A DNA stretch of 64,000 bases from Brevibacillus sp. DP1.3A. GTDB lineage: Bacteria; Bacillota; Bacilli; Brevibacillales; Brevibacillaceae. Every line of letters starts with the position of its first letter. Within the stretch, counting starts at the first letter, position 1. Where the stretch lies: NCBI RefSeq assembly GCF_013284245.2, contig NZ_CP085876.1:644501-708500 (forward strand), read 5' to 3'. This document shows positions 1-64,000 of this stretch, piece after piece. A program made the position numbers and the translations under genes. The notes beneath the pieces were generated by a model that had not been told where the DNA came from, did no database searches, and saw only the letters and a program-made list of their open reading frames with translations.

Positions 1-1829
1 TGGAAGACAAAGAAGAAGGTAAAGACTTCTTGGTATTCCTCAACGGTAAACCAGCTAAATTCAGCGATTTGAAAGAAGGCATGGTTTACAGCGTATACTA
101 CGCTGATGGCGACGAAGACAAACTGCTGGTATTCGCTACTGACACAGTAGTAGAAGGTAAAGTAGACAAAGTTGTTAGCCGTAACAACAACGACTACCGC
201 CTGACTATCGGCGACAAAACATACCGCATTTACGAAGGTGCTACTTTCTCCGATGACGGTAACAAAGATGTTCAAGACATCGACAAAGACCACTGGGATC
301 TGGTTGACAGCTTGGACGACGAAACAGTAAAACTGTACCTGGATGCTTCTGGTCGTGTTCGTCACATCGAAACTAAGGATGCTATCGACGATCGCAAACA
401 AAAAGCAATCATCACTCGTGCAGCTACTTTCAACACAAGCAAAGACACTTGGGATTTCACTGTGTTGACTCAAAAAGGTAAAAAAGTAACTGTTTCCCTC
501 GAAGCTAAAAACATCTATGACTTCGATGGCAAAAACTACTCCAGAGATGGCAAGTCCGAGTGGGATCTGGAAAACATCCTGGTACCTAGCAAAGACAAAG
601 ACACTCTGCTCGTAGAAGTAACTCTTGATGCAGATGGCAAACCAGCTAAAGTTGAATTCGTGAAACCTGTTAAGGTTGAGCAAGAATCCGGCAAAGCTTG
701 GGATGACCTCGCAGATGAAGACGACGATATGGTTGGCGACTACGAAGTTACTGACAAAACAGCTGTCTTCAACATGACTGGTGAGTTGGAAACAAACGGC
801 AAACGTGCAGAACTGAAAAACGCTAAAACAGCGAAGTTCAAAGACGTTGCTGACGAAAACGACCTGTCCGTAATCTACACTGTAAACGATAAAGACGAAG
901 TAGAAGCAATCTTCGTTGTTGATGGTGATGGTTTGGGTGGCGACGCTATCTACGGTCAAGTGATCGACTTCGGTCGTTCCGGCGGTAAAGACACCATCAA
1001 AGTATGGGTTAAAGATGGCGACAAAGTTGTTGAGAAAGAATACAAACTCGATGGCGATCAAGACGATCTGAAAGATGACGACATCCGTCGTAACGACTTC
1101 ATCGCATTCACAGTTGATTCCAACGACGAAGTTATCGTTGACGATGTAGTTGAAGTAGTTAACAAAAACGCAAAAGGCATGCTCGCAGAAGTAACTGACG
1201 AAAAAGGCCTGAGTGATGCAAACATCGACAAATTGGTTGTTGGTTTGGTTGATGATGTAAACAAAGACACCATCACTTACAAAGATGCTGATGGCAACAA
1301 GAAGAAAGCTAGCATCAAATCTGCTACAGTTTACTTCGATCTGTTCGATGACCTGGGCGGCACAGATAGCGTAAACGAAGGCGACTACGTTGTAATGATC
1401 GACAGCGCTGATATCTCCGGTACTAAATACGACTACGTTCTGATCGTTTCCGACGAGAAGACAGTTCGTAAAGACGACCTGGAAGACGAAGCAGAAGCAT
1501 TCTTGAAGCAAGAACCAACTGAGACTCCAAACCCAGATAAATGGGATGCTATTCCATCTACAGTAGAAGGTAAATTCGTATCTGCTGGTACAATGAAAAT
1601 TTACCGTGCTTCTGTAAACCTGAACAAAGACATCAAGGCTGATGACGTTGATGACATCATTTTCTCCATCAACGGCAAAGAAGTAACGCCTGACGTTCTG
1701 GACTTCAAAGATGGCAAAATCTCCATCCAGTACCAAACAGAAGACAAAGTAACTTCTAGCGAACTGAAAGTTACTAACAAAAACGGTAAAGATTCCGACA
1801 AAGCAAAAGTAAACTTCGTAGAAGCGTAA
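1..1829 (+). CDS. mwp: Middle cell wall (S-layer) protein, 5'-truncated by window edge
   Basis: The reading frame is open from the first complete codon (base 3), so the N-terminus lies outside the window and 608 residues are visible. The TTG at 30 is internal, not a start. The visible part is very rich in Asp, Lys, Glu and Val and made of beta-rich repeats, with motifs such as FLNGKPAKFSDLKEGMVYSV. I recognise this as the C-terminal part of the Brevibacillus middle wall protein, an S-layer component whose missing N-terminus carries the signal peptide and SLH cell-wall-binding domains. No SLH motif is visible in this portion. The codons are strongly biased, as in very highly expressed genes. 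The next gene is owp, 123 bp downstream on the same strand, matching the known mwp-owp operon order. The function is structural: a layer of the cell envelope. The family call is from memory of the sequence. Confidence 0.85.
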   Translation, partial: EDKEEGKDFLVFLNGKPAKFSDLKEGMVYSVYYADGDEDKLLVFATDTVVEGKVDKVVSRNNNDYRLTIGDKTYRIYEGATFSDDGNKDVQDIDKDHWDLVDSLDDETVKLYLDASGRVRHIETKDAIDDRKQKAIITRAATFNTSKDTWDFTVLTQKGKKVTVSLEAKNIYDFDGKNYSRDGKSEWDLENILVPSKDKDTLLVEVTLDADGKPAKVEFVKPVKVEQESGKAWDDLADEDDDMVGDYEVTDKTAVFNMTGELETNGKRAELKNAKTAKFKDVADENDLSVIYTVNDKDEVEAIFVVDGDGLGGDAIYGQVIDFGRSGGKDTIKVWVKDGDKVVEKEYKLDGDQDDLKDDDIRRNDFIAFTVDSNDEVIVDDVVEVVNKNAKGMLAEVTDEKGLSDANIDKLVVGLVDDVNKDTITYKDADGNKKKASIKSATVYFDLFDDLGGTDSVNEGDYVVMIDSADISGTKYDYVLIVSDEKTVRKDDLEDEAEAFLKQEPTETPNPDKWDAIPSTVEGKFVSAGTMKIYRASVNLNKDIKADDVDDIIFSINGKEVTPDVLDFKDGKISIQYQTEDKVTSSELKVTNKNGKDSDKAKVNFVEA

Positions 1830-1871
1830 GAATTACTTTAGCTAGTCTGAAGCAGGATTTGGGTTACCAAA

Positions 1872-1901
1872 GAGTTAGAGGGGAAATGTCCCCTCTAACT
1901 C
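1872..1901 (+). promoter_or_regulatory. Intercistronic hairpin between mwp and owp
   Basis: A perfect 12-bp inverted repeat (GAGTTAGAGGGG and its complement) encloses a 6-nt loop. No T-run follows (the next bases are ATATTACCCG), so it is not a standard intrinsic terminator. It lies 43 bp after the mwp stop and 51 bp before the owp start. Likely roles are transcript processing or stabilisation, or partial termination that sets the mwp:owp ratio. Confidence 0.7.
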
Positions 1902-1952
1902 ATATTACCCGACTATAGAGAACTTCCTATCAAACATACGGAGGGGTAGTAC

Positions 1953-4900
1953 GTGAATAAAAAAGTGGTACTTTCTGTTCTTTCAACTACACTTGTAGCT
2001 AGCTTGGCAGCATCTGCTTTCGCAGCACCAAAAGATGGAATTTACATTGGTGGAGACATCAAAAAATTCTACTCTACTGACGTTCTGTTCGAAATGACGC
2101 CAGCAGCTAAAACAGCTTATAACAATGAGCTGAAATCTATGGCTACTAACCTGAACAACATCGTATTCGTTGACTTCAAAGGAAACGGTGCTTCCCTGCA
2201 AGAAATGTTCGACAAGGGCGGTAAAGTAGCTCTGGGCGAGCCTCTGAAAAAAGAAGACTTCGTTGATCTCTACAAAGTAGTGAACAAAGACGGTTCTTCT
2301 ACTGCAACTGAAAATGCTAGAGACAAAGTAGATGGCACAACTCCAGGTGAACTGAAAGTTGAATCTGTAAGTGCTATTAACTTGAAACAAGTAGAAGTTA
2401 AGTTCAGCAAAGAAGTTGATGAAACTTCTGCAACGAATGTTAACAACTACCTAGAGAACCTAGTTCCAATTCAAGACAGTGCTGCAAAAGCTGAAGTTCA
2501 AGCAGATGGAAAAACTGTCGTGATCACTTATGCGACAGTTAAACCTCAACAAACTAAGCTGAGTTTGACTGTTAAGAACGTTCAAGATACAAAGGGTAAC
2601 AAAGTAGAAACTGTTGCTAAGGACGTCACATTTGTAGATACTACGTTCCCAGCTGTAAAAGGAATTACTGTTGATGGAAACAAATCTATCACTTTAGAGT
2701 TTAGTGAGCCAGTTAAAGCTCCTGCAGCACTTGCATTTAGCTCTTACAAGCTGAATGGTTCTGACCTTTCTGCTTTCGGAGTAACAGGTGCAAATGCTGA
2801 ATTCGTTGATAATGCTAGTGGTAAAAATACTAAAGTGAAATTCAACTTTGGTGTTGCACTGCAAGCTGCATCTTACACACTTTCCGTTAAAGGCGCAACG
2901 ATCCAAGACGAAGCTAACTTCTTCGTAAATGCTGTAGATGTTCCATTTAGCATTGTATCTGACACTACAGGTCCTGTATTTGTAAGTGCAGCGGCTGTTA
3001 ACCTGAACACAGTTGATATCACTTTTGACGAGGCTGTTGCTTTGCCAGCATTGGGTGATATTAGCGTGAATGGTAGCGCATTGTCTGCTCCAGCTGCGAC
3101 TATCGCTTACAAGCCAGGTACTTCTGATAAGAAGACTGTACGTATTACAAAAGCGAACCTCGTAGCATCTGGTGCAAACCTGATCACTATCGGAAAAGAA
3201 AGAGTAGCTGACCTGTTTGGAAACAAATCCGCTACTGAGTTCCGCTTCACCGTTTCTGGTGCAGTTGATACTATTAAACCAGAAGTTAAAGCAATCACTT
3301 CGGTTGATGACAAAACTATCAAAGTTGCTTTCAACGAAGCAATGGGTAATAGCGCAACTAACAAAGCTAACTACACTATTAAAGATGCAACCGGAGCAAC
3401 GGTAGGTACAATCAACTCCGTTACTCCACATGCAACTGAGCTGTACACTTACAACCTGAACCTGACTACTGCACTTCCAGGTGGAGCTTACACAGTTGAA
3501 GTTGCTAACGCAATGGATGCTTCTAACAACGTAATCGTTACTGTAAGCAAATCGATCAATGTTACTGATACAACTGCTCCTTTGAAACCTACAGGTGTTG
3601 TAATCAGTCAAGCTGAAGGTATCATCAAAATTAACTTCAGCGAAGCAATGGATCGTGCAAGCATCACTAACAAAGCTAACTACCAAGTTAAAATTGATGG
3701 TGGTACTTACGAAGCATTGCCTGCAGAAGCAGTCATTACACCTGCAGATGACAACAAATCTGTAACGATTGACCTGCCAAACCTGCCTAAGTACGCTAAT
3801 CTAGATGGCTTGAATGGAGATCAAGTTCGCGTTGCTCAAGTGAAAGACGTAGCTGGTAACTTCACTAAAGACATCGTTGATGAAGTACTGTTGGGTCAAC
3901 CAACTACTCTGGCACCAGCGTTCTTGCGTGCAACAGCTACAAGTTCTACATCTTTGGTTGTAGAGTATGACAAGCCACTCGTTGCTGTTCAAGCTAACGA
4001 CTTTATCTACGGTACAATTGCAGCTAGCACTGCTGTTCTCCAAAACACTAAAGTTTGGAATTCAGACAAAACTGCTCAAGTTGATGGTTCTAAAGTAATT
4101 CTTACTTTTGCAGCTGACACAATTGATAGTGCAGTAGCCGGTACATTGAAAACTGAAGCGAATGCAGATATTAACACTAAAGATGCACTTGGTAACATCA
4201 TTCCAGGTAGTGGAAATTACACAGGTACTCAATTGGTAGATAAGTATGCACCAACATATGGTGATGCTGATGTTTCTGCACTGAGTGCAACTCAAATCAA
4301 GATTACTTTCTCTGAAAATCTTGATGGTGGTTATGCTGCTCTCTACAAAAATGACTTCACTGTTCTTAATGGTGGATCTAGTGTAACTGTAAAATCTTCT
4401 TCTGTATCTAATAAGGAATTGACTCTTACACTTGATCGCGCACTGGATCTGGTTCAAGAAACTGTAGTGACTGTCAAATCCACTGGATTGACTTTACAAG
4501 ATATCAATGGAAATATTCTTGTACCGACTGCAGATAACCTTGATGGTGCGAAAGTAAACTTGGGTGGAGTTGCAGATAAGACTGCTGCAATTAATACTGC
4601 TAACCAAAAAATCGCTTCGGTTCCAGCAGCAACTGATATCACTGCAACTACCCTTGCAGCCGCAAAAACAGCAGTTTCTGAAGCAGAAGCAGCTGTAGCT
4701 GCTGCTAAAGCTAAAGGTGCAACAGATGCAGACTTTGCTGATTTGGCAAAAATTGATGCTGCCAAAGCAAAAATCGCTGAACTTGATGCTGGTGCTGAAA
4801 AGGCTACTTTGATCGCTACAGCTAACGAAAAGATTGCTTTGGTTCCAGCAGCAGACACTATCACAGCGGCAAACCTTGCAGTTGCAAAAACAGCAGTTTC

Positions 4901-5231
4901 TGATGCAGAAGCAGCCGTAACTGCTGCTAAAGCTAAAGGTGGAGTAGATGCAGACTTTACTGGTTTGGCAAAAATTGATGCTGCTAAAGCAAAAATCGCT
5001 GAGCTTGATGCTGCCGCTGAAAAGGCTGCTTTGATTGCTACAGCTAACGAAAAAATCGCTTTGGTTCCAGCAGCAGCCGATATTGATGCTGCCACTAAAG
5101 ATGCTGCTCAAACTGCTGTAGATAATGCAGAAACTGCTGTAACTGCTGCTAAAGCAAAAGGTGCAGTAGATGCAGACTTTACTGAGCTTGCAAAAATTCA
5201 AGCTGCAAAAGATAAAATTGCTACCCTTTAA
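1953..5231 (+). CDS. owp: Outer cell wall (S-layer) protein
   Basis: This 1092-residue secreted S-layer protein starts at GTG, chosen because a GGAGGGG ribosome site sits about 7 nt upstream. The N-terminus is a clear signal peptide: MNKK, a hydrophobic core, then cleavage after SAFA before APKDG. It closely matches my memory of the Brevibacillus outer wall protein, including LKKEDFVDLYKVVNKDGSS near residues 92-110. From about residue 137 come repeated SbsA/Big-type Ig-like domains, each opening with a pattern like VSAINLKQVEVKFSKEV. The last 215 residues are an Ala/Lys-rich three-copy helical repeat (separate entry). No SLH motif is visible, consistent with an outer layer that rests on the middle wall protein. 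It is probably co-transcribed with mwp. Codon use is strongly biased, as expected for an abundant protein. Confidence 0.9.
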   Translation: MNKKVVLSVLSTTLVASLAASAFAAPKDGIYIGGDIKKFYSTDVLFEMTPAAKTAYNNELKSMATNLNNIVFVDFKGNGASLQEMFDKGGKVALGEPLKKEDFVDLYKVVNKDGSSTATENARDKVDGTTPGELKVESVSAINLKQVEVKFSKEVDETSATNVNNYLENLVPIQDSAAKAEVQADGKTVVITYATVKPQQTKLSLTVKNVQDTKGNKVETVAKDVTFVDTTFPAVKGITVDGNKSITLEFSEPVKAPAALAFSSYKLNGSDLSAFGVTGANAEFVDNASGKNTKVKFNFGVALQAASYTLSVKGATIQDEANFFVNAVDVPFSIVSDTTGPVFVSAAAVNLNTVDITFDEAVALPALGDISVNGSALSAPAATIAYKPGTSDKKTVRITKANLVASGANLITIGKERVADLFGNKSATEFRFTVSGAVDTIKPEVKAITSVDDKTIKVAFNEAMGNSATNKANYTIKDATGATVGTINSVTPHATELYTYNLNLTTALPGGAYTVEVANAMDASNNVIVTVSKSINVTDTTAPLKPTGVVISQAEGIIKINFSEAMDRASITNKANYQVKIDGGTYEALPAEAVITPADDNKSVTIDLPNLPKYANLDGLNGDQVRVAQVKDVAGNFTKDIVDEVLLGQPTTLAPAFLRATATSSTSLVVEYDKPLVAVQANDFIYGTIAASTAVLQNTKVWNSDKTAQVDGSKVILTFAADTIDSAVAGTLKTEANADINTKDALGNIIPGSGNYTGTQLVDKYAPTYGDADVSALSATQIKITFSENLDGGYAALYKNDFTVLNGGSSVTVKSSSVSNKELTLTLDRALDLVQETVVTVKSTGLTLQDINGNILVPTADNLDGAKVNLGGVADKTAAINTANQKIASVPAATDITATTLAAAKTAVSEAEAAVAAAKAKGATDADFADLAKIDAAKAKIAELDAGAEKATLIATANEKIALVPAADTITAANLAVAKTAVSDAEAAVTAAKAKGGVDADFTGLAKIDAAKAKIAELDAAAEKAALIATANEKIALVPAAADIDAATKDAAQTAVDNAETAVTAAKAKGAVDADFTELAKIQAAKDKIATL
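4584..5228 (+). repeat. Three-copy coding repeat in the owp 3' end (about 222 bp per unit)
   Basis: The C-terminus of the outer wall protein consists of three imperfect units of about 74 residues. Each contains a block like TANEKIALVPAA, an Ala-rich stretch, then AAKAKG..DADF and LAKIDAAKAKIAELDA. Units 2 and 3 are also very similar at the DNA level (from about 4803 and 5025). The composition (Ala, Lys, Glu, Asp) suggests alpha-helical bundles or a coiled coil, unlike the beta-rich Ig domains before it. Near-identical DNA units would allow copy-number change by slippage or recombination. Confidence 0.8.
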
Positions 5232-5282
5232 TAAAATCACGAAACGTTACTTCATAAACTCATTACCTGAGTGAAAGAAGTG

Positions 5283-5330
5283 GAGAACGACCCCTAGACA
5301 ACTTTCATAGCGGTCTAGGGGTCTTCTCTA
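5283..5330 (+). terminator. Rho-independent-type terminator of mwp-owp
   Basis: An 11-bp perfect stem (GACCCCTAGAC and its complement) extends to about 16 bp through a single bulged C by pairing GAGAA with TTCTC. It begins 52 bp after the owp stop. The T-tract is weak (CTTCTCTAACT), so termination may rely mainly on the very strong stem. Confidence 0.7.
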
Positions 5331-5351
5331 ACTATCTTGTCAAATAGATTG

Positions 5352-6169
5352 GTGCAACTCCAATTCATGAGAACAGCCTATGACTCATGTGCCTAATCCT
5401 CCTGCACGGAAAGCAGTCCTATACCAACTGCTCCCGTGAAGTCAGGTGAAGTCGTACTTGCTGAGATGCAAGGCGGGGCTCTTTAAAAGTTGACTATGGT
5501 CAGGCGACGAATCCATGGTGACCCAATACGAGATAGCTGTTGTTAGGTAGTTAAGCGCTAGGGGTTTAACAACAGTCGATGTACGCGAGATCGTGCAGAC
5601 GAAACAGGAATAATTCAGGCTGTTAAACCTGTTTTTCTTGGATTGTATAGTGGGGACCTAAGGTCAGCAAAACAAGGGATAGACAAGGTGGAACGTTTGA
5701 AGTCTTATCAGAAGAGGTGGGTTAGCACCAGTGAGGCTGATAAGATGGCGGCGGGTTCGTAGTAGTGTGGATGGCTTGCCGTTTGTACCCGTAGTGGTAA
5801 CATAGGCGGGGAGGAGAAAACTGGCCGGAGCGAAGGAACTCAGTCAGCGGATAAGAAGGATACGAGAACTTACAATGGGCGTTGTAGTTTCTCAAGTCTA
5901 CAAATGAACGATTTCCAAAAAGGATTGCAGAGAGATCATTTCTGCAGTCCTTTTTTGCGTTTTATCCTGTTTAAGACGACTGCCAGTTTAGCGCGCTAAG
6001 ACAATTAAGTTTGTGAGAAATTTGTGAGAAGCATCTGATAGGATGAAGATGCCCATTGTAAGACGTAACAGTTCCTTATTCGCTGATGGAACGCCGTATG
6101 CGATGAAAGTCGCCCGTACGGTGTAGGCTCGTTATAAACCCAAAATATAAAACGGGATAAGACGAGAAT
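5352..6169 (+). mobile_element. ORF-less group II intron (about 818 nt)
   Basis: Domain V can be folded exactly at 6091-6124: a 9-bp lower stem, a 2-nt bulge (CC at 6114-6115), a 5-bp upper stem and a GAAA tetraloop, 34 nt in all. A 3-nt linker (AGG) then leads to a domain VI helix (CTCGT 6128-6132 with ACGAG 6162-6166). A candidate branch-point A at 6160 lies 8-9 nt before a proposed 3' end at AT 6168-6169. The 5' end GTGCA at 5352 is close to the GUGYG consensus, with A in place of the final G. About 530 nt of structured sequence (domains I-III) follows, including a 9-bp hairpin at 5537-5575. Domain IV is short and encodes no reverse transcriptase/maturase, so mobility would need help in trans. 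The substitutions at the 5' end and in the domain V bulge hint at decay. The exact ends are inferred. Confidence 0.75.
5921..5957 (+). terminator. Intrinsic-terminator-like hairpin inside intron domain IV
   Basis: AGGATTGCAGA pairs with TCTGCAGTCCT (11 bp, one G-T pair) and is followed by six T residues. It sits where an intron-encoded protein gene would normally be. It may be left over from a deleted ORF, or may simply stop transcription before domain V. Confidence 0.65.
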
Positions 6170-6847
6170 AGCGAGATTGTCTGGAATGCGAAGGAAGTAA
6201 TAAAAGGTATGGCACCGACCGGTGGTTCAGAAGAGACGAATCAGTTGGAAATTTTAACAGGTGCAAATAAAGACGGAAGGATTAAAGTAGTATTTGATGA
6301 TGGCCAGACTCGAAAAGACATTATTCAAACGGTGAACATGAATGACAATACTACAACAGTCTTTTACAAACTGATGGATGCTATCTATCAAGAATTGGGA
6401 TTTGATTATGATATGACAGGAAGTGGTATGACTATTTATATTAAAGAACCAACACAAGAGGCAGACAAAGATATTACCATCACGTTAGAAGATCTTGACG
6501 CGACGGGTGTCACTGGAGTAGGTTCAGAATGGAGAAAGGGAGTTGCTGGTACGGGCGGAGTCGCTGAGGTAAATGAACTTGAAATTACTGAGGCTGGTTC
6601 TGGCTCGAAGGATTTGAGTGTTAACTTTACCGACGGAAACTACTTGAATGAGACGGTTACTGTTACCCTTCAAGGCACAGAAACCCCTTCTGAAATTGCA
6701 GACAAAATTGCATCTGCTTTCCAAGCACTCAACAATGGAAAAGGGTTATTCCGTCAGAATATCACGGTTTCCGGGGCGAAAGTAACATTTACGTCTACGA
6801 AAACAGTAGCAGACGAAAACATCACAATTACAGTGAAGAGTAAATAG
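6170..6847 (+). pseudogene. 5'-truncated surface-protein fragment with two S-layer-type repeats
   Basis: The frame is open from about 6161, just before the proposed intron 3' end, to the stop at 6845-6847. An ATG at 6209 has a possible AAGGAAG ribosome site, and translation from there would give 212 residues. The protein shows two related modules of about 100 residues, each starting with NQLEI or NELEI, continuing through a beta-rich stretch and ending in DITITL or NITITV. These resemble repeats seen in S-layer and other surface proteins. There is no signal peptide, SLH domain or promoter. The coding frame runs up to the intron boundary, so this looks like the 3' exon of a gene whose 5' part has been lost. 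I cannot name the family. It could instead be a short cytoplasmic protein translated from 6209. Confidence 0.55.
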
Positions 6848-6885
6848 TTTTCAATCAGAAGCTTTACATCCTTAATTTATCACAA

Positions 6886-6915
6886 GAGTCTGCCTCTCAG
6901 AGGCAGGCTCTTTCT
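6886..6915 (+). terminator. Intrinsic terminator after the truncated surface gene
   Basis: GAGTCTGCCTCT pairs with AGAGGCAGGCTC (one G-T pair) around a very tight loop and is followed by TTTCTCT. It lies 38 bp past the stop codon. Confidence 0.75.
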
Positions 6916-6979
6916 CTCGTTAACAAGCTAAGCGAAATAATCAAAGTCCCCCTTCTCAGTAAATCTGTAATAAACGCCG

Positions 6980-7029
6980 TTGGACAGTATTTAGAATGTG
7001 CCAAAATCCACCGAATACTGTAGGTCCAA
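6980..7029. repeat. Imperfect inverted repeat
   Basis: TTGGACAGTATT at 6980-6991 pairs with AATACT and GTCCAA within 7014-7029, leaving a 4-nt GTAG bulge. There is no T-run. It sits between two convergent units and next to the recombinase genes. It is not a dif-like site, because the 22-nt spacing is too long. Its function is unknown. Confidence 0.4.
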
Positions 7030-7063
7030 TGCCTCTATCTCAGTGATTGCTATGCCTGTATGA

Positions 7064-7117
7064 TATAAAAATAAAAAGCCTCCCTATCCCGTAGCAAATC
7101 ACAGGGATTAGAAGGCG
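7064..7117 (-). terminator. Terminator of the leftward recombinase operon
   Basis: Read on the minus strand, GCCTTCTAATCCC pairs imperfectly with GGGATAGGGAGGC and is followed by TTTTTATTTTTAT. It lies directly downstream of the minus-strand gene ending at 7125. Confidence 0.6.
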
Positions 7118-7124
7118 ATTTGAC

Positions 7125-7937
7125 TTACACTTTACCAATCAATGTACTGATCTCTCTCTCATACCCATATCGCTTGAAAAACTCAATCAATGCAACAGCG
7201 AATATATCTCTCTGACTAATATTTTTTTCCTTACTGTATTCGCGGACCATTTGATCGAGTGTATTTGTCATATGAACGGATTTCGTAACGAAAACGCCAG
7301 GTACGGCATATCGAGGAACTTTACCTGATTCTGAGCCTGGGACGATCAGATCGATTAGACGGCCCCTGTTACGCTCCAAAAGCTCGAGTAGGGAAAGATA
7401 TTGATCCATCTGGTTCGAAGCCGTAAGGCCAGTTCTAGCCGATATAAAAGGCTCCTCAAGTTCTTCCAGCGCGATATCCATATAAGAATTCGATTCTGCT
7501 TCCTTATGAACCATTTCCTTATCGGACAGTTTCCCGTATTCCCTCACATAGTTCTTCGTATCAGAACTCCACTTGTATCCTTTTGCCTTCATATATGTTG
7601 CCAGCTCACGATGATCCTGAAAGCCCATACGTTTGGCAATCGTCTTCGCATCTGCTCCTTCTTTCTGAAAGAGCGAGAGAATCGTCGACTCCATTGTAGA
7701 TTTCATTAAATCCTTGCTTGGGTCCCACTTCTCAGTACTTGTATATATAGGTACATAGGCTTGCTTATAACGATCCCACATAAAGTTCTTGCGACGCATG
7801 TATATATCTAACGTCTTGTAATTCTTATGTCCCAATTCCTGTGCTATCTCATCTCTTGTTTTTCCCTCAACCATGCCTCGTAATATCTCATTGACTCGTT
7901 CGTCATAGATTGGTTTTTTCTCTGTCCGTATATCCAC
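7125..7937 (-). CDS. Putative DNA-binding partner of the recombinase, two similar HTH-like modules
   Basis: I do not recognise a named family for this 270-residue protein. Two modules of similar length are visible. The first (about residues 10-62) contains VNEILRGMVEGKTRDEIAQE and ends FMWDRYKQAYV. The second (about 83-131) contains ILSLFQKEGADAKTIAKRMG and ends YKWSSDTKNYV. Each reads like a helix-turn-helix followed by an aromatic W...Y tail. The last 60 residues (VFVTKSVHMTNTLDQMVREY and onward) look like a ribbon-helix-helix or small helical dimerisation domain. It is downstream of the tyrosine recombinase gene, with a 56-bp gap, on the same strand, so they are probably co-transcribed and may act together. 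A role as accessory DNA-binding or directionality factor is inference. Confidence 0.6.
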   Translation of the reverse strand: MDIRTEKKPIYDERVNEILRGMVEGKTRDEIAQELGHKNYKTLDIYMRRKNFMWDRYKQAYVPIYTSTEKWDPSKDLMKSTMESTILSLFQKEGADAKTIAKRMGFQDHRELATYMKAKGYKWSSDTKNYVREYGKLSDKEMVHKEAESNSYMDIALEELEEPFISARTGLTASNQMDQYLSLLELLERNRGRLIDLIVPGSESGKVPRYAVPGVFVTKSVHMTNTLDQMVREYSKEKNISQRDIFAVALIEFFKRYGYEREISTLIGKV

Positions 7938-7993
7938 TCTCTACACTCCTATATATCTCTCTTTTAAAGTGTTTGGATATTTTATACACTCAC

Positions 7994-8857
7994 CTACAAA
8001 TGGTTGATCGCATCTCGTAACTGATCTAAATTGGTGTGAGTATAAACACTGGTTACGTTCAAAGATGAATGTCCTAGAAGTTTTTGTATTTGTACCAGAT
8101 TAACATCCTTTTTGACTAGCTGGCTTGCAAAGCTGTGGCGGAGGATATGGGCTGTGACTTTCTTACTCCACCCCAAACGTTTGACTGCTTCTGTAATCTC
8201 GCGGTTTACGTAAACCGGTGATAGCTTTCCGGTCTTTTTCGTACAAAAGAATCGAGTAGAACCAGAATCCGGTCTCTGATAGCGTACATATTCTTTCAAC
8301 AATGGCAGTAAACGGGGGGAGATGGGAATGAATCGATCCTTGTTTCCTTTACCCGCCACCACGTGAATCACTTGCTGATCCCATTTCACATCTTGTAATG
8401 TGAGGTTCAAGCATTCTGATATACGCATACCCGTCATGAAGAGAACGATGACCACTAGTTTGATTAGTGAGTGATCGACTGCGTTCACTAAATCGTTTAC
8501 TTCCTCTTCTTCCAGATAAGTCCTTTCTTTTTGTTGCACCTTTATTTTCTCTACAGACAGCGCGATATTCCGTGGAACCCATTCTTTTTTATGCACATAA
8601 GAAAAGAATGAACGAAAAGTATGGAGGTTGCGTTGTCTGCTGGCAGGAGCATAGGAACGCTCTGATTTCAGATATAAAAGAAAGTCCTCGATATCCGTAG
8701 CAGTCACTTCATCGATGTATGGTTCACAGTTGTATTTGCTTTCCAAAAAACGGGTAAAATAGGTGAGATCCTTTTTATACCCCGTTATTGTTTGTTCACT
8801 ACGACCAATGGAGAACAGATATTGCAAGAATAGGTCTACTGCTTGAGTTAAAACCAT
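7994..8857 (-). CDS. Tyrosine site-specific recombinase (XerC/XerD type)
   Basis: It encodes about 287 residues if started at the ATG at 8857 (MVLTQAVDLFLQ), which has GGTGGTG about 9 nt upstream. A longer frame to 8950 would add a hydrophobic leader unlike the family and has no ribosome site. The N-terminal SAM-like, DNA-binding domain covers about residues 1-90 (LFLQYLFSIGRSEQTITGYK). The catalytic domain shows the expected residues: Arg in MTGMRISE, His and Arg in HILRHSFAS, His in LLGHSS, and Tyr in VYTHTN. Length and motifs fit XerC/XerD-like enzymes, but the position beside S-layer gene fragments suggests an accessory integrase rather than the housekeeping dif resolvase. The reaction is strand exchange through a 3'-phosphotyrosine intermediate. 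The target site is not identified. Confidence 0.85.
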   Translation of the reverse strand: MVLTQAVDLFLQYLFSIGRSEQTITGYKKDLTYFTRFLESKYNCEPYIDEVTATDIEDFLLYLKSERSYAPASRQRNLHTFRSFFSYVHKKEWVPRNIALSVEKIKVQQKERTYLEEEEVNDLVNAVDHSLIKLVVIVLFMTGMRISECLNLTLQDVKWDQQVIHVVAGKGNKDRFIPISPRLLPLLKEYVRYQRPDSGSTRFFCTKKTGKLSPVYVNREITEAVKRLGWSKKVTAHILRHSFASQLVKKDVNLVQIQKLLGHSSLNVTSVYTHTNLDQLRDAINHL

Positions 8858-9015
8858 TTGTTTCGAAACACCACCATGAATGCCAGTGTACATAAGCAGA
8901 AAAAGTAAGAACACGATTAGTATAGCCGTTAATTGGATATTTACATACAATGAAACGAAAATGTTATGTGATTAAAAAAGTTATAAGTTTTCAGTATTAT
9001 GTAAGTGTAAATAAA

Positions 9016-9045
9016 AGGGACTAGCGCATGAAAGCGTTAGTCCCT
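9016..9045 (-). terminator. Second of two tandem terminators for the leftward S-layer-like gene
   Basis: AGGGACTAGCGC pairs with GCGTTAGTCCCT (12 bp, one G-T pair) around a 6-nt loop. On the minus strand it is followed by TTTATTT. It may work in both directions, insulating the recombinase operon from its neighbour. Confidence 0.7.
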
Positions 9046-9084
9046 TCCATCATTTACAACGGATTACAAATATTTATGTGATGG

Positions 9085-9122
9085 TTAGAAAAAGACCCCG
9101 TACACATTTCTGCGTATGGGGT
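9085..9122 (-). terminator. First terminator downstream of the leftward S-layer-like gene
   Basis: On the minus strand, ACCCCATACGC pairs with GTGTACGGGGT (one mismatch) and is followed by CTTTTTC. It lies 55 bp beyond the stop at 9177. Confidence 0.75.
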
Positions 9123-9176
9123 GCTCTTTCCACTTCCCTTGCTCTATTTAGTAGAGCTTATGAAGTAGTATTTCGA

Positions 9177-11093
9177 TTACTGAGTAACAACGATGTTAGC
9201 TGGAACCGACAGAGCGTTTCCTGCAGCGTCCTTCACATCAATGGTATCCAGTGCTTTCAGGGAGATACCCTTAGCAATTTTGTCAGCGTCAACCGCTGCG
9301 ATAGCTACTTTTACAGTAGTAACAGCAGTAGAACCGATGCCAGTGGTTACTGTTTCAACAGTTCCCTGGGATTTGCCTTCGATCAAAACTTCGAAATCCT
9401 TAGCAGCATCGTCAGCAACAGCTTCAGAGAATGTCAAAGTGATTTCTTCAGTTCCAGTCAATTTAGCAGAAACGACAACTGGAGCAACGTTCTCTTTCAA
9501 TTCTACTGCGTTAGTGTGGAATGGCTCCATCACTTTAGTAGAACCAAGAGCTTTCACATCAGAGATGTTGATGTTGCGAGTACCAGTGAATTCGTTAGAG
9601 CCTGCTTTCAAGTTCAGAACTGCAACTTGAGTAGTTACTCCAGCTGCAGTTACAGCTGGCAGCAATGTTACAGATTCAACAACAGCGCCGTCAATTTTGT
9701 AGTTAGCTGCATTCGTAGCAGATGCTCCGTCTACTGCTTGGTCAAAAGTAACGTTTACTTTGTTGTTGTCAGTAGCATCTTGAACTACAGTTGTTACTTT
9801 CGCAACTGCACCACTAGCTGGCACACCATCTTTACCGCGAGTAAATGTTGCTTTAGCATCTTCAACAACTACATCTGCACCACTAGTTACACCAGTGAAT
9901 TTCAGGTCGAGGTTGTATGTAGCACCCTCAACATCAGTAGCGTCGCCCAAGAAAGCATCGAGGTTTACACGAACTACTTTCTTGTTAGTTGCATCTTGTT
10001 TTACTTCTGTTTCAGTTGCAGTGATTGTGTTCGTGATATGGTCTTTTACGAAAGTACCAGTACCATTTACTTTACCAGTAGCAACTTTAACATCTTTATC
10101 AAATGTCAGTTCAAGATATTGCTTGCTATCAGTAGCATCAACTACTACATTAGAAGAAGCAACTTTTGGAGCTGCAGCGTCTTTCGTGAACACTACAACC
10201 TTGCTAGTGTCTGTACCAACTTCACCGCTCAGGTCATTGAAGCCTTTTACAGCGATTGTGTTAGCACCATCAAGTACAGCTGGAGCAGTTACAGTGTAAA
10301 GAGTAGCATCTGTAGCGTCTTTAACCACGCTAGCTGCAGCAACGTCTGCTCCATTGATGGAGATTGTTGGGTTTGCAGCAAGTTGCTCGGAGAACTTAAC
10401 AGTGAATGTAGTTGCTCCTGTTTGCGTGATAGCAGAAACTGTTGGAGCTACTCCGTCCAAAGCACCTTTAACCATTGTTACAGTTGCAGGGTTTGGAGTG
10501 AGCAGGTTGCTCGCAGTATCTTGCGCACCAATTACTGTCGCAATAACTGTTTTGCCAGATGCGATATTAGAAGTCAAAGTGAAAGTCACTTTGTCAGTTG
10601 TAGTGGTAAAGTTATGAGTAACATGACCATCTGCAACTGGAGTACCGTCAGCATATTTGTATGTTACAGTACCGATTTGTTTAATTGGCTCAGAGAATGT
10701 AACAGTGAAATTGCTAGCGGAATCTTTTACAGTGGAAACGATAGCTGGAGCAGTAGTGTCAGCAGCGAATGTTACAACTTCATCGTATTTAGCAAAAGCA
10801 GAGCCATCTTTAGCTTTGATGCCATCGATAACTACGTTGTAACGCTTGGAAACTGCACTTGCTGTCGTTACAGTCAAAGTTTTGCCGTCTTCGCTCAATT
10901 TACCGGACAAAGCACCAGCTGCAACGTTATCGATAGAGTTAATAGTTACAACACCAGCGTCGAATGCACCGCTCTTGTCATCAGCAAACAAAGATGCAGC
11001 ATCAACTTCTTTGTTGAATTTAACTTCAACAGTTGTACCGTTAATAGCACTAACCCTTACAATAATTTCTAATTGTTCACCAATTCCAGCAAA
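9177..11093 (-). pseudogene. 5'-truncated S-layer-type gene, possible silent cassette
   Basis: The minus-strand frame is open from 11093 to the stop at 9177 (about 638 codons). The first bacterial start codon (TTG at 10991) has no ribosome site, and the frame upstream of it is still recognisable S-layer sequence (SAINGTTVEVKFNKEVDAAS), so the 5' end is missing. The protein is a chain of SbsA/Big_5-like Ig domains, with starts visible at DTTAPAIVS, DGVAPTVSA, DAAAPKVAS and NVAPVVVSA, each followed by a VTFSE or LTFDK strand. There is no signal peptide and no SLH domain. The join at about 11054 matches owp at 2367-2381 in 14 of 15 bases (GTNAGTGCTATTAAC), exactly where the Ig-domain region of owp begins. 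It could be a degraded paralogue, or a donor cassette for recombination into a surface-protein gene. No promoter was found. Confidence 0.65.
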
Positions 11094-11268
11094 TCACGTC
11101 CTACCAGTATTTTCATAGTCTCCATGTTACCCATCATTTGTAGAAAAAAGGAATATGGATGTAGCTGATTGCTAAGTAATGGAAATCCCCACAATATGGA
11201 AGTGTAGTTTTGCCTTTGGAAGTTGATGTTTTGAAAAAATAGCAAAATAAAACTGGTAAAAATAAAAT

Positions 11269-11295
11269 AGGACCATTCTATTAACGAATAGTCCT
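11269..11295 (-). terminator. Possible leftward terminator in the intergenic region
   Basis: AGGAC and ATTC pair with GAAT and GTCCT across one mismatch. On the minus strand it is followed by ATTTTATTTTT. No gene is confidently assigned upstream of it. Confidence 0.5.
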
Positions 11296-11556
11296 CTAGC
11301 TTAGTAGTAAAAGCTTATCCTATAACGATCTTATCACTCATAAAGCCATACCTTTGCTCAAGGCAAAGCGAATACAAGCAATGCCAGCGATGACGTTACT
11401 GATCAAATCATCGGTATATATAGAAGAAACTGAAAAAATCCATTTGTCTAAGTGAGGGTACATCAAATTGAAGGGGCGGGTGGAGGTAACAAACCTTCGG
11501 AATATTTTCAGGTAGATGAAGCGACCATGAGTCACCACAAGGAAATTAGCAAATCA

Positions 11557-11590
11557 GAAAGAGCCAATCGCGTTTGTGATAGGCTCTTTC
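11557..11590. terminator. Terminator-like hairpin
   Basis: GAAAGAGCC pairs perfectly with GGCTCTTTC around a 16-nt loop that can pair further (ATC with GAT). It has a short T-rich end on the plus strand and no assigned gene on either side. Confidence 0.45.
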
Positions 11591-11602
11591 CCTGTATCCA
11601 CA

Positions 11603-11632
11603 TAAAAAGAACCAACTGCACGAGTCAGTTGG
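11603..11632 (-). terminator. Possible leftward terminator
   Basis: CCAACTG pairs with CAGTTGG. On the minus strand it is followed by TTCTTTTTATG. It would end a leftward transcript starting in 11640-12000, where no gene is recognised. Confidence 0.45.
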
Positions 11633-12014
11633 CCAAAAAGTAATTCCCCAAGTTATTTGTTTAGACCCTTACATTTTATCAATAATAAACAACGTTGTAA
11701 ACTTTAACTCATTATGGAAATGTTATACATGAAATCATCATCAGCTCGATTGCATAAAAAATTTTTCTTCATTAGATATACGACTGAGACACGGTGAACG
11801 ATCAAAGGTGTTTGCAGGGTACAGACCGACTAAGAAACGGTCCTTGAGGCTGCGAGCAAACCAGGCTCTCCTTTTTTGCCCCACCGCCCATCCTTCCATT
11901 CCTTGACATCCCCTGTTGCGTACGGGTATCCTAACATAACTAACAGTACGAATTGCACTGTGAAAAGGTTGCAAAAGCCTTTTGTTTTCTGCTTGGAATG
12001 CCAAGTTTTCTATG

Positions 12015-12042
12015 TTGCAAAAGGATGTCACTATGCTATAGT
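12015..12042 (+). promoter_or_regulatory. Sigma-A promoter of the SLAP operon
   Basis: TTGCAA (12015-12020), a 16-nt spacer and TATAGT (12037-12042) lie 53 bp upstream of the first SLAP gene. Both hexamers are close to consensus. Confidence 0.6.
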
Positions 12043-12094
12043 GGATGACGAATGTAACTATATATAGATGTAGAGAAAAGTTGGGAGCGACGAT

Positions 12095-13024
12095 ATGTTA
12101 TCCTTCTTGAAGAATTTAATGGGGAATAAACCAACAACCAATGAGGTGCGAGAGCAGGTTCAGGAGGAATCGATTCTTTCCGCTGCTGATACCGAACAGT
12201 CACATCAGGTACAGGTTGAATCAACTGGCGTCACAACAACACTCTCTCTACATGAATCTTGGGAGAGTCGGCTGAGTGCGCAAGAGAAATACTCTCTCTC
12301 CTTTATGGCTCAGGAGCTGGAGCCGTTGCAACCAGGGAATATCTCCTTGGCTGGAACTGCGCTTGTTCCGCATGATGACGGGATCGAAGTGACGGCATTC
12401 GTCCGGAACAGCACGGACCGCTCAATCAGCCTGAATGAGATGACACTGGTGGTACTGTTTGGGGATCAGGAGCTGTTTACCCGCCAATCCTTTGATTTGA
12501 GCGAGCTTGGAGAAATTCCGCCGCGTTCTGCAAGACCGTGGTCGTTTGTATTTGCCAGAGAGCACTTCTTACAGCTAGAGGTTCTTCTCTTGAATTGGAA
12601 GATCGCTTTTGAGATGGCGCAGAAGAAGATGGTTCTTCCACAGCAGCTGGAGCTGGAGGAATCCTGGATTAAGGCGCTGACTGATGAACAAAAAACGTCC
12701 TTAATTGAATTAGCGAAGAATCTTCCTGCTCTAAAAGAGGGAGAAGTAAATATACAGAGTGTGCAGATTCGTCAAACAGAAAATGGTGCTCTGAATGCTA
12801 TGCTTTTGATTCGCAATGGCTCTACACAGTCGCTGTCCTTCGAAACGTTGCCGCTGGCGCTGTATGATGCAAGCGGGGATAAAGTGGCAGAAGGTCTGTT
12901 TGAACTCGGGAGCCTGACTGTAAATGCAAATACGAGCAAGCCGTGGCTGTTTATTTTCCCGCCTGAGAGCATCCAAAAGGAAGAGCTGGACTTGTCCCGT
13001 TGGAAAGTAAACGTTCCCCAATGA
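12095..13024 (+). CDS. SLAP-domain S-layer assembly protein, paralogue 1
   Basis: This 309-residue protein of the accessory S-layer assembly (SlaP-like) family begins with a short MLSFLKNLMG segment. Two SLAP domains then follow (about residues 48-165 and 185-308). Each contains a stretch like FVRNSTDRSI or LIRNGSTQSL, a DLSELG or ELGSLT segment, and ends with PWSFVF or PWLFIF. In Bacillus anthracis, SlaP proteins work with SecA2 to export S-layer proteins; here the link is to mwp-owp about 7 kb upstream. No signal peptide or membrane segment is seen, so it is probably cytoplasmic or membrane-associated. It is the first gene of a three-gene operon, and its own promoter is visible at 12015-12042. 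Confidence 0.8.
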   Translation: MLSFLKNLMGNKPTTNEVREQVQEESILSAADTEQSHQVQVESTGVTTTLSLHESWESRLSAQEKYSLSFMAQELEPLQPGNISLAGTALVPHDDGIEVTAFVRNSTDRSISLNEMTLVVLFGDQELFTRQSFDLSELGEIPPRSARPWSFVFAREHFLQLEVLLLNWKIAFEMAQKKMVLPQQLELEESWIKALTDEQKTSLIELAKNLPALKEGEVNIQSVQIRQTENGALNAMLLIRNGSTQSLSFETLPLALYDASGDKVAEGLFELGSLTVNANTSKPWLFIFPPESIQKEELDLSRWKVNVPQ

Positions 13025-13056
13025 GCCTGATGCAAGAGAGCAAATTTGCATAGGCT
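13024..13056 (+). promoter_or_regulatory. Hairpin between SLAP genes 1 and 2
   Basis: AGCCT and ATGCAA pair with TTGCAT and AGGCT around a short loop, with one bulged G. It starts within the stop codon of the first gene and has no T-run, so it is more likely an mRNA processing or stabilising element than a terminator. Confidence 0.5.
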
Positions 13057-13120
13057 AGTCAAAAAAGTTTATCATGATGAGAGAGCTTCGTTCGTGTCCG
13101 GACGTGTGAGGAGGTAGCCT

Positions 13121-14068
13121 ATGTTTTCCTTTATGAAGAATTTATTAGGTAAGGATCAACAGGATCTGAAAAAAGATATTCAAGAAGAGTCTGCCATTGA
13201 TGTCGCTGAGATGAAAAACACCGAGGTCGAAATGGAAGGCAATGAGCAACAGGAAGCTTCTGTAGGTGGAGCTGAAAAGATTCGTACGGAATTGTCTCTG
13301 AGTCCGATTTGGGAAAGTGAACTGGATTCCGAGAAAAAGTACACGCTTCGCTTTTTGCAAGAAGAACTGCCTGAGATGCGTAAAGGCATGGTTAGCGTAA
13401 CTGGATTCAGTATGATTCCGCAGCCAAACGGCATGACTGTCGCTATGTTCTTCCGCAACTCCACGAATAAGCCAGTGCGGATCAAAAACGTTGGATTAGC
13501 GATTTATCTCGATGATAAGGCGTTTGCACGGATCAAGGTGGATTTGTCAGATATGGACGCAATTCCACCGCATACCAGCCGTCCGTGGGAGGTATTGTTC
13601 CCGGAAGAGAGCTATCTGCATGATAATTTCACCTTTAACCGTTGGAAAGTGGTCATGAAGGCTGGTAGAAACTCGCATGTATGGCCTCGTAATCTGGAGC
13701 TCGATCCCGAAATGGAAAAGCGCATGACTGATCGCCAAAAGGATCGTCTGGAAGCGTTGACGCAGTCTCTGCCAGTGATTCCGATTGATACCGTTCAGGT
13801 TACTGGTTTTGACATCGGAATGACAAAGGAAGGACATTTGGTAGCAGCGATGCTCTTCCGCAATGGGATGGCCCACGATTACCGTCCTGATGAAATCAAG
13901 CTGACGATTGCTGATGCAAATGGTGATCTGGTAGCAACAGGTGTACTGGACGCAAGTAGCATTAATGTGAAGCCGGGTTACAGCCGTCCTTGGATGATTG
14001 TATTCCCGCCAAATTTAGTGAAAAAGCCTGATGCCGACCTGAAAAGATGGACGCTTGAGGTAGAATAG
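13121..14068 (+). CDS. SLAP-domain S-layer assembly protein, paralogue 2
   Basis: This 315-residue paralogue of the preceding gene has the same layout: an N-terminal MFSFMKNLLG segment, an acidic linker, and two SLAP domains (about residues 55-170 and 195-314). Signature stretches are FFRNSTNKPVRIKNVGLAIY with DLSDMDAIPPHTSRPWEVLF, and LFRNGMAHDYRPDEIKL with SRPWMIVFPP. It is preceded by a GAGGAGGT ribosome site. The gap to the third paralogue is 41 bp. It probably assists S-layer protein export or assembly. Divergence between the paralogues is substantial, which suggests distinct partners rather than redundancy; that is inference. Confidence 0.8.
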   Translation: MFSFMKNLLGKDQQDLKKDIQEESAIDVAEMKNTEVEMEGNEQQEASVGGAEKIRTELSLSPIWESELDSEKKYTLRFLQEELPEMRKGMVSVTGFSMIPQPNGMTVAMFFRNSTNKPVRIKNVGLAIYLDDKAFARIKVDLSDMDAIPPHTSRPWEVLFPEESYLHDNFTFNRWKVVMKAGRNSHVWPRNLELDPEMEKRMTDRQKDRLEALTQSLPVIPIDTVQVTGFDIGMTKEGHLVAAMLFRNGMAHDYRPDEIKLTIADANGDLVATGVLDASSINVKPGYSRPWMIVFPPNLVKKPDADLKRWTLEVE

Positions 14069-14109
14069 AGCGCAATACTTTTGAGGTGTGGGAAAGAGGA
14101 GGTTGACTT

Positions 14110-15105
14110 ATGAGTTGGTTATTGGAAAATTGGTTTGGTTCCAAGGAGAGCTTGGAGCAAGTACGCGAAGATATTCATGAGAATCTTCATAGAGAGTTTT
14201 ATTTGGGTGTATCCGGAATAGAGAATCCACAGCAATCTGCGAACCGTGTGGATTCCAAGGAATTGTTTTTGGTGCTGAACGGTCCGTGGGATGATCAATT
14301 GGACGAAGCGGAGCATGAGCTCTTGCAATACGCTCATGATGAAATGCCTCCAGTGGTTCGTAACGAAGTAGGTATCATTCCTTTCTTTACGCAGGTTACC
14401 AATGATGGTTACTTGGTTCTTACCTACGTTCGCAATGCGACTGACCGCAGCATTTTGCTGCAAAAGCTTCCGCTGTCTTTGGTGACGGAGGATGGAGAGG
14501 AAGTCGCGAGAAAGACTTTTGATCTGATCACATCTGGTCCAGTGATGGAAATGTCCAGCCGTCCGATGGAATTCATGTTCCGCTGGGATGAGTTCGACCG
14601 TATTCCTGAAAAAGAGGTTCCTCTGAAGCTGACCTATATCAAGCCGAAAAAGAATGAAGTAGAAGAGAATCAAAACTTCAATTTGGGTCTGAGTGCAGAT
14701 GAGTCCAAGCAATACTTGCAGCAGGCAGCAGAGAAGGCTCCGATTGTAGAGGGCGAAGTAGATTTGCAAGTCCTCGACATCAAGCCAGGTGAAGATAACG
14801 GACTGAAAGTCATCGTTGCTTTCCGTAACGGTCTGGGAAAACGTCTGGAGTTTACCGAAGTGCCGATTATCGTTCATGATAAGGATGGCGAGACCGTAGC
14901 ACGTGTACACTTCACCTTGGAAAACATGAAGGTTGAAGCAAATAGCCATCGTGTATGGGCATTTGATATTCCGTTCTCCTCCATTAAAAAGGAAGAGGTA
15001 AATTTGGCGGAACTGACTGCCTTTATTCCGAAAGCACAACAAAGAAAAAAAGAAAAAGCTCAGGTAACACCTGAAGTGGAAGACAATAAAGGTTTGTTAC
15101 AGTAA
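14110..15105 (+). CDS. SLAP-domain S-layer assembly protein, paralogue 3
   Basis: This 331-residue member of the same family begins MSWLLENWFGSKESLEQV and has two SLAP domains (about residues 50-180 and 195-305). Matching stretches are YVRNATDRSILLQKLPLSLV and FRNGLGKRLEFTEVPIIV, the second domain ending VWAFDIPFSSI. It is the most divergent of the three and carries an extra charged C-terminal tail rich in Lys, Glu and Gln (about 25 residues). A GAGGAGG ribosome site precedes the ATG. It is the last gene of the operon, followed by a terminator. No secA2 gene lies in this window; the secA at 54978 looks like the housekeeping copy. Confidence 0.78.
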   Translation: MSWLLENWFGSKESLEQVREDIHENLHREFYLGVSGIENPQQSANRVDSKELFLVLNGPWDDQLDEAEHELLQYAHDEMPPVVRNEVGIIPFFTQVTNDGYLVLTYVRNATDRSILLQKLPLSLVTEDGEEVARKTFDLITSGPVMEMSSRPMEFMFRWDEFDRIPEKEVPLKLTYIKPKKNEVEENQNFNLGLSADESKQYLQQAAEKAPIVEGEVDLQVLDIKPGEDNGLKVIVAFRNGLGKRLEFTEVPIIVHDKDGETVARVHFTLENMKVEANSHRVWAFDIPFSSIKKEEVNLAELTAFIPKAQQRKKEKAQVTPEVEDNKGLLQ

Positions 15106-15109
15106 GAAG

Positions 15110-15143
15110 AAAACCCTTTTTGCCCATGGTGAAAAGGGTTTTG
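15110..15143 (+). terminator. Terminator of the SLAP operon
   Basis: AAAACCCTTTT pairs perfectly with AAAAGGGTTTT around an 11-nt loop and starts 5 bp after the stop codon. Confidence 0.8.
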
Positions 15144-15284
15144 TACTGTAATAATGTTCCAAATATTGGGTGATCAGGGTTGCATGTCTCCCTTTTCATC
15201 CGCTATGCTAGGACGAGAAGATAAATACCTGAATTCCTTTTAGACTGCTTATTGTGCAGGGGAGAGAAGGAAGGAATGTTTTGC

Positions 15285-17861
15285 ATGAAAAAATCAGTGA
15301 ACATGTCAGTAGCGACTGCGTTAAGTGTCGCGCTAGTGATGGCAAACAACCAAACGATCTATGCTGCAGCACCACCAGCATCAAATGACTACTATTTAAG
15401 TAACCAGCTTCATTTGAGTCAAATTAGAGCTCACCAAGCCTGGTCAGTCGTAAATAGTAATGAACAGATTATCATCGCAGTGTTGGACTCCGGTGCGGAT
15501 TACAAGCATCCTGATTTGAAGGACAACCTTTTGCCGGGTGTGAATCTTGTCAATCCCGGGAGGTCTGCCCAGGACGATAACGGACATGGAACAGAAGTAA
15601 CTGGTGTACTGGCTGCTAGCGGGAATAACAGTATTGGTGTATCCGGTGTCTTGTGGAATGCCAGGATTTTGCCGATTAAAGTCTTGGCAAAAAACGGAAA
15701 AACCGAGAGGGAAATTCTTGCAAAGGGCATCCATACCGCCTTGGACCGTGGAGCCAAAGTCATCGTCATGTCTCTCAGTAGTATGGCCTACTCCAAGGAA
15801 TTGGCGGATGCTGTGCAACGAGCGGAAAGAAGCGGAGCTGTTCTGATTGCAGCTAGTGGCAATGAGAGTAGCCGTGTGGCTTATCCGGCTGCTTATCCCA
15901 CGGTAGTAGCGGTAGGGGCTGTAAGGAGTAACAATGAAGTGCTGTATCAAAGCAATACAGGACCTGAGCTTAACCTGGTAGCGCCTGGTTTCAATGTTTA
16001 TACGACCAAGCTTGGGGGAAAATACGGTTCTTTTAGCGGTACTTCAGCAGCGGCACCACAAGTCGCGGGCGCAGCGGCGCTCATACTAGCTCGTCATCCC
16101 AAACTAAGTCCATTTGATGTGAGACAATTGCTTTATCAAACAGCTACGGACTTAGGGGAAAAGGGATGGGACCGGAAAACGGGCTACGGATTGTTAAATG
16201 TCGACAAGGCAGTTCGAACGGCCTTATCCTATGACTTTTTAGAGCCGAATAATCAGACGTACTCAGCCAAAGCGTTTCCGATTGAATCGCAAATACGTGG
16301 AAATTTGGGGCCAAAAGACACGATAGACTGGCTGAAGATGGACATCCCTTATGATGGGAAGGTCAGCTTCTCAGCGTCAGTGACTTCCGGTGTTTCTTCA
16401 GCGATGGCAGCTACCTTTTACCCAGAGAATCGTCCGCCGATCACGCAGTACTTCGGAAATGGGGATACGATAACTGTCCCGGTCAAGGCGGGAAGAATGA
16501 ATATCCGGTTAATGCGTAACGGAGGGGTCAACAACGCTTTTACCTACGTGTTGACGAGTAAGTTTACCATCAATCCGGACCGTAACGAACCGAATGATAC
16601 GCAAGAGACGGCAAGGCCGCTTGTAGGCAACCAAATCAGTGTAACAGGTAATTTTCACGATGAAGGGGATCAGGATTGGTTCTCCTACTACGTTCGTGAA
16701 TACGGGCATATGGATGTCACTGTTAGTCCTGATAATAAGCGTGTCGATCTAGTGCTGGGTATCGGTAAACAAGAGCCTGGGAAAAAGACGGTTGTCTGGG
16801 ATCCTAACTACGATAATGGAACGATAGACAATCCGACTGAGCGGCTCCAAAAAGAAGTGTCACCAGGCAAGTATTACATCCGTGTGAGTGAGTACAATCG
16901 CAATGTGGTGAATGGCGAATATCAGCTGGATCTGGGATACACGCCAGTAAAAAAAGATTTTAATGAGCCGAATGACACCTATCAAAAAGCGTCTCCGTTA
17001 AGTGGTGGGACAGTGATGTCAGGCACAATACCGACAGCTACTGATTCCGACTGGTTCCAATTTACTGTGAATAGTGAATCGTATGTTTCGTTCCGAGCGC
17101 CGTACATTCCTGTCGATAGTGGCTTTCGTTTCGCGCTCTATAGCGATCGAAACATGAACTATGCGATCGCTTCGACGAATGAGGTAGCGGAGCTGTCTAA
17201 CCGAGGAAACGATGTTATCGGTTTGCGTTTGCAACCAGGAAAATATTATGTACGCCTTAATAGCGGTACTGCGTTCAAATATGAATCGTACCGACTCACG
17301 GTGACGCAGCAGAAATTGATAGCGGGCTATCGCGATATTTCGGACCACTGGGCGCGCTCAGAGATCGTCAGACTTAGCTCTCGCGATATTGTAAATGGGT
17401 TTAATGATGCGTCGTTCAAGCCGAATCAGGCAGTGACCCGTGCAGAGTTTGCGACGATGCTGCTTAAATCAATGCGTGCGACCGGTTCCAAGGTAGCGAC
17501 TACCTACACAGGAAAAACGACCTTCCGGGATATGCCAAAGCGGCACTGGGCGTATCACAACCTAGGTGTAGCCTATCAATTAGGGATTTTGAAAGGGTAC
17601 CCGAAGAATGAAATGAAGCCGGATCAGCCGATATCACGTGCAGAGATGGCGGTAATGATCGCGCGGGCACGTGATGTTTTGATGTATAACCGTGGTACAT
17701 CGAATTATCAGGATGTGCCAACGAGTCACTGGGCTTCTCCTGCTATTGAGGCTTTAACATCTAGAAATTGGGTCAATGGGTACGGTTCTTCCTTTAAACC
17801 GAATGGAAGGGCAACTCGCGCCGAGGTAGTGGTGGTACTTTCCAAAGCCTATCAACTATAA
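15285..17861 (+). CDS. SLH-anchored subtilisin-like serine protease
   Basis: This 858-residue S8 peptidase starts at the ATG at 15285 (MKKSVNMSVATAL), which follows GGAGAGAAGGAAGG; the upstream in-frame TTG at 15252 would spoil the signal peptide. The signal peptide ends near TIYA before AAPPAS. The catalytic triad is visible: Asp in AVLDSGADYKHPDL, His in DDNGHGTEVTG and Ser in FSGTSAAAPQVAG. Three PPC-type beta domains follow, each opened by an EPNN or EPND motif (about residues 321, 440 and 563). Three C-terminal SLH domains follow (from GYRDISDHWA, TFRDMPKRHWA and NYQDVPTSHWA), each ending in a TRAE or SRAE motif. The SLH domains should hold it on cell-wall polymer beside the S-layer. Substrates are unknown; S-layer or exoprotein processing is plausible from context. 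Confidence 0.88.
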   Translation: MKKSVNMSVATALSVALVMANNQTIYAAAPPASNDYYLSNQLHLSQIRAHQAWSVVNSNEQIIIAVLDSGADYKHPDLKDNLLPGVNLVNPGRSAQDDNGHGTEVTGVLAASGNNSIGVSGVLWNARILPIKVLAKNGKTEREILAKGIHTALDRGAKVIVMSLSSMAYSKELADAVQRAERSGAVLIAASGNESSRVAYPAAYPTVVAVGAVRSNNEVLYQSNTGPELNLVAPGFNVYTTKLGGKYGSFSGTSAAAPQVAGAAALILARHPKLSPFDVRQLLYQTATDLGEKGWDRKTGYGLLNVDKAVRTALSYDFLEPNNQTYSAKAFPIESQIRGNLGPKDTIDWLKMDIPYDGKVSFSASVTSGVSSAMAATFYPENRPPITQYFGNGDTITVPVKAGRMNIRLMRNGGVNNAFTYVLTSKFTINPDRNEPNDTQETARPLVGNQISVTGNFHDEGDQDWFSYYVREYGHMDVTVSPDNKRVDLVLGIGKQEPGKKTVVWDPNYDNGTIDNPTERLQKEVSPGKYYIRVSEYNRNVVNGEYQLDLGYTPVKKDFNEPNDTYQKASPLSGGTVMSGTIPTATDSDWFQFTVNSESYVSFRAPYIPVDSGFRFALYSDRNMNYAIASTNEVAELSNRGNDVIGLRLQPGKYYVRLNSGTAFKYESYRLTVTQQKLIAGYRDISDHWARSEIVRLSSRDIVNGFNDASFKPNQAVTRAEFATMLLKSMRATGSKVATTYTGKTTFRDMPKRHWAYHNLGVAYQLGILKGYPKNEMKPDQPISRAEMAVMIARARDVLMYNRGTSNYQDVPTSHWASPAIEALTSRNWVNGYGSSFKPNGRATRAEVVVVLSKAYQL

Positions 17862-17876
17862 GTAAAAATTTTCCTA

Positions 17877-17905
17877 TTGACATCTCTGAAAAAAACAATT
17901 ATTCT
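17877..17905 (+). promoter_or_regulatory. Sigma-A promoter of metK
   Basis: A consensus TTGACA at 17877-17882, a 17-nt spacer and TATTCT at 17900-17905 end 17 bp before the riboswitch aptamer begins. Confidence 0.75.
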
Positions 17906-17922
17906 ATTATCCGTAATGGATA

Positions 17923-18025
17923 CTCTTATCCAGAGCAGGCGGAGGGACTGGCCCTATGAAGCCCGGCAACCGATCTAGAGCGGTGCTAACCAGCAGAACG
18001 GACATCTGTTCTGGCCGATAAGAGG
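17923..18025 (+). ncRNA. SAM-I (S-box) riboswitch aptamer
   Basis: The closing P1 helix is CTCTTATCC...GATAAGAG. Inside are the hallmark S-box segments AGAGCAGGCGGAGGGACTGG, GAAGCCCGGCAACC and GGTGCTAA. It sits in the metK leader and is followed by a terminator, the standard transcription-attenuation layout. High S-adenosylmethionine should favour termination. Confidence 0.95.
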
Positions 18026-18047
18026 ATGAAGGAAGCAAAAAACGCTC

Positions 18048-18086
18048 AAACCTTTTCCTCCTAAAAAACGGAAAAGGTTTTTTATT
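18048..18086 (+). terminator. Riboswitch-controlled terminator before metK
   Basis: AAACCTTTTCC pairs with GGAAAAGGTTT around an 11-nt loop, followed by TTTATTT. It lies 22 nt after the SAM aptamer and 72 nt before the metK start. Confidence 0.9.
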
Positions 18087-18157
18087 TGCGTTTACGTAGA
18101 TAAAATCCTGACTCGGCTACCACACTATTTGTATGAGGTCAAAGGAGGTATTTTCTC

Positions 18158-19363
18158 ATGGCTTTGCAAAAAGGTCGTCGTCTGTTTACATCCGAATCTG
18201 TAACTGAAGGACATCCGGATAAAATTTGTGACCAAATTTCCGACTCCATCTTGGATGCGATCCTGTCCAAAGATCCAAACGCTCGCGTAGCTTGCGAAAC
18301 TTCCGTAACTACTGGTTTGGTTCTCGTAGCAGGTGAAATCACTACAAACACTTATGTGGATATCCAAAAGCTCGTTCGTGAAACCATTCGTGAAATCGGT
18401 TATGACCGTGCGAAATTCGGTTTTGACGCTGACACTTGCGGTGTTATTACTGCAATTGGCGAGCAGTCCGCTGACATTGCACTTGGTGTAGACCAAGCAT
18501 TGGAAGCACGCGAAGGCAAAATGACTGACGCTGAGATCGAAGCAATTGGTGCTGGTGACCAAGGTTTGATGTTTGGTTTTGCTTGCAATGAAACACCTGA
18601 GCTGATGCCACTTCCGATCAGCATGTCCCACCAATTGGCTCGTCGTCTGACTGAAGTACGTAAAAACGGAACACTTGCTTACCTCCGTCCTGACGGAAAA
18701 ACACAAGTAACCGTTGAGTACGATGGCGACAAACCAGTTCGTATCGATACAATCGTTATTTCTACCCAACATGCTCCTGAAACAACTCTGGAGCAAATCA
18801 AGCAAGATCTGGTTGAGCAAGTAATCAAACCAGTTGTTCCAGCTGAACTGTTGGACGCTGATACCAAATACTTCATCAACCCAACTGGCCGTTTCGTAAT
18901 TGGCGGACCACAAGGGGATGCTGGCTTGACTGGTCGCAAAATCATCGTAGATACTTACGGCGGTTATGCTCGTCATGGCGGCGGTGCGTTCTCCGGTAAA
19001 GATCCGACTAAAGTTGACCGTTCCGGTGCTTACGCAGCTCGTTATGTAGCGAAAAACATCGTGGCTGCTGGTCTCGCAGACAAATGCGAAGTACAAGTTG
19101 CTTACGCAATTGGTGTAGCACAACCAGTTTCCATCGCAGTAGATACTTTCGGTACAGGTACCATTTCCGAAGAAGCTCTGGTGAAATTGGTTCGCAAACA
19201 CTTCGACCTGCGTCCTGCTGGTATCATCAAGCAGCTCGACCTGCGTCGTCCTATCTACAAACAAACAGCTGCATATGGCCACTTTGGACGCAATGACCTG
19301 AATGTTCCTTGGGAGCAAACAGACAAAGCAGAAGTTCTGAAGCAAGAGGCTGCTCAACTGTAA
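18158..19363 (+). CDS. metK: S-adenosylmethionine synthetase
   Basis: This 401-residue enzyme makes S-adenosylmethionine from methionine and ATP. Family motifs are clear: [20 protein letters not shown] at the N-terminus (ATP/methionine site), the hexapeptide-type GAGDQG near residue 130, and [16 protein letters not shown] near residue 280 (phosphate and metal binding). Length fits the family. The start has an AAAGGAGG ribosome site. It is monocistronic, controlled by the SAM-I riboswitch and ended by a terminator. Codon bias is strong, as expected for an abundant enzyme. Confidence 0.98.
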
Positions 19364-19379
19364 TATTGCTGAATGACAT

Positions 19380-19420
19380 AAAAAGAGCCTGGTATTGCTA
19401 CTGGGCTCTTTTTCTTTTTA
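19380..19420 (+). terminator. Terminator of metK
   Basis: AAAAAGAGCC pairs with GGCTCTTTTT and is followed by CTTTTTA, 16 bp after the stop. Confidence 0.85.
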
Positions 19421-19514
19421 GGAGCAGAGTCATCCAATTATTGGGTCAATTGTTGCACAGGAATTTGTAGGACTGTGTCGAATCTCCTAGTGAGGAAGTA
19501 GAGGAGGGGTTTTT

Positions 19515-20531
19515 TTGCCGAACAGAAGGCTCTTCCTGATCGTGTTTCTTACTTTTTTGTTTTTTGCAGTGGCTATTGGGTTGTTAGGCGAATCTTTTCT
19601 GGAAAAAAAGAATAAACAAGAAGTGCAACCTTTTCCCCAAGTGGATACGTCTATAAGCATAAGTGAGACAAAAAATGCTGAGCCAAACGTCACACCAATT
19701 GAAGAAGCAGCGGTTCAAACGAAAAAGTGGTATAACAATCAGGTTGTGGTTTTGACGTACCATCATGTCACGGATCAATCGAATCAGCGGTATGTCATAG
19801 CTCCTGATCAATTTGCCCGACACATGAAATTTTTGCATGATAATGACCTGAATCCGATATCGTTGGATGAGTTCCTGCGATTTATGGAGACGGGTACCTT
19901 ACCGACTGAGAATGCTGTTTTGATTACGTTCGACGATGGGTATGAGAGCTATTACAAAGAAGCATTTCCGATCTTACGTACATACGGCTACCCTTCAGTG
20001 AACTTCGCGATTGCGGGGCGCTTAAGAGATGTAGCTGATCGAAAACGGGAGAATATGACGCCACCACTTACGCGTCAACAGGTTAACGAAATGACTCATT
20101 CGGGACTGGTTACGATTGGGTCCCACACGTACAGTCTGCATGAAGAGGAAGAACGAAATGAGTGGGGCGATCTTGGCCCAGAAACAGCTCCGGTCTATCT
20201 GAAAGACTTGCAGCGTTTAGAGGAAGAGAAAGAGTACAGGGACCGCCTCTATGTAGATTTCAGTATATCTCGCGTCAGTTTAAGCGAATGGATGAAGAAA
20301 AAGGTTGAGGCTATCTCGTTGCCATTTGGCTACACAAGTCCAATCGTACTGGAGACAGCTCGTCAAGCTGGCTACCGCTATGTGTTTACATCCAATCGTG
20401 GATTCGTAAAACAAGGAACAGATCCGTTTGCCATTCCACGCAATGACATGGGACTGCGAGATGTAGAAGAAGAGCACCTCCAACAGTTGTTCACGAAGGC
20501 TAAAAATGAGTTTGAAGGAGAGCAATCATGA
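19515..20531 (+). CDS. Membrane-anchored polysaccharide deacetylase family protein
   Basis: This 338-residue protein starts at TTG, preceded by GAGGAGGGG with 6-nt spacing. An N-terminal membrane segment (about residues 5-25) would anchor it outside the cell. The NodB-type catalytic domain shows VVLTYHHV, ITFDDGYES (metal-binding Asp-Asp) and IGSHTYSLH (His of the metal triad), and ends with a LPFGYTSP-like motif and a late GYRYVFTSN strand. Likely substrates are peptidoglycan or other N-acetylated wall glycans. Its stop overlaps the degS start by 4 bp (ATGA), so the two are translationally coupled. That is an unusual pairing of a wall enzyme with the DegS sensor. Confidence 0.85.
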   Translation: MPNRRLFLIVFLTFLFFAVAIGLLGESFLEKKNKQEVQPFPQVDTSISISETKNAEPNVTPIEEAAVQTKKWYNNQVVVLTYHHVTDQSNQRYVIAPDQFARHMKFLHDNDLNPISLDEFLRFMETGTLPTENAVLITFDDGYESYYKEAFPILRTYGYPSVNFAIAGRLRDVADRKRENMTPPLTRQQVNEMTHSGLVTIGSHTYSLHEEEERNEWGDLGPETAPVYLKDLQRLEEEKEYRDRLYVDFSISRVSLSEWMKKKVEAISLPFGYTSPIVLETARQAGYRYVFTSNRGFVKQGTDPFAIPRNDMGLRDVEEEHLQQLFTKAKNEFEGEQS

Positions 20532-21670
20532 ACAAAGCGATAGACATCAGCGTGCTGGACGGGGTGATCAAACGAACGATTGAAACCGTAGAAACGAGTA
20601 AAACCCAAATATTTGATATAGCTGAAAACGCCAGACAGCATGGCAACTCATTGAAGTTTGATCTACATGAACTTCGACAAGAGATTTCCAAAGTGATTCA
20701 AAAAGTCGATGCGCTTGAACTCGCGTATCGCAAATCGCGCAACAAGCTCGTGTTGGTCAGTCGTAATTTTCATATGTACACGGAGGAAGATATCCGGGTT
20801 GCGTATGAAGAGGCGAGCCGTATTCAGGTAGAACTGTCCATTTACCGCGAGCGGGAAAATAATTTGAAGCGCAGAAGAAATGATTTGGAGCGTCAACTGC
20901 GTACCTTGGAAGAAACCATCGTCCGTGCAGAAAAGCTGGTTTCTCAAATGGGCGTTGTGCTTGGATATTTGACTGGTGACTTAAGTAAGATTGGCGAGGC
21001 GCTGGAATCAGCTAAGCAGCATCAGTTGATGGGCCTAAAGGTAATCCAAGCTCAGGAAGAAGAGCGTAAGCGTGTCGCGCGCGAGATTCACGACGGTCCA
21101 GCTCAATCGATGGCAAATGTCGTGCTGCGTTCGGAAATTGTAGAACGCATGTTGAAAAACGAGCGCATTTTGGAAGCGCAAATGGAACTGCACGAGTTGA
21201 AGGAAATGGTACGTTTGAGCTTGGCGGATGTTCGACGTATTATTTTTGATTTGCGTCCAATGGCATTAGATGACTTAGGGCTAGTACCTACCTTGCAAAA
21301 ATATATTCAAACGTGCGAAGAGCGTATTCAGTCTTCTATCGATCTGGTAGTATTTGGTGTGGAGCCTCCTTTGCGTAGTTCGGTAAAGGCTGCGATCTTC
21401 CGTTTGGTTCAGGAATGTTTGAACAATGTGGAGAAGCACGCAGGCGCTACGACAGTTCAAGTGAAGCTGGAATTTGTACAAGATTCGTTAAGCCTCGTCG
21501 TCAAAGACGATGGGGTCGGATTCGATCTTGAAAAACGTATGGCGAATGGCAACTCTTTTGGACTCTTGGGAATGCGTGAGCGTGTACAGCTCTTAGAGGG
21601 TAGTGTCGAGCTGCAATCCGCTCTGGGAGAGGGAACCAAGGTTATATTCCAAATACCGATAAAATTGTGA
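20528..21670 (+). CDS. degS: Sensor histidine kinase DegS
   Basis: This 380-residue cytoplasmic HisKA_3-type kinase lacks membrane segments. The first 180 residues are the coiled-coil DegS sensor domain. The phospho-acceptor is His188 within REIHDGPAQS. The ATPase domain has NNVEKHAGAT (N box), VVKDDGVGFD (G1) and FGLLGMRERV (G2). Length and order match Bacillus DegS. It phosphorylates DegU, encoded 33 bp downstream, and in Bacillus this pair controls exoprotease production, motility and competence. It overlaps the deacetylase gene by 4 bp. Confidence 0.95.
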   Translation: MNKAIDISVLDGVIKRTIETVETSKTQIFDIAENARQHGNSLKFDLHELRQEISKVIQKVDALELAYRKSRNKLVLVSRNFHMYTEEDIRVAYEEASRIQVELSIYRERENNLKRRRNDLERQLRTLEETIVRAEKLVSQMGVVLGYLTGDLSKIGEALESAKQHQLMGLKVIQAQEEERKRVAREIHDGPAQSMANVVLRSEIVERMLKNERILEAQMELHELKEMVRLSLADVRRIIFDLRPMALDDLGLVPTLQKYIQTCEERIQSSIDLVVFGVEPPLRSSVKAAIFRLVQECLNNVEKHAGATTVQVKLEFVQDSLSLVVKDDGVGFDLEKRMANGNSFGLLGMRERVQLLEGSVELQSALGEGTKVIFQIPIKL

Positions 21671-21703
21671 CATGATACGTAAACAAGTACTGGGGGATGA
21701 ACC

Positions 21704-22411
21704 ATGGATAAGAGACAGCAAGAACTCCGCATTGTGATTGTGGATGACCATCAATTATTTCGCGAAGGCGTAAAGCGAATATTGGAAATGGAAGAAGATT
21801 TCAAGGTCGTCGGTGAAGGTGCGGACGGAGGAGAAGCCACAGTATTGGCGGAAGAGCACAAGCCGGATGTCTTGTTGATGGATATTAACATGCCGAACAT
21901 AAATGGCGTTTCTGCTGCAGAAAATGTGATTTCTGTAAGCCCTTCTACTCGTGTGATTATGCTCTCGATTCATGATGATGAGGGGTATGTATATCGTACA
22001 CTCCGTGCTGGAGCTTCTGGCTACTTGCTGAAGGAAATGGGAACGTCAGACCTCGTTGACGCTGTGCGTGTAGTGGCGAGTGGTGGAGCATACATACATC
22101 CAAAGGTGACGGGCAAGCTGATTGAAGAATTCCGTCGACTGAGCGAGCAGGAAGGGACGGCAGAGCGTAGCTTCTCCGTAGATGAATCGCAAGCCATCGA
22201 TCCAAAAGTGATCGAATCGCTTACCCGTCGCGAGCGGGAAGTATTGCAGCTGATGGCAGAAGGGAAAAGCAATCGTGCCATTGGGGAATTCTTGTTTATT
22301 AGTGAAAAGACGGTTAAAAACCACGTTAGTAGCATTTTGCAGAAGCTCAATGTTCAAGACCGGACACAAGCTGTTGTCATCTCCATTAAAAACGGCTGGG
22401 TGAAACTGTAG
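21704..22411 (+). CDS. degU: Response regulator DegU
   Basis: This 235-residue NarL/FixJ-type regulator has a receiver domain with the acidic pair Asp14-Asp15, phospho-acceptor Asp60 in LLMDINMP, and the switch region [20 protein letters not shown]. The LuxR-type HTH at the C-terminus reads [18 protein letters not shown] then [17 protein letters not shown]. It is preceded by a GGGGGA ribosome site. It acts with DegS; likely targets here include secreted enzymes and flagellar genes, but no DegU sites were identified. Confidence 0.95.
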
Positions 22412-22472
22412 GAAGCGCTTCCTATTTGCACTCTGTTCAAGCTGTGCGGCATACCTTGGTATAGGAGGAGGT

Positions 22473-22847
22473 ATGACCGTGATGGAAGAGCTGATTGTAT
22501 GGCTTTTGGCAGCATTTGGCTGCTCCTCTTTGTTGGTAATGATCGCGGAGCGCTGGACGAATCGGACGGATAGCGCGAGCGAGCTCCCGTATGAGCATTA
22601 TCGGTTGCTGGTGCGCAATTCGGAACAGGTGCTAGAACGTGTAGTGCGGAGTCTGCTGTTTCGCTCGTATTGGAGTGGCAGACCTATCCGAATTACCTTG
22701 ATAGATGATGGATCAGACGATGATACGAAACAGATGACAGCCGTCTTGAATCGTTATCCGTACGGACATTGTTTGGGAGACGGACAAGAGGAGAAGGCGG
22801 CTGGAACCATCGTCATTGATCTGCGGGAGAAAAAAGAGGGAGCATAA
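22473..22847 (+). CDS. Small membrane protein of unknown function
   Basis: This 124-residue protein has one N-terminal membrane helix (LIVWLLAAFGCSSLLVMIA). A soluble part follows with RNSEQVLERVVRSLLFR and then RITLIDDGSDDDT, which resembles the start of a glycosyltransferase-A fold (NTP-binding Asp region), but the protein is far too short to be a full enzyme. A strong GGAGGAGG ribosome site precedes the ATG. It lies 61 bp after degU and ends before a terminator, so it may be the last gene of the degSU unit. I do not recognise the family. Confidence 0.6.
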   Translation: MTVMEELIVWLLAAFGCSSLLVMIAERWTNRTDSASELPYEHYRLLVRNSEQVLERVVRSLLFRSYWSGRPIRITLIDDGSDDDTKQMTAVLNRYPYGHCLGDGQEEKAAGTIVIDLREKKEGA

Positions 22848-22872
22848 AAATTTATTAAGCGTAAATATTACG

Positions 22873-22909
22873 AGCTGTCGACAATAGATCGGCGGCTTTT
22901 TTATTTTTC
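22873..22909 (+). terminator. Terminator after the degSU unit
   Basis: AGCTGTCGA pairs with TCGGCGGCT (two G-T pairs), followed by TTTTTATTTTT. Confidence 0.8.
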
Positions 22910-22996
22910 TACAGCCTGATTTTGATTCCGAAATTTATTTGCCGGACCTGTCTGTCTTTTTGCACACTAAGGGCAAGAGGGCGGGGGAGTGAGCGT

Positions 22997-24985
22997 ATGC
23001 GTGAGTATTTGCTGTATATCAAAGCTTACGGCGGATCAATACCACAGGTGCAGACTTATGTTACGCCGAGCTTTTCTGTAGATCGTTCTTTTTGGCAGGA
23101 AAGAGAAGGGTGTGTCCTGCATGTCATTGGGAAGACATCGTCGCTTGCTCTGGCTTTTTCCTTGCGTGCGAAAGTGAACGGGTATTTGATGGAACAAGTC
23201 GGTAAGGGACGGATGCTGAGTGATGGATATGTAAAAGAGTTGAGAGCGCTGGCGGTAAGTGGCGTGTGCGAAGCGAGTAGCTTATATGGACGGGAAACAG
23301 TGAGCGTACTGGATCGTCGAGGGCAGGGGTGGTTTTCTTGGGAGTCAGTCGAGGAGAGTGTGGAAGTTTCTTATCAAGGTAGCAAAGTATTGGGGAAATT
23401 GCCGGGTGCTCAGTTGGGCCTTTTGGGTGGTCGTGAACTTCTTCGAAGGAGCTCATCGCGCGAGAAACCACAAGAAGCTGTTTTGAGCGAGATTTTGGAC
23501 GGGCGTGCGCTCCTTTGGGATGAAGTGGAGTCTGTGTTGAAAAAGCGAGGGGTGGACGTACATGATTTGTCAGCCATTTTGCATTCATTCGTGCTGGCAA
23601 ACAAAGCGGAGTGGCGACCTGGCATTCGTTTTACGGTCACAAAAGGATGGTGGCGCAATCGGCTGGAGTTGGTCTGTGAACGCTGCGGAAGTGCAGGAGC
23701 GAAGGTGGAATTTACTTATTGTCATACGTGTGAGCAAGGCTGCGCCTATTGCACAGCTTGTTTAGGGATGGGCAGGAGTAAGTGTTGTACACCGTATTTT
23801 TTAATGGATGTAGGAGCATCGCTTATCCGTAGTACAGAACACTTGCAGAACGTGGCGAGATTGGAGTGGGCGGGGAGGTATTCGGCAGATCAATCACGGG
23901 CAGCTGAGCGGGCGCGTTGCTTTGTAGCCAATCCGAGACCAGGGCTGTCGGAATATTTGATCTGGGCAGTTTGTGGAGCGGGTAAGACGGAGTTGTTATT
24001 CCCTTCTGTTACAGAGGCACTTGCTGCTGGCGGTCGCGTTTTGATTGCAACACCTCGAAAAGACGTCGTGTTGGAATTGGCTCCGCGTATTCAGCGAGTC
24101 TTTCCAGGGGCTAAAGTGATTGCTGTCCACGGTTCGAGCGCGGAGAAGTGGGAAGAGAGTGACATCACGATTGCGACCACGCATCAGGTCATGCGCTATC
24201 ATCGGCGTTTTTTGCTGGTCGTTCTCGACGAGGCCGACGCGTTCCCGTATCATAATGATCCTATTTTGTATCGCGCTCTATCCAGAGCAGTGAAAAAGAA
24301 TGGGAAGCTCCTCTATTTAAGCGCGACACCTCCGGGATATTTGCAAAAGCGGCTCGTTAGAAAAGGACGCTCATTCCTAGGCTCGTCTGGCGCAATACCG
24401 CTATTTTCTGATACGCATGTTCTGTTACCTGGACGCTATCATGGTGCTGCGCTTCCTGTCCCCAAGATTCTCACGGTACAAGACTTACATAAGCGCGTTC
24501 GGTCGAATCGAATCGTGGCACCGTTTATAGAAGCAGTGAGTAGTTCACTGAGTGAAGGCCGACAAGTTTTTGTGTTTGTCCCGCGAGTTGATGAAATTGA
24601 CAGGGTGCTATCGTACCTTCAAAAATGGCTTCCTGATCATGCAGGGGAGATGGCTGGTGTTCATGCGGCAGACCCTATGCGGGAGGAAAAGGTACTCGCA
24701 TTTCGACAAAAACGTTATACCGTCATGGTGACGACTACGATTTTGGAGCGGGGTGTGACCATACCAAAGAGTGACGTAGTAGTGGTAGGCGCGGAGGCAC
24801 CTGTATTTGACGAAGCGTCATTGGTGCAGATAGCAGGACGAGTAGGACGATCCGTTGATGATACGACGGGGAGTGTTTTATTTTTGCAAGCAGAACGCGC
24901 TACTTTTCCAAAGCGGGCCGTCAGACAGATATCACAGATGAACTGCTTGGCTCAAAGTCTCGAGGAACAAAGAGGTCTTTCATGA
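22997..24985 (+). CDS. comFA: Competence helicase ComFA
   Basis: It encodes 662 residues from the ATG at 22997, which has GGGGGAG 8 nt upstream; the longer frame from 22922 lacks a site. A four-cysteine zinc module lies before the helicase core (CERCGS, CHTCEQGCAYC and SKCC, about residues 225-265). The superfamily 2 helicase motifs are present: VCGAGKTELLF (Walker A), VVLDEADAFPY (DEAD box), LLYLSATPP (motif III), TTTILERGVTIP and QIAGRVGRS (motif VI). ComFA pulls single-stranded DNA into the cell during transformation. It overlaps comFC by 4 bp. The N-terminal 200 residues are poorly conserved and of unknown role. Confidence 0.9.
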   Translation: MREYLLYIKAYGGSIPQVQTYVTPSFSVDRSFWQEREGCVLHVIGKTSSLALAFSLRAKVNGYLMEQVGKGRMLSDGYVKELRALAVSGVCEASSLYGRETVSVLDRRGQGWFSWESVEESVEVSYQGSKVLGKLPGAQLGLLGGRELLRRSSSREKPQEAVLSEILDGRALLWDEVESVLKKRGVDVHDLSAILHSFVLANKAEWRPGIRFTVTKGWWRNRLELVCERCGSAGAKVEFTYCHTCEQGCAYCTACLGMGRSKCCTPYFLMDVGASLIRSTEHLQNVARLEWAGRYSADQSRAAERARCFVANPRPGLSEYLIWAVCGAGKTELLFPSVTEALAAGGRVLIATPRKDVVLELAPRIQRVFPGAKVIAVHGSSAEKWEESDITIATTHQVMRYHRRFLLVVLDEADAFPYHNDPILYRALSRAVKKNGKLLYLSATPPGYLQKRLVRKGRSFLGSSGAIPLFSDTHVLLPGRYHGAALPVPKILTVQDLHKRVRSNRIVAPFIEAVSSSLSEGRQVFVFVPRVDEIDRVLSYLQKWLPDHAGEMAGVHAADPMREEKVLAFRQKRYTVMVTTTILERGVTIPKSDVVVVGAEAPVFDEASLVQIAGRVGRSVDDTTGSVLFLQAERATFPKRAVRQISQMNCLAQSLEEQRGLS

Positions 24986-25761
24986 CCAGTAGGATGTGTG
25001 TGCGTTGTGGTGGACATATCGTAGCTCTCCAAAAGGAAACGGTCGTTCGTGAAAAGGTGCGACAGCTATCCGATCAGGCGAGCTATCCGGTCATCTACCG
25101 GATGTTAAAAGGGATCGTGTTGTGTGGAGTCTGCCTTGATTCCTTGCCGTTGATCGGGCATGATATTTGCCAGCGGTGCGGGCGTGATAGGGAGCTGCAG
25201 GTTAGTATCGGCGACGAAGGGCTATGCAGGGATTGTGTTCATGGAGAAGATGAGCAGATATTGGTGGCAAATCGGAGTTTGCTTCGCTATGAAAAGGGAG
25301 AGAAGGATTTGCTCGGATTGTTTAAATACCGCGGTGACGAGCGGCTAGCTTTATACTACGGTACGCTTCTCGCCATTACGGTTCAGCGTTATTACAGGTC
25401 TATGGGGTTTACCTGTATCACGACGGTTCCTTTGCATCCACAACGATTGCGGGAACGTGGCTTCAATCAGGTTGATTTGCTGGCCCGCTATTTAGGAGCA
25501 GCGATCAAGATTCCCGTGAGACCGCTGCTACGTCGAACGAAGGACACTCCAAAGCTGAGCAAGCAAAAAGGGCGCGCAGCACGCCACGAAAGTATGCGCG
25601 AAGCTTTTGTGTGGGATGGCGAGGATATGCCCTTTGCTGCTAAAATTCTGCTCCTTGACGATATTTATACGACTGGTTCGACGTTGCGTTCGTGCGCGAG
25701 GACAATCAGAGCACATTTGGGGCCAAGCTGTGAAGTATATTCCTTGACAATATACCGATAG
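24982..25761 (+). CDS. comFC: Phosphoribosyltransferase-like competence protein ComFC
   Basis: This 259-residue protein has an N-terminal zinc-ribbon region with Cys pairs (CVRCGG, CGVC, CQRCGRD, CRDC). A type I phosphoribosyltransferase fold follows, with YRGDERLALYYG, TTVPLHPQRLRERGFNQ and the PRPP loop ILLLDDIYTTGST near residues 225-237. ComFC is needed for transformation and works with ComFA. The start codon overlaps the comFA stop (ATGA). ComFB, which sits between comFA and comFC in Bacillus subtilis, is absent here. Confidence 0.92.
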   Translation: MTSRMCVRCGGHIVALQKETVVREKVRQLSDQASYPVIYRMLKGIVLCGVCLDSLPLIGHDICQRCGRDRELQVSIGDEGLCRDCVHGEDEQILVANRSLLRYEKGEKDLLGLFKYRGDERLALYYGTLLAITVQRYYRSMGFTCITTVPLHPQRLRERGFNQVDLLARYLGAAIKIPVRPLLRRTKDTPKLSKQKGRAARHESMREAFVWDGEDMPFAAKILLLDDIYTTGSTLRSCARTIRAHLGPSCEVYSLTIYR

Positions 25762-25848
25762 CCAGTTTGGAAAAATTAAGCTATGATGTAGGCATACAAC
25801 GGATGTAGAACCGTATGAACTTTCTGAACGGAAAAGGGGTAGTCCGAT

Positions 25849-26277
25849 ATGTCTATGGGCAAGTTGGCAAACTGCTCGCGGTGTGATGCTGTATTTGTAC
25901 AAGCAGTCCGTGACATTTGCCCCAAGTGCTGTAAAGAAGTGGAACACGAATATGAGGCCTGCGCCCAGTTTTTACGCAAGCGTGAAAATCGTGGATCGAA
26001 TATTCATCAAGTGAGCGAAGCCACCGGTGTGAGCGTGAAGCAAATCACGAAGTTTATCAAGGAAGGGCGCATTTCGGTTGCCGGAAGTCCAAATCTTGGT
26101 TATCCATGTGAGCGCTGCGGTTTTTTGATTCGAGCAGGCAACATTTGCGAATCTTGTCTAAACGGCTTGAAGCATGAAATCACGCAACAAATCGAGGTAG
26201 AGCAGCGATTGGAGGAGTTCCAACGCGCCGATCTGGCTAAGGCAGCTTATCGAAGAAAGCAGAATAGTGACGAATAG
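25849..26277 (+). CDS. yvyF: Flagellar-region zinc-finger protein YvyF
   Basis: This 142-residue protein has two CxxC-type pairs at the N-terminus (CSRCDAVF, CPKCCKEV), a central HTH-like segment (IHQVSEATGVSVKQITKFIK) and a second Cys cluster (CERCGF, CESC). This matches the YvyF family, which precedes flgM in Bacillales late flagellar operons, as it does here. It may be a regulator of flagellar gene expression; the function is not firmly known. It is followed by a terminator that overlaps the flgM promoter. Confidence 0.88.
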   Translation: MSMGKLANCSRCDAVFVQAVRDICPKCCKEVEHEYEACAQFLRKRENRGSNIHQVSEATGVSVKQITKFIKEGRISVAGSPNLGYPCERCGFLIRAGNICESCLNGLKHEITQQIEVEQRLEEFQRADLAKAAYRRKQNSDE

Positions 26278-26293
26278 TTTTGTGCAAAAAAAC

Positions 26294-26321
26294 TAATCGT
26301 ACATCATGAAATTGCCGATGA
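26294..26321 (+). promoter_or_regulatory. Putative sigma-D promoter of flgM operon
   Basis: TAAT (26294-26297), 16 nt, then GCCGATGA (26314-26321). The layout is the same as the sites before hag, before 32065 and before flaG. The -10 element is also the left arm of the upstream terminator, so transcripts started here would lack that arm and could not form the hairpin. Confidence 0.6.
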
Positions 26322-26351
26322 TACTACTAAGAGGTGTCATCGGTTTTTTCT
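26315..26351 (+). terminator. Terminator after yvyF
   Basis: CCGATGATACT pairs with GGTGTCATCGG (11 bp, with wobbles) around a 7-nt loop, followed by TTTTTTCT. Its left arm overlaps the sigma-D -10 element. Confidence 0.75.
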
Positions 26352-26387
26352 ATGAAAAGACCGTTGGTATGAGAGGATGGTAATCAG

Positions 26388-26663
26388 ATGCGGATTAATG
26401 AACCTAACCGTGTCGGGATGATCAATGCTTACAACAAGACAGGTAACAACCAGGTAGGCAAAAGCGGCAAAATCCCGATGGGCAAGGATGAAGTAAACAT
26501 TTCCACAGAAGCGCTAGAAATGCAAAAGCAAGTAGAAGATGTCAACTCTCCACAACGTCGGGAAAAAGTGGAGCAGTTGAAGAAGCAAGTGGAGGAAGGA
26601 AAATATCACGTCTCAAGTGAGCGGATCGCTGATAAGCTCCTGTCCTTTTGGAAAAAGCTGTAA
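26388..26663 (+). CDS. flgM: Anti-sigma-D factor FlgM
   Basis: This 91-residue protein has the FlgM layout: a disordered Asn/Lys-rich N-terminus, then DEVNISTEALEMQK and a sigma-binding helical tail ending SSERIADKLLSFWKKL. It holds the flagellar sigma factor (SigD/FliA) inactive until the hook is complete, when it is exported. It is the first gene of the flgM-flgN-flgK-flgL-yviE-fliW-csrA cluster and is itself preceded by a sigma-D-like promoter, which would give negative feedback. Confidence 0.93.
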   Translation: MRINEPNRVGMINAYNKTGNNQVGKSGKIPMGKDEVNISTEALEMQKQVEDVNSPQRREKVEQLKKQVEEGKYHVSSERIADKLLSFWKKL

Positions 26664-26735
26664 CACAGATCTAGAGAGGGCTTTTTGAACAGCCTCTTTA
26701 AATAGTTTTCGATGGAAGATGAGGAGAAGCAAGGG

Positions 26736-27227
26736 ATGAATAGACTCTACGATCTGCTCGACAACTTGATCCAGTTGCACAAAGCCTTGTACACCTTAGC
26801 CTCGCACAAGAAAGAAGTGCTGGTAAGAGGGAATGTGGATGAACTTATAGCCATTACACGCCAGGAGCAAAAACTGATCAAGGGCGTCGCAGAAGCTGAA
26901 GCAGCTCGCCAGCAAGTCGTAAAAGAATTGACAGCACAGAAGGGCTTTGCGCTGCAAGAAGGCACACTGGCTGAATTGATCAAGTTGACGACCAGTGCGG
27001 AAGAGAAAATGCGACTCACTTCCTGTCGTAATGAGCTAAGCCGGATTGTGACCGAACTGCGCGATGCTAACGACCTGAATCAGCAGTTATTGGAGCAATC
27101 CCTTTCTTTTGTAAATATGACGCTCGATCTGATCACGGATACACCCGAGGACGACTTTATCTACGGCAAGCCGACCTCGGATACGTATCGTCAGGCAAAT
27201 CGAACTTTTTTCAATAAAAAAGCGTAA
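26736..27227 (+). CDS. flgN: Flagellar export chaperone FlgN
   Basis: This helical protein of 163 residues starts at the ATG at 26736 (MNRLYDLLDNL), which follows GAGGAG; an in-frame ATG at 26712 has no ribosome site. Typical FlgN features are the helix with ALYTLASHKKEVLVRGNVDE and IIAITRQEQKL-type heptads, and a C-terminal ANDLNQQLLEQSLSFV helix that binds the hook-junction proteins FlgK and FlgL. These two are encoded immediately downstream. Confidence 0.88.
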   Translation: MNRLYDLLDNLIQLHKALYTLASHKKEVLVRGNVDELIAITRQEQKLIKGVAEAEAARQQVVKELTAQKGFALQEGTLAELIKLTTSAEEKMRLTSCRNELSRIVTELRDANDLNQQLLEQSLSFVNMTLDLITDTPEDDFIYGKPTSDTYRQANRTFFNKKA

Positions 27228-27239
27228 AGAGGTGTCGAA

Positions 27240-28727
27240 ATGCGCTCTACTTTTCATGGAATTGAAGTCAGCAAACGCGGCTTGTTCGCTCAACAGTCCG
27301 CGCTAAATACAACGGGACACAATATCTCCAATGCGAATACGGAAGGATACAGCCGCCAGCGCGTGAATATGCAGGCTACGAATGGTTTGCCTTATGTGGG
27401 GATGCAGGCAAGTATAGAGCCAGGCTTGCTCGGTACCGGTGTGCAAGCGACTAGTATTCAGCGTCTGCGGGAAGAGTTTTTGGATATTCAGTATCGGAAC
27501 GAATACAAACGCCAAGGCTACTGGGATGGTCGTTTGGAAACGTTGGAGAAATTAGAAGGGATCATGAATGAACCTTCCGATACTGGCTTGCAAAAAGTAA
27601 TGGACCAGATGTGGCAAGCATGGCAGGACTTGGCCAAAGATCCGACAGATACATCTGCTCGGGCAGTTGTTCGGGAACGAAGCAAGGCAGTAGCGGATAC
27701 GTTTAATACGCTGACCAATCACATCAAGGAAGTACAAACTGATCTCAACAATGTGGTTAATGTAAAAGCGATGGAGATCAATTCCTTGGGCCAACAGATT
27801 GCTAGCTTGAATAATCAGATTGCTAACGTTGTACCGCATGGTTATCAGCCAAACGATCTCTATGACCAACGTGACGTATTGTTGGATAAGCTCTCCAAGC
27901 TGGTGGAGGTCCGTGCAACTCAGTCAACAGCTGGTATGGTTAACGTGACCATTGAAGGTCGTGAATTTGTTACTGGAATTACATCGCAGCCAGTAGCTAC
28001 TGTACAGAATCCAGCTACGGGCATGAGTGACATGACGCTGGGCGGAGCGGCGTTTGTGCCGACAACCGGCTATATGGCAGGAACGTTCCAATCTCGTGAT
28101 CAGATCGTACCGAACATGCTGAAACGCTTGGATGTTTTAGCTGTGAATCTGACGAAGGAAATCAATGATCTGCATCGGGCTGGACGAAGCTTGAGTGATA
28201 TTAACAATGGCACTGTACAGGATCTGCCGTTCTTTGTAGATGCGAACTCACTGGCTGCTAATCCGGCATCCAAAAACTATCCAACAAGTGCATCTGGGAT
28301 TGTAATTAATCCAGAAATTATGAAGAGCTTGGATGCGATCGCGGCAGCACAAGCAGAAGCAGGCGGCACTCCTGTAGGGAATAACAAGAGCGCTCTCGCC
28401 ATCGCTTCGATCAAATTCAAGGTGTTGGCTGCGGGTGCGGGACCTAACGATTTGGCAGAAAGCTCTACATTAGATAATTACTATCGTTATACGATTAGCC
28501 AATTGGGTGTTGACGCCCAAGAAGCTGAGCGTAACCAATTAAACTCCGAAATGCTCGTCGGTACCGTGGATAGCCAGCGTCAATCTGTATCTGGCGTATC
28601 GATCGATGACGAAATGGCAGAAATGGTGAAATACCAGCATGCATACAGTGCCTCTGCTCGCGTCATGACAAGCATGGACGAGATCTTAGACAAAGTCATC
28701 AACGGCATGGGCCGAGTGGGCCTCTAA
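27240..28727 (+). CDS. flgK: Flagellar hook-associated protein 1
   Basis: This 495-residue hook-filament junction protein has the N-terminal flagellar rod/hook motif LFAQQSALNTTGHNISNANT, which is diagnostic. The C-terminal domain reads GVSIDDEMAEMVKYQHAYSA and ends in TSMDEILDKVINGMG. The central region (about 240-400) is variable. The spacing to flgN is 12 bp and to flgL 17 bp. It is exported with the help of FlgN. Confidence 0.96.
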   Translation: MRSTFHGIEVSKRGLFAQQSALNTTGHNISNANTEGYSRQRVNMQATNGLPYVGMQASIEPGLLGTGVQATSIQRLREEFLDIQYRNEYKRQGYWDGRLETLEKLEGIMNEPSDTGLQKVMDQMWQAWQDLAKDPTDTSARAVVRERSKAVADTFNTLTNHIKEVQTDLNNVVNVKAMEINSLGQQIASLNNQIANVVPHGYQPNDLYDQRDVLLDKLSKLVEVRATQSTAGMVNVTIEGREFVTGITSQPVATVQNPATGMSDMTLGGAAFVPTTGYMAGTFQSRDQIVPNMLKRLDVLAVNLTKEINDLHRAGRSLSDINNGTVQDLPFFVDANSLAANPASKNYPTSASGIVINPEIMKSLDAIAAAQAEAGGTPVGNNKSALAIASIKFKVLAAGAGPNDLAESSTLDNYYRYTISQLGVDAQEAERNQLNSEMLVGTVDSQRQSVSGVSIDDEMAEMVKYQHAYSASARVMTSMDEILDKVINGMGRVGL

Positions 28728-28744
28728 TTAGGAGGGAATAGATT

Positions 28745-29647
28745 ATGGCAGTACGTGTAACGCAGAATATGTTGAATAATAATATGCTGCGGAATTTGCA
28801 TAATTCCATGCGAAACATGGATAAGTTGCAACATCAGCTTGCGTCCGGTAGCAAAATTGCAAAGCCATCCGATGATCCTGTAGTTGCAGCGCGGGGGATG
28901 TTTTATCGGTCATCTTTAATGGAGAATGACCAATACAAACGGAATGTTGATGAAGCACAATCGTGGATGGATATGACAGATGGTACCATGGATGAAGTAG
29001 GAAATGTCATGAAGCGTGTAAAAGAGCTCCTGATTTATTCTGCGGACGGAGCTATTTCACCTGATGACTTGAAAACGATGGGGTCAGAGATTCAGGAATT
29101 AAAGAATCATTTAGGAACTCTAGCCAATCAACAAATTAATGGAAAGTATATATTTGCAGGTACAGATACGAATAAAGCACCCTATGATTTAACAGCCAAT
29201 GGTGGAAAAGGTGACTTCGTTAGTACGAACAGTTCTCCCATTAATTTGGAAGTGAGCCAAAATGTCTTTGTAACCTCGAATATTAATGCTCAAAACATAT
29301 TTAACTTCCCTGATAACGCAAATAATATGTTCAAAGTGCTCGATGGTATCATTACTGAGCTTAACAATGGGAGAAGTGCAGCACAGTTTCAACCCGCTAT
29401 GAATCAACAATATGATAAATTGTTGGCAGAAAGAGCTTCATTAGGTGCAAGTGTGAACCGCGTAGAACTAATTGCAGAACGCTTGAAGACACAAGAGGTT
29501 AGCATCACGGGATTATTGTCAAAGAATGAAGATGCAGACATGGCGAAGGTAATGACAAATTTAAAAACACAAGAAAGTGTTCATTCTGCAGCGTTAGGAT
29601 CTGGAGCTCGGATCATTCAACCATCATTGTTAGACTTCCTTCGCTAG
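28745..29647 (+). CDS. flgL: Flagellar hook-associated protein 3
   Basis: This 300-residue flagellin-like junction protein has the N-terminal segment MRVTQ-like AVRVTQNMLNNNMLRNLH and then QLASGSKIAKPSDDP, typical of FlgL. The C-terminus reads LGASVNRVELIAERLKTQE and ends AALGSGARIIQPSLLDFLR. The start has GGAGGG upstream. Base composition becomes AT-richer inside this gene (from about 29.0 kb) than in flgK. Confidence 0.95.
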   Translation: MAVRVTQNMLNNNMLRNLHNSMRNMDKLQHQLASGSKIAKPSDDPVVAARGMFYRSSLMENDQYKRNVDEAQSWMDMTDGTMDEVGNVMKRVKELLIYSADGAISPDDLKTMGSEIQELKNHLGTLANQQINGKYIFAGTDTNKAPYDLTANGGKGDFVSTNSSPINLEVSQNVFVTSNINAQNIFNFPDNANNMFKVLDGIITELNNGRSAAQFQPAMNQQYDKLLAERASLGASVNRVELIAERLKTQEVSITGLLSKNEDADMAKVMTNLKTQESVHSAALGSGARIIQPSLLDFLR

Positions 29648-29671
29648 ATAGAAAATGAAGGAGAATGACCA

Positions 29672-30250
29672 ATGCAAATTCCAAACATTCAAATGCAGAG
29701 TACGTTTGCTCGGCTAGGTTTGAACATTAGTAAACCTGTTCATGAAATAAAACAACCGCAAGCTGAAATGAATTTACGGCAAAAACCAGCTACGCTTTCT
29801 ATTGAGCAAGGGAGTCCTACGCTATTTATAGATTCGAGTCAGGCACGTGCCAATATAGGCATCATGACCTCTGTGGAGTTTAGTGATAGCAGTGCTTCTT
29901 ATGGAAAACAAAAGGCTCTCCAGGCTATCGCAGAAAAGAGTCAAGAGGGCGACCGATTAATGAAGATATACACAAAAGAGAACGCTATAGCGTCAATTGG
30001 ACGAGAAAAAGGCTTACGGGCGTTGGAGGGGGGCTACACTCCTCCCGCAACGTCGATGGATGATGGAGTCGAAATCAATGTGGACCTCAAACCAACCGTG
30101 ATTAACGTACAACGTAACGGGATGAGCATAGATCCTGTTACAAGACCTCCAGAGTTTTCGTATACAGCAGGCAAGGTAGAGCCATATATGATACAATATA
30201 ATAGTCTGAAAATAGATGTGGTCGGCGGTCAACTGGATCAAAAGATGTAA
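29672..30250 (+). CDS. yviE: Flagellar cluster protein YviE (DUF6470 family)
   Basis: This 192-residue protein lies between flgL and fliW, the conserved position of yviE in Bacillales. It begins MQIPNIQMQSTFARLGLN and contains PATLSIEQGSPTLFIDSSQA and EVNVDLKP-like beta strands typical of the family. No signal peptide or membrane segment is seen. Its function is unknown; the context suggests a filament-assembly or export role. Confidence 0.85.
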   Translation: MQIPNIQMQSTFARLGLNISKPVHEIKQPQAEMNLRQKPATLSIEQGSPTLFIDSSQARANIGIMTSVEFSDSSASYGKQKALQAIAEKSQEGDRLMKIYTKENAIASIGREKGLRALEGGYTPPATSMDDGVEINVDLKPTVINVQRNGMSIDPVTRPPEFSYTAGKVEPYMIQYNSLKIDVVGGQLDQKM

Positions 30251-30263
30251 GTGAGGGGAAAAC

Positions 30264-30680
30264 ATGGACACAAGTCAACAAGTGGAAATGGGTAAGCTAT
30301 TTTTTGAAGATGGCATCCCGGGGTTTTCCCATCTGCAATTTTTTCAGTTGATGCAAGAAGAGGGAAATCCTTTTTTTCTGATTCAATCGACAGAAGAGAT
30401 AGATGTAGGATTTTGGGTCATTGATCCCTTTGCCTTCTTCCCGGATTACAGTTTTGAGCTCTCGGAAGTAGCAAGAGAGGCATTGCGAGTGATGGAAGAC
30501 TCTCAAATCGGTGTGTTTTCTATTGTTTCTATACGCGAAAACAATAAAGCTACAGTAAATCTAAAGGCACCAATTGTAGTGAATATGACCAATCGGATGG
30601 GCAGACAGGTCATTTTGCAGGAAGATACATACTCCATTCGTCAGCCATTGTTTGAGCAATGTGTTGTCGATCAAAAGTAG
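30264..30680 (+). CDS. fliW: Flagellar assembly factor FliW
   Basis: This 138-residue protein contains [14 protein letters not shown] and the conserved [15 protein letters not shown] stretch, both FliW signatures. FliW binds either flagellin or CsrA. When flagellin is exported, freed FliW removes CsrA from the hag mRNA, allowing translation. The partners csrA (12 bp downstream) and hag are encoded next to it. The start has a GAGGGGA ribosome site. Confidence 0.95.
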
Positions 30681-30691
30681 GTGGTGTTTAC

Positions 30692-30940
30692 ATGCTGGTC
30701 CTTTCTCGAAAGAAAAATGAATCGATCATGATCGGTGACACCATCGAGATTAAAATCATTTCTATTGATGGAGACCAGATTAAACTCGGAATCGACGCAC
30801 CACGTAATTTGGATGTGTATCGGAAAGAGATATTTGATGCCATTCAGGAAGAAAATCGGTTGGCGATGAAGAGTCAAAGTGATTGGGCGGCTATGAAACA
30901 GCTTTTTCAAACAAGCACGGAAAAAAAAGATGATCAGTAG
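30692..30940 (+). CDS. csrA: Translational regulator CsrA
   Basis: This 82-residue protein starts at the ATG at 30692 ([15 protein letters not shown]), behind GTAGGTGGTG; the longer upstream frame is not needed. The RNA-binding beta strands ([10 protein letters not shown] and [17 protein letters not shown]) are intact, and the acidic/polar C-terminus is typical of Gram-positive CsrA. It represses hag by binding GGA motifs in its leader, where I see a matching hairpin (31064-31085). The stop codon sits inside the loop of the terminator that follows. Confidence 0.96.
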
Positions 30941-30956
30941 AACATCTTTTTTTTTT
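30921..30956 (+). terminator. Terminator overlapping the csrA 3' end
   Basis: An A-rich arm ending AAAAGATG pairs with CATCTTTT followed by six more T residues. The csrA stop codon lies in the loop. Confidence 0.75.
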
Positions 30957-30977
30957 GCAAAAAAGCAGAAAAAGCAC

Positions 30978-31005
30978 TAAACACCCAGAAGCTGCTAACC
31001 GATAA
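30978..31005 (+). promoter_or_regulatory. Sigma-D promoter of hag
   Basis: TAAA (30978-30981), a 16-nt spacer and ACCGATAA (30998-31005) closely match the flagellar sigma consensus. It lies about 105 bp before the hag start, leaving a long leader. Confidence 0.8.
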
Positions 31006-31063
31006 TAATAATGTAGAGACAAAGTCACAAGCGCGCGATTGTGATACGTCTCAAATATATGCA

Positions 31064-31085
31064 ACAGTCACATGGACGTGACTGT
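31064..31085 (+). promoter_or_regulatory. Candidate CsrA-binding hairpin in the hag leader
   Basis: A perfect 8-bp stem (ACAGTCAC with GTGACTGT) presents the loop ATGGAC, which contains GGA, the CsrA recognition core. The second candidate site is the Shine-Dalgarno AAGGAGGA at 31095-31102. This is the same two-site arrangement known for Bacillus subtilis hag. A further 5' hairpin (TCACAA with TTGTGA, 31025-31044) precedes it. Confidence 0.7.
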
Positions 31086-31109
31086 CGACAACTCAAGGAG
31101 GAACTTCAC

Positions 31110-31934
31110 ATGATTATCCAACACAATATGTCTGCTCAAAACACTCATCGTCAACTGGGTGTAAACACTGGCAACCTGTCTAAAAACGTTGAAAAATTGT
31201 CTTCCGGCTACCGCATCAACCGTGCGGCTGACGATGCTGCTGGTCTCTCCATCTCCGAGCGTATGCGTGCACAAGTACGTGGTATGGAACAAGCTTCCCG
31301 TAACTCCCAAGACGGTATCTCCTTGATCCAAACTGCTGAAGGTGCTTTGCAAACTGTGAACAACATGCTCGTTCGTATTAAAGAACTGGCAACACAATCT
31401 GCAAACGGAACTTACACTGATACTGAAGACCGTGCTCGTATCCAAGAAGAAGTATCTGAACTGAGCAAAGAGGTTGACAACATCAAAGACAACACCAAAT
31501 TCAACGGTATTTCTCTGCTGAACGGTAACGGTAGCAAGAATATCGATCTGCAAATCGGTCAAGAAAAAGCTCAAACACTGACTTTGGATGTTACTAAATT
31601 CGACCTTACAGCTGTTGCATCTGCAGTAAAAGCGTATGCTCTTGGTACTCAATCTGGTGCAAAATCTGCACTGGGCAATGTTGAGGCTCAAATCAACGCT
31701 GTATCTGCTGCTCGTTCTTACCTGGGTGCGAACCAAAACCGTCTGGAAAACACTATCAACAACCTGAACATCACTTCTGAGAACCTGACTGCTGCTGAAT
31801 CCCGTATCCGTGACGTTGATATGGCGAAAGAGCAAATGTCATTCACTAAGAATAACATTTTGACTCAAGCGTCCCAAGCAATGTTGGCACAAGCTAACCA
31901 ATTGCCACAAGGCGTTCTGCAATTGCTCCGTTAA
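31110..31934 (+). CDS. hag: Flagellin
   Basis: This 274-residue flagellin starts at the ATG at 31110 (MIIQHNMSAQNTHRQ) behind AAGGAGGA; the upstream in-frame codons lie in the leader. The conserved D0/D1 regions are complete: SSGYRINRAADDAAGLSISE near residue 40 and SRIRDVDMAKEQMSFTKNNI, ending LPQGVLQLLR. The variable centre is short (about residues 165-195), as in other compact Bacillales flagellins; Ser and Thr there are possible glycosylation targets for the island that follows. Strong codon bias. Expression is probably controlled by sigma-D plus CsrA and FliW. Confidence 0.98.
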   Translation: MIIQHNMSAQNTHRQLGVNTGNLSKNVEKLSSGYRINRAADDAAGLSISERMRAQVRGMEQASRNSQDGISLIQTAEGALQTVNNMLVRIKELATQSANGTYTDTEDRARIQEEVSELSKEVDNIKDNTKFNGISLLNGNGSKNIDLQIGQEKAQTLTLDVTKFDLTAVASAVKAYALGTQSGAKSALGNVEAQINAVSAARSYLGANQNRLENTINNLNITSENLTAAESRIRDVDMAKEQMSFTKNNILTQASQAMLAQANQLPQGVLQLLR

Positions 31935-31952
31935 TCTATATTCAATTAAAAA

Positions 31953-31988
31953 GTATGAGCTTCTAACTAGAAGCTCATACTTTTTTTT
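31953..31988 (+). terminator. Terminator of hag
   Basis: GTATGAGCTTCT pairs with AGAAGCTCATAC around a short loop, followed by eight T residues. Confidence 0.95.
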
Positions 31989-32003
31989 GCCACTTTTATC
32001 CTG

Positions 32004-32031
32004 TAATTAAGCAACTAAAAGTTACCGATAT
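32004..32031 (+). promoter_or_regulatory. Putative sigma-D promoter of the flagellin-glycosylation island
   Basis: TAAT (32004-32007), a 16-nt spacer and ACCGATAT (32024-32031). It sits just after the hag terminator and 33 bp before the first gene of the island, which would tie glycan synthesis to flagellin expression. Confidence 0.6.
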
Positions 32032-32064
32032 ATAAATGAGAGTAGTAAGGGAGGTAGTAAGAAT

Positions 32065-32628
32065 ATGAAAATACTATTGAGAGAACAAGAATTGATGATT
32101 GATATATCTAAAATTGAGAATGCGAGTAATGTTCTATCTGTAATTGAATCATTTGTAACAAAAAATAGTTTAGTTTTTTGCGGTCTGAAAATTAATGGAG
32201 AAGAAATATATGATCATTTTGAAAATGTAATAATGAATAACTTAGATAGAATAGATACGATTGAGCCAATTGTAATAACGGAAGATCAATTACGCCATGA
32301 AACGCTAGAATCTGTTCGTGATTACACGGTGAGATCTCTTGTAATACTACCAGCTTTGGTGGAGGAATTTTACTCTGGGGCGCCATCTGAGAACACTTGG
32401 CTTCAACTTGGCCAACTAATCGAGGGACTACAGTGGATTCAAAAAGCATCTGAGTATCTTAATAATAACCTTACATTCACACAAGAATTAGAAACCTTAG
32501 ATCAAGCAATTAGACAGCACGATACGGTTATGATTGGTGACATTATTGAATATGAACTTATTCCACGCTTTGAGGTTATCCAAAAAAATCTCGAAGGTAT
32601 TGTAAGGGATGAGGGATTTAAACGATGA
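32065..32628 (+). CDS. Conserved-context protein of the flagellin-glycosylation island, unknown function
   Basis: This 187-residue acidic, largely helical protein has no signal peptide or membrane segment. It contains a beta-rich N-terminus (MKILLREQELMIDISK...FCGLKINGEEIYDHFE) and a helical C-terminal half with LVILPALVEEFYSG and LGQLIEGLQWIQ. I do not recognise a family. It overlaps the Maf glycosyltransferase gene by 4 bp (ATGA), so a direct partnership is likely: an accessory, chaperone or regulator of the glycosyltransferase. The low GC content is like the rest of the island. Confidence 0.65.
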   Translation: MKILLREQELMIDISKIENASNVLSVIESFVTKNSLVFCGLKINGEEIYDHFENVIMNNLDRIDTIEPIVITEDQLRHETLESVRDYTVRSLVILPALVEEFYSGAPSENTWLQLGQLIEGLQWIQKASEYLNNNLTFTQELETLDQAIRQHDTVMIGDIIEYELIPRFEVIQKNLEGIVRDEGFKR

Positions 32629-34505
32629 TCTTTAAAAATAGTACAGTATTAAAAAGCAACTTTCCAAACTTTTGGGCGGCATATAAGGATTCGCTAATAA
32701 AAAATAGGGAAAATGTAATTTTAGAACAATCGAAAACGAATGAACCAGTAGTTGCCATTTCTAAGGAGTCTGGATTGAATTATATACATAGTAAATATAA
32801 TCCGATTCAAGAAGCAAAAAGATTTATAGAGTCGCTTGAAGATATTGGTGAAAAACATGTTCTATTTTATGGTGTAGGGCTGGGCTATCATATTGACGCA
32901 TTTGTCCAACTGTACCCCAACTCTAAATTTTCTATATATGAGCCTAATATCGAGATATTTCAAGAATTGTTGAGGCATAAAAATCTTGAAATGTGGTCAC
33001 CAGGAAAAAAACTTAAAAGAATAATGGTTGAAGAAAATTCGGTTGATTGTAGAAACAACTTACTCTCTTTTACAAATCTTCTTAGTGAAGAGATTTACTT
33101 AGCCATTTTACCTAGTTATGAACGGATATTTGCCGAAGAAACCAAGAACTTTATGGATACCTTTCGTCAAGTCATTTATGAGAGAAGACAATTGATTAGT
33201 ACTAGTAAACTCTTCGCTAAGAGGAAAGTAATTAATGGTTTTCGTAACCTACCATATGTGGTGAGCAATCCGGATTTCATGGGTGATGATTCAAATATCT
33301 TTAAAGGAAAACCAGCAATCATTGTGTCTGCAGGACCATCGTTAAATGATGAATATGATAGATTAAGATATATAAAGGAAAATGGATTGGCGTATATTTT
33401 TTCAGTAGGTTCAGCTGTAAATGCTCTGCTGAGTCAGGGAATTGAGCCGGATGCGACATTTTCATATGACGGAAGTATTTTAAACCAACAGGTATTTGAT
33501 GACATCGTAAGTCAAGGAATTGATCAAATTCCTCTGATTTTTGGTAGTACGATTGGTTTTGAAACACTAATAGATTATCCAGGAAAAAAGGCGAGTTTAT
33601 TAGTGGAAAAGGATGATATTGTAAATTTATTCGCAAAGAGAAACAATGGAACATCTATGAATCAAATTGGGTATTTTACAAGTGTTGCAACACTTGCACT
33701 AGAAGTGCTTATTAGAAAGGGTTTTTCACCTATTGTCCTTGTAGGTCAAAATTTTGCATACCGCGCAGATCTTAATTATGCAAAGGGAATAGATTATATT
33801 GATGCTGAATTAAGTGATCAACAAAAGGAAAATGCTTTAAAAGTAAGAGATGTAGAGGGAAATCTAACATTAAGTAGTCGTCTGCACATAGATATGAGAA
33901 AAGAAATGGAAGAACTAATTGGTTCTTTCCCGACTGCAAAAATTATTAATAGCAGTAAGGGCGGTGCACACATTGAAGGGACCGTTTATCAGGGATTGGA
34001 ACATATAATTGAAACCAGTTTTACCACAACCAATACTGTCGTACATGATTGGTTTGAACAACTTGAACATGACATTGAGTATGATCAAGAATATTTTAAA
34101 AAGGCTGCTGCAGAGATGTTTAGAAGTGCTGAGGACCTATCTAAGATATTCCGGCGTTTTGAAGATATCTTAACGGAAATGAGACACTATATTACTACAC
34201 GTAATAAGCCACAGCTCGAAAAGCTGTTTAATATGTTTGATAAGATGTTTGATAGACTACAAAAAAATAAATACAATTTAGTAATCATCCAGCCAATGAA
34301 TCCATTGAGTTTTCAATTAGTTATGAAAGTATTCGAAGAGGTAAGGTATAGTAATGATCCAGTTGGTAAAGCCAAGCAGGTAGCAGATGAGTTCGAAGAT
34401 TATTTAAGAGTGTGCAAAGAAGATCTAGAGCTTACTAAAAAACTGTTGGAAGAGATGCGAGATATTGTATTGGAGAAGAGTATTTCAGTGATACAGGAGA
34501 GATAA
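32625..34505 (+). CDS. Motility-associated (Maf) glycosyltransferase, DUF115 family
   Basis: This 626-residue protein is of the motility-associated factor type. The MAF_flag10/DUF115 core is visible at about residues 225-400: GKPAIIVSAGPSLNDEYDRL, AYIFSVGSAVNALL, GIEPDATFSYDG and LVGQNFAYR. The N-terminal region has HVLFYGVGLGYHIDAF, a nucleotide-binding-like Gly-rich loop. Members of this family transfer nonulosonic acids such as legionaminic or pseudaminic acid to Ser/Thr of flagellin in the cytoplasm. Position right after hag and before a legionaminic-acid pathway supports this donor. It is the only evident glycosyltransferase in the island. Confidence 0.88.
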   Translation: MIFKNSTVLKSNFPNFWAAYKDSLIKNRENVILEQSKTNEPVVAISKESGLNYIHSKYNPIQEAKRFIESLEDIGEKHVLFYGVGLGYHIDAFVQLYPNSKFSIYEPNIEIFQELLRHKNLEMWSPGKKLKRIMVEENSVDCRNNLLSFTNLLSEEIYLAILPSYERIFAEETKNFMDTFRQVIYERRQLISTSKLFAKRKVINGFRNLPYVVSNPDFMGDDSNIFKGKPAIIVSAGPSLNDEYDRLRYIKENGLAYIFSVGSAVNALLSQGIEPDATFSYDGSILNQQVFDDIVSQGIDQIPLIFGSTIGFETLIDYPGKKASLLVEKDDIVNLFAKRNNGTSMNQIGYFTSVATLALEVLIRKGFSPIVLVGQNFAYRADLNYAKGIDYIDAELSDQQKENALKVRDVEGNLTLSSRLHIDMRKEMEELIGSFPTAKIINSSKGGAHIEGTVYQGLEHIIETSFTTTNTVVHDWFEQLEHDIEYDQEYFKKAAAEMFRSAEDLSKIFRRFEDILTEMRHYITTRNKPQLEKLFNMFDKMFDRLQKNKYNLVIIQPMNPLSFQLVMKVFEEVRYSNDPVGKAKQVADEFEDYLRVCKEDLELTKKLLEEMRDIVLEKSISVIQER

Positions 34506-34506
34506 G

Positions 34507-35517
34507 ATGAGCCTAAATGGAAAAAAAATATTGGTGACTGGTGCAGATGGATTTATTGGGTCACATCTAGTAGAAGAATTAGTTCGTCAAGGTTACGATG
34601 TTTGCGCATTTGTAAATTACAATTCATTTAATTCTTGGGGATGGTTAGATCACTCTCCACATGAAATTACAAAGGAATTAAACGTTTTTGCAGGTGATGT
34701 TCGAGATCCTTACGGTGTTAAGAAAGCGATGACGGGGTATGATGTTGTACTCCATTTAGCTTCACTTATTGCTATCCCATATTCGTACCATTCACCTGAC
34801 ACATATGTTGATACTAATATCAAGGGTACATTAAATGTTCTTCAAGCAGCTAGAGAACTTAATATTGAAAAAGTGGTTCATACTTCAACTAGTGAAGTCT
34901 ATGGAACAGCTAAGTTCGTACCCATTACAGAAGAGCATCCACTTCAAGGACAGTCACCTTATTCAGCCAGTAAAATTGGTGCAGATCAATTAGCCTTATC
35001 TTTTTATAATTCTTTCAATTTACCAGTTTCAATTATTAGACCATTCAATACCTATGGACCGCGACAATCTGCTCGTGCTGTTATTCCTACAATTATTACC
35101 CAAATTGCAAGTGGAGAAAAAGCAATTAAATTGGGATCAATTCACCCCACTCGTGATTTTAATTATGTGAAAGATACGGTAAATGGATTTATTTCTGTCG
35201 CAAAATCCGACAAATCAATTGGCGAAGTCATTAATATTGGAAGTAACTATGAAATTTCAATAGGTGAGACGGCTAATCTGATAGCAGAATTAATGAGTGA
35301 AAATATCGAAATTCTTACCGAAGACCAACGCTTAAGACCTGAAAAAAGCGAAGTGGAACGCCTGTGGGCGGATAACACAAAAGCAAAAGAATTACTTGGT
35401 TGGTACCCGACCTACGGTGAGCGTGATGGCTTCAAACGGGGACTGAAAGAAACAATTGATTGGTTTACTACATCATCAAATCTGAAAAATTATAAGACAG
35501 GGATGTACAATATATGA
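34507..35517 (+). CDS. legB: NAD-dependent nucleotide-sugar 4,6-dehydratase, LegB type
   Basis: This 336-residue extended SDR enzyme has the NAD-binding motif VTGADGFIGSHL at the N-terminus, the catalytic TSTSEVYG and SPYSASKIGADQ (Tyr-x-x-x-Lys) motifs, and the IRPFNTYGPRQS substrate region. It most resembles LegB, which converts GDP-GlcNAc (or UDP-GlcNAc) to the 4-keto-6-deoxy sugar at the start of legionaminic-acid synthesis. It overlaps the LegC-type aminotransferase gene by 4 bp. Other 4,6-dehydratases share these motifs, so the precise substrate is inferred from neighbours. Confidence 0.85.
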   Translation: MSLNGKKILVTGADGFIGSHLVEELVRQGYDVCAFVNYNSFNSWGWLDHSPHEITKELNVFAGDVRDPYGVKKAMTGYDVVLHLASLIAIPYSYHSPDTYVDTNIKGTLNVLQAARELNIEKVVHTSTSEVYGTAKFVPITEEHPLQGQSPYSASKIGADQLALSFYNSFNLPVSIIRPFNTYGPRQSARAVIPTIITQIASGEKAIKLGSIHPTRDFNYVKDTVNGFISVAKSDKSIGEVINIGSNYEISIGETANLIAELMSENIEILTEDQRLRPEKSEVERLWADNTKAKELLGWYPTYGERDGFKRGLKETIDWFTTSSNLKNYKTGMYNI

Positions 35518-36686
35518 CAACTACATTTCGCATACAGGCCATTTTAGAAGCGTTGCAAAAAGTAACCTCTAAACAGGAAAATTTTGTTCCTCTCCATGAG
35601 CCTTCGTTTCAGGGGAATGAGTGGTTATATGTGAAAGAGTGCATTGATACTGGATGGGTCTCCTCAGTTGGAAAGTATGTGAATAAGTTTGAAGAGATGC
35701 TAGCAGATTATACGGGGGTAAAACATGCAATAGCAGTAGTAAATGGAACAGCTGCAGTACATGTTTGTCTTAAACTTGCTGGTGTGGAAGCGAATGATGA
35801 GGTACTTGTGCCTGCATTAACATTTATCGCCAGTGCTAATGCTATCTCTTATTGCGGAGCTATTCCTCATTTTGTGGACAGCAGTTATGAAACACTAGGA
35901 CTTGATCCGGTGAAGTTGGATCATTATCTAATGGAAATCAGTGTACAACGCAAAGACGGATGCTATAACAAGATCACAGGAAGAAGAATAAAGGCAGTAC
36001 TTCCTATGCATACTTTTGGCCACCCAGTTGATATGGACGCTTTGTTAGAAATTTGCGATCGCTATAAGATAGAACTTGTTGAAGATGCCGCTGAATCACT
36101 CGGTTCTTATTATAAAGGGCGACACACGGGCAATTGGGGCAAATTGGCTGCTGTTAGTTTTAACGGAAACAAAGTAGTTACAACAGGTGGAGGGGGAGCC
36201 ATTCTCACTAATAATGATGAATTAGGGAAGATGGCGAAACATATCACTACAACAGCGAAAAAACCACACCCATGGGCGTTTGATCACGATCACATAGGCT
36301 TTAATTATAGAATGCCGAATTTGAATGCTGCTTTAGGTTGTGCTCAACTTGAGATGTTATCCAAATTTATAGAACAAAAGCGTACTTTAGCAAACATGTA
36401 TGCTAATGCTTTTCTTCGGGTAGATGGCGTTAAGCTGTTTATGGAGCCTTCTTTTGCAAAAAGCAATTATTGGCTACAAGTTCTTATATTAGAAGAACAA
36501 TTTGCTTCTGAAAAAGAGAAATTACTTAAAGCAGCGAATGAGACGGGTTTCATGACTAGACCAGTTTGGAAGCCGCTTCATGAGATTTCGATGTATCAAA
36601 ATTGCCCCAAGATGAACTTAGATGTAGTTGAAAGTTTAGCTAGAAGAATTATTAATATTCCAAGTAGCCCAGGTTTAGTTAGATAA
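35514..36686 (+). CDS. legC: PLP-dependent aminotransferase, LegC type
   Basis: This 390-residue DegT/DnrJ/EryC1-family enzyme has FQGNEWLYVKECIDTGWVSS near the start, VNGTAAVHVCLKLAG, LPMHTFGHPVDMD, VEDAAESLGS, and the PLP lysine in VSFNGNKVVTTGGGG. It should aminate C4 of the 4-keto sugar made by the LegB-type enzyme. The substrate tail (FMTRPVWKPLHEI) fits the LegC subgroup. The start codon overlaps legB (ATGA). A non-coding gap of 114 bp follows. Confidence 0.88.
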   Translation: MTTTFRIQAILEALQKVTSKQENFVPLHEPSFQGNEWLYVKECIDTGWVSSVGKYVNKFEEMLADYTGVKHAIAVVNGTAAVHVCLKLAGVEANDEVLVPALTFIASANAISYCGAIPHFVDSSYETLGLDPVKLDHYLMEISVQRKDGCYNKITGRRIKAVLPMHTFGHPVDMDALLEICDRYKIELVEDAAESLGSYYKGRHTGNWGKLAAVSFNGNKVVTTGGGGAILTNNDELGKMAKHITTTAKKPHPWAFDHDHIGFNYRMPNLNAALGCAQLEMLSKFIEQKRTLANMYANAFLRVDGVKLFMEPSFAKSNYWLQVLILEEQFASEKEKLLKAANETGFMTRPVWKPLHEISMYQNCPKMNLDVVESLARRIINIPSSPGLVR

Positions 36687-36800
36687 GGATGATGAGGCGG
36701 AGTTACAGGCATTAGTGGAACTCTGCAAATGTGATACCCCTTTACGAGAAACTAGCGATTGACCAAATTGTTATATTAGTAATCTTGTTTGGAGGTATAT

Positions 36801-37481
36801 ATGAAGAAAATATCTATACATCAGAGCCAGTATATACCATGGGCACCGTACTTTAAAAAAATTGCAATGTCTGATGTTTTCGTTGTGATGGATAGTGTTC
36901 AATACCAAAAAAATGGTGTGCAAAATCGGAATAGAATAAGAGATAAAAACAGTGACTATTGGTTAACGATACCAATTACAGGGAATTTAACAGACGTAAT
37001 TTCTGAAAAGAGATTAGCGTCGGATAGATGGATGATGAAGCATTGGAAATCCATTCAAAGCGCATATCGCTCAGCACCAAAGTGGGAATTATATGCTGAT
37101 AAAATAGAGTTCCTTTATCAACAAAGTTATTCTACCTTATTTGAAGCAAATCAAGCTTTTTTTATTTTTTTGATGGATAGTTTGAAAATTAATACTCAGG
37201 TTGTCTTTTTATCAGAGCTTCAGGTTACTGGAGAGAAGTCGGACTTAGTTCTTAATATTTGTAAGGATCTGTGTGCAACGGAGTACATCAGTGGATACGG
37301 TTCGAAAAGCTACCTTAATGAAAATAAATTTATCGAATCTGGTGTTGAAATAAATTATCTTGAGTCAATATCTCCTGTTTACCCACAAGTCCAAGGAGAA
37401 TTTATTTCTGGATTGTCTATGATTGATATGCTACTAAATTCGCCTGAAGATTTAATTCAGGAGTACCTGTATTCTAATTAA
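36801..37481 (+). CDS. WbqC-like family protein
   Basis: This 226-residue protein starts at the ATG at 36801, 5 bp after GGAGG. It begins ISIHQSQYIPWAPYFKKIA, the hallmark of the WbqC family (conserved His-Gln-x-x-Tyr-x-Pro near the N-terminus), followed by VQYQKNGVQNRNRIR and YWLTIPI. The family occurs in O-antigen and surface-glycan loci; its biochemical role is not settled and it is often suggested to take part in sugar modification. Context suggests a part in building the flagellin glycan. Confidence 0.85.
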   Translation: MKKISIHQSQYIPWAPYFKKIAMSDVFVVMDSVQYQKNGVQNRNRIRDKNSDYWLTIPITGNLTDVISEKRLASDRWMMKHWKSIQSAYRSAPKWELYADKIEFLYQQSYSTLFEANQAFFIFLMDSLKINTQVVFLSELQVTGEKSDLVLNICKDLCATEYISGYGSKSYLNENKFIESGVEINYLESISPVYPQVQGEFISGLSMIDMLLNSPEDLIQEYLYSN

Positions 37482-37499
37482 AGATAGGGAGCGAAAGAA

Positions 37500-38162
37500 A
37501 TGGATGCTAGAGAGACAAATGTGAAATTGTGGGACGACATCTATAGTTCTTCAAGCAATGGAATGACTTATCCTAATGATATTTTGGTTAGAGTTTCACA
37601 TAGACTTTTAAATAATGAGAAACACAAGAAAGTATTAGATTATGGTTTTGGTGGAGGAGCCGATTTTATACACTTTTGCAAGAAAGGCTTCCAAGTATCT
37701 GGAGTAGAGATTAGTGAGAGTGCCATCGAAAAATTAACAAATAGATTGGAATCCATGGGGATCACTCCTGATCTAAAGTTATTAACGGACGGGAGAATTC
37801 CTTTTCCAGATAATTCATTCGATGTAGTTGTTGCTTGGCAAGTTTTATACTATAACGACTGGTCTGGTTTTTACGCTGCTATGAAAGAAATTAATAGGGT
37901 GCTTCGTAGTGGCGGAATATTTCTTGGAACGATGGGTGCGATAGGCGACTTTTCACATACCTATAGTCGTTCTTTGGGTAACAATTTATATGAATCTACT
38001 GTACCCGGTCAAGAAGGAGCAATCGTCATAATAGTAGATAAAGACGATCTCTCAAAATGCTTCCCTAATGAAAAGTTGACTATCGGTGAATTCGGATATG
38101 ATTTCGGCCAGTATCATGGTAAACATTGGATTGTGAGTTACGAAAAAGGTGCAGATCTATGA
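37500..38162 (+). CDS. Class I SAM-dependent methyltransferase
   Basis: This 220-residue protein has the SAM-binding motif VLDYGFGGGADFIHFC (motif I), GVEISESAIEKL (motif II) and FDVVVAWQVLYY (motif IV), all in the expected order of a Methyltransf_11-type fold. No membrane segment. It overlaps the next gene (a LegG-type epimerase) by 4 bp (ATGA). A likely task is O- or N-methylation of the nonulosonic-acid glycan, giving a modified legionaminic acid; the substrate is inferred only. Confidence 0.8.
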   Translation: MDARETNVKLWDDIYSSSSNGMTYPNDILVRVSHRLLNNEKHKKVLDYGFGGGADFIHFCKKGFQVSGVEISESAIEKLTNRLESMGITPDLKLLTDGRIPFPDNSFDVVVAWQVLYYNDWSGFYAAMKEINRVLRSGGIFLGTMGAIGDFSHTYSRSLGNNLYESTVPGQEGAIVIIVDKDDLSKCFPNEKLTIGEFGYDFGQYHGKHWIVSYEKGADL

Positions 38163-39331
38163 GTGGTAATAAAAAAATAAATATCCTTGCTCTTACTGGG
38201 ATTAGGTCTGAATATGACCTTTTGTATCCATTATTAAAAGGAATTGATAGTCATCCGGACTTCGATCTAGGTGTAATAGTTTCTGGTGCTCATTTGTCTC
38301 CTTTGCATGATTATTCAGTTCGACAGATAGATAAAGATGAATTTCGAGTAGTGGATCACATTGAAAACTTGCTGTACGCGGATTCATTTTCAAGTAAAGC
38401 AAAGTCTTCTGCCATATTAATGCAATCACTTGCACAGACTTTATTGCGTGTACAACCTGACTTATTGTTAATCCTTGGTGACCGAGAAGAAGCAATCATC
38501 GGATCTTTAACGGCGTCCTACATGAATATACCTGCAGTGCATATAGCTGGTGGTGATAACACAAGTCCAAACGGTGGGGATGTCGATGAACAAATTAGGC
38601 ATGCAACAACAAAACTAAGCCATGTTCATTTGACCATGATGGAAGAACATTCGGAGCGCATCAAAAAGCTCGGGGAAGAGTCTTGGCGGGTTTTTACTGT
38701 AGGCAGCCCAGGTATCGATCGCTTGCGGATGGAACCATCCCTAAGTGTGGAGGAGATAGCTAACCTTTTAGGAGAAGGTGTTAAAAAGGATTATATTGTG
38801 CTTATATATCATCCTTTGAGTTCAACGGTAGCCCAAGCTGCAGAAGAATTAAGATTATGCATTGAACAATGTATACAAACAGGCTTACACATTTTTATTG
38901 GGTCTCCAAACAGTGATCCTGGATACCAAGATATTGTACAAGTTTTGCAAGAGTATGCTCACCATCCTCAAGTATGTTTATATAAGAATTTAGCGCGTAA
39001 TATATTTGTAAATTTACTAAGAAATGCAAGATGCTTGGTTGGGAATTCTTCTTTGGCAATCCATGAGGCTCCGTATCTATGTTTACCATCAGTAAACGTC
39101 GGAGAGCGTCAAAAAGGAAGAATTGCTGGAAAGAACGTTCAATTTGTACCTGCTAATGAGGAGGATGTAAGAGGTGCGCTGCAAAAAGCACTCTACGACG
39201 TAGATTATAGAAATGAACTCGATAACGAGCAGTTTATATATGGTGATGGGTTTATGGTCGATAAAACATTGCAAATCTTGTTGTCACTTCCGTCTCGTGA
39301 AAAACTACTTGCGAAAAAAATAACCTATTAA
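38159..39331 (+). CDS. legG: Hydrolysing NDP-sugar 2-epimerase, LegG/NeuC type
   Basis: It encodes 390 residues from the ATG at 38159, which overlaps the methyltransferase stop. Family motifs: TGIRSEYDLLYPLL (start of the GT-B fold), GDREEAIIGSL, IAGGDNTSPNGGDVDEQIRHATTKLSH and YHPLSST. It releases the nucleotide and inverts C2, yielding 2,4-diacetamido-2,4,6-trideoxymannose for the LegI-type synthase. NeuC (UDP-GlcNAc) is the alternative; neighbours favour LegG. Confidence 0.85.
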   Translation: MSGNKKINILALTGIRSEYDLLYPLLKGIDSHPDFDLGVIVSGAHLSPLHDYSVRQIDKDEFRVVDHIENLLYADSFSSKAKSSAILMQSLAQTLLRVQPDLLLILGDREEAIIGSLTASYMNIPAVHIAGGDNTSPNGGDVDEQIRHATTKLSHVHLTMMEEHSERIKKLGEESWRVFTVGSPGIDRLRMEPSLSVEEIANLLGEGVKKDYIVLIYHPLSSTVAQAAEELRLCIEQCIQTGLHIFIGSPNSDPGYQDIVQVLQEYAHHPQVCLYKNLARNIFVNLLRNARCLVGNSSLAIHEAPYLCLPSVNVGERQKGRIAGKNVQFVPANEEDVRGALQKALYDVDYRNELDNEQFIYGDGFMVDKTLQILLSLPSREKLLAKKITY

Positions 39332-39353
39332 AGGAAAGAGGGGATAAGTGATT

Positions 39354-40022
39354 ATGAAAAAAGTGCTAGTTATTGCTCCTCATCCAGACGATGAAACGCT
39401 TGGTTGTGGGGGGACGTTGCTCAAACACATTGCTAATGAAGATGAAGTAAGTTGGCTCATTGTTACGGGAATGCACAGTAATCTTGGCCACACCGATGAG
39501 CAGATAGATCGGAGAGAGCGAGAAATAGAAAAAGTTAAAACAATGTACGGATTTAACAATGTATTTAACCTTAAGCTCCCTACGACTAATCTCGATACAA
39601 TCCCTATGCAGAGCATCGTCGCTCAGATTGGAACTGTAATAAATCAATTAGAACCGGAAATTATGTACTTACCTTATCGAGGAGATGTTCATACAGATCA
39701 TAAAGTAGTGTTTGATGCGGTAGTTTCATGCAGCAAATGGTTTCGATACAGTTCAGTAAAAAAGGTACTTGCTTATGAAACTTTGTCAGAGACTGACTTT
39801 GGTATTAATCCGGATAATAACGGGTTTCGACCTAACGTGTTTAGCGATATTACGCCGTATCTAGAGAAAAAGCTGGATATACTAAATGTTTTTCAGAGCG
39901 AAATGGGGGAGTTCCCTTTCCCACGGAGTAACCAGGCGGTACAGGCGCAAGCGAGGGTTCGGGGAGTAGCCGCAGGTTGCGAATCTGCAGAGGCATTTAT
40001 GTTGCTTAAGGAGATATTGTGA
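39354..40022 (+). CDS. PIG-L family deacetylase
   Basis: This 222-residue protein starts at the ATG at 39354 (a GTG 6 bp upstream is possible). The zinc site of the PIG-L/LmbE family is clear: APHPDDETLGCGG (His, Asp, Asp) and the second His region YRGDVHTDHKVVFDA. It removes an N-acetyl group from a GlcNAc-containing substrate. Such a deacetylase in a nonulosonic locus suggests that the C5 or C7 acetamido group is re-acylated with another group. It overlaps the following synthase gene by 4 bp. Confidence 0.85.
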   Translation: MKKVLVIAPHPDDETLGCGGTLLKHIANEDEVSWLIVTGMHSNLGHTDEQIDRREREIEKVKTMYGFNNVFNLKLPTTNLDTIPMQSIVAQIGTVINQLEPEIMYLPYRGDVHTDHKVVFDAVVSCSKWFRYSSVKKVLAYETLSETDFGINPDNNGFRPNVFSDITPYLEKKLDILNVFQSEMGEFPFPRSNQAVQAQARVRGVAAGCESAEAFMLLKEIL

Positions 40023-41098
40023 AAATGAACGCATACATCATTGCAGAAGCAGGAGTTAATCACAATGGTTCGTTAGAGTTGGCAGTTGAGTTAGTTAATG
40101 TTGCTTCCGCTGCAGGTGCAGACGCAGTGAAATTCCAAACCTTTAGAGCAGAAAATTTGGTGAGCAAATCTGCAAGAAAGGCAGATTATCAAAGGATTAA
40201 TACTGGTAATTCGGAATCCCAATTTGAGATGCTGAAAAAATTGGAATTGAGTCATCAAGAGCATCAAGTTTTAGTACAGCATTGTTTGGCAAAAAAAATA
40301 CAGTTTCTTTCGACCCCGTTTGATCATGTAAGCTCTGAATTTCTAATTAAAGAACTTGATGTACCAGTTATCAAAATATCTTCGGGAGATTTGACAAACG
40401 CTCCCCTCCTACTTCATGTCGCTCAATCAGGAAAACCAATTATTCTTTCAACGGGCATGAGTACGCTTGGTGAAATTGAATCCGCTTTAAGTGTATTAGC
40501 CTATGGGTACACTAGTTCCGTTGCTCCTGGTTCCATTAGTGAGTTCGATCTGGCCTACTTCACTGAGCAGGGTCAACAAATGTTGCAAAAAAATGTTACG
40601 TTGCTCCATTGCACAACAGAATATCCAACTCCTTTTTGTGATGTGAATCTTAAGGCTATGGATACCCTGAAAAATGCTTTTCACCTTAGAGTAGGATTAT
40701 CAGATCATACCAATGGCATTTCTGTTGCAATCGCTGCAGCAGCCAGAGGAGCAAGTGTAATTGAAAAGCATTTTACTCTAGATAAAGAATTTCCAGGTCC
40801 TGATCACAAGGCTTCGTTAAATCCAACAGAACTCTGTGCGTTGGTAAAGTCTATCCGCGAGGTGGAAGACGCATTAGGATCGGTAACTAAGATTCCTACG
40901 AGTTCGGAACGAAAAAACAAAGAAGTGGCCCAAAAAAGTCTTGTTGCAGCGCGAAATATAACAGCGGGAGAAATATTCACTGTTGAAAATTTAACCGTGA
41001 AACGTCCAGCAGGAGGAATATCTCCAATGCAATACTGGTCTTGGCTAGGAAAAAAAGCTGTCCGCTCTTATCAAGAGGACGAGATGATCAGAGAATGA
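40019..41098 (+). CDS. legI: Nonulosonic acid synthase, LegI/NeuB type
   Basis: This 359-residue enzyme starts at GTG (40019), 5 nt after AAGGAG; an ATG at 40025 is in frame. NeuB TIM-barrel motifs: IIAEAGVNHNGSLE, DAVKFQTFRAENL, KISSGDLTNAPLL, LSTGMSTLGEIE, LHCTTEYPTPF and GLSDHTNGI. The C-terminal SAF (antifreeze-like) domain is present from about residue 295. It condenses phosphoenolpyruvate with the 6-deoxy-diacetamido-mannose to form legionaminic acid. It overlaps the next gene by 4 bp. Which nonulosonic acid is made cannot be told from sequence alone, but LegB/LegC neighbours favour legionaminic acid. Confidence 0.9.
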   Translation: MKMNAYIIAEAGVNHNGSLELAVELVNVASAAGADAVKFQTFRAENLVSKSARKADYQRINTGNSESQFEMLKKLELSHQEHQVLVQHCLAKKIQFLSTPFDHVSSEFLIKELDVPVIKISSGDLTNAPLLLHVAQSGKPIILSTGMSTLGEIESALSVLAYGYTSSVAPGSISEFDLAYFTEQGQQMLQKNVTLLHCTTEYPTPFCDVNLKAMDTLKNAFHLRVGLSDHTNGISVAIAAAARGASVIEKHFTLDKEFPGPDHKASLNPTELCALVKSIREVEDALGSVTKIPTSSERKNKEVAQKSLVAARNITAGEIFTVENLTVKRPAGGISPMQYWSWLGKKAVRSYQEDEMIRE

Positions 41099-41727
41099 AA
41101 CTGCCAATTATCGTATTAGGTGGAGGAGGGCATTCGAAAGTGCTTATGAATACCCTCCTAATGACGAGCTTTGATGTTAAGGGATTTACAACGCCCGATT
41201 CAGAAGATCAAATGAAAATTATTTTTGGAGTAAAAAGATTGGGTACGGATGATATCATTCGAAGCTTTGACCCTACTCAATATAAATTGGTTAATGGAAT
41301 TGGTTCAATAGGATCACCGGGTATTCGAAAAGAACTCTTCTATTCTTTTAAAAATAATGGATATCAGTTTGAAAATGTCATCCATCCGTCTGCGATTCTA
41401 TCTAAAGATACGAGGCTACTAGAAGGGGTACAGGTAATGGCAGGTGTGATTATACAGCCAGGATGTATCGTCGGAGCTAACACGATTATTAATACAAGGG
41501 CTACGATTGAACACGATTGCCTTATAGGTGACAACGTTCATATATCTCCAGGGGCTATCATCTGTGGTGATGTAATTATAGGCGATAACGTACATGTCGG
41601 TGCAGGTGCTACGGTAATACAAGGTATACGTATCGGAAAGAACAGTATCATAGGTGCTGGTTCTGTAGTAACACGAAACGTTACAGAGGGTGTAAAAGTT
41701 GTTGGAGTTCCTGCAAAGGAGGTTTAG
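41095..41727 (+). CDS. legH: Sugar acetyltransferase, LegH/PglD type
   Basis: It encodes 210 residues from the ATG at 41095 overlapping the synthase stop. The N-terminal PglD-type domain begins IIVLGGGGHSKVL. From about residue 95 there are left-handed beta-helix hexapeptide repeats (IQPGCIVGANTIINTRA, IGDNVHVGAGATV), ending in the usual IIGAGSVVTRNV and VVGVPAK. It should N-acetylate the 4-amino group of the intermediate, or acylate the deacetylated position. Confidence 0.87.
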   Translation: MKLPIIVLGGGGHSKVLMNTLLMTSFDVKGFTTPDSEDQMKIIFGVKRLGTDDIIRSFDPTQYKLVNGIGSIGSPGIRKELFYSFKNNGYQFENVIHPSAILSKDTRLLEGVQVMAGVIIQPGCIVGANTIINTRATIEHDCLIGDNVHISPGAIICGDVIIGDNVHVGAGATVIQGIRIGKNSIIGAGSVVTRNVTEGVKVVGVPAKEV

Positions 41728-41729
41728 CC

Positions 41730-42779
41730 ATGTTAAATTGGGAAAAAATATTAGTTGCTCCTTCCACAGAAATTTTAAGGGCGCTTGAAATCATAGACTC
41801 AGGAGCAAAACAAATCGGAATTGTTGTAGATGATAATCGACGACTTCTAGGGACAATTACAGATGGTGATATTCGTAGGGGGCTGTTAAAAGGTAAAACA
41901 TTAAACGATCCAATTGAAAGTGTAATGAATCCATTCCCAATCGTGGCTTCTATTTATGATTCAAAAGAAAATATTCTGCAACTAATGAAATTTAAACAGT
42001 TACGGGCAATCCCCGTTCTTGACGAAGATGGCAGTGTCATTCAGGTTGAGACATTGGAAGAGTTAATGCAGCCGGAAAAGCGTGATAATATTGTCGTTTT
42101 AATGGCTGGAGGACTGGGTTCAAGGCTTAGACCTCTCACCGATGATTGTCCAAAGCCATTGTTAAAAGTGGGAGAACGGCCAGTTTTAGAAACGATCCTC
42201 ATGAATTTTATTGAATATGGATTCTATCACTTTTATATTTCTGTAAATTATAAGGCGGAGATGATTCGAGATTATTTTGGGGATGGCTCTCGCTGGGGGG
42301 TTCAAATTTCATACATCGAAGAAAATAAGAGATTAGGTACAGCAGGGGCGCTAAGTTTACTTCCTCTTCGCCCAACTAAACCTTTTTTTGTCATTAACGG
42401 TGACCTCTTAACGAAAATTAATTTTGAACAACTATTAGATTTTCATAATTCTTATCAATCGATAGGAACCATGTGTGTCCGGGAATTTAGCCAGCAAGTT
42501 CCATATGGTGTTGCTCTATTGGATCGGCAAAAGCTTATAGGTATTGAGGAAAAACCAATTCAGAAGTACTTTGTTAACGCGGGAATTTATCTATTAGATC
42601 CTACCACTTTAAACTATATTCCAAATAATGAATTCTATGATATGCCTACGTTATTTGATTGCTTAATTAAACAAAAATTATATACAACTGCTTTTCCAAT
42701 ACGAGAATATTGGCTGGACATTGGCCGATTATCTGACTTTGAACGAGCCAATATGGAATTTGCGGAGGTATTTGGATGA
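41730..42779 (+). CDS. ptmE: CBS-domain nucleotidyltransferase, PtmE type
   Basis: This 349-residue protein is a fusion: two CBS repeats (residues 1-115) followed by a GlmU/RmlA-type nucleotidyltransferase with VVLMAGGLGSRLRPLTDDCPK-like signature loop, FFVINGDLL (metal-binding Asp) and FVNAGIYLL. This layout is that of PtmE, the GlcN-1-phosphate guanylyltransferase that opens the GDP-linked legionaminic pathway in Campylobacter. Its presence suggests GDP rather than UDP intermediates here. CBS domains may bind adenosyl ligands for regulation. It overlaps the CMP-transferase gene by 4 bp. Confidence 0.86.
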   Translation: MLNWEKILVAPSTEILRALEIIDSGAKQIGIVVDDNRRLLGTITDGDIRRGLLKGKTLNDPIESVMNPFPIVASIYDSKENILQLMKFKQLRAIPVLDEDGSVIQVETLEELMQPEKRDNIVVLMAGGLGSRLRPLTDDCPKPLLKVGERPVLETILMNFIEYGFYHFYISVNYKAEMIRDYFGDGSRWGVQISYIEENKRLGTAGALSLLPLRPTKPFFVINGDLLTKINFEQLLDFHNSYQSIGTMCVREFSQQVPYGVALLDRQKLIGIEEKPIQKYFVNAGIYLLDPTTLNYIPNNEFYDMPTLFDCLIKQKLYTTAFPIREYWLDIGRLSDFERANMEFAEVFG

Positions 42780-43480
42780 TAGACAATAAAACTGTGCTGG
42801 CGATTATTCCTGCGCGCGGTGGATCGAAAGGAGTTCCGCGGAAGAACATTCGTGAATTGGCTGGAAAGCCTCTAATTGCTTGGACTATTGAAGCTGCGAA
42901 GAAGTCTAAGCATATAGATCGCTTAGTTGTTTCGACAGATGATGAGGAAATAGCAGAAGTAGCAAGGAAGTGGGGATGTGAAGTTCCCTTTATTCGTCCA
43001 TCTGCACTTGCTCAAGATGATACACCAGGTATTGACCCTATCCTCCACGCAATGGAGTTGTTGCCCGGCTTTGATTATATTGTATTGCTTCAACCTACGT
43101 CGCCGTTAAGGAATACAGATGATATCGATAGCTGTTTAGAGAAGTGTATAAATGAGAAGGCAAATGCGTGTGTATCCGTTACAGTGACTGACAAATCGCC
43201 ATTCTGGATGTATCAACTATCAGAAGAGGCTATGTTAGAACCAGTAATTGACTCGAAACAGCCAGTTTTGAGGAGACAGGATGCTCCAGATGTATATGTA
43301 TTAAACGGAGCAGTATATGTCGCATCGGCCAATTGGTTATACGGAACCCGATCTTTCTTGCAAAGTGAAACAATTGGTTTTGTAATGCCTAAAGAGCGCT
43401 CATACGATTTGGACACTCCTTTAGACTTTTTGATTATTGAAACAATATTGAAAAACGACATGCAAATTCAAAATAGCTAA
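42776..43480 (+). CDS. legF: CMP-nonulosonic acid cytidylyltransferase, LegF/NeuA type
   Basis: This 234-residue enzyme has the CMP-sugar synthetase motif AIIPARGGSKGVPRKNIREL, then VVSTDDEEIAEVA and LLQPTSPLRN. It should activate legionaminic acid with CTP to the CMP form used by the Maf transferase. It completes the pathway: PtmE, LegB, LegC, LegH, LegG, LegI and LegF are all represented between 34.5 and 43.5 kb. The tail FVMPKERSYDLDTPLDF is typical for this subgroup. Confidence 0.92.
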   Translation: MIDNKTVLAIIPARGGSKGVPRKNIRELAGKPLIAWTIEAAKKSKHIDRLVVSTDDEEIAEVARKWGCEVPFIRPSALAQDDTPGIDPILHAMELLPGFDYIVLLQPTSPLRNTDDIDSCLEKCINEKANACVSVTVTDKSPFWMYQLSEEAMLEPVIDSKQPVLRRQDAPDVYVLNGAVYVASANWLYGTRSFLQSETIGFVMPKERSYDLDTPLDFLIIETILKNDMQIQNS

Positions 43481-43498
43481 CGGAGAGGTGTCATCAAC

Positions 43499-45562
43499 AT
43501 GAAGCAAGAGATTAAAAGCTTAATCGGATACCTAAAAACACTAAATCGTAAAATCGAAGAATTATTACACCGTAGTCGCTTGGAAGAAGCCAAAGAAATG
43601 ATAGATGAATATGCTAAATACCTAAGAGATGCTGATTATTATTCTTTTTTAGCGTCATATAAATTGCAAATAGGTGAATTTAACGATGCACTCCAAATAT
43701 TAATAGAAGGTATTGGAAAGCATCCATTTCATTATGAAATGAATTATAACCTTGGAATTATTTATGAGACTAAAGAAGCGATAAAAAGCCTGAAGTATTA
43801 TACGTATGCTTGTAAATATGCTAGGGGACAAGAAGAGAAAGACAAAGCACTAGATAATATTCAAAGAGTCTCAGGGATGCTCTTAACAAATTCTAAAACT
43901 AATAACGAACAGATACATAGTGAGATTAAGCGTTGCCGAGATATTTTAAACGAGAAGGATGGGAGGGCGTTCCCACTTGATCAAAATGGCAAAAGTTTAA
44001 TAAGAAGCATTTTGCATGCAGGCACTGATGAAGAGTTATTGGTTAATATGTACAAATCTTTTAAAGTAACGGATGTTGATAATAGCACTGCGATGTATTT
44101 CAAGACAGAATTGTTCAAAGGAAAGAATAATCAAGGGGAGATAGATTTTAATCTAAAGAATCCTGCTATAGTTCCGATTTCCTTGATTGAACCATTTACA
44201 AAAGTCGATGTAACCGTCAACAATGAAAAATTCCAATTTGAAGAGGAACACTTTGTATACAACAGATACCACTATCTTAAATTGGACGAAGGGAACGTGA
44301 AGATTAAAACAAATAAAAATATCTTTGTGGGGAATCCCATTGAAGTTGCGGAGCAACCTAAACATCCAAAATTAGTACTAAAGATATTCATTGATGGATT
44401 AGCATTCAAGTTTTTAGAACAAAAAGGCATGGATCATCTCATGCCGAACACAAATAAATTCTTCAGGGATGGATTTATATCTACAAATTGCTATGCGACT
44501 AGCGAGTGGACTTTACCAAGTAAGGCTAGTATCAATACAGGCAAATATGCGACTAATCATAAGCTACTGCATCCAACATACAATTTTGCTTTCGAAAAAT
44601 TCAATGAGCTGTTACCAGGTTATTTAAAGAAAGCGGGCTATTTTACAACTAAAATATGTACGAACTGGAGAACTACCCCTTCATTTGGATACTATAAGGG
44701 TTTTGACCGAATCGTGTATCAAAACTTTTGTGGGGGCATGGATTGTGGAGAAGTCATAGCGGAAGCGATAGAGCATTTGGCGGCTTTTGAGAAGCATAAT
44801 AACTACGTGTCCATTTCACTTATGGATCTGCATAATGTACCTGATGAAATTGAAGATACGTTATATGGTCAAACGAATACAGATCTTAGGTATCGTATAG
44901 ATACCAAGAATAAAGGAGAAACATCTGTCTTAACAAAATACGATGAAAATAAAATTATTAAATACTATCAAGAAATCAAAAGAGTCGATGTGTTTCTTGG
45001 TACGCTATTTGATTATATTAGTAATAAATATACAAATGATGAAATTTTAGTGGTATTGCACTCGGATCACGGACAAACATTTTTAGAGAATGAGAAAGAG
45101 CAAGAGAGTAACATCTTACATGACAGTCGCCGGAAAATACCATTGATGATAAAAGGAAACCATGTTCCCAATTTGATGTCGGATGAAATTATGGAGGCAG
45201 TAGATATTTTACCGATCATTCTGGAGCTATGTGGAATTGAAATTCCCAAGCATATAGACGGCAAGTTACCGACGTCTTTTGGAGGGGAATCCAAAAGACA
45301 GTTTGCTATTACCCAAGTGCTCCATCCAAATCAGTCCTACAAGGCAGCTATTTCCGACGATTTACATTTATTTTATTTCGAAACAAAAGATAACGTAGGG
45401 GACGACTTGTCCATTAATGTTGAGAATTTCACAGTGGTTCTCATTAATAAAGAGACCCAAAATGACGATACAATATTATACGCAGAAAAAGTAAATCAAT
45501 ATGAGCAAGTCGTATTTGAACTAATAAAAGATTTTATCAGATGGGATAAAGAAGCTAATTAG
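43499..45562 (+). CDS. TPR-like/alkaline-phosphatase-superfamily (sulfatase-like) protein with Thr in the nucleophile position
   Basis: This 687-residue protein has two parts. Residues 1-130 form TPR-like helical repeats (LHRSRLEEAKEMIDEY, LASYKLQIGEFNDALQIL, NYNLGIIYETKEAIKSL). From about residue 290 there is a sulfatase-like domain. Metal-binding candidates are Asp299 in KIFIDGLAF and Asp523-His524 in VLHSDHGQTFLE. The nucleophile loop reads TLPSKASINTGKY, the same pattern as the sulfatase C-x-P-S-R-A-S-x-x-T-G, but with Thr338 in the Cys position. A Thr there is typical of phospho-transferring members such as phosphoglycerol or phosphoethanolamine transferases, not sulfatases. It has no signal peptide or membrane helix, so it appears cytoplasmic, unlike most transferases of this superfamily. 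Context suggests it adds or removes a phospho-substituent on the flagellin glycan. Confidence 0.75.
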   Translation: MKQEIKSLIGYLKTLNRKIEELLHRSRLEEAKEMIDEYAKYLRDADYYSFLASYKLQIGEFNDALQILIEGIGKHPFHYEMNYNLGIIYETKEAIKSLKYYTYACKYARGQEEKDKALDNIQRVSGMLLTNSKTNNEQIHSEIKRCRDILNEKDGRAFPLDQNGKSLIRSILHAGTDEELLVNMYKSFKVTDVDNSTAMYFKTELFKGKNNQGEIDFNLKNPAIVPISLIEPFTKVDVTVNNEKFQFEEEHFVYNRYHYLKLDEGNVKIKTNKNIFVGNPIEVAEQPKHPKLVLKIFIDGLAFKFLEQKGMDHLMPNTNKFFRDGFISTNCYATSEWTLPSKASINTGKYATNHKLLHPTYNFAFEKFNELLPGYLKKAGYFTTKICTNWRTTPSFGYYKGFDRIVYQNFCGGMDCGEVIAEAIEHLAAFEKHNNYVSISLMDLHNVPDEIEDTLYGQTNTDLRYRIDTKNKGETSVLTKYDENKIIKYYQEIKRVDVFLGTLFDYISNKYTNDEILVVLHSDHGQTFLENEKEQESNILHDSRRKIPLMIKGNHVPNLMSDEIMEAVDILPIILELCGIEIPKHIDGKLPTSFGGESKRQFAITQVLHPNQSYKAAISDDLHLFYFETKDNVGDDLSINVENFTVVLINKETQNDDTILYAEKVNQYEQVVFELIKDFIRWDKEAN

Positions 45563-45581
45563 TAGGAGACGGGGAAAGCAT

Positions 45582-46268
45582 ATGCCGAACACAAAAAAGG
45601 TAGATTTGCTCAACGAAGAGGCAAATTTGGAATATTGGGATGAATATTATAAGAAGGCAGCGATGCAAGAAGAGTCAACTTTTTGTAAATATGTAAAAAA
45701 ACAAATAGACAAAAATGCAATCGTATTGGACATTGGCTGTGGTTCTGGAAGAGATACATTTTCTTTTGCTAAAGATGGCTATGAAGCTGTTGGGATTGAT
45801 AGGTCTAAAGAGGTAATTAAAATTAATAGAAATACAAAAGAAGAAAAGTTCTCCACTTCGAAACTGGATTTTCATGTAGTTGATCTCAGTGATGAGAGAA
45901 CATTAAATGACATAATAGAATCGATAAGCCGTAAAGCTATCTCGGAAGATAAAAATCTCGTTGTATATCTTAGATTCCTATTACATTCGATAAATGAAAC
46001 AACAGAGGAAATACTACTAAGAACTATATCGAAACATGTACCGAAAGGTTGTTATTTTGCTGCAGAATTTAGAACGATAGAAGATTATGGTCGGGACAAA
46101 GTATATGATGACCACTATCGAAGATTTATTGATGCTGAGGATCTCGTTAGTAATTTAGAAAGTAAGTATAATTTTTCTAAAATTGATTTCATTAAAGGAA
46201 CCGGATTGTCAGTTTATAAAAATGAAGACCCATATCTTGCGAGAATTCTTATGAAAAAAAGTAAGTGA
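45582..46268 (+). CDS. Class I SAM-dependent methyltransferase
   Basis: This 228-residue protein has motif I VLDIGCGSGRDTFSFA, motif II VGIDRSKEVIKIN and motif-IV-like LVVYLRFLLHSI. It is the last gene of the island, 19 bp after the TPR/phosphatase-superfamily gene, so it probably belongs to the same operon. A second methyltransferase (37500) is unrelated at the level of its motifs, suggesting two different methylations. The substrate is unknown. Confidence 0.8.
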   Translation: MPNTKKVDLLNEEANLEYWDEYYKKAAMQEESTFCKYVKKQIDKNAIVLDIGCGSGRDTFSFAKDGYEAVGIDRSKEVIKINRNTKEEKFSTSKLDFHVVDLSDERTLNDIIESISRKAISEDKNLVVYLRFLLHSINETTEEILLRTISKHVPKGCYFAAEFRTIEDYGRDKVYDDHYRRFIDAEDLVSNLESKYNFSKIDFIKGTGLSVYKNEDPYLARILMKKSK

Positions 46269-46304
46269 TCATAAAGAAACATAAGTGAAGAAAACTGCGA
46301 GTGG

Positions 46305-46332
46305 TAAAGGGTTGATACGAAAAAACCGATAA
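46305..46332 (+). promoter_or_regulatory. Sigma-D promoter of flaG-fliD-fliS-fliT
   Basis: TAAA (46305-46308), a 16-nt spacer and ACCGATAA (46325-46332). The -10 element and spacing are identical to those of the hag promoter. It separates the glycosylation island from the filament-cap operon. Confidence 0.75.
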
Positions 46333-46336
46333 CTAT

Positions 46337-46357
46337 CTTAGGAAAATATCTCCTAAG
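46337..46357 (+). promoter_or_regulatory. Hairpin overlapping the flaG ribosome site
   Basis: CTTAGGA pairs with TCCTAAG, and the right arm runs into the AAGGAGGAAGG ribosome site (46355-46365). A GGA in the left arm and those in the Shine-Dalgarno region could make this a CsrA-type or structural translational control, by analogy with hag. Confidence 0.4.
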
Positions 46358-46368
46358 GAGGAAGGATC

Positions 46369-46704
46369 ATGGATCTGAATTCAGTTCAAGGATTTATGAA
46401 ACCAAAACCGTATAATGAGTTTACTCAAACGAATAGTCAACCTCAAGAGACGCTAGTATCCATACAGGAACAACGGAATAATAAACATGATTTTGAGAAG
46501 GAGATTGCAGGTATTAATAAGTGGCTGCAGTCAACAAGTTCTCATGTTAAGTTTACTCTTCATGAAGATCTTAACGAGTACTATGTACAAGTAATAAATG
46601 ATCAGACAAATGAAGTCATACGTGAAATTCCTTCTAAGAAAGTAATGGATATGGTAGCGAAAATGCATGAAATGATCGGTCTGCTGGTGGACGAAAAAAG
46701 ATAG
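46369..46704 (+). CDS. flaG: Flagellar protein FlaG
   Basis: This 111-residue protein has a variable Gln/Asn-rich N-terminus and the conserved FlaG half: VKFTLHEDLNEYYVQVINDQ, then EVIREIPSKKVMDMVAKM. FlaG affects filament length. It is first in flaG-fliD-fliS-fliT, with a strong ribosome site and a sigma-D promoter upstream. Confidence 0.93.
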   Translation: MDLNSVQGFMKPKPYNEFTQTNSQPQETLVSIQEQRNNKHDFEKEIAGINKWLQSTSSHVKFTLHEDLNEYYVQVINDQTNEVIREIPSKKVMDMVAKMHEMIGLLVDEKR

Positions 46705-46716
46705 GGGGCATGATGT

Positions 46717-48228
46717 ATGGGAATCCGCTTAACAGGTATGGCTTCAGGGATGGACACTGAGAAAATGATTAAAGATTTGATGAAAGCACAACGACAACCA
46801 GTAAATCGGCTGGAAAAAAGTAAGATTTCAACCGAGTGGAAAAGAGACGCGTATCGTGAGATGAATACGCTTTTGGCTGATCTTCAAAAGACAGTCAATG
46901 ACATACGTTATTCGGCTAATTTTAATAAAAAGGTTGCCTCTTCAGAAAATGATGCGATTGCTTCTGCAAAAGTAACGGGCACGCCAAAATTGTCATCATA
47001 TTCTATTGAAGTACAAAAGTTAGCAAAGTCAGAAATGCCTGCTTCGATGCAGTTTGATATTGCAGCATCTATTACTAGTTCAAAACAACAGTTAGGTGCT
47101 TCCTTTGAATTTGCAATTGATGGTGACACAGCCAACACGATCAAAGTTGAAGCAACGGACACGATCGATAGTGTTATTGCCAAAATCAATGGCTCTGGTA
47201 AGGGCGTGGAAGCATTTCATATAGACAACAAACTTGTCATTAAATCTATCAATGGTAATAATCTCGGTGGAGATAACCAATTCGATATTAAAGTTCAAGG
47301 TGGCGGAGATGGTAGCGTTTTAGGTATGACGGCAGCGGCAACTTCTAATCCATCCTCTACTCGAGTAGCAGGTGAAGATGCAGTTGTCGTAATTAACGGT
47401 GTAAAGCAGACATCTAAATCCAACGTATTTAAGTATGATGGAGTGGAGTTTACTGTTAAGACTATCAATACGGGTAATCCACTAACAATCAACTCAAAAA
47501 CTGATGAAGAGGCTGTTTTTAATTCTATTAAAGGGTTTGTAGAAAAGTACAATAATGTCATTGAGACAATTAATAAGAAAATAGCTGAGCCAAAGTACAA
47601 AGGATATCAGCCTTTACTGGATGAAGAGAAAGAAGCTCTCGGCGATAAAACAGCAGAGAAAATGGATAAAATGGCGAAGAGCGGAATTTTGATTCGCGAT
47701 TCGTATTTAACTAACGCTCTGAATGAAATGCGTCGCTCGGTTAGCGCTCCTCTAACAGGTACAGGAGTAAATTCTGCATTTGATACGCTTTCTGAAATAG
47801 GTATCGGAGGTCCTCCAACAGGTAAGGCAGCTTATCAAGAAAATGGAAAGCTATATCTAAATGAAGAAAAGTTACGGAATGCGATTAACAGTAATGGCGC
47901 AGATGTTGTAAAACTTTTCACCAGTTTCAGTTCTAGTACAGATACTGGTACAAAGTACAACGAAAGCGGGATTGCAGAGAGACTTTATAGTAACTTGAGC
48001 AAAGCTATGTCAGATATTACTAAGCAAGCAGGAAGCGGAACTGTTGTAAATGACGACAGTTATCTCAGCAAAAAAATCGGTCAATTCGCAGATGACATCA
48101 ATTCTTGGGAAGATCGTTTGAAAATAATTGAGAATCGCTATTATAAACAATTCGCTGCTATGGAAACAGCAATGTCCAAAGCCCAATCCCAGGGTTCATG
48201 GTTTGCACAAATGTTAGGGCAGAAATAA
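46717..48228 (+). CDS. fliD: Flagellar filament cap protein FliD
   Basis: This 503-residue hook-associated protein 2 begins IRLTGMASGMDTEKMIKDLM, the FliD N-terminal signature, and contains VNRLEKSKISTEWKRDAYR. The C-terminal FliD_C part includes LFTSFSSSTDTGTKYNESGI and ends DRLKIIENRYYKQFAAMETA with the tail helix. Length fits the family. It caps the growing filament and folds flagellin monomers. Confidence 0.95.
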   Translation: MGIRLTGMASGMDTEKMIKDLMKAQRQPVNRLEKSKISTEWKRDAYREMNTLLADLQKTVNDIRYSANFNKKVASSENDAIASAKVTGTPKLSSYSIEVQKLAKSEMPASMQFDIAASITSSKQQLGASFEFAIDGDTANTIKVEATDTIDSVIAKINGSGKGVEAFHIDNKLVIKSINGNNLGGDNQFDIKVQGGGDGSVLGMTAAATSNPSSTRVAGEDAVVVINGVKQTSKSNVFKYDGVEFTVKTINTGNPLTINSKTDEEAVFNSIKGFVEKYNNVIETINKKIAEPKYKGYQPLLDEEKEALGDKTAEKMDKMAKSGILIRDSYLTNALNEMRRSVSAPLTGTGVNSAFDTLSEIGIGGPPTGKAAYQENGKLYLNEEKLRNAINSNGADVVKLFTSFSSSTDTGTKYNESGIAERLYSNLSKAMSDITKQAGSGTVVNDDSYLSKKIGQFADDINSWEDRLKIIENRYYKQFAAMETAMSKAQSQGSWFAQMLGQK

Positions 48229-48243
48229 CAGGGAGTGATGCAG

Positions 48244-48621
48244 ATGTTACAAAATGCTGCACAAACATACCAGTCCAATCAGGTAACAACCGCTACTCCT
48301 GCTGATTTGACACTAATGCTGTACAATGGAGCACTTAAGTTCATTAAACAGGCAAAAGTAGCTTTAGAGGAAAAGGACGTAATAAAATCTCACGAGGCCT
48401 CATTGAAAGTTCAGAATATCCTTTATGAGCTCATATCCACTTTAAAAAGCGACTATGAGATCTCCAAGGAATTCGCCAAACTCTACGAATATATGCTTCA
48501 ACGTACGATTGAGGCGAACATGCACAAAGACCTTAACATTCTATTAGAAGTAGAAGACCTGTTCATTCAATTTCGAGATACTTGGAAAGAAGCCATGCTT
48601 TTGGCGAAGAAACAAGGGTAA
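48244..48621 (+). CDS. fliS: Flagellin export chaperone FliS
   Basis: It encodes 125 residues from the ATG at 48244 (MLQNAAQTYQSNQV), 8 nt after GGGAG; upstream in-frame GTG and ATG codons lie within or beside that site. The FliS signature ATPADLTLMLYNGALKFIKQA and the C-terminal LEVEDLFIQFRDTWKEAM are present. It binds the flagellin C-terminus in the cytoplasm and prevents premature assembly. Confidence 0.94.
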   Translation: MLQNAAQTYQSNQVTTATPADLTLMLYNGALKFIKQAKVALEEKDVIKSHEASLKVQNILYELISTLKSDYEISKEFAKLYEYMLQRTIEANMHKDLNILLEVEDLFIQFRDTWKEAMLLAKKQG

Positions 48622-48631
48622 GGTATACAAT

Positions 48632-48991
48632 ATGGAAATGACAGTCGATGTTCTTCTAAATAGTCTGCTTGAAACAACATTACGCTTAGAGAAAGTAGTA
48701 AGTGTAAAGGATTCTGAACCGGATGAATGGATGGCTGTATTGGACGAAAGAGAAGAATTGATTTCTCAAATTCAGCATCAGGGTTTAGACAATGAATCGC
48801 TATCTGCCTTGCAAAAGCAACAGATGGAGCAAATTTACGTGATTAACCAACGCCTCATTCCCCTGATCGATGGAAGAATGCAAGGCGTCCAGCAACAACT
48901 AAACAACCTCCAACGCAGCAAGCTCGCAATGAATACGTACAACGAAGCAGGTCCAAACGGCTATGGTGCCTTTTTCGACCGCAAAAAGTAA
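48632..48991 (+). CDS. fliT: FliT-like flagellar chaperone
   Basis: This 119-residue helical protein follows fliS directly (10-bp gap), the usual position of fliT. It has helices with LLNSLLETTLRLEKVVSV, LDEREELISQIQHQ and QQQLNNLQRSKLAMNTYN. Sequence conservation in the FliT family is low, so the call rests on position, length and helical pattern. FliT binds FliD and regulators in other bacteria. Confidence 0.75.
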   Translation: MEMTVDVLLNSLLETTLRLEKVVSVKDSEPDEWMAVLDEREELISQIQHQGLDNESLSALQKQQMEQIYVINQRLIPLIDGRMQGVQQQLNNLQRSKLAMNTYNEAGPNGYGAFFDRKK

Positions 48992-49020
48992 AAACGGCCG
49001 GGGAACCGGCCGTTTTCTTT
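48991..49020. terminator. Bidirectional terminator between fliT and yjfB
   Basis: AAAACGGCCGG pairs perfectly with CCGGCCGTTTT around a GGAA loop region. T-rich sequence follows on both strands, serving the rightward fliT and the leftward yjfB. Confidence 0.9.
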
Positions 49021-49027
49021 TCACAAC

Positions 49028-49204
49028 TTATGCACGAATATCGATCGCTTTTCCAAGAGATGGATGACTTGCTTGAGCCGTTTGAATATTTTGCTGAGTC
49101 TTAGCAAAACCCTCCAACATGATGGAAGCTTGGGCTTGCGCAGTCTCCTGCACTTGCTTCGTCAAACTAATAGTAACAGCTTGCTTTAATTGTACGGCAT
49201 TCAC
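49028..49204 (-). CDS. yjfB: YjfB-family putative motility protein (58 residues)
   Basis: This short minus-strand gene starts at GTG (49204-49202) behind AGAGGTGAT. The product reads as an Ala/Gln-rich helix with QLKQAVTISLTKQVQE followed by SHPSLGKAIDIRA. The terminal LGxxIDI-type motif and length of about 60 residues fit the YjfB family of small motility-associated proteins, which is under sigma-D control in Bacillus subtilis. A GTCGATAA sequence about 35 bp upstream resembles a sigma-D -10, but I see no convincing -35. It lies in the flagellar cluster, convergent to fliT. Confidence 0.8.
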   Translation of the reverse strand: MNAVQLKQAVTISLTKQVQETAQAQASIMLEGFAKTQQNIQTAQASHPSLGKAIDIRA

Positions 49205-49361
49205 TGATGATCACCTCTTTGTTAGAATTACTTTCTTTATCATTATCGACATTTTCTATACCAAGCTTCACTATAACTATGACTCTATTCTCTCATCTTT
49301 TTTCCACCATCTGCTATACTTTAAGAACATCTTGTTGAAAAACTAGGAAGGTGAATCACTT

Positions 49362-50171
49362 TTGTCCACAAAACGCCGCTCACTCGTCTTAATCGGAGCC
49401 GTACTCCTCATCTTCATACACGCGGTCTACCTAAACGGAACTCTATCGGACCTCCTCAACGTAACCGCTATCGAGCTAGTCGCGCTCTCCGTAGTCATGT
49501 CCTATGCAGTCAAACGCAAGCATCTCGACCTGAAAAAAATCTGGCGCCTGCTCATCCACGGCCGGCAAAGCAACGTCGAAGAAACGATCAAGCGCTTCTA
49601 CTATTACGCGCTCGTTCTGAAGGAACAGGGCTACATCGCGCTCGAAAAGGAGCTGCAACAAGAACCCGATTCGTTTGTCCAACGCGGCAGCTTACTGGCG
49701 ATCGAGGGTGTTCCCGAAGAAGAACTGCGCCTGATCCTGGAGAACGAGCTCAAGGGCGAGCAGTATCGCTACCAACAGTCGGCAGGGTTCTTTCGCCTTA
49801 TTAGCTTGTTGGCGCCGGGGATGGGGCTGGTTGGTACGCTTTTAGGGATGACGGGTGTACTGAAGTCGCTCTCCGACATGGCCTTGACCGGACACAGTCT
49901 GAGCGCAGCGGTCGTAGCGACGCTGTATGGCGCGCTCTTGGCGAACCTGTTCGCGCTGCCATGCTACTACCGTCTGATGGATCTGTACGACCGGGAAATG
50001 TTTGAAAAGCGTCTCTTCGTCGAAGGTTGCGTTGGCTTGCAGCGCATGGAGACGCCACGTTTGTTGTTTGAAAAGCTGAACTCATTCTTGCCAGGTGACC
50101 AGAAGCTGGTGCTGATTAAAGAAGCAGGCAGCATGAAGGGCACGATTGAAAGGCATGACCGCTATGCATGA
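49362..50171 (+). CDS. Flagellar motor stator protein, MotA/MotP type
   Basis: This 269-residue membrane protein starts at TTG (49362) after AGGAAGGTG. Four membrane segments are visible (about residues 7-25, 33-49, 140-165 and 175-198). The third contains the proline motif LLAPGMGLVGTLLGMTGVL and the fourth ATLYGALLANLFALPCYY, both diagnostic of MotA/MotP. The cytoplasmic loop between segments 2 and 3 carries the charged region that contacts the rotor. The first half uses unusually many C-ending codons compared with neighbouring genes. It overlaps the motB-like gene by 8 bp. Whether it is proton- or sodium-driven cannot be told. Confidence 0.82.
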   Translation: MSTKRRSLVLIGAVLLIFIHAVYLNGTLSDLLNVTAIELVALSVVMSYAVKRKHLDLKKIWRLLIHGRQSNVEETIKRFYYYALVLKEQGYIALEKELQQEPDSFVQRGSLLAIEGVPEEELRLILENELKGEQYRYQQSAGFFRLISLLAPGMGLVGTLLGMTGVLKSLSDMALTGHSLSAAVVATLYGALLANLFALPCYYRLMDLYDREMFEKRLFVEGCVGLQRMETPRLLFEKLNSFLPGDQKLVLIKEAGSMKGTIERHDRYA

Positions 50172-50949
50172 CGAACGGTTATACGACGAAAAAGAGCTAG
50201 AAAAAAGCTGGCTGCTGAGTTACAGTGACCTGATTACGCTGTTGTTCGTGATCGTGATTATTATCGCGGCGACGCAGACGAAGAGCATTCAGTCACAAAA
50301 GGAAGAGGTCCAAAAGGAAAAAGCGAGCTTGGAGCAGGTGCATGAGAGTCTCGACCTGCTCAACCTGCAAAAGCTGGAGCTGCAGCGAGAGGTCTACCAA
50401 TTGGAGGCTCGCCAGAAGGAGCTCAAAGGCGAAAAAGAAGAAGAAGGCTCCGAAGACACCGTAAACGTGCCGAAGCCGCCAATGGGCATATCTGACTCGA
50501 GTGAGCGCGATATGGAGACGGTGCGCAACCAGCTATCCTCCGCTTTGGCTGAGCTGAATCTCGACTACGAGGAGACCGAAGAAGGCTTGCGTATCCGTTT
50601 GCCGGAAACGATCTTGTTTACGAGTGGTTCGGCAGACCTACAGGCCCAAGGGAAGCAAGTCGTCGGTACCGTAGCGGGGGTATTGAAGCGATTTGAGCAC
50701 AAGGTGCGAATCGAGGGCTATACAGATGATGTGCCGATATCGCGCAGTTCCTACCAATCCAACTGGGAGCTATCCTCGGCGCGCGCGATCTCTGTCATGC
50801 GTGAAATGGTGGATGCCCACTCTTTACCAGCGTCTCGCTTTACAGTGGCAGGCTTGGGGGAATACAAACCGCTTGTGGACAATTCCAACGCGGAGAACCG
50901 TGCGAAGAATCGTCGGGTAGAGATCGTGATTTTGGGGGAAAAAGAATAA
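50164..50949 (+). CDS. Flagellar motor stator protein, MotB/MotS type
   Basis: It encodes 261 residues from the ATG at 50164; two earlier in-frame starts (50146, 50155) have poorer ribosome sites. One membrane helix (LLSYSDLITLLFVIVIIIAA) carries the ion-binding Asp in the YSDLITLL motif. A coiled-coil linker (residues 45-95) follows, then an OmpA-type peptidoglycan-binding domain with ILFTSGSADLQAQGK, VRIEGYTDDVPISRS, NWELSSARAISVMR and ENRAKNRRVEIVI. It pairs with the preceding MotA-type protein to form the stator. Confidence 0.88.
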   Translation: MHDERLYDEKELEKSWLLSYSDLITLLFVIVIIIAATQTKSIQSQKEEVQKEKASLEQVHESLDLLNLQKLELQREVYQLEARQKELKGEKEEEGSEDTVNVPKPPMGISDSSERDMETVRNQLSSALAELNLDYEETEEGLRIRLPETILFTSGSADLQAQGKQVVGTVAGVLKRFEHKVRIEGYTDDVPISRSSYQSNWELSSARAISVMREMVDAHSLPASRFTVAGLGEYKPLVDNSNAENRAKNRRVEIVILGEKE

Positions 50950-50969
50950 TTCATTATTTTCAGATAAAA

Positions 50970-51027
50970 GCAGGATTTTTATATGCAGGATAGAACTATA
51001 TCCCGTATATATGAATCCTGTTTTTTT
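50970..51027 (+). terminator. Terminator after the stator genes
   Basis: A long hairpin is formed by GCAGGATT with AATCCTGT and inner pairing of TATATGC and GGATA with TATCC and GTATATA, followed by seven T residues. Confidence 0.75.
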
Positions 51028-51114
51028 GTTGCTAGATCCACTTATACTCCCATTTCGTTCCCCTTACTTTCGTACTAAAGTGGCAGAATATACAGGAAAA
51101 AGGTTATACCCAGC

Positions 51115-51159
51115 TTGTGCACAATGGTATGTGGATAATGTGGATAACTCTGTGGAGAA
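51115..51159. promoter_or_regulatory. Cluster of DnaA-box-like 9-mers
   Basis: TGTGGATAA occurs twice in direct abutment (51130-51138 and 51139-51147); each is the exact complement of the DnaA box TTATCCACA. A third, TGTGGAGAA (51151-51159), differs by one base, and the palindrome TTGTGCACAA (51115-51124) also resembles a box. They lie in the 5' leader region of the transporter operon, far from any dnaA gene in this window. Confidence 0.55.
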
Positions 51160-51238
51160 CGCAAAAAATCCGTAATTTCCATGTGGACATTGCTGGGGAC
51201 AAAATGGACAGATAGAGAGACACAAGGGGGATTTCGAA

Positions 51239-52030
51239 ATGCGTATCGGGACAAATTGGTTCAAATCGCTTGCGTTGGTCGTCGGTGTGGGGGTACTCCT
51301 CGCAGGCTGTGGATCGGGTGGTCAGCAAACGTCTGGCAGTGGCGGTTCGGGTGACAAGGTGTACGTAGTCGGTACAGATGCGGCATATCCACCGTTCCAA
51401 ATGCTTGAGGCTGACAAGATTAGTGGGCATGACATCGATGTGATGAACGCGATCGCGGAAGCTGGCGGATTCAAGATCGAGTGGAAAAACACCGGGTGGG
51501 ACCCACTTTTTGATGGACTGGACAAAGGGACGGTTGATATTGGGATCTCGTCCATCACGATCACGGAGAAGCGCAAGGAGAAATACGATTTTTCGGACTC
51601 ATACTTTGAAGCGAACCAACTCATTCTGGTAGCGGAAGATTCTCCAGTGACGAAGCTGGCAGATTTGAAAGGCAAGAAGATCGGGGTTCAAGCTGCGACC
51701 ACGGGTGAAGAAGTGGTCAAAAAAGCGTTTGGAGATACGTACGAAGGCTTGAAAGGCTATGATGATATGCCATCCTCCGTCGATGACTTCTTTAATGGTC
51801 GCGTCGATGCAGTGATTGGCGACAATGGTGTTTTGTCATACTACGTGAATAAAGTAAAAGATAAGAAGTTTAAGCTGATTAAAGATGATTCCTTTGAAAA
51901 GGAATTTTACGGAATTATTGTGAAAAAGGGCAATGCCGATGCGATGAACAAAATCAACGACGGATTGAAAAAGATAAAAGAAAATGGAAAGCTGCAGGAA
52001 ATTTACACCCAGTACTTTGGCAATAAGTAG
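51239..52030 (+). CDS. Amino-acid ABC transporter substrate-binding lipoprotein
   Basis: This 263-residue family 3 solute-binding protein has a lipoprotein signal with the lipobox LLAGC, so the mature protein is anchored by a diacylglyceryl-Cys. The binding fold shows VGTDAAYPPFQMLEADKISG, FDGLDKGTVDIGISSITITE, KKIGVQAATTGEE and VIGDNGVLSYYV, typical for polar amino-acid (glutamine-like) binding proteins. The permease gene follows 87 bp downstream; no ATPase gene follows in this cluster. Confidence 0.9.
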   Translation: MRIGTNWFKSLALVVGVGVLLAGCGSGGQQTSGSGGSGDKVYVVGTDAAYPPFQMLEADKISGHDIDVMNAIAEAGGFKIEWKNTGWDPLFDGLDKGTVDIGISSITITEKRKEKYDFSDSYFEANQLILVAEDSPVTKLADLKGKKIGVQAATTGEEVVKKAFGDTYEGLKGYDDMPSSVDDFFNGRVDAVIGDNGVLSYYVNKVKDKKFKLIKDDSFEKEFYGIIVKKGNADAMNKINDGLKKIKENGKLQEIYTQYFGNK

Positions 52031-52117
52031 GCAGCAAAATGGCCGGGTGCGTCCCTATGACGTAGCCGGCGTTTGTTCGCAACTTGGCTTGCTGACATGA
52101 GAAGGGAGGATTAGCCA

Positions 52118-52792
52118 TTGGACTGGAGTGTCATCTACGACTACCGAGAACTGTTTATCCGAGGCATTATTAATACGATTTTACTAACGGCAGTGGCTAC
52201 GGTTTGCGGAACATTTTTGGGGTTGTTCATCAGCTTGGGCAAAATGTCCTCCAAACGAATCGTGCGGTGGACCTGTTCGATTTATGTAGAGCTGTTTCGG
52301 GGAACCCCGATGTTGGTCCAAATTTTGCTGATTCATTTCGCGGTGATTCCGTCGATTTGGGGGATTCTGTATCCGGGAGCGAGCAGCCCGGAAGCGATTT
52401 ATTCAGGTTTTGTCGCGCTTTCGCTCAATGCGGCTGCCTATATGGCGGAAATCTTTCGGGCTGGCATCCAATCCATTGATCCGGGACAAATGGAAGCGGC
52501 ACGATCACTTGGCATGAACAAGGGCCTTGCTATGCGTCAAATTATACTTCCGCAAGCGTTTACACGTATGCTGCCTGCGATCGGAAATGAGTTTATTGCT
52601 CTCTTAAAAGATTCGTCCCTTCTAGCAGTAATCGCGACACCGGAATTAAACTACGCAGCCATGAACGTGGCGAAAAGTACATTTGAGCGCTATCCCCCGT
52701 ATTTAACAGAAGCGGCGGTTTACTTGGTACTTACGTTGTTCTTGTCCCGTGTAGTCGTGAGAGGACTTGAGAAAAAATATTCCACACGGTAA
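52118..52792 (+). CDS. Amino-acid ABC transporter permease
   Basis: This 224-residue inner-membrane permease starts at TTG behind GGGAGG. The family (HisMQ-type) signatures are present: LFRGTPMLVQILLIHFA, and the EAA-like loop AGIQSIDPGQMEAARSLGMN followed by IILPQAFTRMLPAIGNEFI. It works with the binding protein upstream. The ATP-binding subunit is missing here and must be supplied from elsewhere. Confidence 0.92.
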   Translation: MDWSVIYDYRELFIRGIINTILLTAVATVCGTFLGLFISLGKMSSKRIVRWTCSIYVELFRGTPMLVQILLIHFAVIPSIWGILYPGASSPEAIYSGFVALSLNAAAYMAEIFRAGIQSIDPGQMEAARSLGMNKGLAMRQIILPQAFTRMLPAIGNEFIALLKDSSLLAVIATPELNYAAMNVAKSTFERYPPYLTEAAVYLVLTLFLSRVVVRGLEKKYSTR

Positions 52793-52901
52793 TGAGCGAG
52801 CGTGTAGAATGAGGGGCAGGCTGTAGAATTCGACGTTGTGGAGTGGGACCGCGGTCCACAAGCGGCGAACGTCGTGAAGTTATAATCGAAACAAATAGCA
52901 A

Positions 52902-52935
52902 AATCCCCCTGGTTCCTTGATCGGACAGGGGGATT
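52902..52935. terminator. Bidirectional terminator between permease and HD-GYP genes
   Basis: AATCCCCCTG pairs perfectly with CAGGGGGATT. On the minus strand it is followed by TTGCTATTTG and on the plus strand by CGTTCTTTC. Confidence 0.75.
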
Positions 52936-52951
52936 CGTTCTTTCAACGTGT

Positions 52952-54004
52952 TTAACTGATCATTCTTTGAATGCGTAGGGAACGCTGCAGTCTCAGGTCT
53001 ATAAAATCATTACCTCTACGAACGAGAGGGCGCATTGGCTCATCAGTATGAATCATAATGATTTCGACTTGGTCGCCATTGCTCAAAAGCGCATGGGAAC
53101 CGATGTAAAGTAAGATAATGTAATGGATAAAACGAGATACAATCATCGGATTTAATTGGCCTGAACAAGCTAACTCCCACAGCACATTCGCTGCTTCAAA
53201 GGGAGAGGTTCCCTTCCGATACACGCGATCTGTGCATATCGCATCAAATACGTCTGCGACACTGATGATTTGGCATTCAAAAGGGATGCCATCTTTTTTT
53301 CGTCCGAGGGGATATCCACTTCCATCCCAACGTTCGTGGTGCATTAGAGCGCATTGTGCTAGCAAGTTGTCGGCATCGTCCATGGTGCGCAAGAGCTCGT
53401 AGCCGTATACGGTATGCTTTTTCATAATCGTATACTCTTCGTCTGTCAAACGCTCTGGCTTGGACAGCAGCTCATCGGGAATTTTCATCTTGCCGATGTC
53501 ATGGAGAAGACCTGCAAGGCCTAAAAAATGAACATCACGTTGAGGCAGTCCAATGATTTTTCCGATTAAAGCTGCCACGATACCTACATGCAGGGAGTGG
53601 CGATACGTATAACTTTCTGTTCCTTCATTCAAATAAATGAAGCGCAGAAATCTCATGTGATGAAGAACTTGATCGAGCATAGGATGAACAGCGTCGCTAA
53701 ATTGTTGCAGTTGGGGGGTATCCCCATTTGCGAGCTGGTTAAATAAATACTCGGTTTTTTGTACGGCCACCATATAGGCCTTTGCAGCCTCTGCCTCACT
53801 CCAATGAAGGAGAGGAAAAGGCATTTCGGGTGCTTCCGAGTCAGTAGTAACGTGTACGGCTTCCACCTGGTGAGCCTCTAGCAGTCGTATATCACTTAGA
53901 TGAAGGATTGCACCAGCGGGTAGTAAAAGCAGACCGTACTCATTGTAGACGTCTTGAGCGAGTGTTGTTCCGATAAGTGAATGGGAAGGTTTTACCTCGG
54001 CCAT
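52952..54004 (-). CDS. HD-GYP domain phosphodiesterase-like protein
   Basis: This 350-residue cytoplasmic protein has an HD-GYP domain: YRHSLHVGIVAALIG, the HD motif GLLHDIGKMKIP, MHHERWDGSGYP (the GYP motif) and IISVADVFDAICTDRVY. Family members hydrolyse cyclic-di-GMP or related nucleotides. The N-terminal 100 residues (LIGTTLAQDVYNEYGLLLL) are a typical leader found in many Bacillales HD-GYP proteins. No receiver or membrane domain is present. It is transcribed alone, leftwards. A link to motility through cyclic-di-GMP is plausible but not shown. Confidence 0.9.
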   Translation of the reverse strand: MAEVKPSHSLIGTTLAQDVYNEYGLLLLPAGAILHLSDIRLLEAHQVEAVHVTTDSEAPEMPFPLLHWSEAEAAKAYMVAVQKTEYLFNQLANGDTPQLQQFSDAVHPMLDQVLHHMRFLRFIYLNEGTESYTYRHSLHVGIVAALIGKIIGLPQRDVHFLGLAGLLHDIGKMKIPDELLSKPERLTDEEYTIMKKHTVYGYELLRTMDDADNLLAQCALMHHERWDGSGYPLGRKKDGIPFECQIISVADVFDAICTDRVYRKGTSPFEAANVLWELACSGQLNPMIVSRFIHYIILLYIGSHALLSNGDQVEIIMIHTDEPMRPLVRRGNDFIDLRLQRSLRIQRMIS

Positions 54005-54155
54005 GAGGATTCCTCCAGTGCGATGTACGACCGCGATATAGGATTGGATGACTACCTGTCCTATTATAGCATAGGGAATCTAGTAAGTATTGGTAAAATA
54101 ATGTCGGATATTGATGGTTTGTAAAAGATTTGCAAAGATTTTTTTAATCTGAGTG

Positions 54156-54184
54156 GAAGGATTATTTACAGAAGTGGCGAATAC
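54156..54184 (+). promoter_or_regulatory. Sigma-H-like promoter of hpf
   Basis: GAAGGATTA (54156-54164) fits RNAGGAWWW exactly. After an 11-nt spacer, GGCGAATAC (54176-54184) fits RNNGAATWW except for the last base. The Bacillus subtilis homologue (yvyD/hpf) is known to have sigma-H and sigma-B promoters. Confidence 0.6.
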
Positions 54185-54213
54185 GTATGTATAGACGGAA
54201 GGAGGTTGGAACC

Positions 54214-54777
54214 ATGAAATTTAACATTCGTGGAGAAAACATTCAAGTCACCGCTGCGCTTAGAGAATATGTCGAAAAGAAAGTCGGCCGTCTGGAAAAA
54301 TATTTTGAAACTCCACAGCCTACAGAAGTACAAGTCACCATGCATGTACATCGCGGAGAGGGCACGATCGAGGTAACTATCCCACTGAGTGGGGTCATTA
54401 TCCGAGCGGAGGAAACGCACGAAGATATGTATGCTGCTATCGATCTGGTAGTAGAAAAGCTGGAACGTCAGATTCGCAAACACAAAACGAAGCTGATGCG
54501 GAAGCTTCGGGTTGATTCGACAGGAAGAATCGCACAGCGTGAGAGTCAGCCAGTAGCAGTCATGATCCCGGATGTGGATGAGGATGATATGGACATAGAC
54601 ATCGATATCGTTCGAACCAAACGCTTCGATCTGAAGCCGATGGATGCACAGGAAGCGGTCATGCAAATGGATATGCTGGGACACAGCTTCTTCGTTTTCC
54701 AAAACAGTGACACCAATGACGTCAGTGTGGTGTATCGCCGCAATGATGGGCGTTACGGATTGATTGAACCAAAATAA
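54214..54777 (+). CDS. hpf: Long-form ribosome hibernation promoting factor
   Basis: It encodes 187 residues from the ATG at 54214 behind GGAGG. The N-terminal S30AE domain (MKFNIRGENIQVTAALREYV... to about residue 105) binds the 30S subunit, and the C-terminal dimerisation domain (IVRTKRFDLKPMDAQEAVMQ...GRYGLIEP) makes it the long form that builds 100S ribosome dimers. Basic-to-acidic composition and length fit. It sits next to secA-prfB, the usual order in Bacillales. The stationary-phase sigma-H-like promoter is listed separately. Confidence 0.95.
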   Translation: MKFNIRGENIQVTAALREYVEKKVGRLEKYFETPQPTEVQVTMHVHRGEGTIEVTIPLSGVIIRAEETHEDMYAAIDLVVEKLERQIRKHKTKLMRKLRVDSTGRIAQRESQPVAVMIPDVDEDDMDIDIDIVRTKRFDLKPMDAQEAVMQMDMLGHSFFVFQNSDTNDVSVVYRRNDGRYGLIEPK

Positions 54778-54810
54778 CGAAACTTTACACATTCTCATTC
54801 GTATAAGACT

Positions 54811-54837
54811 AGGGAGTTGCTATTGGCAACTCCCTTT
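54811..54837 (+). terminator. Terminator of hpf
   Basis: AGGGAGTTGC pairs with GCAACTCCCT around a 5-nt loop, followed by TTACTT. Confidence 0.8.
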
Positions 54838-54977
54838 ACTTGTGTAGAGGATGCTCTATTTGATAAAATATCTTTTTAGAAAGTATTATTTTCGTAGAAT
54901 CGGTATCCTTATTTTATTATCTGGACTCATGCTGGCTTGTGCATTTTTGTTTGGCAGCATATGGAAGGGGTGTCCTC

Positions 54978-57497
54978 ATGTTAGGACTCGTTAAAAAGAT
55001 ATTCGGCGATAGCAATGAACGTGAAGTAAAGAAAATGTTTAAGCGTGTAGAAAGTATCAACGCGCTGGAACCAACGATTAAGGCACTCTCGGATGACCAA
55101 TTACAGGAGAAGACAGCTGAGTTTAAGGCTCGCTTGGCAAATGGAGAAGAACTGGACAAAATTTTGAATGAAGCGTTTGCGGTTGTACGTGAAGCATCGA
55201 TCCGTGTACTGGGCATGCGTCACTTTGACGTCCAGATGATTGGTGGTATGGTGCTTCAGGAAGGCCGTATCTCCGAGATGAAGACGGGTGAAGGTAAAAC
55301 GCTGGTTGCGACGCTGGCGACATACCTGAATGCTTTGATGGGCAAAGGCGTCCACGTCGTTACCGTGAACGAATACTTGGCTGAGCGTGACTCGACCATC
55401 ATGGGTAGGCTGTATAACTTCCTCGGACTGACAGTCGGTTTGAACAAGAATGGACTGAGCCCTGAAGAAAAACGCGAAGCATACGCGTGTGACATTACGT
55501 ATGGTACGAACAACGAATTTGGTTTCGATTATCTGCGTGACAATATGGTTCTGTACAAGGAACAAATGGTGCAACGTCCGCTCTTCTTCGCTATCATCGA
55601 CGAGGTGGACAGCATTTTGATTGACGAAGCACGTACGCCGTTGATCATCTCCGGTTCTGCTAACAAATCGACAGAGCTGTACTACATCTGCTCGCATTTT
55701 GTGAAACGCCTGGAAGAAGAAAAAGATTTTACAATCGATGAGAAGCTGAAAATCGTCAACCTCTCAGATGAAGGTGTAACCAAAGTCGAACAGGCATTCA
55801 ACATCGACAACCTGTACGATACGGCACATATCACGTTGAACCACCACATTACGGCGGCGTTGAAAGCACAAGTGCTATTCAAGCGCGATGTCGATTATGT
55901 GGTGCAGGAAGGCGAAGTTGTGATCGTTGACGAGTTCACCGGCCGTCTGATGGTTGGACGTCGTTACAGCGATGGCTTGCATCAAGCGATTGAAGCCAAA
56001 GAAGGTCTGCGTGTCCAAAGCGAGAGCATGACACTGGCGACCATTACCTTGCAAAACTACTTCCGTATGTACGAGAAGCTGGCGGGTATGACAGGTACAG
56101 CGAAGACGGAAGAAGAAGAATTCAAAAAGATTTACGGTCTCGACGTTGTGGTTATTCCAACGAATAAGCCAGTACAGCGTGTCGATTCACCTGACCTTGT
56201 TTTCAAAACAGAGGCAGCCAAATATCGTGCGGTTGTAAACGACATTGTCGAGCGTCACAAAAAGGGCCAACCGATCTTGGTAGGTACCATCTCCATCGAA
56301 AACTCGGAGCGCTTGTCCCAAATGCTGAAGCAAAAAGGCGTACCGCATAACGTATTAAACGCGAAGCAACATGAGCGCGAGGCGGAAATCGTTGCACGTG
56401 CAGGTGTGTACGGAGCGGTTACTATTGCGACAAACATGGCGGGTCGTGGTACGGACATTCAGCTTGGCGAAGGTGTTGCGGATGTAGGCGGTCTTCATAT
56501 TATCGGTACAGAACGCCACGAGAGCCGTCGGATTGACAATCAGCTGCGCGGTCGTGCCGGTCGTCAGGGGGACCCGGGTTCATCCCAGTTCTTCCTCTCG
56601 ATGCAAGATGAGCTGATGCGTCGTTTCGGTGCGGACAATATCATGAATATGATGGATCGCCTGGGTATGGAAGAGGATATGCCGATCGAGAGCCGCTTGG
56701 TTACTCGTGCGGTAGAATCCGCGCAGAAGCGTGTAGAGGGATCCAACTTCGATGCACGTAAAGGCGTTCTCCAGTACGACGACGTGATGAATCAGCAGCG
56801 TCTGGTTGTTTACAAACAGCGTAAAGACATCCTGGAACAGGAAAATCTCAGCGATGTTGCTTTAAATATGATCTACGCAGTGATGGAGCGTGCAGTGTCT
56901 CTGCATTGTCCAAAAGAAGAGGTACCAGAGGATTGGGATCTACAAGCAATGGCCGATGCTGCCAATAATGGGTTCCTCCATGAAGAAACGATTACGGCTA
57001 AAATGCTGAAAGGCATGGAAGCAGAAGAAATTCTCGAGCTGTTGAAAGCAGAAGTCGATAAGCAGTACAAACAGCGTGAAGAAGAAATCGGCGAATCGAT
57101 TCGCGAGTTTGAAAAAGTCGTCATTCTGCGTGCTGTCGACAGCAAGTGGATGGATCACATCGATGCAATGGATCAATTGCGTCAAGGGATTCACCTGCGC
57201 GCCTACGCACAAAACGACCCGCTTCGTGAGTACCAGTTCGAAGGATACGAAATGTATCAAGGTATGCTGGCTGCAGTTCAGGAAGAAGTTGCTATGTATA
57301 TCATGAAGGCAGAAGTCAGCCAAAACCTGGAACGTCAGGATGTTATTCGCGGTCAAGGAATCGACCCGGACAACTTGCAAACTTCCGGACCATCTGATCG
57401 TCCAGATCCGGAGACCTCCGGTGATGCTGATCCGAAAAACCGTGCACAGCGTCGCGCTCAGGAGCAGGGACGCAAACGTCAAAATAAGAAACACTAA
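54978..57497 (+). CDS. secA: Preprotein translocase ATPase SecA
   Basis: It encodes 839 residues from the ATG at 54978 ([19 protein letters not shown]) behind AAGGGG. Motor motifs: [13 protein letters not shown] (Walker A), [21 protein letters not shown] (DEAD-type Walker B; only part quoted), [16 protein letters not shown] and [17 protein letters not shown]. The housekeeping length and hpf-secA-prfB order indicate SecA1. The C-terminus ends in a basic [16 protein letters not shown] tail; the CxCxSGx8CH zinc module present at the end of many SecA proteins is absent. Terminator follows. Confidence 0.96.
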
Positions 57498-57507
57498 GCA
57501 AGGACAG

Positions 57508-57556
57508 AACATTCTTCTCGTATCGGCAAATTCGGTACGAGGGGGATGTTTTTTTC
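57508..57556 (+). terminator. Terminator of secA
   Basis: AACATTCTTCTCGTATC pairs with GGTACGAGGGGGATGTT (about 17 bp, several G-T pairs), followed by seven T residues. Confidence 0.85.
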
Positions 57557-57742
57557 TTGCCCATTCCTAATGCCTTGACAGTATTCGTCCTCATCTATTC
57601 TTCCTCGTCTGATATTAACGATCAATTTGTCTAACACTGGTAAATGTGATCGAACGATTCAAGTGGTAATTATCTGAAAAATAAATAGAATCGTAAGTAC
57701 AACACTTTTACCAAAAATTCACGAAGACGGGGGAATGAACAA

Positions 57743-58204
57743 ATGAGAACGTCAGTGAACGTGATGGGGATACAAACGAAGAATATAATGGAGCGCATTT
57801 CCGTTACTTTAAAAGCAGTGTTAAAGACAGGAAAAGAAAATAAAAAAATACAGCTGATTGAAAAGGAGGAGGGAATCGAATTACCGAGAGTCATCTCAGC
57901 GCAAGACCCGGTCTTTGAGGACAAGCGACTGATAGAGGAAATTCCGGAGCCAAATTGGAATGAGGCCTTGATTGCACCGCCGAATGGAATGGTGGATCGA
58001 ACACGTGAAAGTCCGCTAGCCAAAAAATATCGAAAAACACACAACTGGAAGCGACAAGCCTTCATCAAGCAAGCTTACCAGCTGAAAGCAAGCGAAGCTC
58101 GGCGTACCCATCTCTATCTGGTTACCGCACCACAGGCGGATAATAAACAACCACATGAAATCCGAGACCTGAGATCCTCGCCATCACCACCGGTGGCAAC
58201 GTGA
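57743..58204 (+). CDS. Unrecognised basic protein between secA and prfB
   Basis: This 153-residue frame has an ATG preceded by ACGGGGGAATG-type purine-rich sequence. The product is basic, without membrane segments. It begins VNVMGIQTKNIMERISVTLK and contains a central acidic stretch (ISAQDPVFEDKRLIEEIPEP) and a basic tail (KYRKTHNWKRQAFIKQAYQL). I know of no family that fits. In other Bacillales secA is followed directly by prfB, so this gene is an addition. Coding potential is supported by good start context and lack of a competing frame, but it is not certain. Confidence 0.5.
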   Translation: MRTSVNVMGIQTKNIMERISVTLKAVLKTGKENKKIQLIEKEEGIELPRVISAQDPVFEDKRLIEEIPEPNWNEALIAPPNGMVDRTRESPLAKKYRKTHNWKRQAFIKQAYQLKASEARRTHLYLVTAPQADNKQPHEIRDLRSSPSPPVAT

Positions 58205-58318
58205 CAAAGTGTAGCGGCGAAGTCCCTTTTCTAAACGTGACAAGCTGCCGTATTTGCGCATCTGGCAAATTACGTTACAATAAAACATAGCTTACGTAAA
58301 GAGAAGGTGATTCGCAAC

Positions 58319-59432
58319 ATGGCATTAATCGATATTGCGGACATCAAACAAGAGATGTCTAGCATGGCTAAGCGTTTAGCGGATATTAGGGGGTCTCTTT
58401 GACCTCCCAGTAAAGCAGGAACGAATTGGTGAACTGGAAGAGCGCATGTTGGCACCCGATTTTTGGGATGACAATGATGCAGCGCAGAAGACAATCAGTG
58501 AACTGAATGCAATCAAAAGCCTCGTAGAGACGATGACCAAGCTGGATTCTCAGTATGAGGATCTCCAGGTAATGCTGGAGCTCGTCATCGAAGAAGGGGA
58601 TTCATCCCTCATTCAAGATCTGTATGACAGTACGCAGGAGCTGCGGAAGTCATTTGAGAGCTTTGAGCTGGAATTGCTTTTGAGTGATGAATACGACAAA
58701 AACAACGCCATTCTGGAGCTACATCCGGGAGCGGGTGGTACAGAGTCCCAGGATTGGGCGTCCATGCTTCTACGTATGTATACACGTTGGGGGGATGCCA
58801 AGGGCTTCAAGGTTGAAACATTGGACTATTTGCCTGGCGATGAAGCCGGTGTAAAAAGTGTCACTCTCCTCATTAAGGGCTACAATGCGTATGGCTACCT
58901 CAAATCAGAAAAAGGGGTTCATCGTCTTGTGCGGATATCTCCGTTTGATGCCTCTGGACGTCGTCACACATCGTTTGTGTCTTGCAACGTCCTGCCGGAG
59001 ATCGAAGACGATAATGCGGTAGACATACGTACAGAAGACCTGAAAGTCGATACGTATCGTTCCAGTGGTGCGGGTGGTCAGCATATCAACACGACTGACT
59101 CCGCTGTACGGATTACTCACTTGCCTTCTGGAATTGTGGTGACGTGTCAAACAGAACGCTCCCAGATTAAAAACCGGGAGCGTGCGATGAAGATGCTGAC
59201 GGCACGACTGTTTGAGAAAAAACGGGAAGAACAAGAGAAAACGTTGGCCGCGATTCAAGGTGAACAAAAAGATATTGCATGGGGCAGCCAAATTCGTTCC
59301 TATGTCTTCCACCCATACAGTCTGGTAAAAGACCACCGGACGAATATGGAGGTAGGAAACGTTCAAGCAGTCATGGATGGTGATATTGATTCGTTTATCG
59401 ATGCCTATCTGCGCGCGCAGATTAATCGTTAA
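58319..59432 (+). CDS. prfB: Peptide chain release factor 2 (programmed +1 frameshift)
   Basis: RF2 of 370 residues is made by joining 58319-58399 to 58401-59432. The first 27 codons end at an in-frame TGA (58400-58402), and shifting +1 at CTT TGA continues the protein as [15 protein letters not shown]. The slip site has the usual AGGGGG Shine-Dalgarno-like stimulator just upstream. RF2 signatures: [15 protein letters not shown] (SPF anticodon-like motif) and [18 protein letters not shown] (GGQ, peptidyl-tRNA hydrolysis). RF2 reads TGA and TAA, and low RF2 favours the shift, so synthesis is self-regulating. The 3' end overlaps the convergent kinase gene by 11 bp. Confidence 0.97.
58389..58402 (+). 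other. Programmed +1 frameshift site in prfB
   Basis: AGGGGG at 58389-58394, then TCT CTT TGA C. The ribosome slips from CTT to TTT, skips T58400 and continues at GAC. The spacing of the stimulator to the slippery codon is the standard one. Confidence 0.95.
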
Positions 59433-60858
59433 ACGAAACAGAAGGCTTCAAGGCTTTTGGTATGGAAATCGATACGGTGGTTCCTTTGCCGACATCGCTG
59501 GCGATGTTGATTGTACCGCCGTGATCGCGAATAATTTTTGTGCTTACCATTAACCCCAAGCCAGTTCCTGTTTCTTTTGTACTATAAAAAAGCTCTCCTA
59601 ATCGGGGAAGTAGCTCAGCAGGGATGCCTTGTCCTTGATCGCTGATTCGGATGATAACATCGGAAGAGCGCTCTACAACCTTGATTGTGAGATTTCCACC
59701 TAACGGCATGGCTTCCATGCCGTTTTTTATGATGTTTATGAAGACTTGCTTGATTTGATATTCCTCACACAAGATGAGGGACGTGACTTGCGGAAAATCA
59801 GTAAGAATGGATACATTTTTAAGAAGTGCTTGTGGTTCCAAAAGCTTAATGACAGACAAAAGCAATGGCAAAAGGCCATTGGGAGCAAATCGCAACGCTT
59901 GCGGCTTCGCCATTATCAAGAGCTCACTGGTAATCGAAGTGATCCGGTCGATTTCGGATCGCATAATTTGCAAGTATTGCTGATTGGCGAACTCGTCGCC
60001 TTCCATGAGTTGAATAAACCCTTTCAAGGCCGTAAGTGGATTGCGAATTTCATGGGCGATTCCCGCGGCAAGCTCTCCTAGAACCGACAGCTTGTCAGAG
60101 TAACGAAGCAAATCCTCTGATTGCCGACGTTCTGTAATATCACGTGCCACAAAAACCGTGCTGAGAATATGACCGTACGAACAAATGTCAGGTGTTCCTT
60201 TCACATCGAATAGCAACATTCTTCCGTCTGGGTGCAGATAATGGTACTCGGCGTCGAGTGTGATCTTCTGCTTCATCATTTGAGCAAAATCGCTCTTTGC
60301 GTTGGTTACTTGGTCAGGATGAATTAAGATCGAAAAATGCTGATTGATCACTTGATCAATCGTGAGACCAGTAACCGCCTGAACAGAAGGGGAAGCGTAG
60401 GTAATAATTCCATCCACATTTACAATAAAAATCAAATCCATAATGTTTTCAGATATTAACCGAAAGTTCTCTTGCATCTGGTGAAGAGCCTCTTCCACTT
60501 TCTTTTGCTGCGTGATGTTTTTCGCAATGGAATAGCGACTAATAATTTCGCCGTTTTGAAAAATGGGAAAGCTGGAAGCGATAATATCTACAACCTGCCC
60601 GTTTTTATGGCGCAACTGATAATGCTTATTTTTTCGGATTCTTGCAGAGAGGATTTGTTGTTGTTCCTTACTGTCGAGACCTTCTGTAGAAGCGAGAATT
60701 TCCCAAATTTGCATGTGCAGCAATTCTTGAGAGGTGTATCCTACCAATGCTTCACCAGCAGCGTTTACTCCTGTGAATCTGCCCTGCATGTCGAACATGA
60801 AAACAGCGTCAGGATTGTTGTGGAAGAGAGATGTATATAACTGTATCTGCGTGCCCAT
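59422..60858 (-). CDS. PAS-domain sensor histidine kinase (sporulation-kinase-like)
   Basis: This 478-residue soluble kinase has two PAS domains (residues 5-118, starting [20 protein letters not shown], and 128-245, with [20 protein letters not shown]). The dimerisation/phospho-acceptor region reads [20 protein letters not shown] with the acceptor His, and the ATPase domain has [13 protein letters not shown] (N box), ISDQGQGIP (G1) and [14 protein letters not shown] (G2). It has no membrane segment or receiver domain. The layout resembles the KinA/KinE/ResE-like orphan kinases of the sporulation phosphorelay, so it probably acts without a neighbouring regulator. Convergent with prfB, with an 11-bp overlap. 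Confidence 0.88.
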
Positions 60859-61001
60859 ACCTATCCGCCTCTCTGTTGCTACTTGCTACCTTTGAATCGT
60901 TCGCTGTAGAAAGGAAAAATCCTACCGGACAAAAGTCCGTATTCTTAATTATGTTATACTTCATGAAAGAACAAGGTCATGAAAAAGGAGAGGAACCGTC
61001 C

Positions 61002-61271
61002 ATGTTGTATGCTGCATTTTTGCCAATCGTGAATCAAGAGTTGAATGCTCAAGTAAGACCTGCGCATCTAACGTATATCAATGAATTGTACAAGCAGGGG
61101 AAAGTGTTCATGGCAGGACCCTTCACAGATAAGCTTGGCGGATTGGTTATTTACAAAGCGGATTCTCTAGAAGAAGCTCGCAAATTGGCTGAGGCTGATC
61201 CAGTTGTCGTGGAAGGCGCACGGACGTTGGAGTTGCGTGAATGGAGCCCGTTAGAGTTTCCTTTGTCCTAA
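61002..61271 (+). CDS. YciI family protein
   Basis: This 89-residue protein starts at the ATG at 61002 after AAAAGGAGAGG; the longer frame upstream runs into the kinase promoter region. It has the YciI (ferredoxin-like, dimeric alpha-beta barrel) pattern: MLYAAFLPIVN, RPAHLTYINELYKQGKVFMAGPF and a DPVVVEGARTLELREW core. The His in RPAHL and the Asp in ADPVVV are the conserved residues of the family. The enzymatic role is unknown. Confidence 0.85.
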   Translation: MLYAAFLPIVNQELNAQVRPAHLTYINELYKQGKVFMAGPFTDKLGGLVIYKADSLEEARKLAEADPVVVEGARTLELREWSPLEFPLS

Positions 61272-61347
61272 ATGGCTGTAGCAAGAATGAGAAGTGGTAG
61301 TCGGAGGCATACTTAGCGAAGAAATCCGAAAAAAGGAGGGAACAGCC

Positions 61348-61728
61348 TTGAAACGTATTCCACTCGTTTTGACAGCGGCTGTACTCGCATTCTCGCTAAG
61401 TGCCTGTGGTGGCGGAAATCAGCAAACACAGCCGCCAGCCAATCAACCGGCAACAGAGGCTCCGGCTACAGAAACTCCGCCAGCCACGACACCATCTGGC
61501 AGCTATGATGCAGCAACTGCAGAAACCATGTACAAAAATACCTGTTCAGGCTGCCACGGCCAGACGTTGGAAGGGGCAGTTGGACCGAACTTGCAAAAGA
61601 TCGGCGGTCAGTTGAACAAGGACGAGATCATGGGCATTTTGGAAAAAGGAAAAGGATCAATGCCTCCGGGTCTCGTCAAAGGAAAAGATGCAGAAAACAT
61701 CGCTGCATGGTTAGCGGACAAAAAGTAA
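61348..61728 (+). CDS. cccB: Lipoprotein cytochrome c (c-551 type)
   Basis: This 126-residue protein starts at TTG (61348) after AAAGGAGGG. The lipoprotein signal ends in LSACGGG (Cys anchor). A Pro/Thr/Ala-rich linker (about residues 26-55) leads to a small c-type cytochrome with the haem motif CSGCH and the sixth ligand Met in GSMPPGLV. The layout is that of CccB, a membrane-tethered electron carrier between respiratory complexes. It is monocistronic with a terminator. Confidence 0.88.
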   Translation: MKRIPLVLTAAVLAFSLSACGGGNQQTQPPANQPATEAPATETPPATTPSGSYDAATAETMYKNTCSGCHGQTLEGAVGPNLQKIGGQLNKDEIMGILEKGKGSMPPGLVKGKDAENIAAWLADKK

Positions 61729-61743
61729 ACAGGGCAACAAACC

Positions 61744-61773
61744 AGCGCTCGAGCATTCGGGCGCTTTTTTCTT
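61744..61773 (+). terminator. Terminator of the cytochrome c gene
   Basis: AGCGCTCGA pairs with TCGGGCGCT (one G-T pair) around GCAT, followed by six T residues. Confidence 0.88.
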
Positions 61774-61825
61774 TGGACCTAAAAAAGTTTTTCTGTTGTA
61801 TTCTATATGGATTTTTATTATTATT

Positions 61826-61843
61826 CATGTATAAAAATACAGG
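61826..61843 (+). promoter_or_regulatory. ARG box (ArgR/AhrC operator)
   Basis: CATGTATAAAAATACAGG matches the Bacillus ARG-box consensus CATGAATAAAAATKCAAK at most positions, and a second AT-rich half-site (GGATTTTTATTATTATTC) lies just upstream. It is 22 bp before argC, where arginine-bound ArgR would repress. Confidence 0.75.
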
Positions 61844-61864
61844 ACTGAATAAAGGGGAGAGAGT

Positions 61865-62905
61865 ATGGTTCGGGTCGGGATTGTTGGAGCAACGGGGTAT
61901 GGTGGCGCGGAGTTGATCCGTCTTTTGGCTGGGCATCCGCATGTTGAGATTGCCAATTTATATTCAAGTTCATCAGAAGGAGAAAGCTTAGAAAAATCGT
62001 TTCCACATGCAGCTGGGCTCGGATTGCCCACATTGTCACCGATTGATGCAGACAGCATGAGCGGTGTGAACGATTTGATCTTCCTCGCTACGCCTGCGGG
62101 AGTAAGTAGCGGGCTGTCTCCAAAGCTGGTCGAAAAAGGCGTAAAGGTCATTGATTTATCTGGGGATTTTCGTCTAGAAAACGGTGCGGTCTACCAAACG
62201 TGGTACAAACATGAGCCGGCCCCTTCCCAATGGGTAGAAACAGCGGTTTATGGTTTAAGCGAGTGGAATCAAGAGCAAGTGGCAGGTGCCAGTCTCATAG
62301 CAAATCCAGGCTGCTATCCAACTGCTACGCTCCTTGCCCTGCTTCCGCTGGTGAAGACAGGCTGGGTGCAGCCTAACAGCTGGATCGTCGATGCCAAATC
62401 AGGTGTGTCCGGTGCTGGACGTGGAGTATCGCTCGGTGTTCATTACAGCGAGATTAATGAGAGCATTCATGCATATAAAGTTGCGAATCATCAGCATACA
62501 CCAGAGATTGAACAGGAGCTGCAAAAACAAAGCGGGGAAGAGACGCTTGTTCAATTTACGCCACATCTGGTACCGATGACCCGAGGGATTTTAGTCACGG
62601 CTTACGGACAACTAACCACTGATGTCACACAAGCACAAATCCAGGAGCTATACGAAGCTACTTATGCGGATAAGCCTTTTGTGCGTGTACGTCCTGCAGG
62701 CAGTCATCCACATACGAAAGAAGTTTATGGTTCCAATTACTGCGATATCGCTATTCATGTTGATCAGCGCACGAAGCGTGTTATTTTGCTGTCAGTAATC
62801 GATAACATGATGAAGGGCGCAGCTGGTCAAGCTGTGCAAAACATGAATGCCATGTTTGATTTGCCTGAGAAAACGGGCTTGCCGCTTGTACCCGTGTACC
62901 CGTAG
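61865..62905 (+). CDS. argC: N-acetyl-gamma-glutamyl-phosphate reductase
   Basis: This 346-residue enzyme makes N-acetylglutamate semialdehyde. The N-terminal NADP-binding motif VGIVGATGYGGAELIRLL and the active-site Cys in LIANPGCYPTATLLALLP are clear, as is the SGVSGAGRG region. Length fits. It is the first gene of the arginine operon with a GGGGAG ribosome site and an ARG box. Confidence 0.97.
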   Translation: MVRVGIVGATGYGGAELIRLLAGHPHVEIANLYSSSSEGESLEKSFPHAAGLGLPTLSPIDADSMSGVNDLIFLATPAGVSSGLSPKLVEKGVKVIDLSGDFRLENGAVYQTWYKHEPAPSQWVETAVYGLSEWNQEQVAGASLIANPGCYPTATLLALLPLVKTGWVQPNSWIVDAKSGVSGAGRGVSLGVHYSEINESIHAYKVANHQHTPEIEQELQKQSGEETLVQFTPHLVPMTRGILVTAYGQLTTDVTQAQIQELYEATYADKPFVRVRPAGSHPHTKEVYGSNYCDIAIHVDQRTKRVILLSVIDNMMKGAAGQAVQNMNAMFDLPEKTGLPLVPVYP

Positions 62906-62918
62906 AGGAGGAGAGCAG

Positions 62919-63716
62919 ATGCAAGGAATTGTCGTGATCAAATGTGGCGGTAGCACCATGGATCAGCTACCTGACTCCTTCTTTCAGGCGATTGCCGGAC
63001 TGCAGGCGCAAGGACAAGAGATCGTCATCGTCCATGGGGGCGGACCAGCCATTAACAGTCTGCTCGATCGAGTTCAGATCACTCCGCAATTTGTCGATGG
63101 GCTTCGTGTTACCTGCGAGGACACGCTGCGTGTTGTAGAGATGGTCTTGTGCGGTAGTATCAATAAGACACTGGTAAAAAGGCTGACGCAGGCAGGAGCC
63201 AAGGCATGGGGAGTTAGTGGCATCGATGGTCAGACTCTTTTGGCAACAAAAACTTCAAAGCCACTCGGATGGGTAGGGGAAATCAAGAAGGCTGATACGA
63301 CCATTCCGAAAGCGATTCTTGGGCAGGGCTATGTCCCGGTGATTGCTCCCCTTTCCGTTAGTAAAGATGGCACAGAGACATTTAATGTCAATGCTGATGT
63401 AGCCGCAGGAGCGATTGCAGCAGCACTTAGCGCCGAAAAACTGATCATGGTGACTGACGTTCCGGGCATCATGCAACCTCAGCCAGACGGAACCAAGGTA
63501 GTAGTGCCAGCCACAAGTGCAGAAGAGATTCAGAGAATGATTCGGGCAGAGATTATTACTGGTGGAATGATTCCGAAGGTTCAGGCAGCTCTCGACGCTC
63601 TCGGACAGGGTGTGGAGCAGGTTGTCATCTGCCGGGGAACCGCTGAAGATCTGCTCGGTGTTTGTGCGGGGCAGGCAGTTGGGACAACCGTTCGTATGAA
63701 TGTTAATTACGCTTAG
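62919..63716 (+). CDS. argB: Acetylglutamate kinase
   Basis: It encodes 265 residues from the ATG at 62919 behind GAGGAGGAG. It phosphorylates N-acetylglutamate. Motifs: VIKCGGSTMDQL, IVIVHGGGPAINSLL, FNVNADVAAGAIAAAL and ITGGMIPKVQAAL. It follows argC with a 13-bp gap. In most Bacillus species argJ lies between argC and argB, but it is absent at this position. Confidence 0.95.
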   Translation: MQGIVVIKCGGSTMDQLPDSFFQAIAGLQAQGQEIVIVHGGGPAINSLLDRVQITPQFVDGLRVTCEDTLRVVEMVLCGSINKTLVKRLTQAGAKAWGVSGIDGQTLLATKTSKPLGWVGEIKKADTTIPKAILGQGYVPVIAPLSVSKDGTETFNVNADVAAGAIAAALSAEKLIMVTDVPGIMQPQPDGTKVVVPATSAEEIQRMIRAEIITGGMIPKVQAALDALGQGVEQVVICRGTAEDLLGVCAGQAVGTTVRMNVNYA

Positions 63717-63733
63717 GTGGGAGGGAAATGAAT

Positions 63734-64000
63734 ATGCATACAACAACAACGCCTGTGCATCTCATGAATAACTATGCGAGATGGCCAATCAGTTTGGTAA
63801 AAGGACAAGGAAACCAGGTGTGGGATGATCAAGGCAAGCAATATCTCGATTTTACCTCAGGAATTGCCGTGACCTCGTTAGGGCATGTCCCGCCAAAAGT
63901 AACGGCAAAGCTGCACGAACAGCTCGATACGTTGTGGCATTGCTCGAATCTGGTGCATGTTCCTCAGCAAGAGATTTTGGCGGAAAAGCTGAGCCGTCTG
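63734..64000 (+). CDS. argD: Acetylornithine aminotransferase (3' end beyond window)
   Basis: The first 89 codons are visible, starting at the ATG at 63734; an in-frame ATG at 63728 is too close to GGGAGGG. The N-terminus has the class III aminotransferase start VKGQGNQVWDDQGKQYLDFT, then SGIAVTSLGHVPPKV and the WHCSNLVH region. It transfers the amino group from glutamate to N-acetylglutamate semialdehyde. The rest of the gene is cut off by the window edge. Confidence 0.93.
   Translation, partial: MHTTTTPVHLMNNYARWPISLVKGQGNQVWDDQGKQYLDFTSGIAVTSLGHVPPKVTAKLHEQLDTLWHCSNLVHVPQQEILAEKLSRL

Follow-up and report, generated by a model that had tools for sequence, protein, structure and literature searches.

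Enzymes of the LtaS and phosphoethanolamine-transferase type are outward-facing membrane proteins that use lipid donors. Double displacement is standard for the sulfatase/alkaline-phosphatase superfamily, and the first motif of S1 sulfatases holds an Asp-Asp metal pair. Phosphonates destined for bacterial surfaces are activated in the form of CMP esters, and the accessible part of the paper on the PntC pathways calls the later steps enigmatic (PMC6697681). In Campylobacter, cj1415-cj1418 are needed for the capsular methyl phosphoramidate, the transferases being cj1421/cj1422 (PMC3907429, accessible part). In C. difficile, mass spectrometry detected 2-AEP on the type A flagellin glycan, its origin being left open in this pepM-negative species (PMC8861647), and a methylated threonine is phosphate-linked in the same glycan (PMC4441256; accessible parts of both papers). 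Flagellin sugars thus do carry phosphorus groups. In our partial coverage of the literature we found no sulfatase-like gene named as a phosphonate, phosphoramidate or flagellin-glycan transferase. The word sulfatase is absent from the accessible main text of PMC6697681, PMC3907429, PMC8861647, PMC9765702, PMC13317340 and PMC5109656, and the sulphatase mentions in the accessible part of PMC8743553 concern a sulphatase-maturating enzyme.

Here we analysed a stretch of 64,000 nucleotides from Brevibacillus sp. DP1.3A (the window), in which a sulfatase-like gene, SULF, lies in a flagellar island. We propose that SULF is likely to be a cytosolic transferase that places a nucleotide-activated phosphorus group, of phosphonate, phosphoramidate or phosphate-ester type, onto the flagellin nonulosonate. 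For the SULF family as a whole, a transferase role can be put forward with good confidence; it is predicted from genomic association together with the fold. The island runs in the order FlgN, FlgK, FlgL, DUF6470, FliW, flagellin, a 187-residue open reading frame, Maf, the nonulosonate pathway, its CMP-sugar synthase, SULF, a methyltransferase (MT2) and FliD. Its main features are as follows.

31041..31934, + strand: flagellin, the predicted final acceptor protein (Pfam)
32625..34505, + strand: Maf-type flagellin glycosyltransferase (Pfam MptE-like, E 8.9e-33; Maf_flag10_N, E 1.4e-4, slightly below cut-off)
34507..43480, + strand: nonulosonate (legionaminate-type) pathway
43499..45562, + strand: SULF, 687 residues, TPR part, beta domain and sulfatase-type domain (open reading frame)
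45582..46268, + strand: MT2, SAM-dependent methyltransferase, 20 bases 3' of SULF (Pfam methyltransferase)
46717..48228, + strand: FliD filament cap, end of the flagellar setting (Pfam)

The nonulosonate genes encode a dehydratase, LegC, WbqC, a methyltransferase, NeuC, PIG-L, NeuB, NeuD, a CBS-nucleotidyltransferase and the CMP-sugar synthase. The SULF frame starts with ATG and has GGAGAGG shortly 5' of it. The family matches of MT2 are generic only. The closest homologue of SULF, from B. brevis NBRC 100599, is 95% identical. Within SULF we distinguish three parts and the following predicted active-site codons.

43508..43948, + strand: TPR-like helices, residues 4-150 (profile match to consensus TPR proteins; model)
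43961..44359, + strand: beta-sandwich domain, residues ~155-287, without assigned family
44366..45538, + strand: sulfatase/alkaline-phosphatase-superfamily domain, residues ~290-680
44393..44395, + strand: Asp299, predicted metal ligand (Asp in 140 of 143 family rows, 3 gaps)
44510..44512, + strand: Thr338, predicted nucleophile (Thr in 141 of 143 family rows; aligned to the sulfatase Cys/Ser position)
44669..44671, + strand: Arg391, in the family-specific N-W-R motif (Arg in 137 of 143 family rows)
45065..45070, + strand: Asp523-His524 in S-D-H-G-Q, predicted metal ligands (142 of 143 family rows each)

The enzyme domain matches Pfam Sulfatase (PF00884) over residues 293-580 with E 4.5e-20 and 72.6 bits against a cut-off of 25. 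By Pfam alone the TPR part stays sub-threshold (TPR_16, E 0.057). A 30-row profile matches designed consensus TPR proteins at whole-chain E values of 1e-22 to 4e-6 and the TPR of O-GlcNAc transferase at 2e-6; isolated repeats are weak in these matches, the best within the top chain reaching 0.038. The predicted structure (mean pLDDT 91, pTM 0.92) has eight helices at residues 4-150. No membrane helix was seen in SULF: averaged over 19 residues, hydropathy peaks at 1.73, within the enzyme domain (residues 564-582). Profile matches, model and hydropathy thus agree with the first-pass annotation, which had described a soluble-looking protein with TPR-like repeats and no membrane helix. By alignment, SULF shares with the LtaS/EptA type (PDB 2w5q) a Thr at the nucleophile position of the superfamily. 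It differs from that type in lacking N-terminal membrane helices, the N-terminus being TPR-like, and in that it would use soluble nucleotide donors instead of lipids.

The nucleophile region of SULF reads S-E-W-T338-L-P-S-K-A-S-I-N-T-G-K-Y. In an alignment to a solved sulfatase (PDB 7sno), T338 stands opposite Ser83 of the S-T-P-S-R motif, and the two family rows without Thr at this position have Ser and a gap. Alignment and conservation therefore bear out the observation from which the annotation had started, namely Thr at the sulfatase Cys/Ser position with Asp299, Asp523 and His524 as metal residues, and on this basis Thr338 is predicted to lie at the metal site. The Thr had been presented there as the striking feature, and in this respect the result is different. 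Among 30 distant relatives the position holds Thr in 27 and Cys in 3, so that Thr marks the whole W-T-x-P-S sulfatase-like clade, and is less unusual than had been implied. Residues more specific to the SULF family, counted in the 143 rows, are E336 (132), W337 (140), R391 (137), Q526 (129) and Y614 (137); at position 391 the distant relatives have His, Trp and others.

The closest sequence and fold matches of SULF are S1 sulfatases and phosphonate monoester hydrolases (PDB 7lha, 2w8s, 4upk), which would fit a hydrolase (a phosphodiesterase, a phosphatase or a sulfatase-like enzyme) that trims or edits a modified nonulosonate or its nucleotide donor in the cytosol. SULF departs from these enzymes in several ways. 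The formylglycine-forming Cys/Ser is replaced by Thr in 141 of the 143 rows; the position of the second metal Asp holds Gly (134 rows), Ala (6) or a gap (3); TPR and beta domains are added at the N-terminus; and the neighbouring genes, described below, look donor-making and seem apt to build and activate groups, not to consume them. Moreover, in one phosphonate locus (L018) no other candidate transferase lies between the SULF and 2-AEP transaminase genes. We consider a hydrolase unlikely.

To describe the neighbours we compared 23 distinct loci, made up of the window, 20 relatives from genome contigs, and two found by surveying 398 Bacilli-class genomes. A 95% ortholog of the window (L042) was left out, and L001-L010 and L036-L039 were dropped as duplicates, near copies or weak partial matches. 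Neighbour kinds were assigned by marker scans of all loci, and by Pfam and NCBIfam on representatives. In 22 of the 23 loci SULF adjoins a characteristic gene set, and these sets fall into six kinds. Seven loci (L013, L018, L019, L020, L022, L040 and L041) hold sets for phosphonate synthesis and nucleotidyl activation, all with PEP mutase, phosphonopyruvate decarboxylase and nucleotidyltransferase-type domains; L018, L019, L022 and L041 add a nucleotidyltransferase-2-AEP-transaminase and a methyltransferase, and L013, L020 and L040 an iron alcohol dehydrogenase. Three sets occur once each: a PEP-utilising kinase, an amidotransferase, a nucleotidyltransferase (NTP_transf_3) and an APS-kinase-like gene in a Prochlorococcus (L028); a choline-kinase-family gene with an NTP_transf_3 nucleotidyltransferase (L025); and a nucleotidyltransferase-aminotransferase fusion (L027). 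In four loci an APS-kinase-like gene lies beside SULF; the gene after it is MT2 or an MT2 fusion in L021, L024 and L026, and a nucleotidyltransferase-methyltransferase in L030. MT2 is the only marker neighbour in the remaining eight (L011, L012, L014-L017, L029 and the window). L023 gave no marker match; its left flank is only 243 bases long. The marker match starts on the same strand and at most 210 bases 3' of SULF in 20 of the 23 loci, the exceptions being L022, L023 and L029; in L022 the gene set lies upstream of SULF, partly on the opposite strand.

The identity of several neighbours was checked individually. All seven phosphonate loci contain EDKxxxxxNS, given as the PEP mutase motif in the accessible part of PMC6697681, and all seven genomes exceed the TIGR02320 cut-off (L018, 392 versus 319.55 bits). 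Among 11 further genomes searched with TIGR02320, that of L011 alone was over the cut-off, with a match on another contig; in the other ten there were three weaker matches (138, 134 and 70 bits versus 319.55). The phosphonopyruvate decarboxylase of L013 (TIGR03297, 468 versus 312.5 bits) and the 2-AEP transaminase of L018 (TIGR03301, 404 versus 360.8 bits) also pass their models. A 612-residue protein of L018 matches PDB 6pd1, a nucleotidyltransferase/aminotransferase that we take to be the CMP-AEP-forming PntC, over 610 residues with E 9e-194. The PEP mutase and nucleotidyltransferase domains of these seven loci, and the nucleotidyltransferase-transaminase of four of them, thus resemble the PntC pathways. 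The transferases named as neighbours in the accessible part of PMC6697681 are LicD-like, and in the window genome no PEP mutase was seen.

In L028 the amidotransferase has as its top NCBIfam match gamma-glutamyl-CDP-amidate hydrolase (104.8 bits, under the cut-off of 250); for the kinase, one source gives the name glutamine kinase to 10 of the 120 relatives listed; and the APS-kinase-like gene is under the apsK cut-off (85 versus 138.7). In composition, this set is like the one for methyl phosphoramidate in Campylobacter. The likeness lies in the L028 genes; the Campylobacter system serves the capsule, as against the flagellin setting of SULF, and no Campylobacter name occurs among the named SULF matches.

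Flagellar or nonulosonate genes lie within the fetched stretch of 20 of the 23 loci (19 by marker scan, and L027), in line with the flagellin-glycan setting that the annotation had assumed. Loci L026, L028 and L029 had no such marker, the contigs of the latter two being cut or short. The annotation had also named a wide occurrence of the gene outside glycan loci as evidence against its reading. Such a wide occurrence was not seen in the material covered: SULF was found, at E 1e-40, in four of the 398 genomes (the window, one ortholog and two further), and only these three loci lacked markers.

Glycan islands are exchange hotspots, and island types differ among strains (PMC5109656, accessible part), so that donor genes might be present beside SULF by chance. 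For comparison, a Maf-type match occurs in 57 of the 398 genomes, and apart from the four with SULF, each of these genomes (53) supplied a single control stretch, 5.7 to 19 kb long. By tblastn, Maf was found in 49 of these stretches and no marker whatever in four. At E 1e-6, none of the 53 gave a match to PEP mutase, the decarboxylase, 2-AEP transaminase or the iron alcohol dehydrogenase, nor to the APS-kinase-like gene, choline kinase or the L028 kinase and amidotransferase. Weak MT2-type matches were found in two controls (24 and 27% identity), a good nucleotidyltransferase match in one (L095), and short weak nucleotidyltransferase matches in 12 (E 2e-8 to 8e-7), of a kind also given by the window's own sugar nucleotidyltransferase. 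Phosphonate sets thus occur in 7/23 SULF loci versus 0/53 controls (Fisher p 1e-4), and a good match to any set in 22/23 versus 1/53 (p 7e-17); both p values ignore relatedness, and the drawing of the markers from the SULF loci themselves favours the contrast. With this contrast, the same-strand adjacency in 20 loci and the recurrence of donor-type neighbours in Clostridia and one Prochlorococcus, chance association is barely credible. Despite this origin of the markers, PEP mutase and the genes that accompany it belong to families known independently. At E 1e-20, with at most seven candidates scored per genome, MT2 was found in two of the 398 genomes, both with SULF; the remaining two SULF genomes are phosphonate ones.

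Since most of the relatives examined adjoin genes that look apt for building, activating or methylating phosphorus groups, we predict that SULF attaches such a group. The first-pass annotation had suggested that a phospho-group is attached or removed, and phospho-transfer is supported over sulfate chemistry. Neighbours that look suited to building and activating groups make us lean to attachment, and the removal half of the suggestion loses ground. Overall, the observation made there is confirmed and its interpretation partly supported.

The sulfate chemistry deserves separate consideration. SULF could be a PAPS-dependent sulfotransferase, with PAPS supplied by the APS-kinase-like neighbour or, in MT2-only genomes, by the housekeeping APS kinase. 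The L021 kinase passes the true APS-kinase model (apsK, TIGR00455; 171 versus 138.7), Sat-type ATP sulfurylase is present in the genomes of L021, L028 and the window, and in the window genome an APS kinase adjoins an ATP-sulfurylase frame. The sulfurylase test is therefore neutral for the window SULF. However, three of the four genomes with the APS-kinase-like neighbour (L024, L026, L030) gave no match to a Sat- or CysD-type ATP sulfurylase, so that APS would be missing there. L026 is a metagenome bin and L024 and L030 are isolates by title, genome completeness not being given; at least in these two isolates, the kinase probably serves a different nucleotide-activated group. The MT2-only L011 genome has no Sat-type match, the kinase of L028 does not reach the apsK cut-off, and ten other loci carry phosphorus or nucleotidyl sets. 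The sulfurylase survey weakens the sulfate alternative, which we consider very improbable.

In the proposed transfer reaction, Thr338, with the metal held by Asp299, Asp523 and His524, would attack the phosphorus of a CMP- or CDP-type donor and release the nucleotide. From Thr the group would move on to a hydroxyl of the sugar, either in the glycan already attached by Maf or in the CMP-sugar at a stage before Maf acts. The TPR part may dock flagellin, Maf or the donor-making enzymes, and MT2 may methylate the transferred group. At the window locus no activating enzyme adjoins SULF, MT2 being its sole marker neighbour. In the whole window genome (6.66 Mb) we saw no PEP mutase, none of three PF13714 matches having the PEP-mutase motif, and no L028-type kinase beyond two weak partial matches. 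The genome has 11 NTP_transf_3 matches, two of which are the island's CBS-nucleotidyltransferase and CMP-sugar synthase.

A broader proposal, which we regard as evenly balanced, is that SULF fills the place of a flagellin phosphonyl/phosphoramidyl transferase that has been missing so far. A single type of cytosolic enzyme with TPR part, sulfatase fold and Thr relay would draw CMP- or CDP-activated phosphonates, phosphoramidates or phospho-alcohols from exchangeable cassettes and place them on the sialic-acid-like sugars of flagellin ahead of export; the Brevibacillus group would be a methylated phosphorus group of a hitherto undescribed kind. The novelty lies in a candidate enzyme family together with its cassettes and fold. 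The family offers a testable transferase candidate for phosphonate tailoring of surfaces, and predicts a phosphonate on the flagellin glycan of Domibacillus robiginosus, two Saccharibacillus, Paenibacillus nanensis and Viridibacillus soli. If true, the sulfatase fold would be recast as a cytosolic transferase using soluble donors.

The eight loci in which MT2 is the only marker neighbour raise the question of whether members of this type, including the window SULF, have taken on a different function, such as transferring a phospho-amino acid that is later N-methylated, as in the C. difficile type A glycan. In that case little could be read about the window SULF from the phosphonate neighbours of other members. 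The C. difficile genes for this glycan are CD0240-CD0244, and of these the methyltransferase CD0243 is required to methylate the threonine that is phosphate-linked to flagellin GlcNAc (PMC4441256, PMC8861647, accessible parts); this phosphate-linked methylated group sits on GlcNAc, as against the nonulosonate proposed for SULF. Such a role would remain phospho-transfer, and the tree of SULF bears on it. The tree has 22 rows, L029 being omitted because of its short contig and apparently broken SULF frame, and the phosphonate and MT2 labels interleave in it. The phosphonate label takes five changes, of which the starred branches force four; 105 of 500 shuffles were equally low, so its clustering is not beyond chance. 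The MT2 label takes three changes, a value reached in 0 of 500 shuffles, and all labels jointly take eight against a shuffled mean of 12.5, with 0 of 200 shuffles as low. The phosphonate locus L040 falls inside a clade with the MT2 loci L014, L015 and L016 (support 100/100), and the MT2 locus L012 has the phosphonate locus L013 as its sister (100/98).

We read these closely related enzymes with different neighbour sets as exchange of donor cassettes. By the same token, the interleaved labels mean that the group transferred in the window is not readable from its phosphonate cousins. Given the interleaving, together with motifs E-W-T and S-D-H-G-Q that are identical in the SULF members of phosphonate and MT2 loci, a separate role for the MT2-type members seems decidedly unlikely. 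Variants of these motifs occur outside the two kinds, with D-W-T in L021 and S-D-H-G-D in L028.

A second phosphoramidate-like locus, besides that of Prochlorococcus (L028), is likely to exist, because a relative of the TPR/sulfatase-type protein SULF (P0103, 58% identical to the SULF of L028) and a relative of the L028 kinase (P0167, 62%) are both given with the same longest contig of 28,718 bases. At L027 (9221-13111), SULF is followed by a fusion of a nucleotidyltransferase with a class I/II aminotransferase, which perhaps supplies another phospho-amine donor, and flagellar hook-associated genes lie farther along. A control Maf locus without SULF (L095) encodes a nucleotidyltransferase related to that of the phosphonate locus L013 (30% identity, E 1e-22), possibly representing a different donor route.

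Variant domain arrangements of SULF and of MT2, the methyltransferase encoded directly 3' of SULF in the window, were found at two loci:

L024:12514-14127, MT2 fusion with the MT2 part at the rear
L025:7523-11266, 1247-aa protein with a long N-terminal part ahead of a C-terminal sulfatase-type part

By eye, the part ahead of MT2 at L024 looks LicD-like; a Pfam search with it gave no match. The L025 gene adjoins choline-kinase-family and nucleotidyltransferase genes.

Beyond the SULF locus, the genome of L011 encodes a PEP mutase scoring above the curated cut-off (313-aa frame, G406:C21:4420-5235) on a contig other than that of SULF; the SULF locus itself carries MT2 only. The window's genome contains APS-kinase fragments in two short frames (G000:C1:4821951-4822258), possibly a decayed second gene, plus one intact copy.

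One further feature of the window adjoins the flagellin glycosyltransferase gene:

32065-32628, 187-aa ORF directly 5' of Maf

Its product had no match in a Pfam search. Relatives also precede Maf at L013, L014, L015 and L016, and the ORF may encode a Maf helper. PMC13317340 uses the abbreviation GlfM for 'glycosylation factor for Maf'. In the window, the nonulosonate pathway is interspersed with genes for a WbqC-like protein, a second methyltransferase (MT1) and a PIG-L deacetylase (36789-38162 and 39348-40022); in the cluster comparison, only the WbqC-like gene of these three was found elsewhere, at L012.
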